Below are positions 1 through 64,000 of a DNA stretch of 64,000 nucleotides, piece after piece (the stretch's first letter is position 1; each line of letters starts with the position of its first letter). The notes beneath the pieces were generated by a model, which saw only the letters and a program-made list of their open reading frames with translations, did not search any database and was not told where the DNA came from. The position numbers and the translations under genes are program-made. The stretch lies in assembly GCF_005877005.1 (NCBI RefSeq), contig NZ_SSNH01000001.1, positions 496,001 to 560,000 of the forward strand, read 5' to 3'. Source of the DNA: Sinomonas susongensis (GTDB lineage: Bacteria > Actinomycetota > Actinomycetes > Actinomycetales > Micrococcaceae).

Positions 1-305
1 TCAACGTGGACGCGCTGCTCGAGCGAATCACAGCACTCCCGCGCAAGGACCGCTGGCAGGCGCTCGCACGCGCTGCCCTCCGGGACGACCTCTACAGCAC
101 GGTCGCTGACATGACGCGGTCGATCATGGAGGTCTCGCCAGCTGGTGCTTCGCCAGAGGACCGGCTCGCGGCGTGGGAGGCCGAGAACGCGGAATCGCTC
201 GCCCGTGCCGCCACGATGTTCGAAGAGGTCAACGCACTCGAAAGCGACGACATGGCTTCCCTCTCGGTAGCATTGAGGCTGCTCCGGTCGATCGTGCGCC
301 ATTAG
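1..305 (+). CDS. NAD-specific glutamate dehydrogenase, C-terminal fragment (5' end outside window)
   Basis: The reading frame is open from the first bases and ends at TAG 303-305, giving about 100 residues. The segment LLERITALPRKDRWQALAR followed by ALRDDLYS matches the extreme C-terminus of the large (about 1600-residue) NAD-dependent glutamate dehydrogenases of actinobacteria, which convert glutamate to 2-oxoglutarate and ammonia in the cytoplasm. The catalytic domain lies outside the window. The internal GTG at position 6 is unlikely to be a true start because the frame is already open upstream and the homologous region is the tail of a long protein. Identification rests on a short conserved tail only. 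Confidence 0.7.
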   Translation, partial: NVDALLERITALPRKDRWQALARAALRDDLYSTVADMTRSIMEVSPAGASPEDRLAAWEAENAESLARAATMFEEVNALESDDMASLSVALRLLRSIVRH

Positions 306-376
306 GTGCCGCGTCGGAGGCCGCGCGGGTGATGGCACCCGCGCGGCTGGCCTCCCTCTCATGACAAGGCGGTAGC

Positions 377-1855
377 GTGGCGCTCTTCACGGACACGATC
401 CGGGAGCAGGCTGACTTCGGTCCAGGCGACGCCGAGTGGCTCCACCTGCTCGTGGGCGACTGGCAGCTCGTGGCCGATTTGGCTTTCGCGGATCTGGCGC
501 TGTGGTTCCCGGATCCGAGCGAGGGCTACACCGCGCTAGCCCACGTCCGTCCCTCGACGACGCACACGGTTTTCCACGAGGATATCGTCGGGGAACGCAT
601 CCGTGGCGATCTCCGGCCTCTTGTCGACCGGGCGTGGGCCACCCAGTCGATCGAGCGCAGCCATGAGACGAGCTTCAGTTCGGAGATGGCCCTGCGCGTT
701 GAGGCTGTCCCGTTCGTCCGGAACGGCCGGACCCTCGCCGTCGTCACGTCGCATATGGACCTCTCCAGCTCGCGCATGCCTTCGCGTCTCGAGCTGACGT
801 ACCGTCAGTGTGCCTACGACCTCCTTCGAATGGGCACCTTGGGGCTTTGGCCCGACTTCGCGTCGCCCACCGGTTCCCGCAGGGGGGCGCCTCGAGTCGG
901 GGATGGGCTCATCCGCCTCGACGCCGACGGAATCGTCCAATACGCGAGCCCGAATGGGGTTTCGGCCTTCCGCCGCCTCGGCGGCTTCGATTCGCTCGAG
1001 GGGCGGTCGCTCGCCGAGCTGACGACCGACCTGCTGAAGGACCGCCGACTTGTGGACGAGACGCTTCCACTCGTCGTGACCGGACGCATGCCGTGGAGGA
1101 GTGAGATCGAGTCGCGAGGGGTGAGCCTCTCGCTGCGAGCCATTCCGCTTCGCGACGAGCGAGAGCGCTTCGGAGCTCTCGTTCTATGCCGCGACGTCTC
1201 CGAGCTGCGGCGGCGGGAGATGGAGCTCGTCACGAAGGACGCGACCATCCGTGAGATCCACCACCGCGTCAAGAACAACCTGCAGACCGTCGCGGCTCTC
1301 CTGCGCATGCAGTCGCGGCGTATGAAGAGCGAGGAAGGCCGCCAAGGCCTCGAGCAGGCGATGCGCCGGGTCGCGACAATCGCCCTGGTCCACGAGACCC
1401 TCTCGCAGGGGCTCGCGCAGAACGTCGACTTCGACGAGCTCATCGATCGCCAGTTCCGCCTGTCTGCGGAGGTCGCCACGGGCAACCAGCACGTTTCGAC
1501 CGAGCGCGAGGGCGAGTTCGGTGGGTTGCCCAGTGACCTCGCCACCCCGCTTGCGCTGGTCATCAACGAGCTCGTCACCAACGCGGTCGAGCACGGCCTG
1601 GAGGATCGTTCTGGAACCGTGTGGCTGAGAGCGCAGCGCGGAATCGACGAATCTGGCGAGGAGACGCTGGAAGTCACGGTCGCGGACGACGGCGTGGGCT
1701 TGCCTGAGCAGCAGGGTCGCCACGAAGGCCTGGGCCTCCAGATTGTGCGCACGCTCGTCACGAGCGAGCTGGGCGGATCCATCCACTGGAGCCCGCGGTC
1801 AGGCGGAGGCACCGAAGTCACCATCATGCTCCACCCCGGCCCTCCCCGCAGCTGA
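377..1855 (+). CDS. pdtaS: Sensor histidine kinase PdtaS (GAF-PAS-HisKA_2-HATPase)
   Basis: A 492-residue soluble two-component kinase. The N-terminal ~150 residues resemble the PdtaS GAF-like domain, followed by a PAS domain (about 175-275). The HisKA_2 dimerisation/phosphoacceptor segment EIHHRVKNNLQTV (about 293-305) contains the candidate histidines H295/H296, and the HATPase domain shows an N box (INELVTNAVEHG), a G1 box (DDGVGLP) and a G2 box (GLGLQIV). The GTG start at 377 follows an AAGGCGG Shine-Dalgarno. In mycobacteria PdtaS phosphorylates the RNA-binding antiterminator PdtaR and is encoded beside whiB1, the same neighbour as here. The partner regulator is not in this window. No transmembrane segment is apparent, so cytoplasmic sensing is expected. 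Confidence 0.9.
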   Translation: MALFTDTIREQADFGPGDAEWLHLLVGDWQLVADLAFADLALWFPDPSEGYTALAHVRPSTTHTVFHEDIVGERIRGDLRPLVDRAWATQSIERSHETSFSSEMALRVEAVPFVRNGRTLAVVTSHMDLSSSRMPSRLELTYRQCAYDLLRMGTLGLWPDFASPTGSRRGAPRVGDGLIRLDADGIVQYASPNGVSAFRRLGGFDSLEGRSLAELTTDLLKDRRLVDETLPLVVTGRMPWRSEIESRGVSLSLRAIPLRDERERFGALVLCRDVSELRRREMELVTKDATIREIHHRVKNNLQTVAALLRMQSRRMKSEEGRQGLEQAMRRVATIALVHETLSQGLAQNVDFDELIDRQFRLSAEVATGNQHVSTEREGEFGGLPSDLATPLALVINELVTNAVEHGLEDRSGTVWLRAQRGIDESGEETLEVTVADDGVGLPEQQGRHEGLGLQIVRTLVTSELGGSIHWSPRSGGGTEVTIMLHPGPPRS

Positions 1856-1947
1856 GCTGGTCCTCGAAGGTCAGGTTCCGGGGCGCCGGGCGCCGAACGG
1901 CTGCCTTACGCAAGGCCCCGCATTCGGAGGTCCCGCCTTAAACGGAA

Positions 1948-1978
1948 CCGTCCGCCGAGCTAAACGCACGGCGGACGG
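1948..1978. terminator. Hairpin between pdtaS and whiB1
   Basis: A perfect 10-bp stem (CCGTCCGCCG, 1948-1957, with CGGCGGACGG, 1969-1978) and an 11-nt loop lie between the convergent ends of pdtaS and whiB1. There is no T-tract on the plus side. It may serve both genes as a bidirectional terminator. Confidence 0.55.
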
Positions 1979-2016
1979 GGAGGTTTGCCTGTGCCCGAGG
2001 TCTCGGGCCCTAGGGA

Positions 2017-2265
2017 TCAGGAGGCGCGGCGAGCCCTCGCGGCGCGCCGTTTGAGGGCTCGGCGCTCGTCTTCGCTCATTCCGCCCCACACGCCTGCATC
2101 CTGGCCCGACTCGAGGGCCCACTGGAGGCACGTGTCGATTACCGGGCACCGACGGCAGACGCTCTTGGCCTCCTCGATCTGGAGGAGAGCCGGGCCGGTA
2201 TTCCCGACAGGGAAGAACAGTTCGGGATCCTTGTCGAGGCATGCAGCACGATCACGCCAGTCCAT
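2017..2265 (-). CDS. whiB1: WhiB-family iron-sulfur transcriptional regulator, WhiB1
   Basis: An 82-residue protein with the four WhiB cluster-ligating cysteines at C9, C37, C40 and C46, the same spacing as mycobacterial WhiB1, then the GVWGG turn (58-62) and a basic Arg/Lys-rich DNA-binding tail. WhiB proteins bind a [4Fe-4S] cluster and act with the primary sigma factor; WhiB1 is nitric-oxide responsive and essential in Mycobacterium tuberculosis. The gene is monocistronic and converges on pdtaS, as in mycobacteria. A CRP-like palindrome lies about 40-50 nt upstream of the ATG (see 2303-2318). Length and motifs are typical. Confidence 0.95.
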   Translation of the reverse strand: MDWRDRAACLDKDPELFFPVGNTGPALLQIEEAKSVCRRCPVIDTCLQWALESGQDAGVWGGMSEDERRALKRRAARARRAS

Positions 2266-2302
2266 GGTTTTTGAAGTACTCCGTTCCGGGGGACACCGTC
2301 TT

Positions 2303-2318
2303 TGTGAACTTTTTCACG
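2303..2318 (-). promoter_or_regulatory. Candidate CRP/GlxR operator upstream of whiB1
   Basis: TGTGA-ACTTTT-TCACG matches the CRP-family consensus TGTGA-N6-TCACA at all positions but the last. It lies 38-53 nt upstream of the whiB1 start. In M. tuberculosis whiB1 is known to be controlled by the cAMP receptor protein Rv3676, so both placement and sequence fit. No CRP gene is in the window. Confidence 0.6.
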
Positions 2319-2495
2319 AGGCGTCTCAAAGCAAAGGGGCCTTTGGGGGCCCCGCGGTCAACTTCAACAAGGTTGTCACGTTAACTGTGCGTAAACAAGG
2401 GGGCCGAGGGAGGATTTGGGCCGACAGAGCGAGGGATGCGTCACATCCGATCCTTCTGCCACGACCGCTTGGCGCGGGTTCTCCTCCGCGGCCGG

Positions 2496-2501
2496 TAGTC
2501 T
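2496..2501 (+). promoter_or_regulatory. -10 element TAGTCT for a probably leaderless mRNA
   Basis: TAGTCT ends 6 nt before the GTG start at 2508, so a transcript starting at the normal distance would begin at or next to the start codon. No Shine-Dalgarno is present. No clear -35 is seen. The same GGTAGTCT string precedes the operons at 7092 and 28373. Confidence 0.45.
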
Positions 2502-2898
2502 CTGGCTGTGCAGTCTTCCAGCCCCAAGGACCAGCGCCCGTCCAAACCGATCCAGCTGAGGATCCTCGTCGGGCTCGTGCTTCTCGAAGCGCTTGCCCTC
2601 CTCATCATCGCTGGCATGTACGTGGTCGAACTCGCTGCGGGGCAGGCTCACGTGTCTCCTGGGGGCGCGATCTTCACGATGCTCCTCCTCATCGTCCTCG
2701 GCGCGGGTATCGGGGTTGCGGGAATCCTGCTGTGGCGGGGCTATCGGTGGACGCGTTCGGTCGTCCTGGTCGTCCAGTTGTTTGCCGCAACGATCGGGCT
2801 TCCGACGATGTCCGGGGGCTACGTCCTCTACGGGCTCTTGATCCTCGTTCCGGCTGCGGCAGCCCTCTACCTCCTCTTCTCACGCCCTGTCTTCGCCA

Positions 2899-10281
<7,383 letters not shown>

Positions 10282-10285
<4 letters not shown>

Positions 10286-11139
10286 GCAGCGTCGAGCAGT
10301 TGGTCAGGCCCGGAGTCGGAGCGGGCCTGGCCGACACTTTCCGTTCGCGATTCCTGCTCAAGCTCTTGGTCCGGAAGGAGCTGAAGGTCCGCTACCGCGG
10401 TTCGGTACTGGGCCTCCTGTGGTCGTACGTGAAGCCGGGCGTCCAGTTCCTCGTGTTCTATCTGGCGCTCGGAGTCTTCCTCGGCCTCAACAAGGGCACC
10501 GAGAACTACGCCGTGTACCTGTTCTCGGGGATCATCCTGATCAACTTCTTCAGCGAAGCTCTTGGGAATGCGGCCCGGTCGATCGTGGGCAACGGCGGCC
10601 TGATCAAGAAGATCTATCTGCCCCGGGAGTTGTTCCCTGTTGCTTCGGTATGGGTCTCGGGAGTGCACTTCTTCCCACAGCTCGTGGTGCTCGTTGTCGC
10701 GTGTGTGTTCTCGGGATGGCATCCGTCATTGCTCCAGTTGGCGGCCGCTGTTGCCGGGTTCGTCATCGTGGCGCTCCTTGCCACAGGCCTCGGCCTCTTC
10801 TTCGGCGCCGTGAACGTGTACTTCCGCGATTTCGAAAACATCGTCGACCTCCTCCTCATGGTGGTGACGTGGGCTTCGCCCGTCCTCTATGTGTGGACGA
10901 TGGTGAGGAACACTTTGGGGTCGGCCTTCTTCACGGTGTACCAGGCCAATCCGATCACCATCGCGGTCGAGATCTACCACTACGCGTTCTGGTATCCGAC
11001 GACGAGTGGAACGGCTCAGCTTCCCCCGCATCTCGTTGAAATCTGGCTTCCCGTCGGACTCGCCGTGTCCCTCGCGGTGGTCTTCATCGGCCAGTTCACC
11101 TTCCGGCGGCTTGAAGGCCGCTTCGCCCAGGAGCTCTGA
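10282..11139 (+). CDS. wzm: ABC-2 polysaccharide/galactan exporter permease (Wzm/RfbD type)
   Basis: A 285-residue ABC-2 permease with about six hydrophobic helices. The N-terminal segment LKVRYRGSVLGLLWSYVKPG is the signature of the TagG/Wzm/RfbA group that exports completed polyprenyl-linked glycans. GTG 10282 overlaps the glfT2 stop in a GTGA junction and is preferred; an in-frame ATG at 10240, inside glfT2, is the alternative. The ATPase follows after 2 nt. In mycobacteria the homologous pair (Rv3783/Rv3781) is linked to galactofuranosyl transferase genes and exports galactan, so the same role is inferred. Confidence 0.88.
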
Positions 11140-11141
11140 GC

Positions 11142-11870
11142 GTGGCCACCGCGATAGAAGTCCGCAACATCAGCAAGCAGTTCGTGCTCCGCCACACTCG
11201 CTCGCTCAAAGAGGCGCTCGTGTGGCTTCTCAAGGGGCGTCGCGGCGATCTGAGCCAGAAGTTCTTCGCCCTGCACGACGTTTCGCTGACCGTGGAGCAG
11301 GGGGAGAGCGTAGCGCTCCTCGGCTTCAACGGATCTGGCAAGTCGACGCTGCTCAAGCACATCTCAGGGGTCATGACCCCCGATTCCGGGACGGTCCGGA
11401 CGAGGGGTCGCGTCGCGGGCCTCATCGAGGTGGGAGCCGGATTCCACCACGACCTGACGGGACGCGACAACGTCTACCTGAACGGCGCGATCCTCGGTAT
11501 GAGCGAGGAACAGATCAACGAGCGCTTCGACTCGATCATCGAGTTCTCGGAGATCGGCGAGTTCATCGACACCGAGGTCAAGTTCTACTCGTCCGGCATG
11601 TACTTGCGCCTGGCGTTCTCGGTCGCGGTGCACACGGACCCTGAGGTGTTCCTCGTCGACGAGATCCTCGCGGTGGGCGACGAGCCCTTCCAGCGGAAGT
11701 GCATTGCAAAGATCAAGGAGCTCGCGGCCGAGGGCAAGACGCTCGTGGTCGTGAGCCATGACTTGGACCTCATCCCCCAGATCTGCGAGCGGGGCGTCCT
11801 CCTCGAGAAGGGGAGGGTCGTTCTGGATGGGCCGGTAGAGGAAGTGGTCGGGGAACTGCGACGGCGTTGA
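11142..11870 (+). CDS. wzt: ABC exporter ATPase (Wzt/RfbE type)
   Basis: A 242-residue ABC ATPase with Walker A GFNGSGKST, the degenerate signature YSSGMYLRLAFS typical of polysaccharide-export ATPases, Walker B VFLVDEILAVGD and a switch His in VVSHD. It has no C-terminal carbohydrate-binding extension, so recognition of a terminal cap, as in some O-antigen Wzt proteins, is not expected. It follows the permease by 2 nt and energises lipid-linked glycan export across the cytoplasmic membrane. The GTG start fits the spacing. It is likely the last gene of the glf-glfT2-wzm-wzt operon, since a 69-bp gap follows. Confidence 0.9.
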   Translation: MATAIEVRNISKQFVLRHTRSLKEALVWLLKGRRGDLSQKFFALHDVSLTVEQGESVALLGFNGSGKSTLLKHISGVMTPDSGTVRTRGRVAGLIEVGAGFHHDLTGRDNVYLNGAILGMSEEQINERFDSIIEFSEIGEFIDTEVKFYSSGMYLRLAFSVAVHTDPEVFLVDEILAVGDEPFQRKCIAKIKELAAEGKTLVVVSHDLDLIPQICERGVLLEKGRVVLDGPVEEVVGELRRR

Positions 11871-11939
11871 ACTGGGGCCTGATGGCGGTGCGTCGAGGTC
11901 CTGAGTGACCTGCGGCGGTTAATTCACGGGGAGAATAGT

Positions 11940-14003
11940 GTGTGGCTCGAGGCATTAGTGCCAGCGGTGGCGGCGTTGTTGCTGTCAGCCGTGCCCGGAC
12001 TGGTCGTGGCCTGGTCCGGTGGGTTCCGCGGCTACGCGGCGATTGGCTTGGGCCCGCTGCTGAGTGCGGTCCTGATCGCAGGAACGGCCGTCGTCGCGCC
12101 TTGGGTGCACCTCCGCTGGGGGGTACTCCCTCTCCTTCTCGCAACACTTGCCGCTGCACTCCTACTGTGGGGAATCCGGGCCGGCGCGGCGAGGCTTCGT
12201 CCAATCCCGTGGACGCAACGCGTCAACCGGCGGTCGGTGGGTGCCGTTCGGCTCGAGAGCGCCCCGCGCAGCCGCGCGACGTCCAAGGCGGCTCCTTCAT
12301 CGTCCGGCGTCTTCCGCCTGAGGGTCAGCTGGGCGACCTTGCTCGGACTGGCAGCGAGTGTTGCTGTCCTCGGTTGGAGACTGACGTCGATCTTCCGGTC
12401 GCCTGAGTACGTGTCGCAGACGGCGGACAACGTCTTCCATCTGAACGCGGTGCGTTTCATCCTTGACGGCGGGAATGGATCATCGCTCTCACTCGGGGCA
12501 GCCGGAGGATCCGGGCCATCGCTCTACCCCGGCGGATGGCACGATCTTGTGGCGCTGGTTGTCCAGACCACCGGCTCGTCCATTCCCGTAGCGGTGTCAG
12601 CCGTCAATCTCGTCATCGGAGCCGTGCTCTGGCCCCTCTCCGTCATCTTCATGGCTCGGATCCTCTTCGGTCACGCGAAGATCGTGGACCTCTCGGCCGG
12701 AGTTCTTGCCTTCTGCTTCAGCGCTTTCCCGTATCTGCTGATCGACTGGGGAGTCCTCTACCCGAACTACTACGGGATGGCGGTGCTCCCGGCTCTGCTC
12801 GGTCTCGGCGCGCTCGTAGCGAAGGCCCCGCGGCTGAGACTCGATTTCGGCCTGTCGCTGGCCGTCGTCTTCACAGTCAGCTGTCTTGGCCTGCTCATTG
12901 TGCATCCGAATACCGTGCTCACGGCGGGTGTCATCATCGTGCCCCTGTGGGTAGCACGGTTGTGGGGACGACTCCGGGTCCGTGGAAGTGGCGTCCGCGC
13001 CACACGACGCCTGCGGTTGGGTGCCCTCCTGTGCCTCGCTGCGGTCCTCATCGTCTCGGCTGTCGTGTGGATCGTGCTGCGACCGTTCCCGCTGAACAGG
13101 TTCGACATCACATGGCCGCCCTACGAGACCCCTGGGCAGGCGCTGGGTGAATTCCTTCTGACCACCCACAGCGGTTGGCTACCTGGATACGCGACCTCCG
13201 TTCTCTTCATCGCGGGGCTCTACTTCGCGGCCAAGAGGAGGGGATCTCGCTGGCTCGTCGTCGCTGCCACGATCTGGGCGGTCCTCCTGGTATCCGTTGC
13301 CGGGTACCAGACCTCGTACTTCAGGGGTCTGCTGACGGGCGGCTGGTACACCGACTTCAAACGCATCGCTGCCGGTGCAGCCGTCATGGCGCTGATTGTC
13401 GGCGTCGGATTTGTGAAGACAGCGACTGTCATGACCAAGATCAGCCTCTGGCGGCACACGCCGCTCGGGCCCGGGATCCGTCGTCTGGCAACGTCTCTCG
13501 TCGCCGTCGTCGCCCTGATCGCCGTAGGCGCCGTCTCCCAGACGACGAACGTTCCCCAGGCGGCGTCGCACGCCCAGACGAATTACAGTCTGGCCCCTGG
13601 ATCGCCGATCATGTCGGCCGACGAACTTGCCCTGTACAAGAAGATCGACGACATCGTTCCCGCCGGAAGCACAATTGCCGACAACCCGTGGGACGGGAGT
13701 GCGTGGGCGTATTTCGTCTCGGGGAGACAGGTCCTCTTTCCCCATGTACTGACACCGTGGACGCCTGATCGGGGCATCATTGCGAGGATGCTGAATCAGG
13801 CCGCAGACAATCCTCTGGTCTGCACGGCGGTTCGCCGGCTGAACGTGCATTACGCGCTCACATCGGATGAGCTCATCTACCTTCCGGGGAATCCGAGCAC
13901 TTACCGATATCCGGGAATGGCGGGGCTCGAGCTTGCAAAGGGCTTCGAGCTCGTCGCGTCAGTCGGCGAGAACCACCTCTACAAGATCACGGCCTGTTGG
14001 TGA
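11940..14003 (+). CDS. Large polytopic membrane protein, DUF6541-like (paralogue 1)
   Basis: A 687-residue protein with a dozen or more hydrophobic helices and a C-terminal ~150-residue extracytoplasmic region. It shares the pattern SQTxDNVFHLNA and the segment YPGGWHDLV/YPAGWHALV with the next gene, showing the two are paralogues. I recognise it as an actinobacterial DUF6541-type protein; the architecture resembles GT-C glycosyltransferases (many helices plus an outer soluble domain), but no function is established. The GTG start has GGGGAG at 6-nt spacing. Position between a galactan exporter and the pseudaminate genes suggests a job in polymer modification on the outer membrane face. Confidence 0.75.
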   Translation: MWLEALVPAVAALLLSAVPGLVVAWSGGFRGYAAIGLGPLLSAVLIAGTAVVAPWVHLRWGVLPLLLATLAAALLLWGIRAGAARLRPIPWTQRVNRRSVGAVRLESAPRSRATSKAAPSSSGVFRLRVSWATLLGLAASVAVLGWRLTSIFRSPEYVSQTADNVFHLNAVRFILDGGNGSSLSLGAAGGSGPSLYPGGWHDLVALVVQTTGSSIPVAVSAVNLVIGAVLWPLSVIFMARILFGHAKIVDLSAGVLAFCFSAFPYLLIDWGVLYPNYYGMAVLPALLGLGALVAKAPRLRLDFGLSLAVVFTVSCLGLLIVHPNTVLTAGVIIVPLWVARLWGRLRVRGSGVRATRRLRLGALLCLAAVLIVSAVVWIVLRPFPLNRFDITWPPYETPGQALGEFLLTTHSGWLPGYATSVLFIAGLYFAAKRRGSRWLVVAATIWAVLLVSVAGYQTSYFRGLLTGGWYTDFKRIAAGAAVMALIVGVGFVKTATVMTKISLWRHTPLGPGIRRLATSLVAVVALIAVGAVSQTTNVPQAASHAQTNYSLAPGSPIMSADELALYKKIDDIVPAGSTIADNPWDGSAWAYFVSGRQVLFPHVLTPWTPDRGIIARMLNQAADNPLVCTAVRRLNVHYALTSDELIYLPGNPSTYRYPGMAGLELAKGFELVASVGENHLYKITACW

Positions 14004-14046
14004 CTTCGCCTAGCTGCAGCGCCGTGCGAGAAAGGACGGGAACCCC

Positions 14047-16053
14047 GTGGATTGGCTGAGTATTGGTCCCGTTGTCATGGTGGCCTTGCTGCTTCTGATC
14101 CTTCCCGGCGCTGGCCTCGGCCTGGCCGCAGGGCTCCGCGGCTTTGCGGTGCCGGCGCTTGCTCCGGCACTGTCCCTCTCCATTGTCGCGATCGCCTCGA
14201 CCGTCACGCCGTGGGTCCACATGAAGTGGTCGCTCTGGCCGGTTCTCGTGACGGCGGTCGTCCTCGTCGGAGTCTTTGCCGTGGTACGCAGGTGGCTTCG
14301 GAGATTCGATCGCGACGGGCTGCAGACTGCGTTCGCCCGAAGGTCTTGGCGCGCTTCGATGGGCCCTGCGCTCATCTTTCTGATCGCGGTGGCAATTCCC
14401 GCCATCCTGCTCGCAAAGAACCTTGTCTTCGCATTCGACAGGCCGGACAGCTTTTCCCAGACATTCGACAACGTCTTCCATCTCAACGCGCTGCAATACA
14501 TTAGGGAGACGGGGTCGGCCTCGTCCTTGAGCGTAGGCCGCATGGCCGACAGCTCCTACTACCCGGCTGGTTGGCACGCGCTGGTCTCGCTCGTAGGGTC
14601 GGTCAGCTCGTCGGGCATTCCCGAGTCTGTCAATGCGACGAATCTCGTGATCGGCGCGCTGGTCTGGCCGCTCTCGATGCTCTACCTCGTCTGGCGCCTG
14701 GTCGGTGCAAGGCCACTGGTCCTCTTGGCCGGAGGAGCGCTCTCGGCGTGCTTCGCCGCATTCCCGTTGCTGATGGTCTACTTCGGGGTCCTCTATCCCA
14801 ATTTCTTGGCTTTGGCGGTTCTTCCGGCCTGCGTGGGGCAGCTTCACCACGCATTGGGGCTGGGGCGGCAGCCTCGGGAGAACTTCTGGCTTGCGTGGAT
14901 CCTCCTTGCCGCCGCCGCCGTCGGAATGACCGTGACGCACCCCAGCGCACTCCTTGCGCTCGTTGCGACGAGCGCAGCGCCAGTCTTCATGGTGTACCTG
15001 CGGCGGGTGACGCCGCTCGTGCGCGACGGTCTCTTGTTGCGACTCCCTGTTGTCGTGCCTTCGGTTGCCCTCCTGGCCGGAGTCGCCGTGGCGGGCGTCG
15101 CGTGGAAGGTCCTTCGGCCTGATCCTGCGGCTGCCCTATGGCCGCCGACCCAGACGGTTGCGCAGGCTGTCGGAGAGGCACTGGCGGTCTCTCCGATGCG
15201 CGCGGAGCCAGTATGGATCGTTGTCGGCCTTGTTGTTGTAGGCCTTTACCGATGTGTCCGTCGCCCGGGTCACCGCGCTCCCCTCTGGCTCTTCGTTGTG
15301 CTCGCTGGACTCTATGTCGTGGTGTCCAGCTTCGACGAGGGGAGGATCCGCAGCTTCCTTGTCGGCGTCTGGTACAACGACAGCTTCCGTCTGGCGGCGA
15401 TGCTTCCGATGGCCGCCATTCCGCTCGCTGTCGAAGGCTTCGTGCAGCTGAGCGATTGGCTGCAATCGGGGCTGCGAGCGGCGGCCGACCTGCGCAGGCA
15501 GATGCGTTCGAGGGCAGTGCTGTCGCTCCGAGTCAGGAACGTGGCCCGAGCGGCCGGATTGGCGATCGTTGTTGTCGGACTTGTCCTCACTTCGCAGACC
15601 GGCCAGGTTCGGAAGCTAGAGCTTTCGACCAGGAGCCTCTACGAGGTGCGGCCCGATTCCCCGCTCGTGAATTCGGACGAGCTCGCGCTCCTGGAGCGTC
15701 TGGACAGGGAGGTGCCGCAGGGCGCAGTCCTTGCTGGAAGCCCGTGGACGGGGACGGCGCTTGCCTACGCACTGGCTGATCGGAAGACGCTGCAGCTGCA
15801 CATTCTCTCGGCTACCGGCCCGGAAGTCGATGCCATCGACGCCGGTCTCCGCGACGCTCCAGCAAATGCGGCCGCCTGCAAGGCCATCGAGGATCTGCAC
15901 GTCCGGTACGTCCTCGACTTCGGGACTCAGGAGGTCCACTATCAAGACCACCCGTACCACGGCGTCGAAGACCTTCAGGGCTCCCCGGCTGTCCAGCTGA
16001 TCGACCAGCAGGGGTCTGCGCGGCTCTACAAGGTCGTCGCGTGTCAGGGTTGA
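14047..16053 (+). CDS. Large polytopic membrane protein, DUF6541-like (paralogue 2)
   Basis: A 668-residue paralogue of the preceding gene, aligning along its length: an N-terminal helix bundle with TPWVHMKWSLWPV against APWVHLRWGVLPL, a central SQTFDNVFHLNALQYI, and a C-terminal domain containing SDELALLERLDREVP against ADELALYKKIDDIVP and ending in LYKVVAC. The C-terminal soluble domain lies after the last helix and is predicted outside the cell. The GTG start is preceded by AAGGACGGG. Tandem duplication with sequence divergence implies two related but distinct substrates. A GT-C-like glycosyltransferase role is inference only. Confidence 0.75.
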   Translation: MDWLSIGPVVMVALLLLILPGAGLGLAAGLRGFAVPALAPALSLSIVAIASTVTPWVHMKWSLWPVLVTAVVLVGVFAVVRRWLRRFDRDGLQTAFARRSWRASMGPALIFLIAVAIPAILLAKNLVFAFDRPDSFSQTFDNVFHLNALQYIRETGSASSLSVGRMADSSYYPAGWHALVSLVGSVSSSGIPESVNATNLVIGALVWPLSMLYLVWRLVGARPLVLLAGGALSACFAAFPLLMVYFGVLYPNFLALAVLPACVGQLHHALGLGRQPRENFWLAWILLAAAAVGMTVTHPSALLALVATSAAPVFMVYLRRVTPLVRDGLLLRLPVVVPSVALLAGVAVAGVAWKVLRPDPAAALWPPTQTVAQAVGEALAVSPMRAEPVWIVVGLVVVGLYRCVRRPGHRAPLWLFVVLAGLYVVVSSFDEGRIRSFLVGVWYNDSFRLAAMLPMAAIPLAVEGFVQLSDWLQSGLRAAADLRRQMRSRAVLSLRVRNVARAAGLAIVVVGLVLTSQTGQVRKLELSTRSLYEVRPDSPLVNSDELALLERLDREVPQGAVLAGSPWTGTALAYALADRKTLQLHILSATGPEVDAIDAGLRDAPANAAACKAIEDLHVRYVLDFGTQEVHYQDHPYHGVEDLQGSPAVQLIDQQGSARLYKVVACQG

Positions 16054-16158
16054 CGTCACAAGTCGCGCACAGGTTGCGTTGGTAACGTGATCTTCATTCC
16101 GGCGGAGCCGAGCCCCGCTGGGTGCAGTGGTCCGACGAAATCAAGGTGGTTGCAGAGC

Positions 16159-17145
16159 ATGTCCCTTCTCGAGGGCTCGTCCGTTCTGATTACGGGGGGA
16201 ACAGGATCTCTCGGGAAGGCGCTCATCAGGGAGCTGCTCGATCATCATGGTGTCCGTCGGCTTGTGGTCTTCAGCCGTGACGAGCTCAAGCAGCTCGAGG
16301 TGCGGAACATGTTCGACAACGATCCGCGGCTTCGCTGGTTCATCGGGGACGTGCGTGACCGGGACCGTCTGCATCGTGCGTTCCACGGGCTCGACTATGT
16401 GATCCACGCCGCGGCGCTGAAGCAGGTCGACACCGCGGAGTACAACCCGTTCGAGTATGTGCGGACGAATGTGGGGGGCTCTCAGAACGTCATCGATGCT
16501 GCCATCGACGCCGGGGTGAAGAAGGTCGTGGCCCTTTCCACGGACAAGGCCTCGAGCCCGGTGAACCTGTACGGTGCGACGAAGCTGTGCGCGGACCGCC
16601 TGTTCATCTCCGGCAACCACTACGCGGCGGCCTACGACACTCGCTTCTGCGTTGTGCGCTACGGGAATGTCATGGGTTCGCGTGGGTCGATCGTGCCGAT
16701 CTGGAGGCGCCTGGCGGCGGAGGGCAAGTCCCTTCCGGTGACCGACAAGCGCATGACCCGCTTCTGGATCACCTTGGACCAGGCGGTGAGATTCGTCCTC
16801 GATTCGTTCGAGATGATGCAGGGCGGGGAGCTCTATGTGCCGAAGATCCCCTCGATCCGTCTCATGGACCTCGCCGCGGCGGTGGACCGCAACGCGGCGA
16901 TCCACGAGATCGGGATCCGTCCGGGGGAGAAGCTGCACGAGGAGATGATCGCGGCCGACGATTCCCGGCGCACCGTCTCGGTCGAGGGCCGTTACATCGT
17001 GACCCCCCATCTCGTCGGCTGGAAGTACGAGGTCCCCGAGGGCGCTGTGCCGGTGCGGGAGGGGTGGAGCTACCAGTCGGACGGGAACGAGGTGTTCCTT
17101 TCTGTCGAGGAGCTCGAGGCGATGATTGCGGCAGAGGGGTTCTGA
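16159..17145 (+). CDS. pseB: UDP-N-acetylglucosamine 4,6-dehydratase (inverting), PseB
   Basis: A 328-residue short-chain dehydrogenase/reductase catalysing the first step of CMP-pseudaminic acid synthesis (C4 oxidation, C6 dehydration and C5 inversion of UDP-GlcNAc). The NADP motif is TGGTGSLG (12-19). The D-K-Y active-site set of the FlaA1/PseB group is visible as STDKAS (D129, K130) and YGATK (Y138-K142). The family-specific HAAALKQV and EYNPFEYVRTN are intact. The ATG at 16159 follows AAGGTGG; an in-frame start 24 codons upstream lacks similarity. The pseC start lies 4 nt past the stop, and the order pseB-pseC-pseF-pseG/H is a classical pathway operon. Confidence 0.93.
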   Translation: MSLLEGSSVLITGGTGSLGKALIRELLDHHGVRRLVVFSRDELKQLEVRNMFDNDPRLRWFIGDVRDRDRLHRAFHGLDYVIHAAALKQVDTAEYNPFEYVRTNVGGSQNVIDAAIDAGVKKVVALSTDKASSPVNLYGATKLCADRLFISGNHYAAAYDTRFCVVRYGNVMGSRGSIVPIWRRLAAEGKSLPVTDKRMTRFWITLDQAVRFVLDSFEMMQGGELYVPKIPSIRLMDLAAAVDRNAAIHEIGIRPGEKLHEEMIAADDSRRTVSVEGRYIVTPHLVGWKYEVPEGAVPVREGWSYQSDGNEVFLSVEELEAMIAAEGF

Positions 17146-17149
17146 GCGG

Positions 17150-18277
17150 ATGCTGCCGTACGGTCGCCAGTCGATCAGCGAGGCCGACATCCGGGCGGTC
17201 GCCGAGGTGCTGCGGGGGGACTGGCTGACGACGGGCCCGAAGGTCGAGGAGTTCGAGCGGGCGCTCTCGTTGGTCGCGGGCGGTTCGGAGGCCGTTGCGG
17301 TCACGTCGGGGACGGCGGCCCTGCACGTCGCGTATGTGGCCGCGGGCGTCCAGGGGGGCGACGAAGTCGTGACGACTCCCCTGACCTTCGTGGCCACGGC
17401 CGCGGCGGCGGCCATAGCGGGGGCGAGGATCGTCTTCGCTGACATCGACCCCGCGACCGGCAATCTGGACCTGGGCTCGGCCGAGGCGGCCATGACGTCG
17501 CGCACCCGGGTGGTCGCCGCGGTCGACTACGCGGGGCTCCCGGTCGATGCCGGGGCGTTCGCGGCGATGGCCCACCGCCACGGTGCGCTCTTCCTCGAGG
17601 ACGCGGCGCACTCGATCGGTTCGGTCCTGGGCGGGGTGCCGGTCGGCGCCGCCGCGGACCTGACGACGTTCTCGTTCTTCCCGACCAAGAACATGACGAC
17701 GGCGGAGGGCGGCGCCGTCGTCAGCCCCGACGCCGGGCTGGCGGCCAGGGCGCGCCGCTTCAAGGGGCAGGGGCTCGTGCGGGACCGCGGCGCGCTGCGG
17801 TTCCCGGACGAGGGCCCGTGGCACCAGGAGGTGCACGAGTTCGGCCTGAACTACCGCCTGCCCGATGTGCTGTGCGCGCTGGGCATCAGCCAGCTTGCCC
17901 GCCTGGGCGAGTTCCGTCGTCGTCGCCAGCAGGTCCACGACGCGTACAACCGGGCGTTCGCGGGGAATCCGGAGCTGACCGTGCCGGGAACGGTCGAGGG
18001 GGCGGTGCCCGCGTGGCACCTCTACCCGCTGCGCGTCGAGGCCGCTCGCCGCAGGGCCGTCTTCGAGGAGCTCCGTCGGCGGGGGATCGGGGTGCAGGTC
18101 AACTACATCCCGGCGTACTGGCATCCCGTCTTCGAGGACCTCGGGTACCGTCGGGGGATGTGCCCGGCGGCCGAGGAGTACTACAGCCGGGAGATCTCCC
18201 TGCCGCTGTTCCCGGGGCTCACCGACGGGCAGGTGGAGATGGTGATCGAGAACGTCCTGGAGGTCGTCGGGTCATGA
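17150..18277 (+). CDS. pseC: UDP-4-amino-4,6-dideoxy-N-acetyl-altrosamine transaminase, PseC
   Basis: A 375-residue DegT/DnrJ/EryC1 PLP-dependent aminotransferase performing step two of pseudaminate synthesis, adding the C4 amino group. The PLP lysine is K180 in FFPTKNMTTAEGG, and the cofactor-contacting D151 lies in EDAAHSIGS. Length and the N-terminal LPYGRQSISEADI are typical of PseC. The ATG at 17150 lies 4 nt after the pseB stop with GAGGGG upstream; an in-frame codon at 17126 inside pseB is less likely. The stop overlaps the pseF ATG by 4 nt. GC content is very high, like pseF and pseG. Confidence 0.93.
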   Translation: MLPYGRQSISEADIRAVAEVLRGDWLTTGPKVEEFERALSLVAGGSEAVAVTSGTAALHVAYVAAGVQGGDEVVTTPLTFVATAAAAAIAGARIVFADIDPATGNLDLGSAEAAMTSRTRVVAAVDYAGLPVDAGAFAAMAHRHGALFLEDAAHSIGSVLGGVPVGAAADLTTFSFFPTKNMTTAEGGAVVSPDAGLAARARRFKGQGLVRDRGALRFPDEGPWHQEVHEFGLNYRLPDVLCALGISQLARLGEFRRRRQQVHDAYNRAFAGNPELTVPGTVEGAVPAWHLYPLRVEAARRRAVFEELRRRGIGVQVNYIPAYWHPVFEDLGYRRGMCPAAEEYYSREISLPLFPGLTDGQVEMVIENVLEVVGS

Positions 18278-19026
18278 CCGCGTCCGATGGCAGGGCCGCT
18301 CGGGTCGTCGCGGTCGTGCAGGCCCGCATGCAGTCGACCCGGCTGCCGGGCAAGGTCCTCCGGGACCTCGGCGGCGAGCCGGTGCTCGCCTGGGTGCTCC
18401 GGGCGGCCCGTGCCGCGGAGGGCGTGGACGAGGTCGTGGTGGCGACCTCGACCGAGGCCGCCGACGACGCCGTCGCCGCGTTCGCCGAGGAGCACGGCAC
18501 CCGGGCGGTGCGGGGCAGCCAGGACGACGTCCTCGGCCGCTTCCTCCTCGCCGCCGGGGAGTCCGGGGCCGACGCGGTCGTCCGCCTGACCGCGGACTGC
18601 CCGCTGCTGGACCCAGCCGTCATCTCCCAGGCGGTCGCGCTGTGGCGGCTCGATCCCACGCTCGACTACGTCTCGACGACGCAGGACCGGTCCCTTCCGC
18701 GCGGGCTCGATGTCGAGGTCGCGGCGGTCTCGGCCCTGCGGGCGGCCGACGCGCGGCGCGAGCCGCACCACCGTGCGCACGTGACGAGTGCGCTGTACGA
18801 GGAGGGCTCGGGCTTCGGGCTCGCCTCCCTGTCCTTCCGGCCGCCCTCCGACCGGCTCCGGGTGACCCTGGACACCGAGGACGATGCCCGGCTGCTGGAC
18901 GAGCTGGCCGCCCTGCTGCCCGCGCGGCCGCCGCGGTGGCGCGACGTCGTCCGGATCCTGGCCGGGCGGCCGGACATCGTCGCGCTCAACGCGCACGTCG
19001 AGCAGAAGCCCCTCCTGGAGGGCTGA
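18274..19026 (+). CDS. pseF: Cytidylyltransferase, SpsF/PseF type
   Basis: A 250-residue nucleotidyltransferase of the SpsF/KdsB-like fold. The N-terminal CTP-binding signature is QARMQSTRLPGKVL (16-29), and RLTADCPLLDP supplies the metal-binding aspartates. In this operon it is the expected enzyme activating pseudaminic acid as CMP-Pse, the last pathway step. It belongs to the SpsF subgroup rather than the NeuA-like PseF of Campylobacter, so the assignment depends on context as well as fold. The start is ATG 18274, overlapping the pseC stop (ATGA). The pseG start follows after 1 nt. Confidence 0.82.
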   Translation: MTASDGRAARVVAVVQARMQSTRLPGKVLRDLGGEPVLAWVLRAARAAEGVDEVVVATSTEAADDAVAAFAEEHGTRAVRGSQDDVLGRFLLAAGESGADAVVRLTADCPLLDPAVISQAVALWRLDPTLDYVSTTQDRSLPRGLDVEVAAVSALRAADARREPHHRAHVTSALYEEGSGFGLASLSFRPPSDRLRVTLDTEDDARLLDELAALLPARPPRWRDVVRILAGRPDIVALNAHVEQKPLLEG

Positions 19027-19027
19027 C

Positions 19028-20545
19028 GTGCGCGTCCTCCTCCGCTGCGATTCCGCGAAGACCCAGGGGCTCGGCCACGTCGTGCGCTGCGTGGCCGTGG
19101 GGGAGGCCGCCCGCGAGGCCGGCTGGGACGTGATCGCGGCAGGGGATGTCGAGAGCCCGCTGGGGCGCCGGCTCCTCGGAGGGGTGGCCGGCCGGCTGTT
19201 CCCTCGGCCCCCTGATGCCGAGGCACTGGCGCGCCTTGCCCGGCAGGAGGGCGTCGACGTCGTCCATCTCGACACCTACGACGACGAGGGGGACGTCCGT
19301 GCCCGGCTCGCCGAGGCGGGGGTCCTGCTCTCGTCCGTCGAGGACGGCTCCTTCGGGCGCCGCCCGGCCGATCTCGCCATCGATCCCTCGGCCGGGGCGG
19401 AATCCGGGTGCCGCCCCGAGGACGGCACGCTGCGCCTCGCGCGGGGCGCCGGCTTCATTCCGGTGCGTGCCCTCGTCCGCGAGCTGCGGTCCGCGCCCCG
19501 CAGGCCGCCAGAGGGGTTCGGGGCCGCGGGGGAGCGGCCTGCGGTCGTGACGGTGCTCGGCGGGACCGACGCGCGCGACGCGACGGCGGCCGTGGTGCGC
19601 CTGTGGGCCGAGACCGGCGTCCCGTCGCACTGCACCGCCGTGGTGCCGGGCGGCCGCGCCGTCGAGGTGGGCGGCCTGCCGGACGGGCTCACCCTCGAGG
19701 TCGTGGAGCAGTCGGGCGAGCTGCCGCGCCTGTTCGCAGGGGCAGACCTGGTCATCAGCGGTGCCGGCACGACGATCTGGGAGCTCGCCGCGCTCGGGGT
19801 GCCGATGGCACTCATCCAGCTCGTCGAGAACCAGCGGCAGAACTATGCCTTCGCCGTAGGCCGTGGGATGGCCGCCGGCCTGGGCGCCTTCGGCGAAGAT
19901 CCGGACGCGGCCGCACGGACCCTCCGCCAGGTCCTCTCGGACCCCGGGCTGCGGGCCCGGCTCGCCGCCGCCGCGCGGTCCATCGTCGACGGCGAGGGCG
20001 CGGCCAGGATCGTGGGCCTGTGGCAGGAGGTCCGTGCGAGCCGCGAAGGCGTCGCCGTCCGGTCCGCGACGCCCTCGGACGCGGCCCAGCTCTTCCATTG
20101 GCGCAACGACCCCTCGGTCCGGTCCGTCTCGCGCTCCACGGGCGAACTGCAATGGGATGGACACCTCGCATGGCTGGCACGATCGCTGGAACGGACGGAC
20201 GTCGTGCTCCTCATGGCCGAGGCGGACGGGGCCGCCGCCGGGACGGTGCGGTTCGACGCCCTCGGCGTGCACGACTGGGAGGTTTCGATCACCCTCGCAC
20301 CGTCCGCGCGGGGGAGGGGACTCGCGAGGGCAGTCCTGAGGGCAGCCGAGGAGCGGTTCCTCCGCGACCATCCCGAGGCCACCACCCTCCACGCCGTCAT
20401 GCGCGCATCCAACGAGCCGTCCCACCGGCTGTTCCTCGGAGCGGGCTACGCGAGCGCCCCGGAGGCGCCGGAGGGCACGGACGACGGCGCGTGGCACCGG
20501 CTCGTGAAGGACGCGCCGGAGCGCCCCCAGCGAAACGAGGGATGA
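19028..20545 (+). CDS. pseG: PseG-PseH fusion: UDP-sugar hydrolase plus N-acetyltransferase
   Basis: A 505-residue fusion. Residues 1 to about 335 are PseG, a GT-B-fold hydrolase removing UDP from 2,4-diacetamido-2,4,6-trideoxy-altropyranose; the Q-G-L-G-H-V-V-R loop places H17 exactly where the catalytic H17 of Campylobacter PseG lies. The ISGAGTTIWELAALGVP motif binds UDP. Residues from about 341 are a GNAT acetyltransferase (PseH), with AVRSATPSDA at its start, RGRGLARAVL as the acetyl-CoA loop, and NEPSHRLFLGAGY. PseH acetylates the C4 amine and so acts before PseG. The GTG start is 1 nt past the pseF stop. The fusion removes the need for a separate pseH, completing the pathway. Confidence 0.88.
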   Translation: MRVLLRCDSAKTQGLGHVVRCVAVGEAAREAGWDVIAAGDVESPLGRRLLGGVAGRLFPRPPDAEALARLARQEGVDVVHLDTYDDEGDVRARLAEAGVLLSSVEDGSFGRRPADLAIDPSAGAESGCRPEDGTLRLARGAGFIPVRALVRELRSAPRRPPEGFGAAGERPAVVTVLGGTDARDATAAVVRLWAETGVPSHCTAVVPGGRAVEVGGLPDGLTLEVVEQSGELPRLFAGADLVISGAGTTIWELAALGVPMALIQLVENQRQNYAFAVGRGMAAGLGAFGEDPDAAARTLRQVLSDPGLRARLAAAARSIVDGEGAARIVGLWQEVRASREGVAVRSATPSDAAQLFHWRNDPSVRSVSRSTGELQWDGHLAWLARSLERTDVVLLMAEADGAAAGTVRFDALGVHDWEVSITLAPSARGRGLARAVLRAAEERFLRDHPEATTLHAVMRASNEPSHRLFLGAGYASAPEAPEGTDDGAWHRLVKDAPERPQRNEG

Positions 20546-20548
20546 CGG

Positions 20549-20562
20549 TGTGACGCATCACA
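20549..20562. promoter_or_regulatory. Short inverted repeat before the sialidase-like gene
   Basis: TGTGA-CGCA-TCACA is a perfect 5-bp inverted repeat immediately after pseG/H and 66 nt before the next start. The half-sites look CRP-like but the spacer is 4, not 6, so it is not a standard CRP site. Role unknown. Confidence 0.25.
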
Positions 20563-20627
20563 GCGTAAATATGCTCTGAAATGCTGCGTTATCCTTTCCT
20601 TGCTGCCTCGTCAAGTCAAGGGAATCC

Positions 20628-21866
20628 ATGTCGTATCGTCCCCGCCCCCGCCTGTCCCGCCGAGAGGTCCTCGCGCTCTCCGGAGCAGCCGCCCTCTTCG
20701 GGCTGACGGTGACATCATGTGGGACTCCCGAGGCACCGAAGGATCAGACCAAGGCCATTGCGCCGTCAGTCCGGGAGCCATCCTCGGTGACAGCCGACCT
20801 TTCGCTCCCGAAGTCGTTCGGCCACCCGGTCAAGATCGTCGAGGGGACAGACGACTACCTGATTCCCGCCCTCGTGGACGCCGTCAACGGAGACTATGTC
20901 CTCGCCTACCGAGCTGGCAGCGCGCACGCCTTCGCCTACGGCAGCGATCCGGGGAAGCTCTACGTGAGGCGTTCGACCGATGCGGGAGCCACCTTCGGCC
21001 CCTCCACGCTCATCGCCAGCCTTGCTGCCGAGGAGATCGACATCAGGGACCCCTTCCTCTACCGGGAGTCGGGAGCCGACCGGATCTGGCTGACCTACTT
21101 CACCGGCGCGCGAAGCCTCAACGGGGCGACCTGGATCACGTACAGCGACGATCACGGCGTGACGTGGGCTCCGCCGAAGGAGGTCCTTTCGTCCGGGCTC
21201 ACGGCGGGAGGGCTTCGCCGGTCGCCCGATGGGCTCTGGCGCATGCCGGTGTACCGGAAGGTGGCGGGCTACTGGAGAGCCTCCCTCGTCACGGCGGAGA
21301 ACCCGCTCGGGCCATGGTCGCCTCCGGTCGATGTTCTGGCCCCCCACAGCTCCGACGCGACGGAGTGGGACTTCGCCGAGGTCTCACCCTCGAACTGGGT
21401 CGCGGTGGTGCGCGGATCTGCACGGTCGAATGCTTACGTCACCCAGTCCAAGGACGGCGGACGGACCTGGGCAGCGCCGATCCAGCTTCCGAGCCCCGGA
21501 CCCGGGCTGCGCTACGACGCTTGGCCCGCGCTGCGCATCGCTCATGACGGCCGAGTCCTCTGCTTCATCCGCGGTTCGGGCGGCGGGCAGAGGCTCGTGC
21601 AGCTCTTCGACCCGTCCAAGCCTCTCGTGGCATCCAACTGGAGCGAGCAGGACGGCGGCGGAGTCCTCGCAGCGAGCGTTCGCGGCACGTGCGGAAAGTT
21701 CCAGCCGTTTCGCCGGGGCACGACGTGGGTTGGCGCCTACTATTCCGAGACGGACGGGAAGCGTTCAGCCGAGATCGGAATCGGGGACTACGACGAGGCG
21801 AACCTGCGGCCCCGAAGCTCGGGCAACGTGGCGGCCGCCGCGCCGGCTGCGACGCCCGAGGGCTGA
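20628..21866 (+). CDS. Tat-exported sialidase-like (BNR/Asp-box) lipoprotein
   Basis: A 412-residue exported protein. The N-terminus has a twin-arginine motif SRREVLALSG (10-19), a hydrophobic stretch and a lipobox VTSC with C31 as the predicted lipidation site. The mature part carries Asp-box repeats SxDxGxTW/F: STDAGATFGP, SDDHGVTWAPP and SKDGGRTWAAP, the hallmark of six-bladed sialidase-like beta-propellers. EEIDIRDPFLY near the second blade and several conserved arginines could form a carboxylate-binding site. The location directly after pseG/H and facing pseI suggests it binds or cleaves a nonulosonic acid, perhaps pseudaminate, at the cell surface. A sialidase catalytic Tyr/Glu pair cannot be assigned by eye, so it may be a binding protein. 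Confidence 0.75.
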   Translation: MSYRPRPRLSRREVLALSGAAALFGLTVTSCGTPEAPKDQTKAIAPSVREPSSVTADLSLPKSFGHPVKIVEGTDDYLIPALVDAVNGDYVLAYRAGSAHAFAYGSDPGKLYVRRSTDAGATFGPSTLIASLAAEEIDIRDPFLYRESGADRIWLTYFTGARSLNGATWITYSDDHGVTWAPPKEVLSSGLTAGGLRRSPDGLWRMPVYRKVAGYWRASLVTAENPLGPWSPPVDVLAPHSSDATEWDFAEVSPSNWVAVVRGSARSNAYVTQSKDGGRTWAAPIQLPSPGPGLRYDAWPALRIAHDGRVLCFIRGSGGGQRLVQLFDPSKPLVASNWSEQDGGGVLAASVRGTCGKFQPFRRGTTWVGAYYSETDGKRSAEIGIGDYDEANLRPRSSGNVAAAAPAATPEG

Positions 21867-21916
21867 GGCGCTGGGGCCGCCGGAGGCCGGTCGACGTGCT
21901 GCCGATCGGTCGGCTG

Positions 21917-22969
21917 CTAGACCAGTTCCCAGGTGAGTGGCGTCCCGGCCTCGCACTCGACTCGGAAGGCACGCCCCATGACGGCTTCGTACTCCGCGGG
22001 CGCGAGGCCGCCTGCCGGGCGGATGGAGCGGACATTCTCGGGGGTGACGAGGTCCCCGGCGCGGACCGGCTTGACCACGTAGAGCGAGCGCCGCAGGCGC
22101 CGGCTCTCGTCCTCGCTGCTCGTCGGAGTGATCACGGGCGAACCGAGGGCCTCCCAGGCCGTCCGGCTCTCCGTCACGAGGGCCGCGAGTTCGTGTGGCT
22201 CCAGGGAGAAGTCGGAGTCCACCCCTCCGTCGGCCCTGCGCAGGGTCACGTGCTTTTCCACGACGCGCGCCCCGAGCGCGACAGCCGCGATGGCCGCACC
22301 GATCCCCATCGTGTGGTCCGAGAGGCCGACGTGGACCCCGAACGCGTCGCGCAGCACGGGGATCGTGCGGAGATTGGATTCCGACGGGGACGCCGGGTAG
22401 GACGACGTGCAGGCGAGGACGACGATCTGGTCGTTGCCCTCGTCACGGATGGTCCGCACGGCAGCGTCGATGTCGCTCAGCGAGGCGGCCCCGTTGGAGA
22501 GGATGACCGGCTTTCCGGTCCTGGCCACGCGGCGCAGCAGGGGCAGATCGCCGATTTCCAGCGATGCGATCTTGTACAGGGGAGCATCGAGGGACTCCAG
22601 AAGGTCGACCGCGGTCGCGTCGAAGGGGCTGGAGAAGGGGATGAGGCCCAGCTCCCTGGCACGCTCGAAGAGGGGAGCATGCCACTCCCAGGGAGTGTGG
22701 GCTTTGGTGTAGAGCTGGTAGAGGTTGCTGCCTCCCCAGAGCGGGTGGTCGGAGCTGATGCGGAATTCGGGCCGGTCGGAGTCGATCGTGATCGTATCCG
22801 CGGTGTAGGTCTGGAACTTGACCGCCTGCGCCCCGGAGGACGCCACCGCCTCGACGATCTCGAGCGCCCGCCCGAGGCTGCCGTTGTGGTTGCCCGAGAC
22901 CTCGGCGATGATGAACGGCCGATGGTCCGAACCGATGTGATGGCCGGCGACGTCAATGGATGGCTGCAT
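21917..22969 (-). CDS. pseI: Pseudaminic acid synthase, PseI
   Basis: A 350-residue NeuB-family enzyme condensing the 2,4-diacetamido sugar with phosphoenolpyruvate to make pseudaminic acid. The TIM-barrel signature IIAEVSGNHNGSLG lies near the N-terminus, followed by AVKFQTYTADT, a GLSDHTMG motif, and a C-terminal antifreeze-like SAF domain (SLYVVKPVRAGD). ATG 22969 is preferred, with AAAGGA upstream at rather long spacing; an in-frame TTG at 22981 would add four residues. It is the only pathway gene on the minus strand, last in an operon with a flippase and an unrecognised protein, and it converges on the sialidase-like gene. Confidence 0.92.
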   Translation of the reverse strand: MQPSIDVAGHHIGSDHRPFIIAEVSGNHNGSLGRALEIVEAVASSGAQAVKFQTYTADTITIDSDRPEFRISSDHPLWGGSNLYQLYTKAHTPWEWHAPLFERARELGLIPFSSPFDATAVDLLESLDAPLYKIASLEIGDLPLLRRVARTGKPVILSNGAASLSDIDAAVRTIRDEGNDQIVVLACTSSYPASPSESNLRTIPVLRDAFGVHVGLSDHTMGIGAAIAAVALGARVVEKHVTLRRADGGVDSDFSLEPHELAALVTESRTAWEALGSPVITPTSSEDESRRLRRSLYVVKPVRAGDLVTPENVRSIRPAGGLAPAEYEAVMGRAFRVECEAGTPLTWELV

Positions 22970-22990
22970 CGAGAAGGGCAATCCTTTGGA

Positions 22991-24418
22991 TCATGGCGTC
23001 GGGGACGCCGGGTCGGTTGCAGACGATGCTAATCCGCGCCGCCGCACTGCCAAAAATGCGGTGCCCGCCAAAGCCAGTCCGACCACCAGGGTGATCGTTC
23101 CGACGAGGAGGGTCGTGGGAAGCAGGAGGTTGACAGCGATCGCCACGGCGACGAGTGCCAGTGCGCCCATGAACGAGCGCAATGCGATCGAGTGTGGAGC
23201 TTCTCGCAACGCGAGCACGGCGTACAGGGCGCCGAGCAGTGCAAAGACGAGCACTCGGACGGCGCCCAACTCCCAATATTGCGAGGACTGGGCGGGAAAC
23301 CACGCCAAGCCGGCCGCGACAACGACGACCAGTGGCGTCGCCCACGCGAGGGCCTTGGTCCGACCCACGGCGAAGAGGGTCGACATGCCCACGAGGTAGA
23401 GGGCGTAGCCGACCGCGACTCCCGGGAGGACCTTCGCGAGTTGGGTCGCCTCGTGGTCGGGACCCTTGAGGATCAGCATCCCTATCGTGGCCGCTGCGGT
23501 GCCGCAGACCCCCAAGGCCGCGGCGAGGAGCGCGACCTCGCGGCCGACGGCACGGACGTTCGCCACGAGATTCGGCCCGTGGGCTGCCTCGAAGATCCGT
23601 GTTGTCCAGACGTTGTTGAGCCCCGCCAGGATCGCGAAGGGCCCGAGTGCGAACGCGGCAGCGGCGACGTAGCGTCCCACAGAGGAGGCGCCTTGGAAAT
23701 TCTGGACCAGGAAGGTGTCGCCCTGGAGCAGGAGGACGATGGCAATGCTGTGCGGTAGCACCGGGAGTCCGAGCCGGAAGGCCGCGGCGACTGCGGGCCG
23801 CTGGCGCCACGGGAGCGATGGCCGAGTCAGGATGAGGGACACCACCGCAGTGGCCACCATGACGGCAGTGAACGAGGCCAGATAGACCGCCGCCGTACGG
23901 CCGAAGGCCAGGATCCCGACGAGGCCGCCCAGATGTGCCCCCAGTGATGCGCCGCCGCTCAGAAGGACGAAGGAGAGGGCCCGGTGCTGGCTTCGGAGCA
24001 GCGCCTGAGAACTCACGACAACGCTCAGGAAGCCCGTTGCAGCCAGGGCCCACGCGAAGGCTCCCGCGCCCTCCTTGTCAGGCGCGGCTGCGAGATATCC
24101 GAGGGCAGCGATGGCGGCGAGGCCGGTTCCCAGCATGATGTTCGCGCCGTGGATTGCGCGCGCCTTGGAAGGGCCCTCCGACTGTTCGAAGTAGGCGCGG
24201 CTGATCGCGAGGGGGAGGCCTGCGGACAGCACGACCTGTCCGATCTGGAGCAGGACGATCGAAACGCCGACGCGACCCCACTCGAGGGGGCTGAGGAGGC
24301 GGATGGAAAACGGCTGGACAACAAGCGCCCCGGTTCCCTGGAGGGCCGCGCCGAGGAGATAGTAGAGCGACTGCCGAGCGTTGCTCGGGCGCGTCCCCAC
24401 TGCCGAGTCAGGCGCCAT
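22991..24418 (-). CDS. wzx: Polysaccharide flippase (Wzx/MOP superfamily)
   Basis: A protein of about 475 residues with 12-14 hydrophobic helices. The N-terminal NARQSLYYLLGAALQGTGAL then QPFSIRLLSP is the usual opening of Wzx-type oligosaccharide flippases, which move polyprenyl-diphosphate-linked glycans to the outer face of the membrane. The start is uncertain: ATG 24418 overlaps the upstream gene by 11 nt, while an in-frame TTG at 24436 would add six residues; neither has a good Shine-Dalgarno, so coupling is likely. It lies 21 nt upstream of pseI. It is the first of two flippase-like genes in the locus, besides the ABC exporter, implying more than one glycan carrier. Confidence 0.82.
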   Translation of the reverse strand: MAPDSAVGTRPSNARQSLYYLLGAALQGTGALVVQPFSIRLLSPLEWGRVGVSIVLLQIGQVVLSAGLPLAISRAYFEQSEGPSKARAIHGANIMLGTGLAAIAALGYLAAAPDKEGAGAFAWALAATGFLSVVVSSQALLRSQHRALSFVLLSGGASLGAHLGGLVGILAFGRTAAVYLASFTAVMVATAVVSLILTRPSLPWRQRPAVAAAFRLGLPVLPHSIAIVLLLQGDTFLVQNFQGASSVGRYVAAAAFALGPFAILAGLNNVWTTRIFEAAHGPNLVANVRAVGREVALLAAALGVCGTAAATIGMLILKGPDHEATQLAKVLPGVAVGYALYLVGMSTLFAVGRTKALAWATPLVVVVAAGLAWFPAQSSQYWELGAVRVLVFALLGALYAVLALREAPHSIALRSFMGALALVAVAIAVNLLLPTTLLVGTITLVVGLALAGTAFLAVRRRGLASSATDPASPTP

Positions 24419-25436
24419 CGAGGGAGGGCGCGACAAGCGTGGTCGAGGCGGTTCGCGGCAGGACGCCCGGGAGATGCTCGAACGGGTTCTTGAAGAACTT
24501 GAACGGCGAGACCTCGACCTCGTTCACAAGCGGCCCCACCCTGCGTTCCCGAATCCCGAGGATCGCCTGGGCTTTGGCGAGCGGCGAGCGAAGCCAGTAG
24601 TCGACGAAGGGGCGAGGGTTTCGCCGGTCCCACCCGAGCGTGCGTCGCAGCTCCTCGGGCGACTGCAGATAGGCCTCGCCGAGCTCCTGTTCTGCGATCT
24701 TCCTCAGCTGGGCCGTGTTCGGCTCGTCTTCATAGAATTCGGGCCAGAGTTCGCGCAGGTACTCCTCTGAAGACGTCTCCTGAATGCCGGCGATCTGGAA
24801 GTGGGGGCCGTAGACCTGGACTGGGGTGTCTACGGCAGACGCATAAAGGAGCGCCGTCGCGAGCCGGTTCGAGACGACCTTCTTGGCGCTCATGACAAGC
24901 CACATGACGCGCGCGAGGAAAAGCGGGTCACGGCGCTCACCAGCAGTGGTCAGGATGTGGCCGGCGTCCTTCCATGCCTTCACGATCTCCGGCTTCTGCA
25001 TGTCGTCGACGTGCATGCACACCACTGCCGGGCCTTCCCGCTCGAAGACCTCGCGCGCGAAGCCGGCCTGATCGCCGTCGACCTCAATGATGCGTGTCCC
25101 ATGGAAGGGAAGGACGACGGCGTCGATCGTCCTTTCGGGCAGCGCCCCCGCAGCTTCGACTTGCCGTGCCAGGTACAGCGCCGCCGCCCCGATCGGGGTG
25201 GTGGAGAAGCCGGTTTCCATCCGCGACTCGCGCTCAGTCCAGCCACGGGAATCGTGGGACCAGACGAAGAGGCCACCGGAGGGTGCGGCGTGGGCGAGGT
25301 CGGCGAAGTGTGTGCGGAGGGGAGTGACGGGCGTCCATCCGTGCTGGTACAGCCCGTGGATGTGGCGGGGCGCGTGGAGCCCGGCGTGGCCGGCGAGGAC
25401 AGCCGAATGTCCGTAGAAGTGATTCTGGATGTCCAT
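24408..25436 (-). CDS. Unrecognised cytoplasmic protein; candidate nonulosonate glycosyltransferase
   Basis: A 342-residue soluble protein that I cannot assign to a named family. Two alpha/beta halves are suggested. The N-terminal part includes HGTRIIEVDGDQAGFARE and AVVCMHVDDMQKPE; the C-terminal part contains SAKKVVSNRLATALLYASAV followed by TPVQVYGPH, a pattern like the donor-binding half of GT-B glycosyltransferases that recognise a sugar nucleotide after a buried ser/asn-rich loop. There is no signal peptide or membrane helix. It sits between a GT-C-like membrane protein and the flippase-pseI pair, the place where a CMP-pseudaminate transferase would be expected. That role is inference from context alone. 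The ATG start has TAAGG at 4-nt spacing. Confidence 0.6.
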   Translation of the reverse strand: MDIQNHFYGHSAVLAGHAGLHAPRHIHGLYQHGWTPVTPLRTHFADLAHAAPSGGLFVWSHDSRGWTERESRMETGFSTTPIGAAALYLARQVEAAGALPERTIDAVVLPFHGTRIIEVDGDQAGFAREVFEREGPAVVCMHVDDMQKPEIVKAWKDAGHILTTAGERRDPLFLARVMWLVMSAKKVVSNRLATALLYASAVDTPVQVYGPHFQIAGIQETSSEEYLRELWPEFYEDEPNTAQLRKIAEQELGEAYLQSPEELRRTLGWDRRNPRPFVDYWLRSPLAKAQAILGIRERRVGPLVNEVEVSPFKFFKNPFEHLPGVLPRTASTTLVAPSLDGA

Positions 25437-25450
25437 CCGGCCTTACTGCT

Positions 25451-25488
25451 CCTTCAAGGTGCGACGCCGCTAGCGCGACCCTTCAAGG
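25451..25488. repeat. Two direct copies of CCTTCAAGG upstream of the minus-strand pse operon
   Basis: The near-palindromic 9-mer CCTTCAAGG occurs at 25451-25459 and 25480-25488, 29 bp apart, in the 148-bp gap before the gene starting at 25436. The left copy partly contains its ribosome-binding region on the minus strand. Possible operator pair; no other evidence. Confidence 0.25.
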
Positions 25489-25584
25489 CTAGTGGATGCC
25501 CTCGGACGCTTCCTTCCAGATCGCCCTCTCACTGCGAGCTTCACAGGTGATGCACAACTGGTCGGCCTCGGGGTGGGGCTCCGG

Positions 25585-26913
25585 CTATCTCAGCATGCTG
25601 CAGGGAACCAGAACCTTGTCGGCGAACCAGCCCGTAGGTGCGATGGGAACTGCTTCGGTAGAGGCGCTTGGAGTGCTGCGGCACTCGGAGCGAGCCGTCT
25701 GGATCCCAGTGGACCACGTGGGTCCGTGGTCCCGGCCTACCGCCGCAGGGAAGAAATAGACTCCGAGGACGACGGCGAGTGCGGCGAGGATTGCCGCAAC
25801 CCCGGCCCGGCCGGTCGGCACGGCGGCGACCGCGACGAGCGGCACGAGGGCCAGCAGGAACATGGACGGCACCACCGAGTAGCGCGACAGGAAGAAGCTC
25901 TGCCACTGCGCCGCATTGAACCGGGCGTAGTCGAAGTAGCTCTGGAAGTTCATATCCTGGGCTGCTGCCCACACGCCGATGGACGCCAGGACGAAAACGC
26001 AGGCCATGAGTCTCTGGGCAGCGCTGCCCTTCACGAGCACAGCAACGAACGCGCCAAGGAACGGCAAGGCCGCGAGCGCAACAGGAATCCACCCGAAACG
26101 GGTAACGCTCAGGATGATCTGCTGCGACGTGCCGTACACAATGGCCGAGCTGCTGTTGAGGAACCAGCCCTCTGCGACTGACCACCAATTGACCGGGGGC
26201 CCTGTGGGCGCGGTGCGGGGGAAGTGGAGGGTTGTCACGACCTGGCACACGACGCCGAGCAGAATCGCCAGCCGGGGCGGCCAGAAGGCCCGGTCCTTGA
26301 AACGGTAGAGGAACAGCGGGATGAACAGCGCCGTCTGGATTTCCGTGAGCGAGGCACCCAGTGCGACGGCGGTGAGCACCACGTTCTCGAGGACTGACCC
26401 GGGGCGTTTGATGAGGATCCAGGGCACTAGCCAGAGGAGGTACCAGTGGAGATTGGCAAAGTTGCCGAGGGTCTCCTGCGGTCCGACGGCCACGAGGACC
26501 GGAATTGCGGCCCACGCCAGGCGGACCGCTGGATTCTTCGCGAGCGCGCTCGAGCAGTGCCAGACGAGCGCTGCAACCACACCGACGGCGAGGCAGCTGA
26601 GCGTGGTGAGCGCGAGAGCGTAGGAGTCGGGCGGCAGGAACGTGACGATGAACCAGGCCGCAGTGCGCGGAATCACATGCAGATAGCCCTCGTAGGGGGC
26701 GAAGATCTGGCTGATGCCGCGATGTTGAAGTGCGCCGTTGAGGAAGATCCCGCCGTCCTCGGCCCACACCGTGTCCTGGGCTGTGGCCGGAAGGCGGAAG
26801 AGGGAGAGTGCGGTCCCCGCGACAGTGACGGCGACGAGGGCGGCCAGCGAGGGCCGGGGGAAGTATCCCCGCCGGAGGGACGCTCGCCGTGGGGCCGTTG
26901 AGGTAGCGGTCAT
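25585..26913 (-). CDS. Polytopic membrane protein, GT-C glycosyltransferase-like
   Basis: A 442-residue protein with about ten hydrophobic helices. After the first helix the loop reads TVWAEDGGIFLNGAL, an acidic outer loop typical of GT-C-like membrane glycosyltransferases and of uncharacterised actinobacterial glucosyltransferase-like proteins. Later loops (NFANLHWYLLW, SYFDYARFNAAQWQSFF) are also of that type. The likely role is transfer of a sugar from a polyprenyl-phosphate donor to a wall polymer outside the membrane, but no family function is proven. The ATG start overlaps the end of the second flippase by 4 nt. The C-terminal ~45 residues are polar and cytoplasm- or wall-facing. Confidence 0.7.
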   Translation of the reverse strand: MTATSTAPRRASLRRGYFPRPSLAALVAVTVAGTALSLFRLPATAQDTVWAEDGGIFLNGALQHRGISQIFAPYEGYLHVIPRTAAWFIVTFLPPDSYALALTTLSCLAVGVVAALVWHCSSALAKNPAVRLAWAAIPVLVAVGPQETLGNFANLHWYLLWLVPWILIKRPGSVLENVVLTAVALGASLTEIQTALFIPLFLYRFKDRAFWPPRLAILLGVVCQVVTTLHFPRTAPTGPPVNWWSVAEGWFLNSSSAIVYGTSQQIILSVTRFGWIPVALAALPFLGAFVAVLVKGSAAQRLMACVFVLASIGVWAAAQDMNFQSYFDYARFNAAQWQSFFLSRYSVVPSMFLLALVPLVAVAAVPTGRAGVAAILAALAVVLGVYFFPAAVGRDHGPTWSTGIQTARSECRSTPSASTEAVPIAPTGWFADKVLVPCSMLR

Positions 26914-28184
26914 CGTTCTTCTGCTGTCTCGTTTCCGACGGGAGGAGTCATCCTCTGAGGGGTGTTCCCGGCCTTCATTCGACGGCCGAGCGATGCGTAC
27001 TGGTAGACGAGGACGGCGAGCTCAGAGATCGCCAGTGCCCAAGCGACTCCGACAGCGCCGTAGAGGGCCGCACCCAGCGCGATGAGCGGGATTCCGCTGA
27101 GCGCGCCGACCAGGGTGGACTGAGCCAAGGCCCGGGTCGCCCGCAGCTGGACGAGACAGGCGAGCCCGATCACCTGGGTCACCGCGACGGCCGCGAAGAC
27201 GACGCCGAACGGAACCGAGAGGGGGAATCCGAAGCCGATCCGATGCGCCGAGAGGATGCCAGCCCCCCAAGGGCCCAGGACAGCGATGGCGAGCCCCCCG
27301 AGGAAGCCGATCACCGGCGTCATCCGCGCTGCCTGCCTGATCCTGTGACGGAGATTCTCGGGGCCGCCCTCCGGAAGCCAACCCTGGACGAGCTGGAGGA
27401 ACGGCGCGAAGGCCGTGAGCGCGAACCGGAAGAGCTTGTCTCCCATTGCGTACAGGCTGAGGGATGCGGGGGCGACCGCGTTGATGATGAGCAGCGGCAG
27501 CGACACATACAGGCCGGCTGTTGCCGAGGTCGCGACGGCGTGCCGCTGGTGCGCAAGCCGTCTGAAGGCGGATCGCGGCGCGAGATCGAAGTGAAGCGGT
27601 TCCGGGCTCGACCGGAAGATGTGCCGCGCGGCGACGATGACGGCACCGAGGTTGAAGACCAGCTGCGTCGCGAGCACGGCTACAAGGTTGTGCGTCAGGA
27701 TCATGACGACGACGCTCACGGCGACGCCGAGGGTCTGCGGGAATCCGTCGAGCCAGAAGAGGCGCGACGGCCGGGCCTCGCCGATGAAGTACCACGAGGC
27801 TCCGAGGAACGGCAGGAGGAAGGTGGCCGACCCGACCGCAACGAGGGCAAGGTGGTGCGGGTTGAGGATCCCCATGACGCAGAACATGACGGGGTAGACG
27901 ATGAGCGCCAGATACGACCGGCTGACGAGGGAGTTGGCGTACTCCTGCGGTCGCTGCTCGGGCGGCAGTCCCGCGACCTCGGCCGCGCCGGTAGTTCCCC
28001 ACCCGAACGAGACGCCTACGCCGAACAGGGTGGCGGCCGTCTGGAGTGCCGCCTGGATGCCCCACAGCTCGGGTCCGGCGCCGGCGATGATGATCGGAAC
28101 CGCCACGAGGCCCACGAGGCTCGACAGCCCGGTTGTGAGCGCGAAGCTCACAAGCCTCTTGACCATCGACAACCGTGGGCCCAA
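26910..28184 (-). CDS. Second polysaccharide flippase (Wzx-like)
   Basis: A 424-residue protein with about 12 hydrophobic helices, starting VKRLVSFALTTGLSSLVGLV, characteristic of Wzx/RfbX-type O-unit flippases. It differs strongly from the flippase at 22991. The TTG at 28184 is preferred because AAGGAG lies 8 nt upstream; the in-frame ATG at 28166 has no ribosome-binding site. It is first in a minus-strand operon with the GT-C-like protein (4-nt overlap). It presumably exports a separate lipid-linked sugar or repeat unit. The C-terminus is a short hydrophilic tail. Confidence 0.8.
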   Translation of the reverse strand: MGPRLSMVKRLVSFALTTGLSSLVGLVAVPIIIAGAGPELWGIQAALQTAATLFGVGVSFGWGTTGAAEVAGLPPEQRPQEYANSLVSRSYLALIVYPVMFCVMGILNPHHLALVAVGSATFLLPFLGASWYFIGEARPSRLFWLDGFPQTLGVAVSVVVMILTHNLVAVLATQLVFNLGAVIVAARHIFRSSPEPLHFDLAPRSAFRRLAHQRHAVATSATAGLYVSLPLLIINAVAPASLSLYAMGDKLFRFALTAFAPFLQLVQGWLPEGGPENLRHRIRQAARMTPVIGFLGGLAIAVLGPWGAGILSAHRIGFGFPLSVPFGVVFAAVAVTQVIGLACLVQLRATRALAQSTLVGALSGIPLIALGAALYGAVGVAWALAISELAVLVYQYASLGRRMKAGNTPQRMTPPVGNETAEER

Positions 28185-28291
28185 GCCGACGACTCCTTCT
28201 CCTCAAGCATGCGCGCCAGCTCGACACGGCAAGAGCCCGCGGGGGCCTTCCCCAGTCTAGCCGCGTACCGACCACGACCCATGTGCCTTGG

Positions 28292-28297
28292 TAGTCT
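28292..28297 (+). promoter_or_regulatory. Candidate -10 (TAGTCT) upstream of the GT2 gene
   Basis: The string GGTAGTCTTGGACG here nearly repeats that before glf (7026 onward). A start about 7 nt downstream would leave a leader of about 70 nt before the TTG at 28373. No clear -35. Confidence 0.4.
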
Positions 28298-28372
28298 TGG
28301 ACGCGTATCGCGGCCCGAGACGCGGGACCGAGCCAGGACGGGGATCGCACGTCCAGAATGAAAGGAAACCGG

Positions 28373-29281
28373 TTGACTGTCGCTGCCGTCGTCGTGTCGT
28401 ACAACCGCAAGGACCTTCTCCGCAAGTGCCTCACAGCGATCGCCGGGCAGGTTCCCGCGCCCGACGAGATCATCCTTGTGGACAATGGTTCGACAGACGG
28501 AAGCCTCGAACTGGTGCGCGAGGAGTTCCCGCAGGTGACTCTCTTCGAGACTGGCGCCAACATCGGCGGTGCGGGCGGGTTTGCCTGGGGTGTCGAACTC
28601 GCTATCGCGAAGGGCCACGACTACGCGTGGCTGATGGACGACGACGCCGAGCCCGCCGAGAACAGTCTGGCGCCACTGCTCGAGGTGGTCGCGAAGGCCG
28701 ATGTGCCTCCGGGCTTCCTCGCTTCGGCCGTCAAGGACGAGAGCGGCCGCGAACTCAACCCCGGCCATCTGCCCGCTGTTGATTCGAGCGCCGAGAAGCA
28801 GATGACGGCCCGGAGCATGGGGTGCATCGCCATTACACACGCCACCTTCGTGGGGGTCCTCGTCAACCTCCGTCTGGCCTCCACGATGCCGCTGCCGCAT
28901 CGTGACTTCTTCATCTGGCTGGACGATGCCGAGTACACCCGGAGGCTTGCCAGAGCCGCAATCGGCCTCTTCGTTCCCGAGAGCGTGGTCAAGCACCCGG
29001 TGAAGGCCGCCAACCCCGACATGGCGGGGAGGCTCTTCTACTACGTTCGGAATCATCTGTGGCTCGCGAAGCTCGACACCGAAGCGCGCGGTCTCGTGCA
29101 GAGCGTTCCGGCGAAGGCCGCTCACCTGCTCATGTTCGCCCTTTCGGTCCTTCCTTCATCTCAGTCGAAGAAGGTGTGGGCCGGCGCGCTCGCCCGAGGA
29201 CTGTGGCAGGGACTGACCAAGGCGCCACGCGATGTCATGCCCGGGGAGCTCCTCGCGGTAAGCGGGCGTCAGCTTCCCTGA
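28373..29281 (+). CDS. GT2 glycosyltransferase, GlfT1/rhamnosyltransferase-like
   Basis: A protein of about 302 residues beginning with the GT2 strand TVAAVVVSYNRKDLL, then DEIILVDNGSTDGS, GANIGGAGGFAWG, a WLMDDDAEP metal site and FIWLDDAEYTRRL with a downstream His (KHPVKA). This DDD plus W-(x)-DDAE plus His layout is that of GlfT1, which in mycobacteria adds the first Galf residues to the lipid-linked rhamnosyl-GlcNAc linker; length (304) also matches. Start choice: TTG 28373 has AAAGGA at about 6-nt spacing, whereas the in-frame ATG at 28358 has weak spacing. With glfT2 and the rml genes in the same locus, galactan initiation is the best guess. Substrate is unproven. Confidence 0.78.
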   Translation: MTVAAVVVSYNRKDLLRKCLTAIAGQVPAPDEIILVDNGSTDGSLELVREEFPQVTLFETGANIGGAGGFAWGVELAIAKGHDYAWLMDDDAEPAENSLAPLLEVVAKADVPPGFLASAVKDESGRELNPGHLPAVDSSAEKQMTARSMGCIAITHATFVGVLVNLRLASTMPLPHRDFFIWLDDAEYTRRLARAAIGLFVPESVVKHPVKAANPDMAGRLFYYVRNHLWLAKLDTEARGLVQSVPAKAAHLLMFALSVLPSSQSKKVWAGALARGLWQGLTKAPRDVMPGELLAVSGRQLP

Positions 29282-29329
29282 GCCCCGGCTCAGTGCGCGA
29301 GCAGAGTCACCGTCCGTCGAGCCGCTTGC

Positions 29330-31012
29330 TCAGCTGACACGGGCGATAGCCCGCTCGGTCCGAGCAGGGATACGCCCTGACCGCCGTCCTGCGAAGTCGG
29401 CGATCCCATGGGCCATTGCGATCACGTTCGCGAGGCGACGCGGGCCAAATACAGTCCTGACTACGTGGCTTTGCAGCTCCATGTAGATTCGACGCGTCAC
29501 CCAGCGGGGCTGGCTCAAGAGGTAGCGGCTCGCGAGGGTCAACGAGTTCCGAGTGATGTAGTAGACGCGGAACGGCGCGTGCTCGTAGACGAAGAGCTTC
29601 TTGTCGCCCAAGTGCGCGTGCCAGCCGAGGATCGTCATCGGCCGTGACTTTCCGAGCGAGTGGACGAGGTCGCAGCCTGAACCGACGGCGAGGTGGTATC
29701 CCGCGCTCCGTAGCCGGGCGTTGAATTCGGAGTCCACACAGTCGATGAAGAGGCCTTCTTCGAGGTAGCCGACCCGGTCGAACACTTCGCTCCGGTAGAG
29801 GGTCCCCGACTGCATGGGGTCGAAGATTTCCGTGAGCCCGCCGACGTCCATTGTGGGCAGTGGGGTCTTGTTGTGGCTTTCGGCGCATACCGCCCCGACC
29901 AGTTCGGGCAGAACGCCAGCACCTGCTGCCGATTCGAGAGCCTTGGAGACGTAGTCGACGGTCAGCCGCGAGTCCTGGTCCATCGTCATGATCCAGGCCG
30001 GATCCCATTCCTGCCGGGCACGCCGTATCCCTGCGTTCAGCGCGGCGGCGATGCCTGAGTTGCGTTCGAGGCGGATGACGACGGCGCCCAAGGCCTCCAC
30101 CTTGTCCAGCACGCTGCTCACATCCTGTGGCGAGCCGTCGTCCACCACCACGACGTGTTCGACCTGACGGAGGAGGGAGTCGACGTGAGTCGGCAATGTG
30201 TCGTCGGGGTTGTAGGCAGACACCACTGCGGCGGTTTCCGTCCGATGGACGGCGGCGGCTGCTGCCGGAAGTGGCCTCCTGGAGGCGCGTGTCCGCGCGA
30301 CAGCAACGGCGAGTTCGACGACGAACTGGCCCCGGGCCCGAAGAACCTTGCGGAGCGAACGCGGCTTCTTCGGGGTCAGGTTGTCATCGTGGAGTCGGTG
30401 CCGGACCGTGTCGACGGCCAGGTAGTTGATGCTCCGCCTGACGTTGGCGACGAGGGCGAGCCATTGGTCGTGCGATTCGGTCATGACCGCCGGAAACGGG
30501 AGCGCGTCATCGAGGAGGCTGCGCGATACGGCCATCGCCGAGCCCCAGTGGAGCCGATAGCCGATAAGGATGCCGAGCACGTTTCGGGCGTGCCTTGAGG
30601 AGAATCGCGGGTCGACGCGCAGCCGCTGGAAGTAGCCCGGAGTGCCGCCGAAATGCGCGCAGTTGCCCACGGCAGCGTCGGCATCGTCGAGTCCCGCGAG
30701 GAGTGCTTCGACGCGGCCGGGAATCCAGATGTCGTCCTGGTCCGAGAGCATGATGACGTCGCCGGTGCTGAGGCCCAGCGCCTTCTCGAAGTTTCGTACG
30801 TATCCCAGATTCTTCTCGTTGAAGACCACGCGGACCCGCGGGTCGTTCACCGACGCGAGGATCTCCCGCGTGCCATCCGTCGAGCCGTCGTCGACGATGA
30901 TGACCTCATCGCCCTGTTCGAGTTCGGCGAGGATGGAATCGAGCTGCTCCTGGATGTGTTCCGCGCCGTTGTACGCGGCCATGCAGACACTGACACTCGG
31001 GCGAAATGGCAT
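29330..31012 (-). CDS. Tandem GT2 fusion glycosyltransferase
   Basis: About 560 residues with two GT2 domains in one chain. Domain 1 opens with SVSVCMAAYNGAEHIQEQL, has VIIVDDGSTDGT and the metal motif LSDQDDIW. Domain 2 starts TAAVVSAYNPDDTLPTHVDS, has VVVVDDGSPQD and MTMDQDSRL, and resembles RfbN/WbbL-type rhamnosyltransferases. A DSEFNARLRSAGY segment follows. Fusion suggests two sequential additions, possibly rhamnose-containing. The start is uncertain: ATG 31012 gives a natural domain beginning with AAGGAAG upstream; in-frame codons up to 31132 would add residues without similarity. It is divergent from the next gene and converges on the GT2 gene at 28373. Confidence 0.78.
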   Translation of the reverse strand: MPFRPSVSVCMAAYNGAEHIQEQLDSILAELEQGDEVIIVDDGSTDGTREILASVNDPRVRVVFNEKNLGYVRNFEKALGLSTGDVIMLSDQDDIWIPGRVEALLAGLDDADAAVGNCAHFGGTPGYFQRLRVDPRFSSRHARNVLGILIGYRLHWGSAMAVSRSLLDDALPFPAVMTESHDQWLALVANVRRSINYLAVDTVRHRLHDDNLTPKKPRSLRKVLRARGQFVVELAVAVARTRASRRPLPAAAAAVHRTETAAVVSAYNPDDTLPTHVDSLLRQVEHVVVVDDGSPQDVSSVLDKVEALGAVVIRLERNSGIAAALNAGIRRARQEWDPAWIMTMDQDSRLTVDYVSKALESAAGAGVLPELVGAVCAESHNKTPLPTMDVGGLTEIFDPMQSGTLYRSEVFDRVGYLEEGLFIDCVDSEFNARLRSAGYHLAVGSGCDLVHSLGKSRPMTILGWHAHLGDKKLFVYEHAPFRVYYITRNSLTLASRYLLSQPRWVTRRIYMELQSHVVRTVFGPRRLANVIAMAHGIADFAGRRSGRIPARTERAIARVS

Positions 31013-31174
31013 GGGGAGGCAGGTCTTCCTTAGCTGTTGTGGCAACTCGGTCATCATACCGGTGGAACTTCCGCCGACGGTGGTGGTCGTCCATACGGAT
31101 ATAGTGGAAGCGCTGTGGCACGCCGGTGTCATACGCCCTCGCCCGTGTTGCGCACCGAAAGGCCCCCGTCCACG

Positions 31175-32059
31175 ATGACTTCAGTCGATGTGATGCTGCC
31201 CTACTACGGCGACGTCGAGCAGATGAAGCTCGCTGCCCGCAGCGTGATGAGCCAGCACTACCAGGACTGGAAGCTGCACGTCTTCGACGACGGGTACCCG
31301 AGCGACGAGCCGGCAGCGTTCTTCGCCGAGATCACCGATCCTCGGGTCTCTTACGAGAAGAATGACGCGAACCTCGGGGCCAACGGCAACTACCGCAAGG
31401 CGCTGGCAAGGGCCGAGGCACCCATCGTGGTCATCATGGGGGCCGACGATGTCATGCTCCCCAACTACCTCGACGTCGTGGTCCGCAACTTCGATGCCCA
31501 CCCCGAGGCCGACGTCGTTCAGCCGGGCGTCCAGGTGATCGACGAGCTGGGGATTGCCCGGATGCCCCTCGCCGATGCGGTCAAATGGGCCTACGCGCCC
31601 AAGACGCGCGTGCCGCTCGTCCTGACGGGGGAGCGGATGGCCACGAGTCTCGTCCGCGCCGACTGGGCCTATTTCCCCTCGCTCGCCTGGAAGACCGAGA
31701 CGATCCAGCGCATCGGCTTCACCCAGGGCCTCGACGTCGTCCAGGATCTGGCCCTTCTGCTCGACATCGCTGCCGAGGGAGGAACGATGGTCTTCGACCC
31801 CGAGCTCGCGTTCCTGTACCGCCGCCACTCGGCGTCCGATTCCTCGGTCCGGGCGCTGGACGGGCGGCGCTTCGACGAGGAGCGCAGGTTCTTCGAGAGC
31901 CAGGCGGAGCGGTTCCAGGAGCTCGGCTGGACTTCGGCGGCACGGGCCGCCTCCAATCACTTCACGAGTCGGATGAATGCCGGGTCGCTCGTTCTGAAGT
32001 CGCTCGCAAAGCGCAAGACCGACTCGTTGCCGAGGCTGATCAGGCACATCCTGAGCTGA
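31175..32059 (+). CDS. GT2-family glycosyltransferase
   Basis: A 294-residue GT-A enzyme: TSVDVMLPYYGDVEQMKLAA at the N-terminus, a HVFDDGYPSDEP strand, NDANLGANGNYRKAL, and the metal-binding IMGADDVMLPNYL. The C-terminal half has DVVQDLALLLDIA and FLYRRHSAS, as in rhamnosyl/galactosyl GT2 enzymes of capsule loci. No membrane helix is seen. The ATG start at 31175 has GAAAGG upstream at long spacing. The gene faces away from the tandem GT2 fusion and ends 63 nt before a strong bidirectional terminator. Acceptor and donor cannot be read from sequence. Confidence 0.78.
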   Translation: MTSVDVMLPYYGDVEQMKLAARSVMSQHYQDWKLHVFDDGYPSDEPAAFFAEITDPRVSYEKNDANLGANGNYRKALARAEAPIVVIMGADDVMLPNYLDVVVRNFDAHPEADVVQPGVQVIDELGIARMPLADAVKWAYAPKTRVPLVLTGERMATSLVRADWAYFPSLAWKTETIQRIGFTQGLDVVQDLALLLDIAAEGGTMVFDPELAFLYRRHSASDSSVRALDGRRFDEERRFFESQAERFQELGWTSAARAASNHFTSRMNAGSLVLKSLAKRKTDSLPRLIRHILS

Positions 32060-32121
32060 CCCCCACGGGGACCAAGCCGGACCCCGGCCCGGGAGAGCCC
32101 CCGGCAGGCTTTCACAGAGGA

Positions 32122-32158
32122 ACGACGGCGGCCGCGCACTTCGCGCGGCCGCCGTCGT
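32122..32158. terminator. Bidirectional intrinsic terminator hairpin
   Basis: A perfect 16-bp GC-rich stem (32122-32137 with 32143-32158) and 5-nt loop ACTTC lie between the convergent GT2 gene ending at 32059 and the DUF2304 gene ending at 32179. There is little T-tract on either side. Confidence 0.75.
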
Positions 32159-32178
32159 CGTGTGAAGAGCCTTGTAGG

Positions 32179-32550
32179 TCAGGGCATCGGGTGGGATTGC
32201 GGGTCGATCGGGAGCTGTTCCTGGACATCCCGGAGGTCGGCTCGGAGAATCGCGACCTCTTCCGCGAGGGCGCGGATTTCGTCCTCGCTCGCGGACACTT
32301 CGCGCGAGAGATGCAGACTCACCCCCATGAGCAGGATCACCGCGATTGCGAAGAGCAGGTTCGACGGGACCTGGACGCCGGCGAGGCGGGCTGCCCAGAT
32401 CAACAGGTCGGGGAATGCCGCCAGAAGCAGGCTCGCGAGGCCGATGACGATCCAGAGGACCGCATACTTCTCGCGGATCTTCTGTCGCCGGAGCATTTCG
32501 ATGACGAAGAGCAGCACCGCGACGACAAACAGGACAGCAAGGACGGTCAT
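32179..32550 (-). CDS. DUF2304 family membrane protein
   Basis: A 123-residue protein with three hydrophobic helices (about 1-18, 30-47 and 62-80) and a C-terminal acidic, coiled-coil-like tail (SREVSASEDEIRALAEEVAI). REKYAVLWIVIGL is the DUF2304 signature. Members commonly sit beside dolichyl-phosphate-mannose-synthase-type GT2 enzymes, as here, and are thought to partner them at the membrane; molecular function is unknown. The ATG has AGGAG at 4-nt spacing and lies 7 nt after the GT2 stop, so the two are co-translated. Confidence 0.8.
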   Translation of the reverse strand: MTVLAVLFVVAVLLFVIEMLRRQKIREKYAVLWIVIGLASLLLAAFPDLLIWAARLAGVQVPSNLLFAIAVILLMGVSLHLSREVSASEDEIRALAEEVAILRADLRDVQEQLPIDPQSHPMP

Positions 32551-32557
32551 GGTTCTC

Positions 32558-33282
32558 CTAGTCGCCGACGGGCGACGACTTCTTCCGGGTGAGGGCGAAG
32601 ACGAGGGCGAGCCCAGAACGGACGAGGTAGACCGCGGCCTTCAGCGGATGGTGGCTCGGGGTGCCGCCCTGACGGGGGCGCATGTTGACGGGGACCTGCG
32701 CGACCTTGCAGCCGGACCGGACGGCCACCACGAGCGAGTCGATCGTGTCGCCCAGATACTCTGCAGGGTAGTGGGCGACGTACTGCCGGATGGCCCGTCG
32801 GTTCGCCGCGCGGAAGCCCGAGGTGACATCGGTGAGCCGTGTTCCCGAGATCTTCGACAGGACGCCGCCGAGGACGACCATGGCCCACTTCCGCGGGCCT
32901 TTCACCTCGTACTCGGCCCGGTCTTCGAACCGCGAGCCGATCACGATGTCTGCCTCCGAGAGCCCCTCGAGCACGCGCTTGATCTCACGGGGATCGTGCT
33001 GGCCGTCGGCGTCGACCTGGATAGCCTGGTCGTAGCCGTGCAGGAGCGCGTACTTGAAGCCCGTCCTCATCGCCCCGCCGACGCCCATGTTGAACGGGAG
33101 ACGGATCACTCGTGCCCCCGCCTCGGCCGCGATGCGGGCTGTGCCGTCTGTCGAGCCGTCGTCGACGACCAGGACGTCGCAGGGCGGTGCGTAGGCGAGG
33201 ACTTCCCGCACTGTCGAGGCGACTGACTCCGCCTCGTTCCATGCGGGCATGATGACAAGGGTCTTGGCGCGGGGCCGCGGCG

Positions 33283-33286
<4 letters not shown>
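32558..33286 (-). CDS. Polyprenyl-phosphate GT2 (DPM1/DolP-mannosyltransferase-like)
   Basis: A 242-residue GT2 enzyme with TLVIMPAWNEAESVASTV, DVLVVDDGSTDGTARIA, the metal-binding QVDADGQHDP and VIGSRF. It matches the DPM1-like group that makes polyprenyl-phosphate sugars, the donors used by GT-C transferases outside the membrane. There is no C-terminal membrane domain; the downstream DUF2304 protein may supply the anchor. The GTG start overlaps the rmlC-rmlD stop (GTGA). It probably feeds one of the GT-C-like proteins of this locus. The sugar is unknown. Confidence 0.85.
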
Positions 33287-35750
<2,464 letters not shown>

Positions 35751-35761
35751 TCATGGGGACC

Positions 35762-36622
35762 ATGCGTGGAATCATCTTGGCAGGCGGCACGGGATCCCGG
35801 CTTCACCCGATCACACTGGGGGTGAGCAAGCAACTGGTGCCTGTGTACGACAAGCCGATGATCTACTATCCCCTTTCTACGCTGATCCTCGCGGGCATCA
35901 AGGACATCCTCGTCATCACCACTCCGCACGATGCAGAGTCCTTCTCCCGGCTCCTCGGCGACGGGTCCCGTTTCGGCATCAGCATCACCTACGTCCAGCA
36001 GCCTTCCCCCGACGGTCTCGCCCAAGCCTTCATCCTGGGCGAGGAGCACATCGGCTCGGAGACGGTCGCGCTTGTACTCGGCGACAACATCTTCTACGGC
36101 CCGGGCATGGGCACCCAGCTCCGGCGTCACGAGAACATCGACGGGGCGGCCGTGTTCGGCTATTGGGTCAAGGACCCGACCGCGTACGGCGTCGTCGAGT
36201 TCGACGGCGGCGGCAAGGCAGTCTCGCTCGAGGAGAAGCCCGCCAAGCCGAAGAGCAACTATGCGGTTCCCGGGCTCTACTTCTACGACAACGACGTTGT
36301 GGGCATTGCCAAGTCGCTCAAGCCTTCGGCTCGAGGCGAGCTGGAGATCACCGACGTTAACCGGACCTACCTCGAGGCAGGAAAGCTGAAGGTCGAGGTC
36401 CTGCCGCGCGGCACGGCCTGGCTCGATACTGGGACGTTCAGCGACCTCAACGACGCGTCGAACTTCATCCGCACCGTCGAGAACCGTCAGGGGCTAAAGA
36501 TCGGTGCACCCGAGGAGATCGCCTGGCGCCTCGGCTTCCTCTCGGACGAAGAGCTCCGGGAGCGCGCCGAGCCCCTCGTGAAGAGCGGGTACGGGCGGTA
36601 CCTGCTCGAGCTGCTCGGCTGA
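35762..36622 (+). CDS. rmlA: Glucose-1-phosphate thymidylyltransferase, RmlA
   Basis: A 286-residue nucleotidyltransferase making dTDP-glucose. The signature [20 protein letters not shown] is N-terminal, followed by [20 protein letters not shown] (metal aspartate), [20 protein letters not shown] and WLDTGTF. The ATG at 35762 gives the family's usual N-terminus; ATG 35753 or an upstream GTG-like codon would add 3-10 odd residues. It is divergent from rmlB and monocistronic, ending at the strong terminator at 36642. RmlA is normally feedback-inhibited by dTDP-rhamnose. Confidence 0.96.
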
Positions 36623-36641
36623 AGGCCCTACTCACGACGAG

Positions 36642-36688
36642 AAGGAGGGGCCCTCCACCGCTCGAAGCGGTGGAGGGCCCCTCCTTTT
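36642..36688. terminator. Perfect 21-bp bidirectional terminator
   Basis: Arms 36642-36662 and 36666-36686 are perfect inverted repeats around a 3-nt loop (CGA), with TT continuing the T-run on the plus side and AA before the left arm for the minus side. It separates the convergent rmlA and LGFP lysozyme genes. Confidence 0.9.
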
Positions 36689-36746
36689 CCATGTTCCTTC
36701 TTTGCGGCGCGCCCCGACTTGGCGTCGAGCACGCCCTACCTTGGCG

Positions 36747-39635
36747 TCAGCCCCTGATTCCCGAAGCGCTGCTCCAGGAGATCGTGCCGCCTTGGAACGA
36801 CTGCGAGCACGAGGTCGTCGTGCTGTTGCACGTCTGGCCGGATGTCGGGTAGCCGTATCTGCCGCGCTCGGCACCGGAGTTGAGCCAGTAGGTGCGGATG
36901 GGCCCGTTGGGGGAGAGCTGGGCTCCGCTGGCCTGAGACCAGATGATCGCGCCGTTCTGGTAGTTCTGGTACGTCCCGCCGTTGACGAGGCCCGTGACCA
37001 CTCCAGTGGTGGGGTAGGCGAGCGGGCCCTTCTCAGCGCCGGAGTTCAGCCAGGCCGTGCGGATGGGTCCGTTGGGGGAGAGCTGGGCTCCGGTGGCCTG
37101 GGTCCAGAGGATGGCGCCGTTCTGGAAGTTCTGGTAGCAGCCGCCGTTGCTGAGGCCGCAGACCTGAGCCGACGTGGGATAGCCCAACGGCCCCTGCTCC
37201 GCTCCGGAGTTCAGCCAGTAGCTGCGGATCGGGCCGCTCGGGGAGAGCTGTGCCCCGGTGCCCTGGGACCAGATGACAGCGCCGTTCTGGTAGTTCTGGT
37301 AGGTCCCGCCGTTGACGAGGCCGGTGACGACGCCGCTCGTGGGGTAGGCGAGCGGCCCCTTCTCGGCGCCGGAGTTCAGCCAGGCCGTGCGGATGGGTCC
37401 GCTCGGGGAGAGCTGGGCTCCGCTGTCCTGCGACCAGATGATGGCGCCGTTCTGGTAGTTCTGGTAGGTCCCGCCGTTGACGAGGCCGGTGACGACGCCG
37501 CTGGTGGGGTAGGCGAGCGGTCCCTTCTCAGCGCCGGAGTTCAGCCAGGCCGTGCGGATGGGTCCGCTCGTTGAGAGCTGTGCCCCGGTGGCCTGGGTCC
37601 AGAGGATGGCACCGTTCTGGAAGTTCTGGTAGCAGCCGCCGTTGCTGAGGCCGCAGACCTGAGCTGACGTGGGATAGCCCAGGGGCCCCTGTTCCGCGCC
37701 GGAGCTCAGCCAGTAGCTGCGGATCGGCCCGTTGGGGGAGAGCTGTGCCCCGGTGCCCTGGGACCAGATGATGGCGCCGTTCTGGTAGTTCTGGTAGGTC
37801 CCGCCGTTGACGAGGCCGGTGACGACGCCGCTCGTGGGGTAGGCGAGGGGGCCCTTCTCGGCGCCGGAGTTCAGCCACGCGTCGCGGACCGGTCCGCTCG
37901 GGGAGAGCTGTGCCCCGCTGGCCTGGGACCAGATGATCGCGCCGTTCTGGTAGTTCTGGTAGGTCCCGCCGTTGACGAGGCCGGTGACGACGGCGCTCGT
38001 GGGGTAGGCGAGGGGGCCCTTCTCGGCGCCGGAGTTCAGCCACGCGTCGCGGACCGGTCCGCTCGGGGAGAGCTGCGCTCCCGTGGCCTGGGTCCAGATG
38101 ATCGCGCCGTTCTGGAAGTTCTGGTAGCTGCCGCCTCCGGTAAGGCCCGTCACGACGTTCGAGGTCGGATACCCGAGGGACCCGGTCTCGAATCCCGTGG
38201 TCTGCCACAGGCTGCGAATAGGTCCATTGGGCGAGACCTGAGCGCCGGTCGACGGGGACCAGATGATCGCGCCGTTCTGGAAGTTCTCGTAGTTTCCGCC
38301 GTTGACGAGGCCGCCGACGACTCCGGTTGTGGGGTAGGCGAGAGGCCCTGTCTCGAACCCGGTTGCCTGCCACGCACTTCGGATGGGACCGTTCGGCGAG
38401 ACTTGGGCGCCGCTCCCGGACGACCAGATGATCGCGCCGTTCTGGAAGTTCTGGTAGGCCCCGCTATTGACGAGGCCACCGATCACGCCCGTCGTCGGGG
38501 ACCCAATGTTGGCTCCTCCGGCTACCGATCCGATAGCAGCGCTGGGATTGGTGTCGCCGTAGGTCGCAAAACGCTGAAGGCTCGCGTAATCGCCATTCCA
38601 GACGTTCGAGTCGCCAACGAATGGGCCCGTAGAGCTGTACTGCCACACGCTGAAAGCGCCCCAACCGGCCGGCATCGGGGGACCCGACTGGTTGTACGCG
38701 GCGATCCACAGAGGATTGTTTCCGAAGCCAGCGGAGTTTCCGGTACAGCGGCTCCACCAGTCTGCTGTCGTGTAGATCATGGGGCGACGGCCGGTGAGCG
38801 AAAGCATCGTGTTGCTGAAGTCAGCGATCCAGTTGACCATGGCGGAACCCGCCATGCTGTAGCACGTGTCTCCCATGTAGACGCCGTTGATCGTCTGGCC
38901 CGCGTAGGGGTTGTACTCGATATCGAGTACGGGGGGCAACGTGATGCCGTCTGGGGACCACCCGCCCCCGTTCTGCGTGAAGTACTGGGCCTGGTTCGCG
39001 CCCGAAGACCAATTGGGAATCGCAAAGTGGTAGGCGCCTCGGATCATCCCGACACTCTGGGCATCGCCGTACTGCTGCGAGAACGCCTGGTTGTTGTAGT
39101 AGTTGCCTTCCGACGCCTTCACGTAGGCGAACCGGACGCCCTGGTTCCATTGCCCGGCCCAGTCCACTGTGTCGCTCCACTGCCCGTTCGCGTAGGCAGC
39201 CTGGTAGGCGCTCACGTCAACACCGCTCACGCCCCAGCCCGGCTGCCAAGTAGCGGCCAAGACGCGGACAGCCGACCCCTTCGCAGGGGAACCCATCTGC
39301 TTCGGGTTCTGCGGGTTGACCTGGCCCATCTTGGCTCCCCGGCCGACAGCCTTCTGCATGGCGTCGCGGAGCTGGTTGCTCGCACCCGGGTCTGACGTCG
39401 CCGCGGCAATGGCGCCTGGGGGCGGCGTCGTCTGGGAAGCGAGCGGACTCGGGGTCGCCGTCGCGGAAGGGGTGGGAGTGGGGGCGGCGGTCTGCGCGGA
39501 AGCGGCAGTCTTCGCCGGGGTCGGAGTCGGGGAGGGCGTCGTCGTGGCGGAAGCCGCCGGCACTGCCAGGCCAGTCACGAGCCCAATTGTGAGAAGAGAG
39601 AGCCCCACCGAGTGGGTCAGAGATGTGAGTTTCAT
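36747..39635 (-). CDS. Secreted GH25 lysozyme with C-terminal LGFP repeats
   Basis: A 962-residue secreted protein. A signal peptide ends near 30 (AVPAASA). A Pro/Thr/Ala-rich linker (31-75) follows. The GH25 muramidase domain spans about 135-360, with candidate catalytic residues D140 (GVDVSAYQ), D238 and E240 (VLDIEYN). Residues from 377 hold about 10.5 LGFP repeats of 55 residues, each with an L-G/A-Y-P-T start, QNFQNGAIIW and GAQLSP-GPIR. LGFP repeats bind wall arabinogalactan or other wall polymers in actinobacteria. The protein probably cleaves peptidoglycan while tethered to the polymer made by the surrounding locus. It is monocistronic, with its own promoter (39687-39714). Confidence 0.93.
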   Translation of the reverse strand: MKLTSLTHSVGLSLLTIGLVTGLAVPAASATTTPSPTPTPAKTAASAQTAAPTPTPSATATPSPLASQTTPPPGAIAAATSDPGASNQLRDAMQKAVGRGAKMGQVNPQNPKQMGSPAKGSAVRVLAATWQPGWGVSGVDVSAYQAAYANGQWSDTVDWAGQWNQGVRFAYVKASEGNYYNNQAFSQQYGDAQSVGMIRGAYHFAIPNWSSGANQAQYFTQNGGGWSPDGITLPPVLDIEYNPYAGQTINGVYMGDTCYSMAGSAMVNWIADFSNTMLSLTGRRPMIYTTADWWSRCTGNSAGFGNNPLWIAAYNQSGPPMPAGWGAFSVWQYSSTGPFVGDSNVWNGDYASLQRFATYGDTNPSAAIGSVAGGANIGSPTTGVIGGLVNSGAYQNFQNGAIIWSSGSGAQVSPNGPIRSAWQATGFETGPLAYPTTGVVGGLVNGGNYENFQNGAIIWSPSTGAQVSPNGPIRSLWQTTGFETGSLGYPTSNVVTGLTGGGSYQNFQNGAIIWTQATGAQLSPSGPVRDAWLNSGAEKGPLAYPTSAVVTGLVNGGTYQNYQNGAIIWSQASGAQLSPSGPVRDAWLNSGAEKGPLAYPTSGVVTGLVNGGTYQNYQNGAIIWSQGTGAQLSPNGPIRSYWLSSGAEQGPLGYPTSAQVCGLSNGGCYQNFQNGAILWTQATGAQLSTSGPIRTAWLNSGAEKGPLAYPTSGVVTGLVNGGTYQNYQNGAIIWSQDSGAQLSPSGPIRTAWLNSGAEKGPLAYPTSGVVTGLVNGGTYQNYQNGAVIWSQGTGAQLSPSGPIRSYWLNSGAEQGPLGYPTSAQVCGLSNGGCYQNFQNGAILWTQATGAQLSPNGPIRTAWLNSGAEKGPLAYPTTGVVTGLVNGGTYQNYQNGAIIWSQASGAQLSPNGPIRTYWLNSGAERGRYGYPTSGQTCNSTTTSCSQSFQGGTISWSSASGIRG
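36750..38507 (-). repeat. Tandem 165-bp LGFP repeats with a 495-bp higher-order unit
   Basis: Ten full 55-codon units plus a partial eleventh encode the LGFP array. Units fall into types: most read LAYPTS(G/A)VVTGLVNGG, while units 6 and 9 read LGYPTSAQVCGLSNGGC with two extra cysteines. Units 4-6 and 7-9 form successive three-unit blocks with nearly identical DNA, and unit 10 begins another, so segmental duplication of 495 bp is likely. The terminal unit is divergent. Confidence 0.85.
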
Positions 39636-39686
39636 AACCTTGCCCGCATAGCTGGTCCGAATCCTCAGGCGTGAGGGAGCGAGACC

Positions 39687-39714
39687 ACCATAGCAGCGAT
39701 GTTAAAAGTGTGAA
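39687..39714 (-). promoter_or_regulatory. Candidate sigma-70-type promoter of the lysozyme gene
   Basis: Reading the minus strand, TTCACA (-35, plus 39709-39714) and TATGGT (-10, plus 39687-39692) are separated by 16 nt, about 50 nt before the ATG. The -35 lies in a GTGTGAACAGTGTGA direct repeat. Confidence 0.45.
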
Positions 39715-39792
39715 CAGTGTGATCCAAGTAAATTGGTGTTTCCTATGAAGTTCTTGCGCCCTTCTTGCGTTTCGGCAGCCACGGGGGTCCCG

Positions 39793-39798
39793 TAAGCT
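39793..39798 (+). promoter_or_regulatory. -10 element TAAGCT of galU, probably leaderless
   Basis: TAAGCT ends exactly 6 nt before the galU ATG and no Shine-Dalgarno is present, so transcription should begin at or beside the start codon. Same spacing as at 2496. Confidence 0.45.
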
Positions 39799-39804
39799 AC
39801 GCAC

Positions 39805-40701
39805 ATGCCAGACACCGCACCAATTACCAAGGCCGTGATCCCTGCAGCAGGGCTTGGCACACGCTTCCTCCCGGCAACGAAGGCGATGCCCAAGGAAATG
39901 CTGCCGGTGGTGGACCAGCCCGCGATCCAGTACGTAGTTGCCGAGGCCGCACGGGCGGGACTCGACAATGTCCTCGTCGTCACGGGCCGCAGCAAGCGTT
40001 CCCTCGAGGACCATTTCGACCGCGTCCCGACGCTTGAAGAAGCTCTGGAGCAAAAAGGCGACGAGAAGAAGCTGGCAGCCGTCCGCGAGACGAGCAATCT
40101 GGGCGACATTCATTATGTGCGCCAGGGGGATCCGAAGGGCCTCGGGCATGCGGTGCTGCGTGCGCAGCGGCATGTGGGCAACGAGCCGTTCGCGGTGCTG
40201 CTGGGCGATGACCTGATCGACGAGCGGGACGAGCTGCTGGGGGAGATGATCCGGGTGCAGCAGGCCACGGGGGGTTCCGTGGTGGCGCTGATGGAGGTTC
40301 CGCGGGAGGCGATCTCCGCGTACGGGTGCGCGAAGGTCAGCCCTGTGGAGGGGGAGTCGTTCGTGCAGGTGCACGGGCTGGTGGAGAAGCCGGCGCCGGA
40401 GGATGCGCCCTCGAACCTGGCGATCATCGGCCGGTACGTGCTGCATCCTGCGGTGTTCGGGGTGCTGGAGGAGACCGAGCCGGGCCGGGGCGGGGAGATC
40501 CAGCTCACGGATGCGCTGCAGACCCTGGCCCGCCGGGACGGCGAGGGCGGGGGCGTGTACGGGGTGGTGTTCCGGGGGCGCCGGTACGACACGGGCGACA
40601 AGCTCAGCTACCTCAAGGCCGTCGTCACCCTCGCGTCGGAACGCTCCGACCTTGGACCCGAGCTGCGGTCCTGGCTCCGGGAGTTCGTCGCGGACCTCTG
40701 A
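39805..40701 (+). CDS. galU: UTP-glucose-1-phosphate uridylyltransferase, GalU
   Basis: A 298-residue nucleotidyltransferase making UDP-glucose, the precursor of UDP-galactose and hence of UDP-Galf used by the glf/glfT2 genes. Signature AVIPAAGLGTRFLPATKAMP is at the N-terminus, with KEMLPVVDQPAIQY, the metal-binding VLLGDDLID, VEKPAPEDAPSNLAI and RYDTGDKLSYLKA (the uridine-binding lysine loop). The ATG is preceded by a -10 rather than an SD, implying a leaderless message. It is monocistronic, divergent from the LGFP lysozyme. Confidence 0.97.
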   Translation: MPDTAPITKAVIPAAGLGTRFLPATKAMPKEMLPVVDQPAIQYVVAEAARAGLDNVLVVTGRSKRSLEDHFDRVPTLEEALEQKGDEKKLAAVRETSNLGDIHYVRQGDPKGLGHAVLRAQRHVGNEPFAVLLGDDLIDERDELLGEMIRVQQATGGSVVALMEVPREAISAYGCAKVSPVEGESFVQVHGLVEKPAPEDAPSNLAIIGRYVLHPAVFGVLEETEPGRGGEIQLTDALQTLARRDGEGGGVYGVVFRGRRYDTGDKLSYLKAVVTLASERSDLGPELRSWLREFVADL

Positions 40702-40855
40702 CGTTCCGTCGGCCGGCGGCTCCGTCGGTCTCTATATATACGATATACGCGGCTTCTCTACGGGCGGCTTCCCGACGTCTCGCTGGCCATGCCGCTGGCT
40801 TCTCTGGAGTTGATCAGGCGTATCCACATATGCGTGCTCGGCGTCTCCGTGGCGT

Positions 40856-40878
40856 CCTGCCATGCCTAGGCTGGCAGG
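40856..40878. promoter_or_regulatory. Inverted repeat upstream of the tad operon
   Basis: CCTGCCA (40856-40862) and TGGCAGG (40872-40878) flank a 9-nt centre containing the palindrome GCCTAGGC. It lies 81 nt before the tadA ATG. An AT-rich tract TATATATACGATATAC at about 40734-40749 is further upstream and unusual for this genome. The 258-nt gap otherwise shows nothing recognisable. Confidence 0.35.
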
Positions 40879-40959
40879 GTCGGCCTGGGGAGTCGATGTC
40901 GCCCCGATCGCCAAAGGGGCGGCTCGCAGAAGCAGCGGGGGCTGCGTGGGGGTAGGGCC

Positions 40960-42180
40960 ATGGATGCGTTCGGCATCGTTGAGAAGGAAGTGCGGGAACT
41001 CATCCGCGTGCGGGGGCTGGACCCGCTCCGGCAGGCCGCAGAGGTCCGGCGCCTTGTTGAGGCCGCCGTGGCTGACTACGACGAGCGGGCGCTGCTCGGG
41101 GCGGTGCCCGCCCTCGGATCGCTCGACGTGGCACGTCGGCACGTCTTCGACGCCGTCGCCGGCTTCGGCCCTCTGCAGCCGCTCTTGGATGACCCGGCTG
41201 TCGAGGAGATCTGGATCAATGCGCCGCACGAGGTGTTCGCGGCGCGGGGCGGGGAGGCCGAGCTCACCGCCGTGACCCTCACGGAGCAGAGCGTGCGCGA
41301 TCTCGTCGAGCGAATGCTCAAGACTTCGGGCCGTCGCCTCGACCTGTCCAGTCCGTTCGTCGACGCGGCACTGCCGGACGGGTCGCGTCTGCACGTTGTC
41401 ATTCCCGACGTGACCCGGCGGCATTGGGCCGTCAACATCCGGAAGTTCGTTGCACGCGCGTCTCGTCTCGAACACCTCGTAGAACTCGGTTCACTCACTC
41501 CCAATGCCGCGCAGTTTCTTGCATCGGCGGTCTCGGGCGGCCTCAACATCCTCGTGTCTGGGGCAACTCAGGCAGGCAAGACGACGATGCTCAACTGTCT
41601 TGGGGCCTCGATCGGTTCCAACGAGAGGGTCGTGACTGTCGAGGAGGTCTTCGAGCTTCGAATTCCGTTGCGGGACGTCGTCGGACTTCAGTGCCGTCAG
41701 GCCAGCCTTGAGGGCACGGGTGAGATTCCCCTGCGGCGGCTCGTGAAGGAGGCGCTTCGGATGCGGCCAGACAGGCTCGTTGTCGGGGAGGTGCGAGAGG
41801 CAGAGAGCCTTGACATGCTCATCGCTCTTAATGCCGGGATGCCGGGCATGGGCACGATCCACGCAAATTCGGCCCGCAATGCCGTCACCAAACTCTGTAC
41901 GTTGCCCCTGCTCGCTGGCACGAACATCTCCTCCGAATTCATCGTGCCAACCGTCGCGGCGTGCATCGACCTTGTGGTGCATTGTGTCCGTACTGCGGCC
42001 GGTCACCGTCAAGTCGGCGAGATTCTTGCGCTCGGCGACCGTGTCGAAGGTGGATTGATCGAGGCATCCTCCGTCTTCTCCCGCGTCGACGGAGCACTGC
42101 GCCCGTCGGGAACCGGATTGCCGAAAGCAGCCAAGTTCGCGCGGGCGGGAATCGACGTGACCGCCTTGGGCGCTGCCTGA
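40960..42180 (+). CDS. tadA: Tad pilus assembly ATPase, TadA/CpaF
   Basis: A 406-residue type II/IV secretion ATPase powering Flp pilus assembly. An N-terminal domain (1-140) precedes the RecA-like core: Walker A GATQAGKT (201-208), Asp box VTVEEVFEL, Walker B RPDRLVVGEVRE (269-280) and the His box GTIHANS (H301). The usual Walker A glycine is replaced by glutamine (GxTQAGKT), common in actinobacterial CpaF. It is the first gene of a seven-gene tad cluster, and the tadB start overlaps its stop by 1 nt. No TadZ/CpaE gene precedes it in the window. Confidence 0.9.
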   Translation: MDAFGIVEKEVRELIRVRGLDPLRQAAEVRRLVEAAVADYDERALLGAVPALGSLDVARRHVFDAVAGFGPLQPLLDDPAVEEIWINAPHEVFAARGGEAELTAVTLTEQSVRDLVERMLKTSGRRLDLSSPFVDAALPDGSRLHVVIPDVTRRHWAVNIRKFVARASRLEHLVELGSLTPNAAQFLASAVSGGLNILVSGATQAGKTTMLNCLGASIGSNERVVTVEEVFELRIPLRDVVGLQCRQASLEGTGEIPLRRLVKEALRMRPDRLVVGEVREAESLDMLIALNAGMPGMGTIHANSARNAVTKLCTLPLLAGTNISSEFIVPTVAACIDLVVHCVRTAAGHRQVGEILALGDRVEGGLIEASSVFSRVDGALRPSGTGLPKAAKFARAGIDVTALGAA

Positions 42181-43031
42181 TGGCGCCGACCGTCGGTCTG
42201 ATCGGCGGCCTTGGCCTGTTCCTCGTCTGGTGGGCGTGCTGGGTGCCCGGGAGGCCGAAGACGCGCTCGGGGAGCTTCATAACGGCGGAGCGGCTTCTTC
42301 GCCAGGCGGGGATCGGCAACGTTTCGCCCGCACAGCTCGCTGGAACCTCGTTGGCCTCCGGCGCCCTCGTCGCGGTTGTGGTCGCCGCCATGACAGCTTG
42401 GCCGATAGGCCTTTGCTTCGGGGTGTTCGCCTCCGGAGCACCCTTGGCCCTCGTGGTGTGGCAGGCCAAGCGGCGTGCCCGTGCCCTTCGCGAGGTCTGG
42501 CCCGATGCGGTGGATCACCTGCGCTCCGCCATCCGCGCCGGGCTTTCCCTCCCGGAGGCCCTCATCCAGTTGGGCACTAAGGGGCCTGAGATCCTGCGGC
42601 CGGTCTTCGTAGCCTTCGCCGCAGACTTTCGTTCAGGGGGCAGTTTCGGTGACTCGCTCGACCGGCTGAAGGACAGCCTCGCCGACCCGGTCGCGGACTC
42701 GATCATCGAAGCCCTGCGGCTGACCCGCGACGTCGGAGGTTCTGACCTCGGCCGTCTGCTCGCCACACTCGCCGAGTGCCTCCGTGAGAACCTCCGGACG
42801 CGAAGTGAACTCGAGGCAAGGCAGTCCTGGACCGTCAACGGTGCCCGCTTGGCTGTCGCGGCTCCTTGGGCGGTGCTCCTCCTTCTGGCCACACGCCCGG
42901 AGGCCATGGCCGCCTACGGCCGCCCGGCGGGACTCGTGGTCCTTGCGGCTGGTCTCGTAGTCTCCTCGGTCTGCTACTGGCTCATGCTCCGGATCGCGGC
43001 CCTCCCGACTGAGGAGCGTGTGCTTCGATGA
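42180..43031 (+). CDS. tadB: Tad pilus inner-membrane protein TadB
   Basis: A 283-residue GSPII_F-domain membrane protein. There are two hydrophobic helices near the N-terminus (about 5-20 and 58-88), a cytoplasmic GspF core with VDHLRSAIRAGLSLPEALIQL, and two C-terminal helices. With TadC it forms the platform moved by TadA. The ATG shares one base with the tadA stop (TGATG). The tadC ATG overlaps its stop by 4 nt. Length and helix arrangement are typical. Confidence 0.85.
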   Translation: MAPTVGLIGGLGLFLVWWACWVPGRPKTRSGSFITAERLLRQAGIGNVSPAQLAGTSLASGALVAVVVAAMTAWPIGLCFGVFASGAPLALVVWQAKRRARALREVWPDAVDHLRSAIRAGLSLPEALIQLGTKGPEILRPVFVAFAADFRSGGSFGDSLDRLKDSLADPVADSIIEALRLTRDVGGSDLGRLLATLAECLRENLRTRSELEARQSWTVNGARLAVAAPWAVLLLLATRPEAMAAYGRPAGLVVLAAGLVVSSVCYWLMLRIAALPTEERVLR

Positions 43032-43957
43032 ACCCTGGGTCAGGGCTTTCGATCCTGAGTGGCATGCTGCTCGGCGTGGGGCTGTGGATTACGTTCTTGC
43101 GGGTTCCTGCGATGCGGCGGCCCACCTTTGCAGAACGGGTCGCTCCTCAGCTGCGCTCGCTCGATGCCTCGTCCCGCCTCCTTCGATCCGACCTCGCTGC
43201 TCCCACACTCGAGCGCATTCTCGGGCCAATCCTCAGGGAAGCCCTCACCTCGATTTCGGGACTCGGGGCGGCCAGGAGCGGGCTGGACAGGCGACTCGCC
43301 CAAGCCGGATCGTCGAGAAGCGCGATCGAGTTCAGATCTGAGCAGGTCCTCTGTGCAGGGCTCGCATTCGCGCTCGGATCCGCGTTGGCCATCGGAGGCT
43401 CTTCAGCAGGACGCATTTCGGCCTTCCTCGCAGTCCTGCTGTCCCTCAGTGCGGGTGCGGCGGGATTTCTTGGTCGCGAGTTCGTGCTCAAAGCGGCGGT
43501 CCGCAGAAGACGCCGACGGATCCTGGCGGAGTTCCCGTCAATGGCCGACATGCTGGCACTTGCAGTCGGGGCGGGAGAGACAGCGGGAGCAGCGTTGGAT
43601 CGGCTCGCGGGTCTCTTGAAGGGAGCGCTGGCCGAGGAGTTATCGAAGGTGATCTCGGAGGCCCGGGCGGGGGCAACGCTCGTAGCCGCTCTGCGGTCGA
43701 TGGCCAGCAGGTTGGAGCTCGCCCCGATATCGCGGTTCATCGACGGTCTCGTGGTGGCGATCGAGCGGGGCACCCCTCTTGCGGACGTGCTTCGGGCCCA
43801 AGCACAGGATGTCCGCGATGCGGCGAAGCGCGACCTCATGGAGGCGGCAGGCCGCAAGGAAATCGCCATGATGGTGCCGCTCGTCTTCGGGATCCTTCCT
43901 CTGACGATCGTGTTCGCGGTCTTCCCCGGTTTCGCCACCATAGCCCTCGGGCCATGA
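43028..43957 (+). CDS. tadC: Tad pilus inner-membrane protein TadC
   Basis: A 309-residue second GSPII_F platform protein: an N-terminal helix, a central pair of helices at about 110-155, the cytoplasmic segment FPSMADMLALAVGAGETAGAA characteristic of TadC, then AIERGTPLADVLRAQAQDVR and one or two C-terminal helices. It pairs with TadB. The ATG start overlaps the tadB stop. A 175-nt leader separates it from the pilin gene. Confidence 0.85.
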   Translation: MNPGSGLSILSGMLLGVGLWITFLRVPAMRRPTFAERVAPQLRSLDASSRLLRSDLAAPTLERILGPILREALTSISGLGAARSGLDRRLAQAGSSRSAIEFRSEQVLCAGLAFALGSALAIGGSSAGRISAFLAVLLSLSAGAAGFLGREFVLKAAVRRRRRRILAEFPSMADMLALAVGAGETAGAALDRLAGLLKGALAEELSKVISEARAGATLVAALRSMASRLELAPISRFIDGLVVAIERGTPLADVLRAQAQDVRDAAKRDLMEAAGRKEIAMMVPLVFGILPLTIVFAVFPGFATIALGP

Positions 43958-44132
43958 CCGGCCAGCTTCGGCCGGGCAAGGTGTTTCCCGAAGTCCCGAG
44001 GAGCCGAATTGCCTTCTCCCAGCGAGCAGATGAGAGCAGAGCGACCATGTCGGATCGCATGCCCGGCAGCAAATTGCAGACATCAAACATCAAGTTGAAC
44101 GTCAGAAGAACATCAGATTGAAAAGGGGAATT

Positions 44133-44402
44133 ATGAACACCGTCAGGGCACACTTCTTCTTCACCGCCAGGACAATCGGCTTCACCGCCAGGGCAATCGG
44201 CGCGTGGGCCGCGACCTTGAATGACGAGGGGCCGGGCAGCAGGCCAGCACCATTCCGCGGCTCCGGCCGTGACCGAGGCGACGTGCCCGGCTGGGTGATG
44301 ATCACGCTGATGAGCGCTGTATTGGTGATGGGCCTTCTCGCTATCGCTGCACCGGCGCTCGAAGGCTTGTTCCAGCAGGCGATCAGCAAGGTGAGCAGGT
44401 AG
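44133..44402 (+). CDS. Flp-like pilin (DUF4244 type)
   Basis: An 89-residue small protein. After a long basic N-terminus of about 48 residues comes DVPGWVMITLMSAVLVMGLLAI, a hydrophobic segment with the pattern of class III Flp pilins and DUF4244 proteins, then a short amphipathic tail (ALEGLFQQAISKV). A prepilin peptidase could cut near G50, but no peptidase gene is in the window. The ATG has AAAGGGG at short spacing. It is the only candidate major pilin in the cluster. The 175-nt upstream leader contains three ACATCA copies and may hold its promoter. Confidence 0.75.
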   Translation: MNTVRAHFFFTARTIGFTARAIGAWAATLNDEGPGSRPAPFRGSGRDRGDVPGWVMITLMSAVLVMGLLAIAAPALEGLFQQAISKVSR

Positions 44403-44408
44403 CGCCGT

Positions 44409-44813
44409 ATGGAGCGTGTTCCCTCCGGACGAGGGGAGACGGATCCGATCGAGTCTGGTTCGGCTCCGGCGGAGTTCGTGCTCGTGGGCAGCTTCCTGAC
44501 CGTCCTCTTCCTCGCGATCGTCCAGCTGACGCTCGTGCTCCATGTGCGGAACACACTGGTCGACGCCGCATCCTCGGGGGCGCGGTACGGCGCTCTTGCA
44601 GATCGCGGACCGATGGATGGGAGCGGGCGTGCCGCCGAGCTCGCCGCGGCGGCTCTCGGGCCGTCGTTCGCGTCTGACGTGACAGCGGCGCGAATCGTGT
44701 CCCCAGAGGGGGCCCCGCTTCTCGAAGTCCGGGTGCGCGCGCCACTGCCGTTGGTTGGCTTCGCGGGACCCCCACGAGTCCTCGAAGTGGCGGGTCATGC
44801 TCCGCTCAGCTAG
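44409..44813 (+). CDS. tadE: TadE-like pilus protein
   Basis: A 134-residue pseudopilin. The leader PAEFVLVGSFLTVLFLAIVQ contains one N-terminal helix with the E-F pattern of TadE proteins, which are cleaved like prepilins. VLHVRNTLVDAASSGARYGA follows, as in TadE domains. It starts 6 nt after the pilin stop and its 3' end overlaps the next gene by 17 nt. It is presumably a minor pilin or assembly factor. Confidence 0.8.
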   Translation: MERVPSGRGETDPIESGSAPAEFVLVGSFLTVLFLAIVQLTLVLHVRNTLVDAASSGARYGALADRGPMDGSGRAAELAAAALGPSFASDVTAARIVSPEGAPLLEVRVRAPLPLVGFAGPPRVLEVAGHAPLS

Positions 44814-45336
44814 CCCTGTTCGGGTCGGCCTCAGTCGTCTTCAGCGGTGCACCGTGCCTCGTCACGGTGCCGAGGCCGGGCAGCGAGGGGTCACGGCAGC
44901 CGAGACGGGGATCGACCGCGCAGACGCGGATAGGGGGAGCGCGGTCGTCGAATTCGTGGTGCTGGCTGTCCTGCTGCTGGTCCCGGTGGTCTACTTCGTG
45001 ATCACGATGGGTGTCCTCCAAGGTGCGACGTACGCCGCAGTCGGAGCAGCCGATCACGCAGCCAAGGTGTTCGCAACGGCTCCTGACGCCGCTTCAGGGA
45101 GGATGCGAGCCGAGGAGGCCGTCCAGGTGGCCGTATCAGACTTCGGCATGGAAACGGGGAGGGCCACCATGACGGTGACGTGCAGCCGGGCCGACTGCCT
45201 CGAAGCCGGGAGCGCTGTCACAGTGGCGGTGGCGATCGAGGCCCCACTCCCGCTCGTCGCGGCCTGGGGGGAGCGCGGCCTTGCGGCAGGACGGGTCGAA
45301 GCGAGCGCAACCCAGATCGTCGGGCGGTACCGGTGA
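44797..45336 (+). CDS. TadE/TadF-like minor pilus protein
   Basis: A 179-residue protein with a 46-residue N-terminal hydrophilic extension and then GSAVVEFVVLAVLLLVPVVY, the TadE-type E-F helix. The remainder is a periplasmic/exterior domain with a Cys pair (CSRADC). The ATG at 44797 lies inside the end of tadE; in-frame upstream codons are less likely. Its stop overlaps the next gene's GTG in a GTGA junction. Confidence 0.75.
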   Translation: MLRSASPVRVGLSRLQRCTVPRHGAEAGQRGVTAAETGIDRADADRGSAVVEFVVLAVLLLVPVVYFVITMGVLQGATYAAVGAADHAAKVFATAPDAASGRMRAEEAVQVAVSDFGMETGRATMTVTCSRADCLEAGSAVTVAVAIEAPLPLVAAWGERGLAAGRVEASATQIVGRYR

Positions 45337-45803
45337 ATGCCGTCCAGAGGAGCTGCGGGCACGCGGAATGCGAGCAGGAATCCGGGCAGATCCTCCTCCT
45401 GCTCGTCGGATTCGCCGTGCTGTGCCTTCTGGTCGCGTCCGTTGTCGTGGGCGTGTCTGCCGTGCACCTAGAGCGCCAACGGCTGCTGTCAGCGGCGGAC
45501 GGCGCGGCCCAAGCGTCGGCCGACAGCTTCACCTTCGCAGACGCGCTCGCCGGATCCGGTCCCCCTGGAGCAGTCCTGAGCAGCGAACGGGTCCGCCGTG
45601 CAGCGGTCGCCTTCCTCCGCGAGACCGGGGCGGAGGAACGATTCGAAAGTTTCAGCGTCGGCAGCGCGGTAGGGTCGCCAGACGGGCGCAGCGCGCAGGT
45701 GACGCTCGGCGCCGTCGTCCGCCTTCCCCTCATCAGCATCCTGCTGCCGGATGCGCCTCGGATAGAAGTGACGTCGATCGCACGCGCGCGGCTTGGCCGC
45801 TGA
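45333..45803 (+). CDS. TadG-like (pseudopilin/Flp helix) protein
   Basis: A 156-residue protein with one N-terminal hydrophobic helix, QILLLLVGFAVLCLLVASVV, preceded by a glutamate-containing ESGQ segment, and a mature part with HLERQRLLSAADGAAQASAD, the Rv3660c/TadG-like DUF motif. It is last of the tad cluster. The GTG overlaps the preceding stop. TadG-like proteins anchor or complete the pilus machinery, but no activity is known. Confidence 0.75.
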   Translation: MNAVQRSCGHAECEQESGQILLLLVGFAVLCLLVASVVVGVSAVHLERQRLLSAADGAAQASADSFTFADALAGSGPPGAVLSSERVRRAAVAFLRETGAEERFESFSVGSAVGSPDGRSAQVTLGAVVRLPLISILLPDAPRIEVTSIARARLGR

Positions 45804-45827
45804 TCAATGGCGTAGCCTTGGATGGTT

Positions 45828-46946
45828 ATGGCTGAGATCGACTTTCCCGCAGAAATCCGCGCCCTCCGGAACACCCACGATTCCATCGAGCAGGTGACGG
45901 ATGTGGACGCGCTGCGCCGCGAGATCTCTGAGCTCAGCGAAGCCGCAGGGGTGCCCGACCTCTGGGACGACCCGAGCAAAGCCCAAGAGGTAACGTCCCG
46001 CCTGTCGCACCGGCAGTCGGAACTGGAGCGCGTCGAGAGTCTCGGAACGCGGATCGACGATCTCGAGGTTCTCGTGCAGCTCGCCCAGGAGGAGGCCGAC
46101 CCGGACTCCCTCGCCGAGGCGGTCAAGGAACTCGAGTCGATCAGGAAGTCCCTTGAGGAGCTCGAGGTCGTGACCCTTCTGAACGGCGAGTACGACGAGC
46201 GCGCCGCGGTCGTCACGATCCGTTCCGGCGCTGGCGGCGTCGATGCCGCCGACTTCGCCGAGATGCTCATGCGCATGTACCTCCGCTGGGCCGAGCGGAG
46301 GGGCTACGCGACCAAGGTCATGGACACGTCCTACGCGGAAGAAGCCGGGATCAAGTCGGCGACCTTCGAGGTCAACGCGCCGTTTGCCTACGGCACCCTC
46401 TCGGTCGAGGCTGGCACCCACCGTCTGGTGCGCATCAGCCCGTTCGACAACCAGGGCCGCCGCCAGACATCGTTCGCGGCAGTCGAAGTCATCCCGCTCA
46501 TCGAGCAGACCGACTCGATCGAGATCCCGGACAACGAGATCCGCGTCGACGTCTTCCGTTCGTCCGGACCCGGGGGCCAGTCGGTCAACACCACCGACTC
46601 GGCAGTCCGCCTCACCCACATCCCAACGGGGATCGTCGTCTCGATGCAGAACGAGAAGTCGCAGATCCAGAATCGCGCGGCTGCCCTGCGGGTCCTGCAG
46701 TCCCGACTCCTGCTACTGAAGAAGGAGCAGGAGGACGCCGAGAAGAAGGCGCTCGCCGGCGACGTGAAGGCGTCGTGGGGCGACCAGATGCGCTCGTATG
46801 TCCTGAACCCCTATCAGATGGTCAAGGACCTCCGCACCGAACACGAGGTGGGGAACCCGGCCGCGGTGCTCGACGGCGACATCGACGCCTTCATCGACGC
46901 CGGCATCCGTTGGCGCGCCTCCCAGCGGCAGCTCGCGGAGAGCTAG
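45828..46946 (+). CDS. prfB: Peptide chain release factor 2
   Basis: A 372-residue RF2 recognising UGA/UAA. The peptidyl-tRNA hydrolysis motif is [14 protein letters not shown], and the SPF anticodon-like tripeptide is in VRISPFDNQ. The frame is continuous, so the programmed +1 frameshift that regulates RF2 in many bacteria is absent. ATG 45828 is favoured because TAGCCT (45813-45818) sits 9 nt upstream, an arrangement expected for a leaderless message; ATG 45822 is the alternative. It begins a cell-division operon region (ftsE, ftsX downstream), the usual actinobacterial order. Confidence 0.96.
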
Positions 46947-47006
46947 TTCGACCGCAGTCCGGCGACACGCCGCCTCAACAGGTGGGCCTGAGTCGGGCAC
47001 CGTGCT

Positions 47007-47012
47007 TATAGT
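47007..47012 (+). promoter_or_regulatory. Candidate -10 TATAGT upstream of ftsE
   Basis: TATAGT lies 84 nt upstream of the ftsE ATG in the 150-nt gap after prfB. No clear -35. Confidence 0.35.
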
Positions 47013-47096
47013 CATGCAGCCGGCGCTTTCCGTCCCCGAGCCTTGCCCGTGCGCCGGGTGCTGGATGCTCTGCATGCAAGCCGGGCCGGAAGTGCC

Positions 47097-47873
47097 ATGA
47101 TCCGCTTCGACAATGTCACGATGGTCTACGACAAGAAGGCCAAGCCAGCGCTCGACTCGGTCTCGATCGAGATCGAGCGTGGCGAATTCGCATTCCTCGT
47201 CGGGCCGTCCGGCTCGGGCAAGTCGACCTTCCTACGGCTCGTGCTCCGCGAGGACCGGGCCACCGCCGGCGCCGTCTTCGTCGCCGGTCAGAACGTCGCA
47301 AAGCTCTCGAGCTGGCGGGTTCCGCGCCTCCGCCGGGGGATCGGCGTCGTCTTCCAGGACTTCCGCCTCCTGCCCCAAAAGACGGTATTCGCCAACGTCG
47401 CCTTCGCCATGCAGGTCATCGGAAAGAACCGAAGCGTCATCCGCGAGACCGTTCCCGAGGTGCTCAAAACAGTCGGGCTGGAGGGCATGGGGCACCGCAT
47501 GCCGCACGAGCTCTCGGGCGGCGAGCAGCAGCGCGTTGCGATCGCGCGCGCCGTCGTGAACCGTCCCGGCATCCTGCTTGCCGACGAGCCGACCGGCAAC
47601 CTCGACCCCACGACTTCCCAAGGCATCATGCAGGTGCTCGACAAGATCAACCAGAACGGCACCACCGTCGTCATGGCCACGCACGACGACGACATCGTCA
47701 ACTCCATGCGCAAGCGGGTCGTCGAGCTCCGGGCCGGCCGCATCCTCCGCGACGAGGCGAAGGCCCTCTACACCTCGATGATGCCTGCAGTGCGTCCGCC
47801 TCGGCTGGGAGAGCCAGCCGAGGCCCGTCATAGCGTTCCGTCCCCCGCTGGTGTGGGCGAGGAGGAGATCTGA
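47097..47873 (+). CDS. ftsE: Cell-division ATP-binding protein FtsE
   Basis: A 258-residue ABC ATPase: Walker A GPSGSGKS (36-43), Q-loop VFQDFRLL, signature LSGGEQQR and Walker [10 protein letters not shown], then MATHDDDIV with the switch His. With FtsX it forms a membrane complex activating peptidoglycan hydrolases. The C-terminal ~30 residues are an actinobacterial extension. The ATG at 47097 gives the canonical MIRFDNVT start. The ftsX ATG follows directly (1-nt shared). Confidence 0.96.
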
Positions 47874-48787
47874 TGCGCCTCGCGTTCATTCTCGGCGAGA
47901 TCGCCGGCGGCCTGCGCCGCAACCTGTCCATGGTCGTCTCCGTCATCCTCGTGACGTTCGTGTCGCTCACGTTCGTCGGCGCTGCGGGCATCCTCCAGCT
48001 GCAGATCAACCAGATGAAGGGCTACTGGTACGACCGGGTCCAGGTCGCGATCTTCCTGTGCGGTCCGGGATCGAGCTCGGCGGGCTGCGCGAGCGGCACG
48101 GTGACCCCGGACCAGCAGAAGGCGATTCAGGCCCTCCTCGACTCGCCGGCGGTGGCCCAGTACGTCAACGACTACCACTACGAGTCGCAGGCCGAGGCGT
48201 ACCAGCACTTCAAGGAACAGTTCGCGAATTCGCCGATCGTCGATTCCGTGACCCCGGACCAGCTGCCGTCCTCGTTCCGGATCAACCTCAAGGACCCGCA
48301 GAAGTACCAGATCATCAGCGAGACGTTCTCCTCACGTCCCGGAGTCGAAACGGTCATCGACCAGAGACAGCTTCTGGAGAAGCTGTTCTCGGTCATGAAC
48401 GGCGCATCGGTGGTGGCGATCGTGATCGCCGGCGTCATGATCGTCTGCGCGATCCTCCTGATCGGCACAACCATCAGGCTCTCCGCCTTCAGCAGACGGA
48501 GGGAGACCGGCATCATGAGGCTCGTGGGGGCGTCGAAGCTCGTGATCCAACTTCCCTTCGTCCTCGAGGGGGTGATCGCCGCCGTCGTGGGGGCCGTACT
48601 CGCCTCGGCGACGGTCTGGGCGGTGGCGAAGTTCTTCCTGGGCGACGTCCTTGCCAAGCAGTATCCGGACACGGCGTTCATCTCACCGGCCCAGGCGCTC
48701 ATGCTGTCCCCGCTCCTCGTTGGACTGGGGGTCGTGCTTGCGGGCGTGTCGTCCATGCTGACACTCCGCCGCTATCTGAAGGTCTGA
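47873..48787 (+). CDS. ftsX: Cell-division protein FtsX
   Basis: A 304-residue permease-like protein with four hydrophobic helices (about 15-45, 172-200, 228-250 and 276-296) and a large extracellular domain between the first two (about 45-170) that contacts the hydrolase. The region SRRRETGIMRLVGASKLVIQ is the typical FtsX coupling loop to FtsE. The single-residue gap to the hydrolase gene fits an FtsEX-hydrolase unit. Confidence 0.95.
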   Translation: MRLAFILGEIAGGLRRNLSMVVSVILVTFVSLTFVGAAGILQLQINQMKGYWYDRVQVAIFLCGPGSSSAGCASGTVTPDQQKAIQALLDSPAVAQYVNDYHYESQAEAYQHFKEQFANSPIVDSVTPDQLPSSFRINLKDPQKYQIISETFSSRPGVETVIDQRQLLEKLFSVMNGASVVAIVIAGVMIVCAILLIGTTIRLSAFSRRRETGIMRLVGASKLVIQLPFVLEGVIAAVVGAVLASATVWAVAKFFLGDVLAKQYPDTAFISPAQALMLSPLLVGLGVVLAGVSSMLTLRRYLKV

Positions 48788-48788
48788 C

Positions 48789-50213
48789 ATGACCCCTCGC
48801 ACCCCTGACGTTGGCCGGAAAGGGGCCGCGGCAGCATTCCGCGGCCCGGCCGCCGTCGCAGCTCTTTCGCTGGTTGCCCTGCTCGTGGCCTCCGGTGCCG
48901 CCCGGGCGGATGATCTCGACGACCAGAAGGCCCAGCTCGCGCAACAGGCGCAGCAGGTTGAATCGTCCCTGGAATTCCTCGACGGGCGCATCGCCCAGTC
49001 GGCGTCCGATCTCGCGAGCTACAGGGCCCAGTTGCCCGGCGCGCAGCAGGCGCTCGTAGACGCCCAGGGGCGGGTTGCCGCGGCGACGAAGGAAGCGGAC
49101 GCCTTGGCCGTCCGCGTGGACGCGGCCCAGCAGAACAAGGCGAAGATCACCCAGCAGATCTCGGACGACCGCGGGAAGGCCGCGGAGACGAAGAAGCTCA
49201 TCGGGCAGATCGCCACTCAGGCGTACAAGGCCGGCGGAGTACCGTCGAACCTCGGCCTGATCTTCGGCGACGCGGGGGGCGGGAGCCTGACCGGGAGTCT
49301 GGACCTCGCCGACCAGGCGTTGCGCAGCCAGAATGCCGCCCTCGAGCGGCTTGCGCAGCAGACGGCCGCGAACGTCAATTCCGAGGCCCGCCTCGCTGCC
49401 GTGGAGGGCGAGATCCAGAATCTCAAGTCCCAGGCGGACCAAGCGCTCCAGCGCGAGCAGGCGGCGCGCGACGACGCCGCGTCGAAGAAGGCTGCCGTGG
49501 ACAAGCTGGTCGCCGATACCGACCGCCTCAACAGCGAGCTTGCCGCGCAGCGCCCTGCCATCCAGCAGCAGATGGCAGACGTCAAGAACCAGCAGGACCA
49601 GATCGCAGCGCAGATCGCCGACCGCGACCGTCGCCTGCGTGAGGCCTGGGAGGCAGAGCAGCGAAGGCTCGCTGAGCAACGAGCGGCCGAGGCCCGGGCC
49701 GCGGCCCTCGCCGCCGGCCAGAACAATTCCTCGGCGGACGCCGCGGCCCAGACGGTGCGAGACCAGGCCGCCCAGGTCGGATCGCCGTCGGCGTTCGGCC
49801 TGCGCTACCCGTTCGCGGGGAACCCGCCGATCACCTCGGGATTCGGGTGGCGGGCGACGCCGCCGGGCACCATCGACTTCTTCGGCACCGGCGGCTACAT
49901 GCACACGGGCATCGACTTCGGTGTCGGGTGCGGTACGCCGGTGTATGCGGCAGCCGCCGGCACGGTCACCGTGGGCGGCTGGACGAACGGCGGCGGCGGG
50001 TGGACCGTGATGATCTCCCACGGGGTGGTCCAGGGAAACTCGCTGACGACCGTGTACTACCACAACTCGAGCGTGACCGTCGCGCCCGGGCAGTCCGTCA
50101 GCCCGGGCCAGCTCATCGCGTACTCGGGCAGCACCGGCAACTCGACCGGATGCCACGCGCATTTCGAGACGTGGCTCAACGGGGCGCCGGTCAACCCGCT
50201 CAGCATCATGTAG
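48789..50213 (+). CDS. Secreted coiled-coil M23 peptidase, FtsEX-linked hydrolase
   Basis: A 474-residue exported murein hydrolase. A signal peptide (about 20-41, ending ASGAARA) precedes a long Gln/Ala-rich coiled coil (about 45-310), as in EnvC/PcsB/RipC-type proteins that dock on FtsX. The C-terminal LytM/M23 domain (about 340-470) has an intact zinc site: HTGIDFG (H...D) and HAHFETW (HxH). It starts one base after ftsX and is likely co-transcribed, so it should be the endopeptidase activated by FtsEX at division. Length and architecture are typical. Confidence 0.9.
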   Translation: MTPRTPDVGRKGAAAAFRGPAAVAALSLVALLVASGAARADDLDDQKAQLAQQAQQVESSLEFLDGRIAQSASDLASYRAQLPGAQQALVDAQGRVAAATKEADALAVRVDAAQQNKAKITQQISDDRGKAAETKKLIGQIATQAYKAGGVPSNLGLIFGDAGGGSLTGSLDLADQALRSQNAALERLAQQTAANVNSEARLAAVEGEIQNLKSQADQALQREQAARDDAASKKAAVDKLVADTDRLNSELAAQRPAIQQQMADVKNQQDQIAAQIADRDRRLREAWEAEQRRLAEQRAAEARAAALAAGQNNSSADAAAQTVRDQAAQVGSPSAFGLRYPFAGNPPITSGFGWRATPPGTIDFFGTGGYMHTGIDFGVGCGTPVYAAAAGTVTVGGWTNGGGGWTVMISHGVVQGNSLTTVYYHNSSVTVAPGQSVSPGQLIAYSGSTGNSTGCHAHFETWLNGAPVNPLSIM

Positions 50214-50224
50214 GCCCGCTGCGA

Positions 50225-50230
50225 TAGAAT
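50225..50230 (+). promoter_or_regulatory. Candidate -10 TAGAAT upstream of smpB
   Basis: TAGAAT lies 69 nt before the smpB GTG, in the 86-nt gap. AAGGAGGG at about 50286 is a strong Shine-Dalgarno. Confidence 0.4.
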
Positions 50231-50299
50231 TCTGAGGTCTCCGCGAGCGATCGGCCCCCAGATCGTTCCGAACCCGAGTCCAGAGAAGGAGGGACAGGC

Positions 50300-50770
50300 G
50301 TGCCAAAGGAAACCGGCCGGAAGGCAGTAGCAACCAACCGCAAGGCCCGGCACGACTATCACATCCTGGACACCTGGGAGGCGGGGCTCGTGCTCATGGG
50401 CACCGAGGTAAAGTCCCTCCGCGAGGGGCACATCTCGCTCACGGACGGCTTCTGCACGTTCTCCAACGGGGAGCTCTGGCTCGAGGGCGTCAACATCCCG
50501 GAGTACACCCAGGGGAGCTGGACCAACCACTCGGCCCGCCGCCGCAGGAAGCTGCTGCTGCACCGGGAGGAGCTCGTCAAGATCGAGCAAAAGGTCAACG
50601 AGCAGGGCCTGACCGTGGTCCCGTTGCAGGTCTACTTCAACGAGGGCAGGGCCAAGGTCGAGATCGCGCTCGCACGGGGCAAGAAGGAATACGACAAGCG
50701 CCAGGCCCTCCGCGAGAAGCAGGACAACCGCGAGGCGCTACGGGCGATGCGGGCGCGCAACCGGCGCTGA
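50300..50770 (+). CDS. smpB: SsrA-binding protein SmpB
   Basis: A 156-residue tmRNA partner that delivers tmRNA to stalled ribosomes. Signature [18 protein letters not shown] and [13 protein letters not shown] are N-terminal, [16 protein letters not shown] is near the C-terminal tail, and the tail is rich in basic residues that insert into the mRNA channel. The GTG has AAGGAGGG at good spacing. The cognate tmRNA gene lies 1.4 kb downstream. Confidence 0.97.
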
Positions 50771-50807
50771 CTGTGTTCCTGAATTGAGACGCTGACAGGA
50801 AGGGACC

Positions 50808-52118
50808 GTGGCACGGCCAAGCCCTAGGGTGTTGATCGCCATCGTCGCGAGCGTCGTGCTGATCCTCGGCGGACTCGCTGCCGTCATCGTTCCCGGACTG
50901 GTCGCTTCCTCGACACCCCCACGTGCCGCCCCGCCGACGTCACCGTCGTTCACGCGCCCCGTCCCGACACCCCGGTCGTCAACGTCGAGCCCCACGCCGT
51001 CTGCCACGCCGCCGCAGCCCAGCCCTCCGGCGTCGTCCGCGCCGCCGCCGTCCGCACCGCCGCCACCCCAGACGCGGGCGCAGCAGCTGCTCGCCTCGAT
51101 GAGTCTCGAACAGCGTGCCGGGCAGGTCGTCATGACGAGCATCCCGGTCTCCGGGCTCGACGCTGCCTCGCTCGCGGCGCTGGGCAGCGACCACATCGGC
51201 AACGTCTTCCTCAAGGGGCGGACGACGGCGGGGGCAGGCGCCGTTGCCGGCGTCGTCCGTTCGGCCCGGGCCGAGACGTCCTCGGCCACCCTCGGAGTTG
51301 CGCCGTTCGTCGCAACCGACCAAGAGGGCGGGCAGGTCCAGATCCTCCGAGGGCCCGGTTTTTCGGACATGCCCTCCGCTCTCGCCCAAGGCTCCATGAC
51401 GCCGGACGCGTTGAGGGCCTCGGCCTTCGAGTGGGGGCAGGAACTTGCCGCGGCTGGAGTCGATGTGAACTTCGCTCCCGTGATGGACACCGTCCCGTCG
51501 CCGGCCTTCGCGCCGCAGAACATCCCTATCGGCAAGTACCAGCGTGAGTTCGGGTTCACCCCCGACGCCGTCGCCGCACACGGGATCGCTTTCGCCCAAG
51601 GCATGGCGGACGCCGGTGTGGCCGCCACCGTGAAGCACTTCCCGGGGCTCGGAAGAGTCACGGGGAACACCGACACCAGCACCAACGTCACTGATTCCAC
51701 GACGACGCGGAATGACGCGTACGTCGCGCCGTTCGCCGATGCAGTGAGGGCAGGAGTCCCGTGGGTCATGCTGTCGAACGCCTTCTATCCCGCGATCGAC
51801 GCCGCCAACTATGCTCCCTTCTCGCCGACAGTCATCCAGGGGATGCTGCGCGGTGACCTGGGATTCCAGGGCATCGTGGTCTCGGATGACCTTTGCGACG
51901 CCGCCCAGGTCTCCGGCTTCCTCCTCGACCACCGCGGAGCGGACTTCCTCGCCGCCGGGGGCACCATGGCCCTCTGCACCAACGAGACGCTCGCACCGCG
52001 GGTGTGGCAGGGAATCGTGGACCGTGCGCGCTCCGACCCCGGCTTCGCCAAGGTCGTGGACAACGCCGCGTTGCAGGTGCTGACGGCCAAGGAACGGCGT
52101 GGCCTCCTGCCCCGGTGA
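50808..52118 (+). CDS. GH3 glycoside hydrolase (NagZ-like), membrane-anchored
   Basis: A 436-residue protein with an N-terminal hydrophobic segment (about 8-32: signal peptide or anchor), a Pro/Ser/Thr-rich spacer (36-88) and a GH3 (beta/alpha)8 domain. The nucleophile aspartate lies in VVSDDL. The NagZ motif KHFPGHG appears as KHFPGLG, and the usual Asp-His acid/base dyad of the following loop is not found (VTGNTDTSTNVTDS). Members of this actinobacterial subgroup cleave or modify muropeptide- or glycan-linked GlcNAc, but the substrate here is unproven. It lies between smpB and ssrA. Confidence 0.8.
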   Translation: MARPSPRVLIAIVASVVLILGGLAAVIVPGLVASSTPPRAAPPTSPSFTRPVPTPRSSTSSPTPSATPPQPSPPASSAPPPSAPPPPQTRAQQLLASMSLEQRAGQVVMTSIPVSGLDAASLAALGSDHIGNVFLKGRTTAGAGAVAGVVRSARAETSSATLGVAPFVATDQEGGQVQILRGPGFSDMPSALAQGSMTPDALRASAFEWGQELAAAGVDVNFAPVMDTVPSPAFAPQNIPIGKYQREFGFTPDAVAAHGIAFAQGMADAGVAATVKHFPGLGRVTGNTDTSTNVTDSTTTRNDAYVAPFADAVRAGVPWVMLSNAFYPAIDAANYAPFSPTVIQGMLRGDLGFQGIVVSDDLCDAAQVSGFLLDHRGADFLAAGGTMALCTNETLAPRVWQGIVDRARSDPGFAKVVDNAALQVLTAKERRGLLPR

Positions 52119-52148
52119 GGGCGGGAATACCCCGCGCGCGGGAAGCGC

Positions 52149-52154
52149 TATACT
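52149..52154 (+). promoter_or_regulatory. Candidate -10 TATACT of ssrA
   Basis: TATACT 48 nt upstream of the mature tmRNA 5' end allows a short precursor leader to be removed by RNase P. Confidence 0.5.
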
Positions 52155-52201
52155 GGATGTTCCGGAAGCCGAGAGGCGACCGGCGGTTTGACAACCGAAT
52201 A

Positions 52202-52567
52202 GGGGATGATCGGTTTCGACGGTGTTGGTCGAGACAGGTGAAGCGGGCCGAGGATGCAGAGTCATCTCGTCAACGCTCTCTGCAAAACAATAAGTGCCAA
52301 CTCTAAGCGCACTGACTTCGCTCTCGCTGCCTAAGTAGCGAACGAGTCCGTCAGCCCGGGAGCGCTATCGTCCCGGATCCTGGCGTCGTCTAGATAGCCA
52401 CTGCTGGTAGCCCTCGTCATTGGGGCTGCTGGGACTCTTTGATGACTGGGCCTGGGTCAGCCACTTGTGTGCATGATGGCTGGGGCCGAGAAAACCCGAA
52501 GCACACTGCGCCCGGAGAAGACCTGACAAAGCCGCATCGGACGGGGGTTCAATTCCCCCCATCTCCA
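52202..52567 (+). ncRNA. ssrA: Transfer-messenger RNA
   Basis: A 366-nt tmRNA, the trans-translation RNA for ribosome rescue. The 5' end GGGGATG pairs with CATCTCC near 52560-52566 to form the tRNA-like acceptor stem, and the T-arm GGTTCAATTCC is present. The tag-reading frame runs from about 52296 to stop TAA 52332-52334 and encodes ANSKRTDFALAA, a typical actinobacterial proteolysis tag. The genome does not encode CCA after the discriminator A52567, so it must be added. Pseudoknot-like GC arms fill the middle. SmpB is encoded upstream. Confidence 0.95.
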
Positions 52568-52572
52568 CGAGC

Positions 52573-52612
52573 TGAGGCCCGGAATCCTTGCGATTCCGGG
52601 CCTCAACTTTTT
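52573..52612 (+). terminator. Intrinsic terminator of ssrA
   Basis: A perfect 14-bp stem (52573-52586 with 52592-52605), 5-nt loop CTTGC and a CTTTTT run immediately follow tmRNA. Confidence 0.9.
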
Positions 52613-52770
52613 GTAGTTGCCACAGTCCGCGATGGCCGCAGACCGCGTTGGAAAGCGATTGCGAGGACTGTGGTGATGGACCCTCCCTTTCTGGGGCACG
52701 ATGGCCCGCCCCTCCCTGAGGGGCAGGCCATCAGCGTTTGTAGGCCCCGAGGATGCTGCGCTTGGCGGTG

Positions 52771-53373
52771 TCACCGCGACCCGGACAGATGGGCGAGTTC
52801 GTGTGCGCGCGAGGGGGGGACGCCTAGGACGAGCAGGCTGGTGATCGTCGCAGCCTCGGCGTCGACCGCCACGCCGGCGCGGCGGTCGTCCGCGATGGCG
52901 AAGACGGCCGAGTAAGCCATCCTTCCGAGGAGGTCTGCTGGTAGGTGCCGTCCGAACAATTGGGCCTCCTGGCCGCGGCGGGTCAGGTCGGCGAGGATCC
53001 GGTCGACCGTCTCCAGCAGGGTGTGAATCTCGTCTCCGTGTTCGCCGCGGCGCAGCGCGAGTAGCACCCTATATCGGTGAGCAAGTGGCCAGAGGCGTGT
53101 GACGAACCTCGTCCACACCACGTCCGCCGGCACGTCGTCGGCATTCACCTCTGCCAGCACGACGACGATCTCCTCGGCCGCCTGCTCGGCGAGCGTTCGC
53201 ACCAGGTCGGCCCGGGCGGGGAAATGCCCGTACACGGTGCGGCGTACCACGCCAGCGGCGGCCGCGATGTCGCCCATGCCTGCGTCGGGGTTCTGCCCGA
53301 GGACCTCGCGCGCTACGTCGAGAATCCGCTTCCGTGTCTCGTCCTTGGCCCCGCGGGCGCTTTCCGTCACCAT
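52771..53373 (-). CDS. TetR-family transcriptional repressor
   Basis: A 200-residue regulator. The N-terminal HTH reads ILDVAREVLGQNPDAGMGDI then AAAAGVVRRTVYGHFPARADL, the TetR DNA-binding signature; the C-terminal ~140 residues are a helical ligand-binding domain. It is divergent from an epoxide hydrolase gene, and two palindromic operators lie between them, so autoregulation and control of the hydrolase are expected. Start ATG 53373 (GGAG close upstream); GTG 53370 is also possible. Confidence 0.88.
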   Translation of the reverse strand: MVTESARGAKDETRKRILDVAREVLGQNPDAGMGDIAAAAGVVRRTVYGHFPARADLVRTLAEQAAEEIVVVLAEVNADDVPADVVWTRFVTRLWPLAHRYRVLLALRRGEHGDEIHTLLETVDRILADLTRRGQEAQLFGRHLPADLLGRMAYSAVFAIADDRRAGVAVDAEAATITSLLVLGVPPSRAHELAHLSGSR

Positions 53374-53383
53374 CACTCCATAA

Positions 53384-53401
53384 TTGCACATGCCTGTGCA
53401 A
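53384..53401. promoter_or_regulatory. TetR operator 1
   Basis: TTGCAC-ATGCCT-GTGCAA, a perfect 6-bp inverted repeat in the divergent gap, close to the repressor's start. Same half-site as operator 2. The flanking ACTCC/GGAGT bases extend the similarity imperfectly. Confidence 0.7.
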
Positions 53402-53423
53402 CGGAGTAGCATGCGACCGATGC

Positions 53424-53453
53424 ACTCCATTGCACACGAGCGTGCAATGGAGT
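53424..53453. promoter_or_regulatory. TetR operator 2 (12-bp arms)
   Basis: Arms ACTCCATTGCAC (53424-53435) and GTGCAATGGAGT (53442-53453) around ACGAGC. Centre-to-centre distance from operator 1 is 46 bp. It lies 35 nt before the hydrolase start. Confidence 0.8.
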
Positions 53454-53487
53454 GATGTGCTCAATCGTCATCGAGGAGACCATCACC

Positions 53488-54669
53488 ATGACAGCATCGC
53501 CATCCGCCGCGGCGACGGCGCTCCGCCCGTTCGCCGCCTCCGTCCCCGATGCCGATATTGCCGACCTCCGGGCCAGGCTCGCCAGGACCCGATGGCCAGA
53601 CCCCGAGACTGTTCCAGACTGGTCGCAGGGAGTTCGCCTAGCGCACGCTAAGGCGCTGGTGGAGCGCTGGCTGCGAGACTACGACTGGCGCCGGTTCGAG
53701 ACGGCACTGAACCAGTATCCGCAGTTCCTGACGGAGATCGACGGGCTGGACATTCACTTCATCCACGTCAAGTCACCGAACCCCGACGCGATGCCGCTGA
53801 TCCTCACGCACGGGTGGCCGAGCTCGGTTGTGGACTTTCTGAAACTGATCAGCCCGCTCACCGACCCGGGCGCTCACGGCGGTACGGCTGAGGACTCCTT
53901 CGACGTGGTGGTCCCGTCGCTGCCCGGGTTCGGATTCTCCGGAAAGCCGACCGAACCGGGATGGAATGTAGGCCGCATCGCGGCGGCATGGGCCGAGCTG
54001 ATGCGTCGCCTCGGCTATTCCCGATGGGTCGCACACGGCGGTGACTGGGGCTCGGTCGTCACGACCATGCTCGGTGCTATGCAGCCCGCAGGACTGCTCG
54101 GCGTCCACCTGAACACTCCCTATGCGTTCCCGGCAACGATCCCGGAAGACCTGTCACCCGAGGAGCAAAACGCCCTCGACACCCTGGCCCTGTACAGCGG
54201 CCCACTGGGCGGGTCAAACCACCTGCAGGGCACCAAGCCAGAGACTCCGGGGTTTGCCCTCGCAGATTCTCCGGCCGGCCAAGCGGCGTGGATCTACGAA
54301 AAGTTCCAGTCCAAGACCGACAACCAAGGCCTTGCAGAGGACGCAATCGATATCGACGACATCCTGGACACCATCTCCCTGTACTGGTTCACCAACACCG
54401 CTGCGTCCTCCGCTCGCATCTACTGGGAGAACCGGGCAGCCACGATGTCCGGCCCGAAGCTGACGCTCCCGACGGCGGTGACGGTGTTCCCCTACGACAT
54501 CCCGTTAGTGCCGCGAACCTGGATCGAGGAAGCCTACGCAAACCTCATCCACTACGGGGAAGCGAGCAGGGGCGGTCATTTCGCCGCGCTGGAACAGCCC
54601 GGGCTCCTCGTCGACGAGATCCGCACGGGCTTTCGCAGTCTCCGTGACCCGAGGAGCGCGGGCCTGTAG
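53488..54669 (+). CDS. Epoxide hydrolase (microsomal EPHX-type alpha/beta hydrolase)
   Basis: A 393-residue enzyme with the N-terminal EHN cap domain of EPHX1-like hydrolases (IADLRARLARTRWPD, about 24-38). The HGWP oxyanion motif is at 108-111, nucleophile D186 in GGDWGS, and a C-terminal catalytic H364 in GGHFAALEQP. It hydrolyses epoxides to diols. ATG 53488 has GAGGAG at 9-nt spacing; an in-frame GTG at 53452 lies within operator 2 and is unlikely. It is regulated by the divergent TetR repressor; natural inducer and substrate are unknown. Confidence 0.9.
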   Translation: MTASPSAAATALRPFAASVPDADIADLRARLARTRWPDPETVPDWSQGVRLAHAKALVERWLRDYDWRRFETALNQYPQFLTEIDGLDIHFIHVKSPNPDAMPLILTHGWPSSVVDFLKLISPLTDPGAHGGTAEDSFDVVVPSLPGFGFSGKPTEPGWNVGRIAAAWAELMRRLGYSRWVAHGGDWGSVVTTMLGAMQPAGLLGVHLNTPYAFPATIPEDLSPEEQNALDTLALYSGPLGGSNHLQGTKPETPGFALADSPAGQAAWIYEKFQSKTDNQGLAEDAIDIDDILDTISLYWFTNTAASSARIYWENRAATMSGPKLTLPTAVTVFPYDIPLVPRTWIEEAYANLIHYGEASRGGHFAALEQPGLLVDEIRTGFRSLRDPRSAGL

Positions 54670-54722
54670 CTGTACCCGGACCTCGGAATGGATGCAGCCG
54701 GCCTACAGCAGTGTTTTGTTTC

Positions 54723-54929
54723 CTAGCCGTTGAAGTCGCGGAACCCGTAGGCCAGGAAGCGGGGAGCGCGCCCCTTGTGATAGCAGGCGTTGTGGTGCTC
54801 GGCGCATTCGCGGGCCTTCGCCATGTCGGGGAACACAACGCCGTGCCGGTGTGCGTCGCAAGTACTGAGGTAGCCGCGGCCTTCACGGCCGTAGACCGGC
54901 GTTACGAACGCCCCGCCTGAAGACTTCAT
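54723..54929 (-). CDS. Short hypothetical protein
   Basis: A 68-residue protein, MKSSGGAFVTPVYGREGRGY and onward, rich in His, Cys and Arg (CDAHRHG, CAEHHNACYHKG), suggestive of metal binding or a small soluble factor. I do not recognise a family. The ATG is preceded by a long GGAGGAGAAGGAGGAG tract, an excellent ribosome-binding site, which supports it being real. It stands alone between the epoxide hydrolase and the MFS gene, both on the plus strand. Confidence 0.6.
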   Translation of the reverse strand: MKSSGGAFVTPVYGREGRGYLSTCDAHRHGVVFPDMAKARECAEHHNACYHKGRAPRFLAYGFRDFNG

Positions 54930-55073
54930 CGCTCTCCTCCTTCTCCTCCTTGGCTTACCCGATCCGGGCTCAGACGAATCACTCGTTGCCGCTGGGCCCA
55001 GCCTCCGTTGGGCCTGCCCACCGCTGGAGCTGGCCTCTCGACGTTCGCCCACGAGCGGGAGCAGGATGATCCT

Positions 55074-56519
55074 GTGACGATGCCCCGCTCCGGCGAGAAC
55101 AAATCCACGGCCATGACGCAGAACCAGCGTCGAGTCCTGTTCGTCGCCGTGTGCTCGAGCTGCCTCGTGATCCTCGATGGGAGTGCGGTCAACCTCGCGC
55201 TCCCGGCGATGGGCCGCGAACTGGGCGGCGGACTCGCCTTCCAGCAGTGGGTCGTCGACGGCTACCTCCTGACCTTGGGTGCGCTGATCCTCGCCGCAGG
55301 GACGCTCGCGGACCGGTACGGCCGCGCTCGTCTCCTCGAGATCGGGATCGTCGCGTTTGCGGTGACCTCCCTCGTCTGTGGGCTCTCGTGGAATGCCTGG
55401 ATGCTGGTTGCGGCGCGGATTCTCCAGGGTACGGCCGCAGCCGTCGTTACCCCGAGCGCCCTTGCGCTGATCATGGCCTCGGCAGACGGGGGAGTGCGGG
55501 CCCGGATGATCGGACAGTGGACCGCGTGGACCGCGGCTGCGTCGGTCGCCGCTCCGTTCATCGGTGGAGCTGCGGTGGACCTTGCAACGTGGCGGCTCGT
55601 CTTCCTCGTCAACATCATCCCGTCGGCCCTGATGTGGCGCCCGCTCGCGCTGCTGCGCCGCGAGGCTCCACATGTCGCGCCCGCGGGCAGGTTCGATGCC
55701 CTCGGAGCGGCGCTGGCCGTCGTCGGCCTCGGCGGCCTGGTGCTCGGGCTCATCGAGCAGGGCACCTCAGGCTGGGGGAGTCCCCTCGCCATAGGGTGCC
55801 TCGTCGTCGGCGTCGCGGGCTGCGTCGCCTTCGTTGCCCGCCAGCGCACGGCCGCGTCGCCCATGCTTCCGCTCGGGCTGTTCCGAGAGCGGAACTTCGC
55901 GGCAGGCAACCTCGCGACCCTGTGGGCCTACGGAGGCCTCGGGATGAGCTTCTTCGTGCTGGGCCTGTATCTGCAGCAGCGGATGGGACTGCACGCATTC
56001 GAGGCGGGGCTCGGGCTGCTGCCCGCGACCCTGTGCCTCCTCTTCCTCTCCCCGACGGCGGCCCGGCTGGGTGCGCGCATCGGGCCGCGGCTCCCCATGG
56101 CCCTCGGTCCGGCCCTTGCCGCGGGATCGTGCGCTTGGATGGCGTTCGAGGTGCCTCCGCTGACCTACTGGCGGGACATCTTCGCTCCGGTCGTGCTGTT
56201 CGGGCTGGGACTTGCACTCATGGTCGCACCCCTCACCTCGGCTGTCCTCGGCGCCGTGCCGACGGAGGATTCCGGGATCGGCTCCGCGGTGAACAACGCC
56301 GTCGCCCGTATTGCCTCCCTCGTGTGCATCGCGGCGACCGGCGCGATCATGGGCGGAGTGGTCGACGACGCAGGGTTCCGCCGTGGCCTGCTCGCTACGG
56401 GCCTGCTTCTGGCCGCGAGTGCTGTCAGTTCGGCTCTCTGGATCCGCAATCCCGGCCGTGCGGGGGCGGGCCTCGAGGGCGGGCTTCCCGGCGAGGCGGC
56501 CAGCCAGACCGGCGAGTGA
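55074..56519 (+). CDS. MFS drug/solute exporter (DHA2, EmrB/QacA-like)
   Basis: A 481-residue major facilitator with about 14 helices. Motif A LADRYGRARLLEIG lies after helix 2, and motif C-like residues follow; the helix-1 segment LVILDGSAVNLALPAMGREL is typical of DHA2 exporters. GTG 55074 has AGGA at 7-nt spacing and is preferred over ATG 55080. No regulator is linked apart from mntR, which converges on it. Substrate unknown. Confidence 0.85.
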   Translation: MTMPRSGENKSTAMTQNQRRVLFVAVCSSCLVILDGSAVNLALPAMGRELGGGLAFQQWVVDGYLLTLGALILAAGTLADRYGRARLLEIGIVAFAVTSLVCGLSWNAWMLVAARILQGTAAAVVTPSALALIMASADGGVRARMIGQWTAWTAAASVAAPFIGGAAVDLATWRLVFLVNIIPSALMWRPLALLRREAPHVAPAGRFDALGAALAVVGLGGLVLGLIEQGTSGWGSPLAIGCLVVGVAGCVAFVARQRTAASPMLPLGLFRERNFAAGNLATLWAYGGLGMSFFVLGLYLQQRMGLHAFEAGLGLLPATLCLLFLSPTAARLGARIGPRLPMALGPALAAGSCAWMAFEVPPLTYWRDIFAPVVLFGLGLALMVAPLTSAVLGAVPTEDSGIGSAVNNAVARIASLVCIAATGAIMGGVVDDAGFRRGLLATGLLLAASAVSSALWIRNPGRAGAGLEGGLPGEAASQTGE

Positions 56520-56545
56520 TACCGGCAAGTGATCCGGAAGGCGGG

Positions 56546-57256
56546 TCAGGCGTCTTCCAGGGTGCAGCCCTCGTGCGGCGCCTCGCTGTGGACCCACAGC
56601 GACGAGGCGATCGTATCGGGGACGTCGAACTCATGGGCGCCGTTCCCCGCCCCGATCCGCACGACGAGCGGACCCCCGAAGGGCTTCCTCCGGACGACCC
56701 GGATCGCCGTGTCCAGCACAATGTGCTCTTGGGCGAGGTAGCGGAGCATCTCCGGGTCGTCGTCGCTGATCCGGGTGATCAGGCCTTCGTGCCCGGGGTC
56801 GAGATCGCCGAGCGGGAGTGCCGGTGGATGCTCGACCCGCCCAGTCGGGCTGGGGATCGGGTCGCCATGCGGATCCCGGTCCGGGTGCCCGAGCTTCTCG
56901 GCGAGGCGCTCGACGAACAGGTCGGAGACGGCGTGCTCGAGCTGCTCCGCCTCGTCATGGACCTCGTCCCAGCTGTAGCCGAGCTCCTGGACGAGGAACG
57001 TTTCGAGGAGCCGATGGCGCCGAACCATGGTGAGGGCAAGACGCTCGCCTTCGATGGTGAGCCGCACGGCACCGTAGGGCCGGTGGTCGACGAGCCCTTG
57101 GTCCTTGAGCTTGCGAACCATCTCCGAGACGGACGAGTTGGCGACGCCGAGGCGGGCCGCCAGCTGGGACGACGTGATGGGCTTGTCCTGCCATTCCGTG
57201 AACGAGTAGATCACCTTCACGTAATCCTCGATCGAGGAGGATGGCTGGCTCTTCAC
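56546..57256 (-). CDS. mntR: Manganese-responsive regulator MntR (DtxR family)
   Basis: A 236-residue DtxR-family repressor. The N-terminal HTH covers about 7-60 (SIEDYVKVIYSFTEW, TSSQLAARLGVANSSVSEMV), the dimerisation domain follows with the metal-binding segment ELGYSWDEVHDEAEQLEHAVS, and the C-terminus carries an SH3/FeoA-like domain (~150-236). The mntH stop lies 16 nt before its start, so the two form one operon on the minus strand, giving feedback control of manganese uptake. The GTG at 57256 is chosen; upstream in-frame codons lack family similarity. Iron versus manganese specificity is inferred from the neighbour. Confidence 0.87.
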   Translation of the reverse strand: MKSQPSSSIEDYVKVIYSFTEWQDKPITSSQLAARLGVANSSVSEMVRKLKDQGLVDHRPYGAVRLTIEGERLALTMVRRHRLLETFLVQELGYSWDEVHDEAEQLEHAVSDLFVERLAEKLGHPDRDPHGDPIPSPTGRVEHPPALPLGDLDPGHEGLITRISDDDPEMLRYLAQEHIVLDTAIRVVRRKPFGGPLVVRIGAGNGAHEFDVPDTIASSLWVHSEAPHEGCTLEDA

Positions 57257-57272
57257 CTTTCCAAGCCTACCG

Positions 57273-58544
57273 TCAGGCCATTGGCACGAACGTGAGCCAC
57301 AGGAGTGCGAGGTTGAGCGCGATGACGAGCCCAGCGCTCGCCCATGATGCGGCTTTGAGGACGGGCGAGGACACGAAAGCGCCCACGAGCCGACGCTCCG
57401 AGGTGAGCCGGATGAGCGGAACAAGCGCGAAAGGGATCCCGAAGCTCAAGACGACTTGGCTCACGACGAGCGAGAGCGTTGGATCGACGCCGAGCGAGAG
57501 GAGCAGCGCCGACGGGACGAGGGTGATGGTGCGCCGCAGGACGACCGGAATGCGCCGCTGGAGCAGCCCGTCCATGATGGTCGCCCCCGCGTAGGAGCCG
57601 ACTGCGCTCGATGCCAGACCGCTTGCGAGGAGCCCGACGGCGAACACAGTCCCCACGAGTGGCCCGAGCGCGTCCGCTATGGCAGCATGCGCGCCCTCGA
57701 TGGTGTCGGTGCCGCCCTTGCCGCCCAGCGTCGAGGCAGCCAGGAGGAGCATCCCGACGTTGACGACGCCGGCGACGCCCAGGGCGAGGAGGACGTCCAG
57801 TCTCGTCCCGTGGAGGAGGCGGGCAAGGGCGGTCGCCGGTACGTGTGTATGGGGATCGGCCCGGTGACGGTCCCGGGAAAGCGCCGAATGCACGTAGATG
57901 GCGTGCGGCATGACCGTTGCGCCCAGCATCGACGCGGCCAGCAGCAGCGTGTCGGGCCCCTCGAAATGCGGCACGAGGCCAGCGGCGACTCCGGCAGGTG
58001 ACGGTGGGCTCACGACGAGCCCGGCGAGGAACCCGATCGTGATGACGGTGAGGAGGCCTATGATCGCCAGTTCGAAGCGCTGCTGGGTCCGGTGGTCCTG
58101 GATCGCGAGGATTCCCAGGGAGACCGCTCCCACGATGACGGCACCGATCGGCAACGGGACGCGGAACAGGAGTTGGAGGGCGATCGCTCCGCCAACGACT
58201 TCCGCGAGGTCGGTCGCGAGCGCGACGACCTCGGCCTGTAGCCAGAAGAGGCGCCGGCCTCCGGGACTCAGGCGTTGGCTCAGGAGCTCGGGGAGCGTCC
58301 GGCCCGTGACGATCCCGAGCTTCGCGGACTGGTACTGGATGAGCATGGCCATCGCGTTCGCTATCACGAGCACCCAGACGAGAAGGTAGCCGTAGCGGGC
58401 GCCGGCCGTGAGGTTGGCGGCGACGTTGCCTGGGTCCACGTAGGCTATCGAGGCGACGAAAGCTGGGCCCATGAGGCCCGCGGCGAGCCGCCACGTGCCG
58501 CGCGTGGCAGCCCGCGGAGGCGTCCCACGCTCCGTCCGGCTCAT
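57273..58544 (-). CDS. mntH: Nramp-type manganese transporter
   Basis: A 423-residue divalent-cation/proton symporter with about 11 helices. The hallmark DPGN (37-40, helix 1) and MPHAIYVHSAL (helix 6) metal-binding motifs are intact. It imports Mn2+ (and possibly Fe2+). ATG 58544 has GGAG at 8-nt spacing; the frame continues far upstream inside the preceding gene, but that part has no similarity. A palindromic MntR-like operator lies 67-91 nt upstream. Confidence 0.93.
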   Translation of the reverse strand: MSRTERGTPPRAATRGTWRLAAGLMGPAFVASIAYVDPGNVAANLTAGARYGYLLVWVLVIANAMAMLIQYQSAKLGIVTGRTLPELLSQRLSPGGRRLFWLQAEVVALATDLAEVVGGAIALQLLFRVPLPIGAVIVGAVSLGILAIQDHRTQQRFELAIIGLLTVITIGFLAGLVVSPPSPAGVAAGLVPHFEGPDTLLLAASMLGATVMPHAIYVHSALSRDRHRADPHTHVPATALARLLHGTRLDVLLALGVAGVVNVGMLLLAASTLGGKGGTDTIEGAHAAIADALGPLVGTVFAVGLLASGLASSAVGSYAGATIMDGLLQRRIPVVLRRTITLVPSALLLSLGVDPTLSLVVSQVVLSFGIPFALVPLIRLTSERRLVGAFVSSPVLKAASWASAGLVIALNLALLWLTFVPMA

Positions 58545-58610
58545 CCTCGCCACTCCAATGCCGCTCCCGCTCCCGAGCAGAGGGGCTACCTTTTGATACA
58601 CCTCATCGCC

Positions 58611-58632
58611 AAATTTCGGCTTACCTAAATTT
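58611..58632 (-). promoter_or_regulatory. Candidate MntR box upstream of mntH
   Basis: An imperfect 22-bp palindrome, AAATTT-N-GG-N4-CC-N-AAATTT, with embedded CCTAAATTTAGG (58624-58635). It resembles DtxR/MntR operators (TTAGGTNAGCC core on the minus strand), lies upstream of mntH-mntR and overlaps the stop codon of the methyltransferase gene. Confidence 0.65.
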
Positions 58633-59425
58633 AGGCCTTCTGGTGCGGAGGGACAAGAGGCTGGGCCCGGGAAGGTCTGGCACGCCAGACCTGCGTGACG
58701 TAGGGGAGCAGGATCACCGCGTCGATGTCGTGGCCCAGATGTTCGTGGAGGTACCAGTCCAGGTTCGCCTCGACCCGGCCGCGATGTTCCGCGGTGGCCC
58801 GCAGGTAGTAGCTCCGCGACTTGGCGAGCTCGACGACCCCGCCCGTGGTGATCGGCTCCTCCCAGCGGAAGGATGCAGACTCCCAGCCTGTCAGCTCCGG
58901 TCCCGACGGGGGATGGTAGCCGGGCTTGTGGACGTCTCCCGCATGCATGATCCGCGAGAGCCGGTGCACCCAGGGAACCGACGTGTCGAGCTGATTCCAC
59001 ACGAGGGCGGCGCGGCCACCGGGTGTAAGGAGCCGTACCACTTCCCGCGTCGCAGTGGGAACGTCGAACCAATGCCACGCCTGCGCGGCGACCACGAGGT
59101 CCGCTGAGGCAGCCGGCAGCCCTGTGGACTCGGCCATCCCGACCACGGTCCTCACGCCCGGGTGCAGCCGGCGCAGCTCGCCGAGCATGTCGGGGCTCGG
59201 ATCGACGGCGGTCACCTCGAGCCCGCGGGCCGAGAGCATCCCTGACAGCTTGCCGGTCCCAGCGCCGAGGTCGACGGCGGTGCGCGCCTGTGCAGGCACG
59301 AGCCAGTCCACGGCGTCCTCGGGATAACCGGGCCGCACCTTCTCGTAGTGCTCTCCGCCGGCCATGAACGCCCGGGCGAGCTCCCGCCGTCGTCGATCGT
59401 CGAACTTGGGTCCGCCGCGCGCCAT
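58631..59425 (-). CDS. Class I SAM-dependent methyltransferase
   Basis: A 264-residue methyltransferase with motif I VDLGAGTGKLSGML (51-64), acidic VTAVDPSPDM (about 73-82) and a post-I AQAWHWFD segment. Family resemblance is to UbiE/type-11 methyltransferases; substrate unknown. The ATG 59425 follows GAAGAAGG. It ends at a stop overlapping the candidate MntR box, so its mRNA must read through or stop there. The protein has no membrane segment. Confidence 0.88.
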   Translation of the reverse strand: MARGGPKFDDRRRRELARAFMAGGEHYEKVRPGYPEDAVDWLVPAQARTAVDLGAGTGKLSGMLSARGLEVTAVDPSPDMLGELRRLHPGVRTVVGMAESTGLPAASADLVVAAQAWHWFDVPTATREVVRLLTPGGRAALVWNQLDTSVPWVHRLSRIMHAGDVHKPGYHPPSGPELTGWESASFRWEEPITTGGVVELAKSRSYYLRATAEHRGRVEANLDWYLHEHLGHDIDAVILLPYVTQVWRARPSRAQPLVPPHQKA

Positions 59426-59510
59426 GCCTTCTTCCTCCCGGAAAGCCTTGATCTCCGACGAGGAATCTACCCGGGAGGCAGGCGTGGCTGCACCTCGGCT
59501 ACCGGGGCGC

Positions 59511-60956
59511 TCAGTCCTCCGCGGCGCAGGGCGCGGCGCCCGCCGTGCCGGGCGTGTTCGGCGCCCACTCCGGGAACTGGCGGGAATCGTCCACAGGAAT
59601 CCAGCGGCCGGCGTCGACCGTGTAGTCGAGCCGCAAGCCGTGCTCCACGAGCTCGCGCACTCCGGCCACGAGGCGTTCGACATCCTCGAGACGCGAACCG
59701 AGCCCGAAACTCGCACGGAGGGATCCCGAAGCGAGACCCAGCCGGCGCAGGGCCGGGTGGGCGCAGAAGCGGCCGTCACGGAGGCCCACGCCATGCTCGG
59801 CTGAGAGATAGGCCGCTGCGAGACCGGCGTCGTGGCCCTCCACCGAGAAGTTGACGATGCCCACTGCTCCGCGGGACGCGGGACTGGCCCCCAGGTCCGA
59901 ATCCTCGAACAGCCGGTGCACGGTGACGCCCTCGATCTGGCCGAGTCCTTCCACCAGCGCGTCACGGAGCTGCTGCTCATGGCGGTACCACGACTCCACA
60001 TCGAGGCTCCCGAGCACTTGGGCGGCCTTGGCGAGGGTCGCCGCCCCGAGCACGTTGGGGGACCCCGCCTCGTGACGCGCCGTGCCGTCCGCCCACGCGA
60101 CCGAGTCAAGACGGACCTCCCGAACGGCGCCTCCGCCCGAGAGGTACGGACGGCCGCTGTCGAGCCAATCCCGTCGGCCCACGAGGACGCCCGCGCCGAA
60201 CGGCGCGTAGAGCTTGTGACCCGAGAACGCCAGGTAGTCGATGCCGGCCTCCGCGATGTCGATGCGGCGGTGCGGCGCGAGCTGCGCGGCGTCGACCACG
60301 ATGCGGGCGCCATGCTCATGGGCAAGGGCCGCAAGCTCGGCGACGGGCAGGATCTCGCCCGTGATGTTGGAGGCACCCGTGACGGCGACAAGGCTGATTT
60401 CGCCCGCCTTGAGCCACGCCCTGACCCGCTCGAGCGTCTCGGAGAGCGTGCGTGCGGCGACAACGCTCCGGTGTGGGCCGTCCTGCCAGGGCAGGAGGTT
60501 GGCGTGGTGCTCGATGTCGAGGTACAGGACGTCGCCGGCCGCCGGGAGGCAGCCGGCCAGCAGGTTGAGCGAGTCCGTCGTATTGCGGGTGAAGATGACC
60601 TCGTCGTCGGGGCGCCCGCCCACGAACTCGCGGACAATGGTCCGCGCGTTCTCGTAGACCGAGGTGCTGACCTGCGAGGCGTAGCCGGCCCCGCGGTGCA
60701 CGCTCGCGTAGAACGGGAGCACCTCGTTGAGGTGTGCGGCAACCTCGGTCAGGGCTGGCGCGGATGCTGCGTAGTCGAGGTTCACGTATCGAGTGCTGCC
60801 GCCGCCCACGAGTGGAGCGACCAGCTCGGCGCCGACGACCTCGGCGATCGGGCGGCTGGCGTCCGGGTAGTCGTCGGCGCGGATAGTGCGGACAGGAGAT
60901 CCTGCGGAAGGGCGGGTGTCTGCCGGGGAGGGAGAAACGACGGTGGGTGTGCTCAC
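59511..60956 (-). CDS. Class V aminotransferase, SufS/cysteine-desulfurase-like
   Basis: A 481-residue PLP enzyme. The PLP lysine is K248 (FSGHKLYAPFGAG), D222 lies in VDAAQLAPH, and HHANLLPW and VHRGAGYAS are as in SufS/CsdA. The sequence around C398 (RFCAHP) aligns with the catalytic cysteine loop of SufS (RTGHHCAQP), so desulfurase activity is plausible. A C-terminal ~50 residues extend past the fold. The GTG start is set by GAGG at 6-nt spacing. A SAM-IV riboswitch precedes it (61020-61108), linking it to methionine/sulfur metabolism. There are no suf or isc neighbours. Confidence 0.82.
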   Translation of the reverse strand: MSTPTVVSPSPADTRPSAGSPVRTIRADDYPDASRPIAEVVGAELVAPLVGGGSTRYVNLDYAASAPALTEVAAHLNEVLPFYASVHRGAGYASQVSTSVYENARTIVREFVGGRPDDEVIFTRNTTDSLNLLAGCLPAAGDVLYLDIEHHANLLPWQDGPHRSVVAARTLSETLERVRAWLKAGEISLVAVTGASNITGEILPVAELAALAHEHGARIVVDAAQLAPHRRIDIAEAGIDYLAFSGHKLYAPFGAGVLVGRRDWLDSGRPYLSGGGAVREVRLDSVAWADGTARHEAGSPNVLGAATLAKAAQVLGSLDVESWYRHEQQLRDALVEGLGQIEGVTVHRLFEDSDLGASPASRGAVGIVNFSVEGHDAGLAAAYLSAEHGVGLRDGRFCAHPALRRLGLASGSLRASFGLGSRLEDVERLVAGVRELVEHGLRLDYTVDAGRWIPVDDSRQFPEWAPNTPGTAGAAPCAAED

Positions 60957-61019
60957 GGTGCACCTCAGGGTCGGGGCCCCGCCTCGCGGGGGCCGCGCTT
61001 GCCAGATCCGCTCCGGACT

Positions 61020-61108
61020 GGCCTGGTCGTCACCCGGGGCACCCCGCCGCGTTGGAGGGTTGCCGGCCAGCAAGCCGGGGCTTCGCGCTGGCACTCGTGA
61101 CCTGACCA
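61020..61108 (-). ncRNA. SAM-IV riboswitch
   Basis: On the minus strand the element contains the conserved actinobacterial SAM-IV blocks GAGTGCCAGC, AAGCCCCGGCTTGCTGGCC, GGCAACCCTCC and GGGGTGCCCCGGGTGA. P1 pairs GTCAC with GTGAC (plus 61097-61101 and 61029-61033). It lies 64 nt upstream of the desulfurase-like gene. A GC-rich hairpin (plus 60975-60994, one-base bulge) sits between aptamer and ribosome-binding site as a likely expression platform. SAM-IV riboswitches normally turn sulfur/methionine genes off when S-adenosylmethionine is high. Confidence 0.9.
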
Positions 61109-61192
61109 CGAGACTAGAGGAGGACGACGGGTCGCCTCCAGCCCGTCATCACGTGTTACAGCTCGTTAAGGCTGCTTCTGCTCGCGCGCGCT

Positions 61193-62011
61193 TCAGGGCC
61201 GGAGCAGGTCGTCGTGCTCCGGGTTGAGGCGCCGCAGCACCTCCGAGTGGAGAATGCCGTTGGTCGCGAGGGCGTTTCCTCCCCATGGGCCTTCCACGCC
61301 CTCGAGGGACGTGAACCGGCCGCCGGCCTCCGTCACGATCGGCACTAGCGCGGCCATGTCGTACAGCGCGAGTTCGGGCTCCGTCGCGATGTCCACAGCG
61401 CCCTCCGCGACAAGGCAGTACGACCAGAAGTCGCCGTACGCACGTGTGCGCCACACGTCCTCGGTGAGCGTCAGGAAGTTGCCGAGGCTTCCCCGTTCGC
61501 GCCAGCCGGACAGGCTCGAGTAGGAGAGCGAGGCGTCCTCGGTGCGGGCCACGTCCGAGACCTTGAGCCGGGTTGCAGCGGCGAGGGAGCGGCCCGTGTA
61601 GGCGCCCACGCCCTTCGCGGCCCACCATCTGCGTCCCAGGGCCGGGGCGCTGACGACGCCGACGACGATATCGTCGCCGTCCGCGAGGGCTATGAGCGTC
61701 GCCCATACGGGGACGCCCCGCACGAAGTTCTTCGTTCCGTCGATGGGGTCGATGATCCACCGACGGGCGCCGTGGCCGGTCGTGCCGAATTCTTCCCCGA
61801 TCACTGCATCCCGCGGGCGCGACCGCGAGAGCTGTCCGCGGATGGCCTCCTCCGCCGCCCGGTCCGCGTCGGTGACCGGAGTGAGGTCCGGCTTCGTCTC
61901 CACCCGCAGGTCGATGGCCTTGAACCGGTCCATCGTCTGGGCGTCGACGGAATCGGCGAGAACGTGGGCCAGACGGAGATCGTCGGTGTAGCCTTCGGCG
62001 GCAGGGGTCAT
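61193..62011 (-). CDS. hisN: Histidinol-phosphatase (inositol-monophosphatase family), HisN
   Basis: A 272-residue phosphatase with IMPase motifs GEEFG (metal site), [11 protein letters not shown] and a C-terminal [15 protein letters not shown] segment. Actinobacterial HisN performs the penultimate step of histidine synthesis, and the aroA-rsgA-hisN order is conserved in this group, supporting the assignment. Start ATG 62011; GTG 62020 is an alternative. The stop lies 85 nt upstream of the SAM-IV element. Confidence 0.9.
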
Positions 62012-62060
62012 GGGATCCACGCTATCGCCTCCGGTACCCGCCGGCTGGGAGGCTCCGGGC

Positions 62061-63209
62061 TCAGAGTGTGCCGAGCTCCTTGGCATCCGCTGCCTCGTCA
62101 CGGGGGCTTGCCCCGAGCAGCCGGCGGAACGAGGCGAGCCGCGCAGCCCCCTGCGGACCGGCCTTTCCTTCCGCAACCCACTTGTCCAGCCCGCATTCGA
62201 CGGCGTTCGCGTCGTGACGGCACCCGCGGGCGCATTCCTCGGCCCCGGGTTCGAGGTCGGGGAATGCATGGAGCATGCGATCGGGGTCGACCAGGGCGAG
62301 CCCGAAGGAACGGATGCCGGGGGTGTCGATGATCCAGCTCCCGGGCGGAGCACCTTCGAGTCGGAGCGCCAGCGCGGACGACGACGTGTGCCGTCCCCGG
62401 CCCGTGACAGCGTTGACTCCGCCCGTGGCACGACTCGCCCCCGTGAGTGCGTTGACCATCGTCGACTTGCCCACGCCCGAGTGGCCGAGCAGCACGGTCA
62501 CCTTGCCGTCGAGTTCCTTGCGCAGCCGCGCGACGGCGTCGTCGTCCAGCCGGACGCCGCGCGCCTCGGGCTCGGTCCCGCCGTCCGAGCCGCCGCCGGG
62601 TTCCGCGTCGCCGTCGCTGTCGGTCACCGGTTCTTCGGCCTCCTCGGCTGTGCGGCTCACGACGACGGAGAGCGGCAGGAGGTCGTAGTTCGCCAGCAGC
62701 GGGGCCGGGTCCCTCAGATCAGCCTTCGTGACGAGGAGAAGGGGCTCGATCCCCGCGTCGTACGCCGCCACGAGGGCACGGTCGATGAACCCGGTGCGTG
62801 GTTCGGGGTTGGCCGCTGCGACGACGATGACGAGCTGGTCCGCGTTGGCGACCACGACGCGCTCGATGGGGTCGTCGTCGTCCGCACTCCGCCTGAGGAC
62901 CGTGCGGCGAGCCTCGACACGCACGAGGCGGGCCAGAGTGTCTGGGAGCCCAGACACATCCCCGACGAGCCCCACGAAGTCTCCGGGCACGACGGCGGTC
63001 CGGCGCAGTTCGCGCGCCCGCGCCGCAATGACGACCCGCTCGTCGGGCGTGTCCTCCGCGACGACTGCCGTGTACCGGCCCCGGTCCACCGTGATGATGC
63101 GGCCGATCACGGCGTCGTCGTGACTTGGCCGGTCCTTCGTCCGAGGGCGGCTTCCGCGCTTGTTGGGACGGATGCGGACGTCGCTCTCGTCCCATTCTCG
63201 GGCTGGCAT
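62061..63209 (-). CDS. rsgA: Ribosome small-subunit GTPase A, RsgA
   Basis: A 382-residue circularly permuted GTPase maturing the 30S subunit. An N-terminal OB-like domain is followed by TKAD (G4), then GHSGVGKS (G1) and DTPGI (G3), with a C-terminal zinc finger ([16 protein letters not shown]). A Gly/Glu/Asp-rich insertion ([19 protein letters not shown]) between G4 and G1 is longer than usual. It begins 4 nt after the aroA stop. ATG 63209 with GAAGG upstream. Confidence 0.95.
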
Positions 63210-63213
63210 GGAA

Positions 63214-64000
63214 CTACGGAGCCTTCACCGTCTCGTCGGGGGCCGGAGCGTCGCCGGAAGGCTCCCACTCCGCGCTGTCGCCGAGCATGCGGGCCCACAT
63301 CTGCGGGAATTCGGGGATCGTCTTGGAAGTCGTCCCGATGTCCTCGACCTCGACCCCTGGGACGGCGAGACCCCAGACGGCCCCCGCGGTCGCCATGCGG
63401 TGATCCGCGTAGGTCCGCACGACGCCGCCGTGAAGCCGGGCCGGCCGGATGACGAGGCCATCGGCCGTCTCCTCGGCGTCCCCACCGAGCCGAGTGATCT
63501 CCGCGACCAGGGCGGCTAGACGGTCCGTCTCGTGCCCGCGGAGATGGGCGATGCCCGTGAGCCGGGACGGCGTCTCGGCGAGCGCGCAGAGGGCCGCGAC
63601 GGTCGGCGCGAGCTCGCTCGTGTCCGCGAGTTCGGCTCCCGTGATGCGCTGGCCCCCGCGCACGGTGAGCGTGCCGCCGTCGAGCGTTGCGTCTGCACCG
63701 AGCCGCGGGAGGATCTCGCGCCATGCATCGCCGACCTGAGTCGTGTGCTCGGGCCAATTGGGGATGCGGACCGTCCCCCGGGTGGCGAGCGCAGCCGCGA
63801 GGAACGGCCCCGCGTTCGAGAGGTCCTGCTCGATGCGGACGTCGAAGGCGCGAATCGCACCGGGCTTGACGATCCAGTGATTCGGTTCGGAGTCGTCGAC
63901 CTCGACGCCGACCCCCCGGAGGACATCGACCGTCATGGCAATGTGGTCGAGACTCGGCACTGGCCTGCCGAGGTGCTCGAGGTGGAGCCCCTTGTCGAAG
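63214..64000 (-). CDS. aroA: 5-enolpyruvylshikimate-3-phosphate synthase, C-terminal part (cut by window end)
   Basis: The 3' portion (about 261 residues) of EPSP synthase, the shikimate-pathway enzyme. Motifs near the C-terminus include [26 protein letters not shown] and [17 protein letters not shown]. The frame is open through base 64000, so the 5' end is outside. It heads the aroA-rsgA-hisN cluster. Confidence 0.95.

Follow-up and report, generated by a model that had tools for sequence, protein, structure and literature searches.

In the 64,000-nucleotide stretch of Sinomonas susongensis DNA analysed here (the window), the block that holds the pse genes is best explained, with moderate confidence, as an optional nonulosonate cassette within a Micrococcaceae galactan/rhamnose wall-polymer locus, in which gt342 would act as the CMP-nonulosonate transferase. 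A little less firmly, gt342 is proposed to found a family of CMP-nonulosonate transferases with branches that match the adjoining cassette (pseudaminate or legionaminate), and Micrococcaceae wall-polymer loci would swap their acidic sugar by exchanging the biosynthetic genes along with a transferase suited to the donor. The pathway itself is of an already known kind; what is new is the proposed transferase family and the exchange.

Organization of the locus

The genes of the locus are listed in Table 1. As originally described, the pse genes are flanked by galactan genes (glf, glfT2, and the membrane part and ATPase of an ABC exporter) on the left and by rhamnose genes (rmlCD, rmlB, and rmlA) on the right. 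In a Pse-less Sinomonas genome (G007), a DUF6541 gene adjoins wzx2; pseB, pseC, pseF, pseGH, bnr, pseI, wzx1, gt342, and mem442 are absent, and glf, glfT2, wzm, wzt, gt2a, gt2c, gt2d, and the rml genes are kept. Because the block is missing in this genome between retained galactan and rhamnose genes, the stretch from pseB to mem442 (16.1–26.9 kb) is apparently a discrete, optional cassette. Within Sinomonas, glfT2 has been found in 15/15 genomes, as against 3/15 for PseI above its cut-off. The G+C content is 0.693 in the cassette versus 0.641 and 0.659 in the flanks, although this is not counted as proof of transfer. The optional nature of the block had gone unseen in the original prediction, which named no transferase and the interval of which did not include the partner genes wzx1, gt342, and mem442.

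Table 1. Features of the locus (positions in the window).
Feature	Position	Strand	Basis
glf, UDP-galactopyranose mutase (flank)	6966..8279	+	PF03275 280 bits
glfT2-like galactofuranosyltransferase (flank)	8276..10285	+	PF19320, PF17994; in 15/15 Sinomonas
wzm-like ABC exporter membrane part (flank)	10240..11139	+	PF01061
wzt-like ABC ATPase (flank)	11142..11870	+	PF00005
DUF6541 polytopic membrane protein, left cassette border	14047..16053	+	PF20176 546 bits; G007 comparison
pseB	16159..17145	+	TIGR03589 above cut-off; best solved relative 2gn4
pseC	17126..18277	+	TIGR03588 417.3 vs 423.5 bits; best solved relatives ArnB, 2fn6 lower
pseF-like cytidylyltransferase	18274..19026	+	PF02348; best solved relative 6oew
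pseG-pseH fusion	19028..20545	+	TIGR03590 and TIGR03585, both below cut-off; GxGHxxR present
Sialidase-like (Asp-box) protein (bnr)	20628..21866	+	PF13088 46 bits; Tat-type lipoprotein signal at N-terminus by eye
pseI, pseudaminate synthase	21917..22981	-	TIGR03586 461.5 bits; trees
wzx1, Wzx-like flippase	22991..24436	-	PF13440, PF01943; 12 hydrophobic segments
gt342, proposed CMP-nonulosonate transferase, 342 residues	24408..25436	-	No family match; co-occurrence; low-confidence model
mem442, membrane glycosyltransferase-like, cassette right end	25585..26913	-	phrog_19534 glucosyltransferase E 1.1e-7; no Pfam match
wzx2, flippase-like by hydrophobicity, right border	26910..28184	-	No Pfam match; 10 hydrophobic segments; kept in Pse-less G007
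Four GT2 genes: gt2a (+), gt2b (-), gt2c (+), gt2d (-)	28358..33286	mixed	PF00535
rmlCD fusion (-), rmlB (-), rmlA (+)	33283..36622	mixed	

The product could also be a capsule or exopolysaccharide without a covalent tie to peptidoglycan, since Wzx-type flippases and GT2 genes are equally typical of capsule loci and no LCP family ligase appeared in the Pfam matches of the scanned window proteins (a subset of the open reading frames). This is possible but rather unlikely, given that the cassette is interleaved with glf, glfT2, wzm, and wzt, which are read as a wall galactan set. The whole-cell sugars of Sinomonas are given in the available text of PMC6617354 as galactose, mannose, and rhamnose, a composition that does not tell wall from capsule.

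Candidate enzymes for CMP-pseudaminate

The positions of the pse genes agree with those first proposed, apart from the start of pseI, the reading frame of which begins at a TTG (22981) and not at the in-frame ATG (22969). The claim that every enzyme from UDP-GlcNAc to CMP-pseudaminate is encoded here has held to different degrees for the individual enzymes. PseB (470.2 bits, cut-off 407.75) and PseI (461.5, cut-off 340.25) pass the curated NCBIfam equivalog cut-offs, PseC is marginally below (417.3, cut-off 423.5), and PseG (67.3, cut-off 153.55), PseH (28.2, cut-off 93.1), and PseF (31.2, cut-off 205.7; top Pfam match CTP_transf_3, 91.4 bits) are below; i.e., two of six pass, one nearly does, and three are under. 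PseF, PseG, and PseH are tentatively assigned from weak homology and conserved neighbourhood. The same pse genes are grouped in six more Micrococcaceae genomes, in Arthrobacter sp. ISL-65 and, up to a contig end falling inside pseC, in a further genome (G079); since the grouping recurs in other Micrococcaceae, it is not due to chance. The window is supported, at the level of sequence, as holding a complete candidate set for CMP-pseudaminate within the galactan/rhamnose locus.

The tree of PseI did not show the placement with unrelated enzymes that had been named as evidence against the pathway: the window protein and the solved Pse synthase 8h2c (PDB) share a 100/100 clade, apart from NeuB and SpsE. 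A role of PseI as a sialate or legionaminate synthase is rejected on its NCBIfam score and tree placement. A second NeuB-family gene of the genome (C1:251478, fused, with a NeuA-like neighbour) has been discarded as a part of the system, as it belongs to another clade and is shared by Pse-less Sinomonas. In the suggested matching against solved proteins, PseB is closest to 2gn4 and PseC to ArnB. Given the divergence of PseC, PseF, PseG, and PseH, the sugar might be derived from pseudaminic acid or be a stereoisomer of it, in line with the three enzymes that lie far below the curated cut-offs and with ArnB as the closest solved relatives of PseC; this is unlikely, however, in view of the scores of PseB and PseI, both of which exceed their cut-offs.

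A gene for a sialidase-like lipoprotein (20628–21866) had been overlooked within the interval of the original prediction. Close homologues exist in 3/15 Sinomonas genomes, which are the pseI carriers, and PHROGs gave no match. The protein resembles GH33 sialidases in its three Asp boxes (residues 116, 173, and 274) and in weak matches to sialidase A, but YLIP at residues 77–80 is aligned to YRIP of sialidase A, so that the FRIP arginine, part of the GH33 triad, is replaced by leucine both in the window protein and in S. humi.

gt342 and its association with nonulosonate synthases

The gt342 protein has been found in seven actinobacterial family groups. Among 18 members, none matches any Pfam model at E 0.01 and one matches an NCBIfam model, of a sigma factor, at E 0.004; sequence matches of gt342 in the PDB are at noise level, and neither PHROGs nor viral contigs yielded a relative. 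In one open-access literature collection, no paper was found on the family or on pseudaminate in Sinomonas. An alignment of 38 rows, from which the gt342 of G750 was left out (end of a 4846-base contig, match covering only 2–211 of 339), shows invariant residues H10, QHG 31–33, H112, R168, N190, and E251. The predicted structure has, at low confidence, a weak GT-B-like core, with 5wcn (a polysialyltransferase) among the VIA-align fold matches; the absence of a family from these matches carries no weight against it.

A NeuB-family synthase gene lies at most 16 kb from gt342 in 38 of 40 gt342 genomes, comprising 30 tested genomes, eight Micrococcaceae, Arthrobacter ISL-65, and Arsenicicoccus piscis, in which gt342 is about 15 kb from pseI on the same 151295-base contig. 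S. humi, Arthrobacter UM1, and one MAG were treated as identical with G008, G026, and G079 and entered the total once. For the 30 tested genomes the figure is 28, with 0.39 expected. Among 245 family genomes, PseI of at least 48% identity is present in nine, all of which carry gt342, itself found in 14 of 245 (Fisher 2.7e-13; 4.6e-12 without the window), both counts being assumed from their equal number and handles to cover the same genomes. In a survey of the phylum, PseI above cut-off was found in 3/4 gt342 genomes versus 13/396 overall (Fisher 1.1e-4; 0.0025 without the window). That gt342 should occur in every PseI genome is refuted by this survey, where only 3 of the 13 carry it.

In Micrococcaceae, the slot is occupied by the pseudaminate set or by another synthase type. 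In G039, genes for LegB-, LegC-, NeuC-, NeuB-, and NeuD-like proteins, a nucleotidyltransferase (NTase), and a CMP-synthetase lie next to gt342, gt2c, gt2d, and the DUF6541 gene. The scores are 411.4 bits for LegB (cut-off 475), 384 for LegC (420), 280 for LegG/NeuC (235.9), and 377.4 for LegI/NeuB (399.65). The set looks like a legionaminate cassette, a label read gene by gene for G039 only. G081, G083, G102, and G197 share its synthase clade and gene order, and the gt342 proteins of all five form one 100/100 clade, separate from the others; G706 has the synthase clade together with a LegC-range aminotransferase match only. The rows added to the synthase tree were picked for carrying gt342, and their clustering is no independent test. 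Strict specificity of gt342 for pseudaminate is disfavoured because this second synthase clade also accompanies it; with its own gt342 branch, the second type would make gt342 a general actinobacterial nonulosonate transferase family. It is doubtful that gt342 is instead another nonulosonate-linked enzyme (e.g., a sugar epimerase or modifying enzyme), with transfer carried out by the GT2 protein gt2c. Rather, gt342 is probably a dedicated transferase that would add pseudaminate (or legionaminate) to a wall glycan before flipping.

Proposed mechanism and comparison with known systems

By homology, PseB, PseC, PseH, PseG, PseI, and the PseF-like enzyme would convert UDP-GlcNAc into CMP-pseudaminate. 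Soluble gt342 may then use this donor to transfer the sugar onto a lipid-linked glycan in the cytoplasm, as co-occurrence and the weak GT-B-like model suggest. The pseudaminate-bearing glycan would be flipped by wzx1 and presumably joined to the wall polymer by the mem442/DUF6541 membrane glycosyltransferases or the galactan exporter. More speculatively, the sialidase-like lipoprotein might bind or trim the product on the outer side in Sinomonas. In other genera, the slot would carry the other kind of synthase, of legionaminate type in the case read, accompanied by a separate branch of gt342. It is improbable that pseudaminate is placed on a surface protein such as a Tad pilin rather than on a wall polymer: pseudaminate is best known as a protein modification, and genes for a TadA-like ATPase (PF00437) and for two proteins of the T2SSF type (PF00482 twice) lie downstream of the locus (40960–43957), but the Tad ATPase gene is retained in the Pse-less Sinomonas G007 and G009, and the cassette has galactan, rhamnose, and GT2 genes around it and includes a flippase. 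Flagellin glycosylation, already set aside in the original prediction, is likewise unlikely, two Sinomonas species being described as non-motile, one of them without visible flagella, in the available parts of PMC10394333 and PMC6617354.

The gene set, the empty-site relative, and the candidate transferase make the genetics of nonulosonate wall polymers testable. In actinobacteria, such polymers are known chiefly through chemistry. Few pseudaminate transferases have been characterised, so a further family, with some branches associated with Pse and others with Leg, would be useful. If the proposal is true, gt342 would serve enzymology and the genome-based prediction of surface sugars of soil bacteria and, through these, of phage or lectin receptors.

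The use of a CMP-nonulosonate proposed for gt342 is shared with the retaining pseudaminyltransferase KpsS1/GT118, the Kdo families GT99, GT107, and GT140, and the sialyltransferases GT29/38/42/52/80. gt342 differs from them in lacking any Pfam, NCBIfam, or PDB sequence match beyond noise, a negative that for Pfam covers the GT families with models there, and in lacking a conserved (K/R)xHP motif, no His-Pro pair occurring in columns conserved in 95% of the 38 rows. In the accessible text of PMC12887879, KpsS1/GT118 is named as a pseudaminate transferase and the motif is described, with one member that also departs from it. Compared with the CMP-pseudaminic acid pathway of Helicobacter and Campylobacter (PseBCHGIF), a homologue is present here for all six steps, but G and H are fused, F, G, and H are divergent, and the genes lie within a monoderm polysaccharide locus. 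Walls with Pse occur in Kribbella and Actinoplanes. The teichulosonic acid of Streptomyces coelicolor is described, in the portion of PMC7831098 consulted, as a Kdn-galactose polymer of the wall, whereas the window has Pse genes (Leg-like in relatives), its sugar being predicted from genes and its wall linkage putative. The proposed product would nonetheless resemble the actinomycete teichulosonic acids covered there in that a nonulosonate goes together with a polymer containing galactose in the wall of an actinobacterium (PMC7831098).

Probable pseudaminate genes in a galactan and rhamnose locus

Features of the window (contig 1, 496001-560000, of the 3.77-Mb host genome), with positions counted within the window
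Feature	Position	Strand
glf, glfT2, ABC exporter pair	left of pseB	
Two adjacent DUF6541 membrane proteins	11940-16053	
pseB	16159-17145	+
pseC	17126-18277	+
pseF-like	18274-19026	+
pseG-pseH fusion	19028-20545	+
Sialidase-like lipoprotein	20628-21866	+
pseI	21917-22981	-
wzx1	22991-24436	-
gt342	24408-25436	-
mem442	25585-26913	-
wzx2	26910-28184	-
Four GT2 genes, then rmlCD, rmlB, rmlA	right of wzx2	
GH25 lysozyme-like protein (11 LGFP repeats), lying between rhamnose and Tad genes	36747-39635	-
Tad-type ATPase and two T2SSF proteins	40960-43957	+
Class V aminotransferase-like ORF, as called	59511-61109	
SAM-IV riboswitch	60990-61102	-

Against the NCBIfam cut-offs, PseB and PseI score above, PseC 6 bits below, and PseF, PseG, and PseH far below. 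The closest solved relative of PseB is 2gn4 (UDP-GlcNAc C6 dehydratase) and that of PseI is 8h2c (pseudaminic acid synthase); a 40-row tree groups the window PseI with 8h2c in one 100/100 clade of 23, and SpsE (1vli), SiaC (1xuu), 6ncs, and the second NeuB-family gene of the same genome fall outside it. For PseC, the H. pylori enzyme (2fn6) scores lower than four sequences named ArnB and a capsule aminotransferase. Short motifs typical of PseG and of cytidylyltransferases are present in the window proteins; the PseB and PseC patterns, as formulated, matched nothing in them. The window very likely encodes a complete pseudaminic acid pathway, as originally predicted, and its exact product is likely pseudaminate. 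The second NeuB-family synthase (C1:251478-252443, locus L002) is fused within a 759-residue ORF directly downstream of a NeuA-like cytidylyltransferase ORF, and represents a different nonulosonate system, with similar matches in 7 other Sinomonas.

Routine sugar analysis would not reveal nonulosonates. Gene location had suggested a wall-linked polymer rather than flagellin as the target. Two Sinomonas species are recorded as non-motile and the whole-cell sugars of S. gamaensis as galactose, mannose, and rhamnose, which is consistent with a galactan/rhamnose wall and argues against flagellin (PMC10394333, PMC6617354). The two DUF6541 proteins have 12-13 hydrophobic segments each, and this family of unknown function recurs in related galactan loci. 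Toward the right, the Tad-type ATPase is retained in Pse-less relatives, and the SAM-IV riboswitch (105 bits) overlaps the start of the aminotransferase-like ORF.

Variation of the locus among Sinomonas

All 15 Sinomonas genomes have glfT2, and 3 of the 15 have PseI above the cut-off. In the Pse-less G007, whose glfT2 is 87% identical to that of the window, the DUF6541 gene directly adjoins wzx2; pseB, pseC, pseF, pseGH, the lipoprotein gene, pseI, wzx1, gt342, and mem442 are absent, and glf, glfT2, wzm, wzt, gt2a, gt2c, gt2d, rmlCD, rmlB, rmlA, GH25, and the Tad ATPase are retained. From this empty site in one relative, the block at 16.1-26.9 kb seems to be gained or lost as a single unit. 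The fit is imperfect: the only DUF6541 gene of G007 shares 47% identity with the second one in the window, and the gt2b region of G007 differs; in two other genomes (G009 and G010), the locus is rearranged further. A close homologue of the sialidase-like lipoprotein (81% identity) occurs in 3 of 15 Sinomonas, the same three that carry PseI, and nothing above 32 bits was found elsewhere among 245 family genomes. The lipoprotein lacks the FRIP arginine, so that a standard GH33 mechanism appears doubtful from its sequence.

gt342 and its partner synthases

Searches with gt342, the proposed CMP-nonulosonate transferase, against Pfam, NCBIfam, PHROGs, and PDB gave only noise-level matches, and the protein has no long hydrophobic segment. 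Its gene lies near pseI and wzx1 in all eight Micrococcaceae Pse loci read (window included), although in G059 wzx1 is on the opposite side, and likewise in Arthrobacter sp. ISL-65. A search for gt342 in its own right found it in 14 of 245 family genomes, in 25 of 396 at order level, and in 4 of 396 at phylum level. All nine family genomes with PseI of at least 48% identity have gt342 (Fisher p 2.7e-13; 4.6e-12 without the window), G197 carrying it away from that PseI. A NeuB-family gene is found within 16 kb in 28 of the 30 carriers searched (expected 0.39; median distance 4.25 kb), and after adding ten further genomes a synthase gene is near gt342 in 38 of 40, the exceptions being G093 and G469. 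At their loci (L195, and L063/L110, respectively), the gt342 homologues adjoin a Wzx-like flippase, with no synthase nearby. A one-to-one link with PseI is contradicted at the phylum level, because 10 of the 13 genomes with PseI above the cut-off lack gt342. Two or more neighboring copies stand within one Pse locus in L106 (G550), L200 (G757), and L208 (G975), perhaps serving different linkages; one copy in G757 has an internal stop.

In five genomes (G039, G081, G083, G102, and G197), the slot beside gt2c, gt2d, and DUF6541 holds gt342 and a different gene set, whose synthase is just 34-37% identical to PseI. The set of G039 comprises LegB-, LegC-, NeuC-, NeuB-, and NeuD-like proteins, a nucleotidyltransferase, and a CMP-sugar synthetase, of which the NeuC-type member alone passes its cut-off, and by content it would be a legionaminate (Leg) pathway. 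The gt342 proteins of these five form a single 100/100 clade, which joins the Micrococcaceae Pse clade and a Pse clade from another family in a trichotomy. G706 has the same synthase type, but its gt342 branches elsewhere, and therefore the Leg label takes two changes on the tree (0 of 500 shuffles as low); the Pse label takes five (3 of 500). Within Micrococcaceae, 9 Pse and 5 Leg rows show fixed differences at 21 positions. The simplest reading is that gt342 is a nonulosonate transferase whose branches track the donor, with some exchange. Both synthase types are present in G197, at separate sites (C1:1846934 and C1:2156822).

Proposed route and known systems

Homology suggests that CMP-pseudaminate would be made in the cytoplasm; gt342 would then move pseudaminate onto a lipid-linked acceptor, and wzx1, judging from its family, would flip the product. 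More speculatively, membrane glycosyltransferases or the ABC-exported galactan might accept this product, and the outer lipoprotein might read or trim it. If the transferase reading is right, gt342 would act like KpsS1 and sialyltransferases, but none of the family models searched matches it, and the (K/R)xHP motif that has been reported for several such families (PMC12887879) is missing; it is therefore placed in none of them. The pathway itself would operate like the known CMP-Pse route, and the predicted window polymer resembles in its setting the teichulosonic acid of Streptomyces coelicolor, a Kdn-galactose polymer (PMC7831098).
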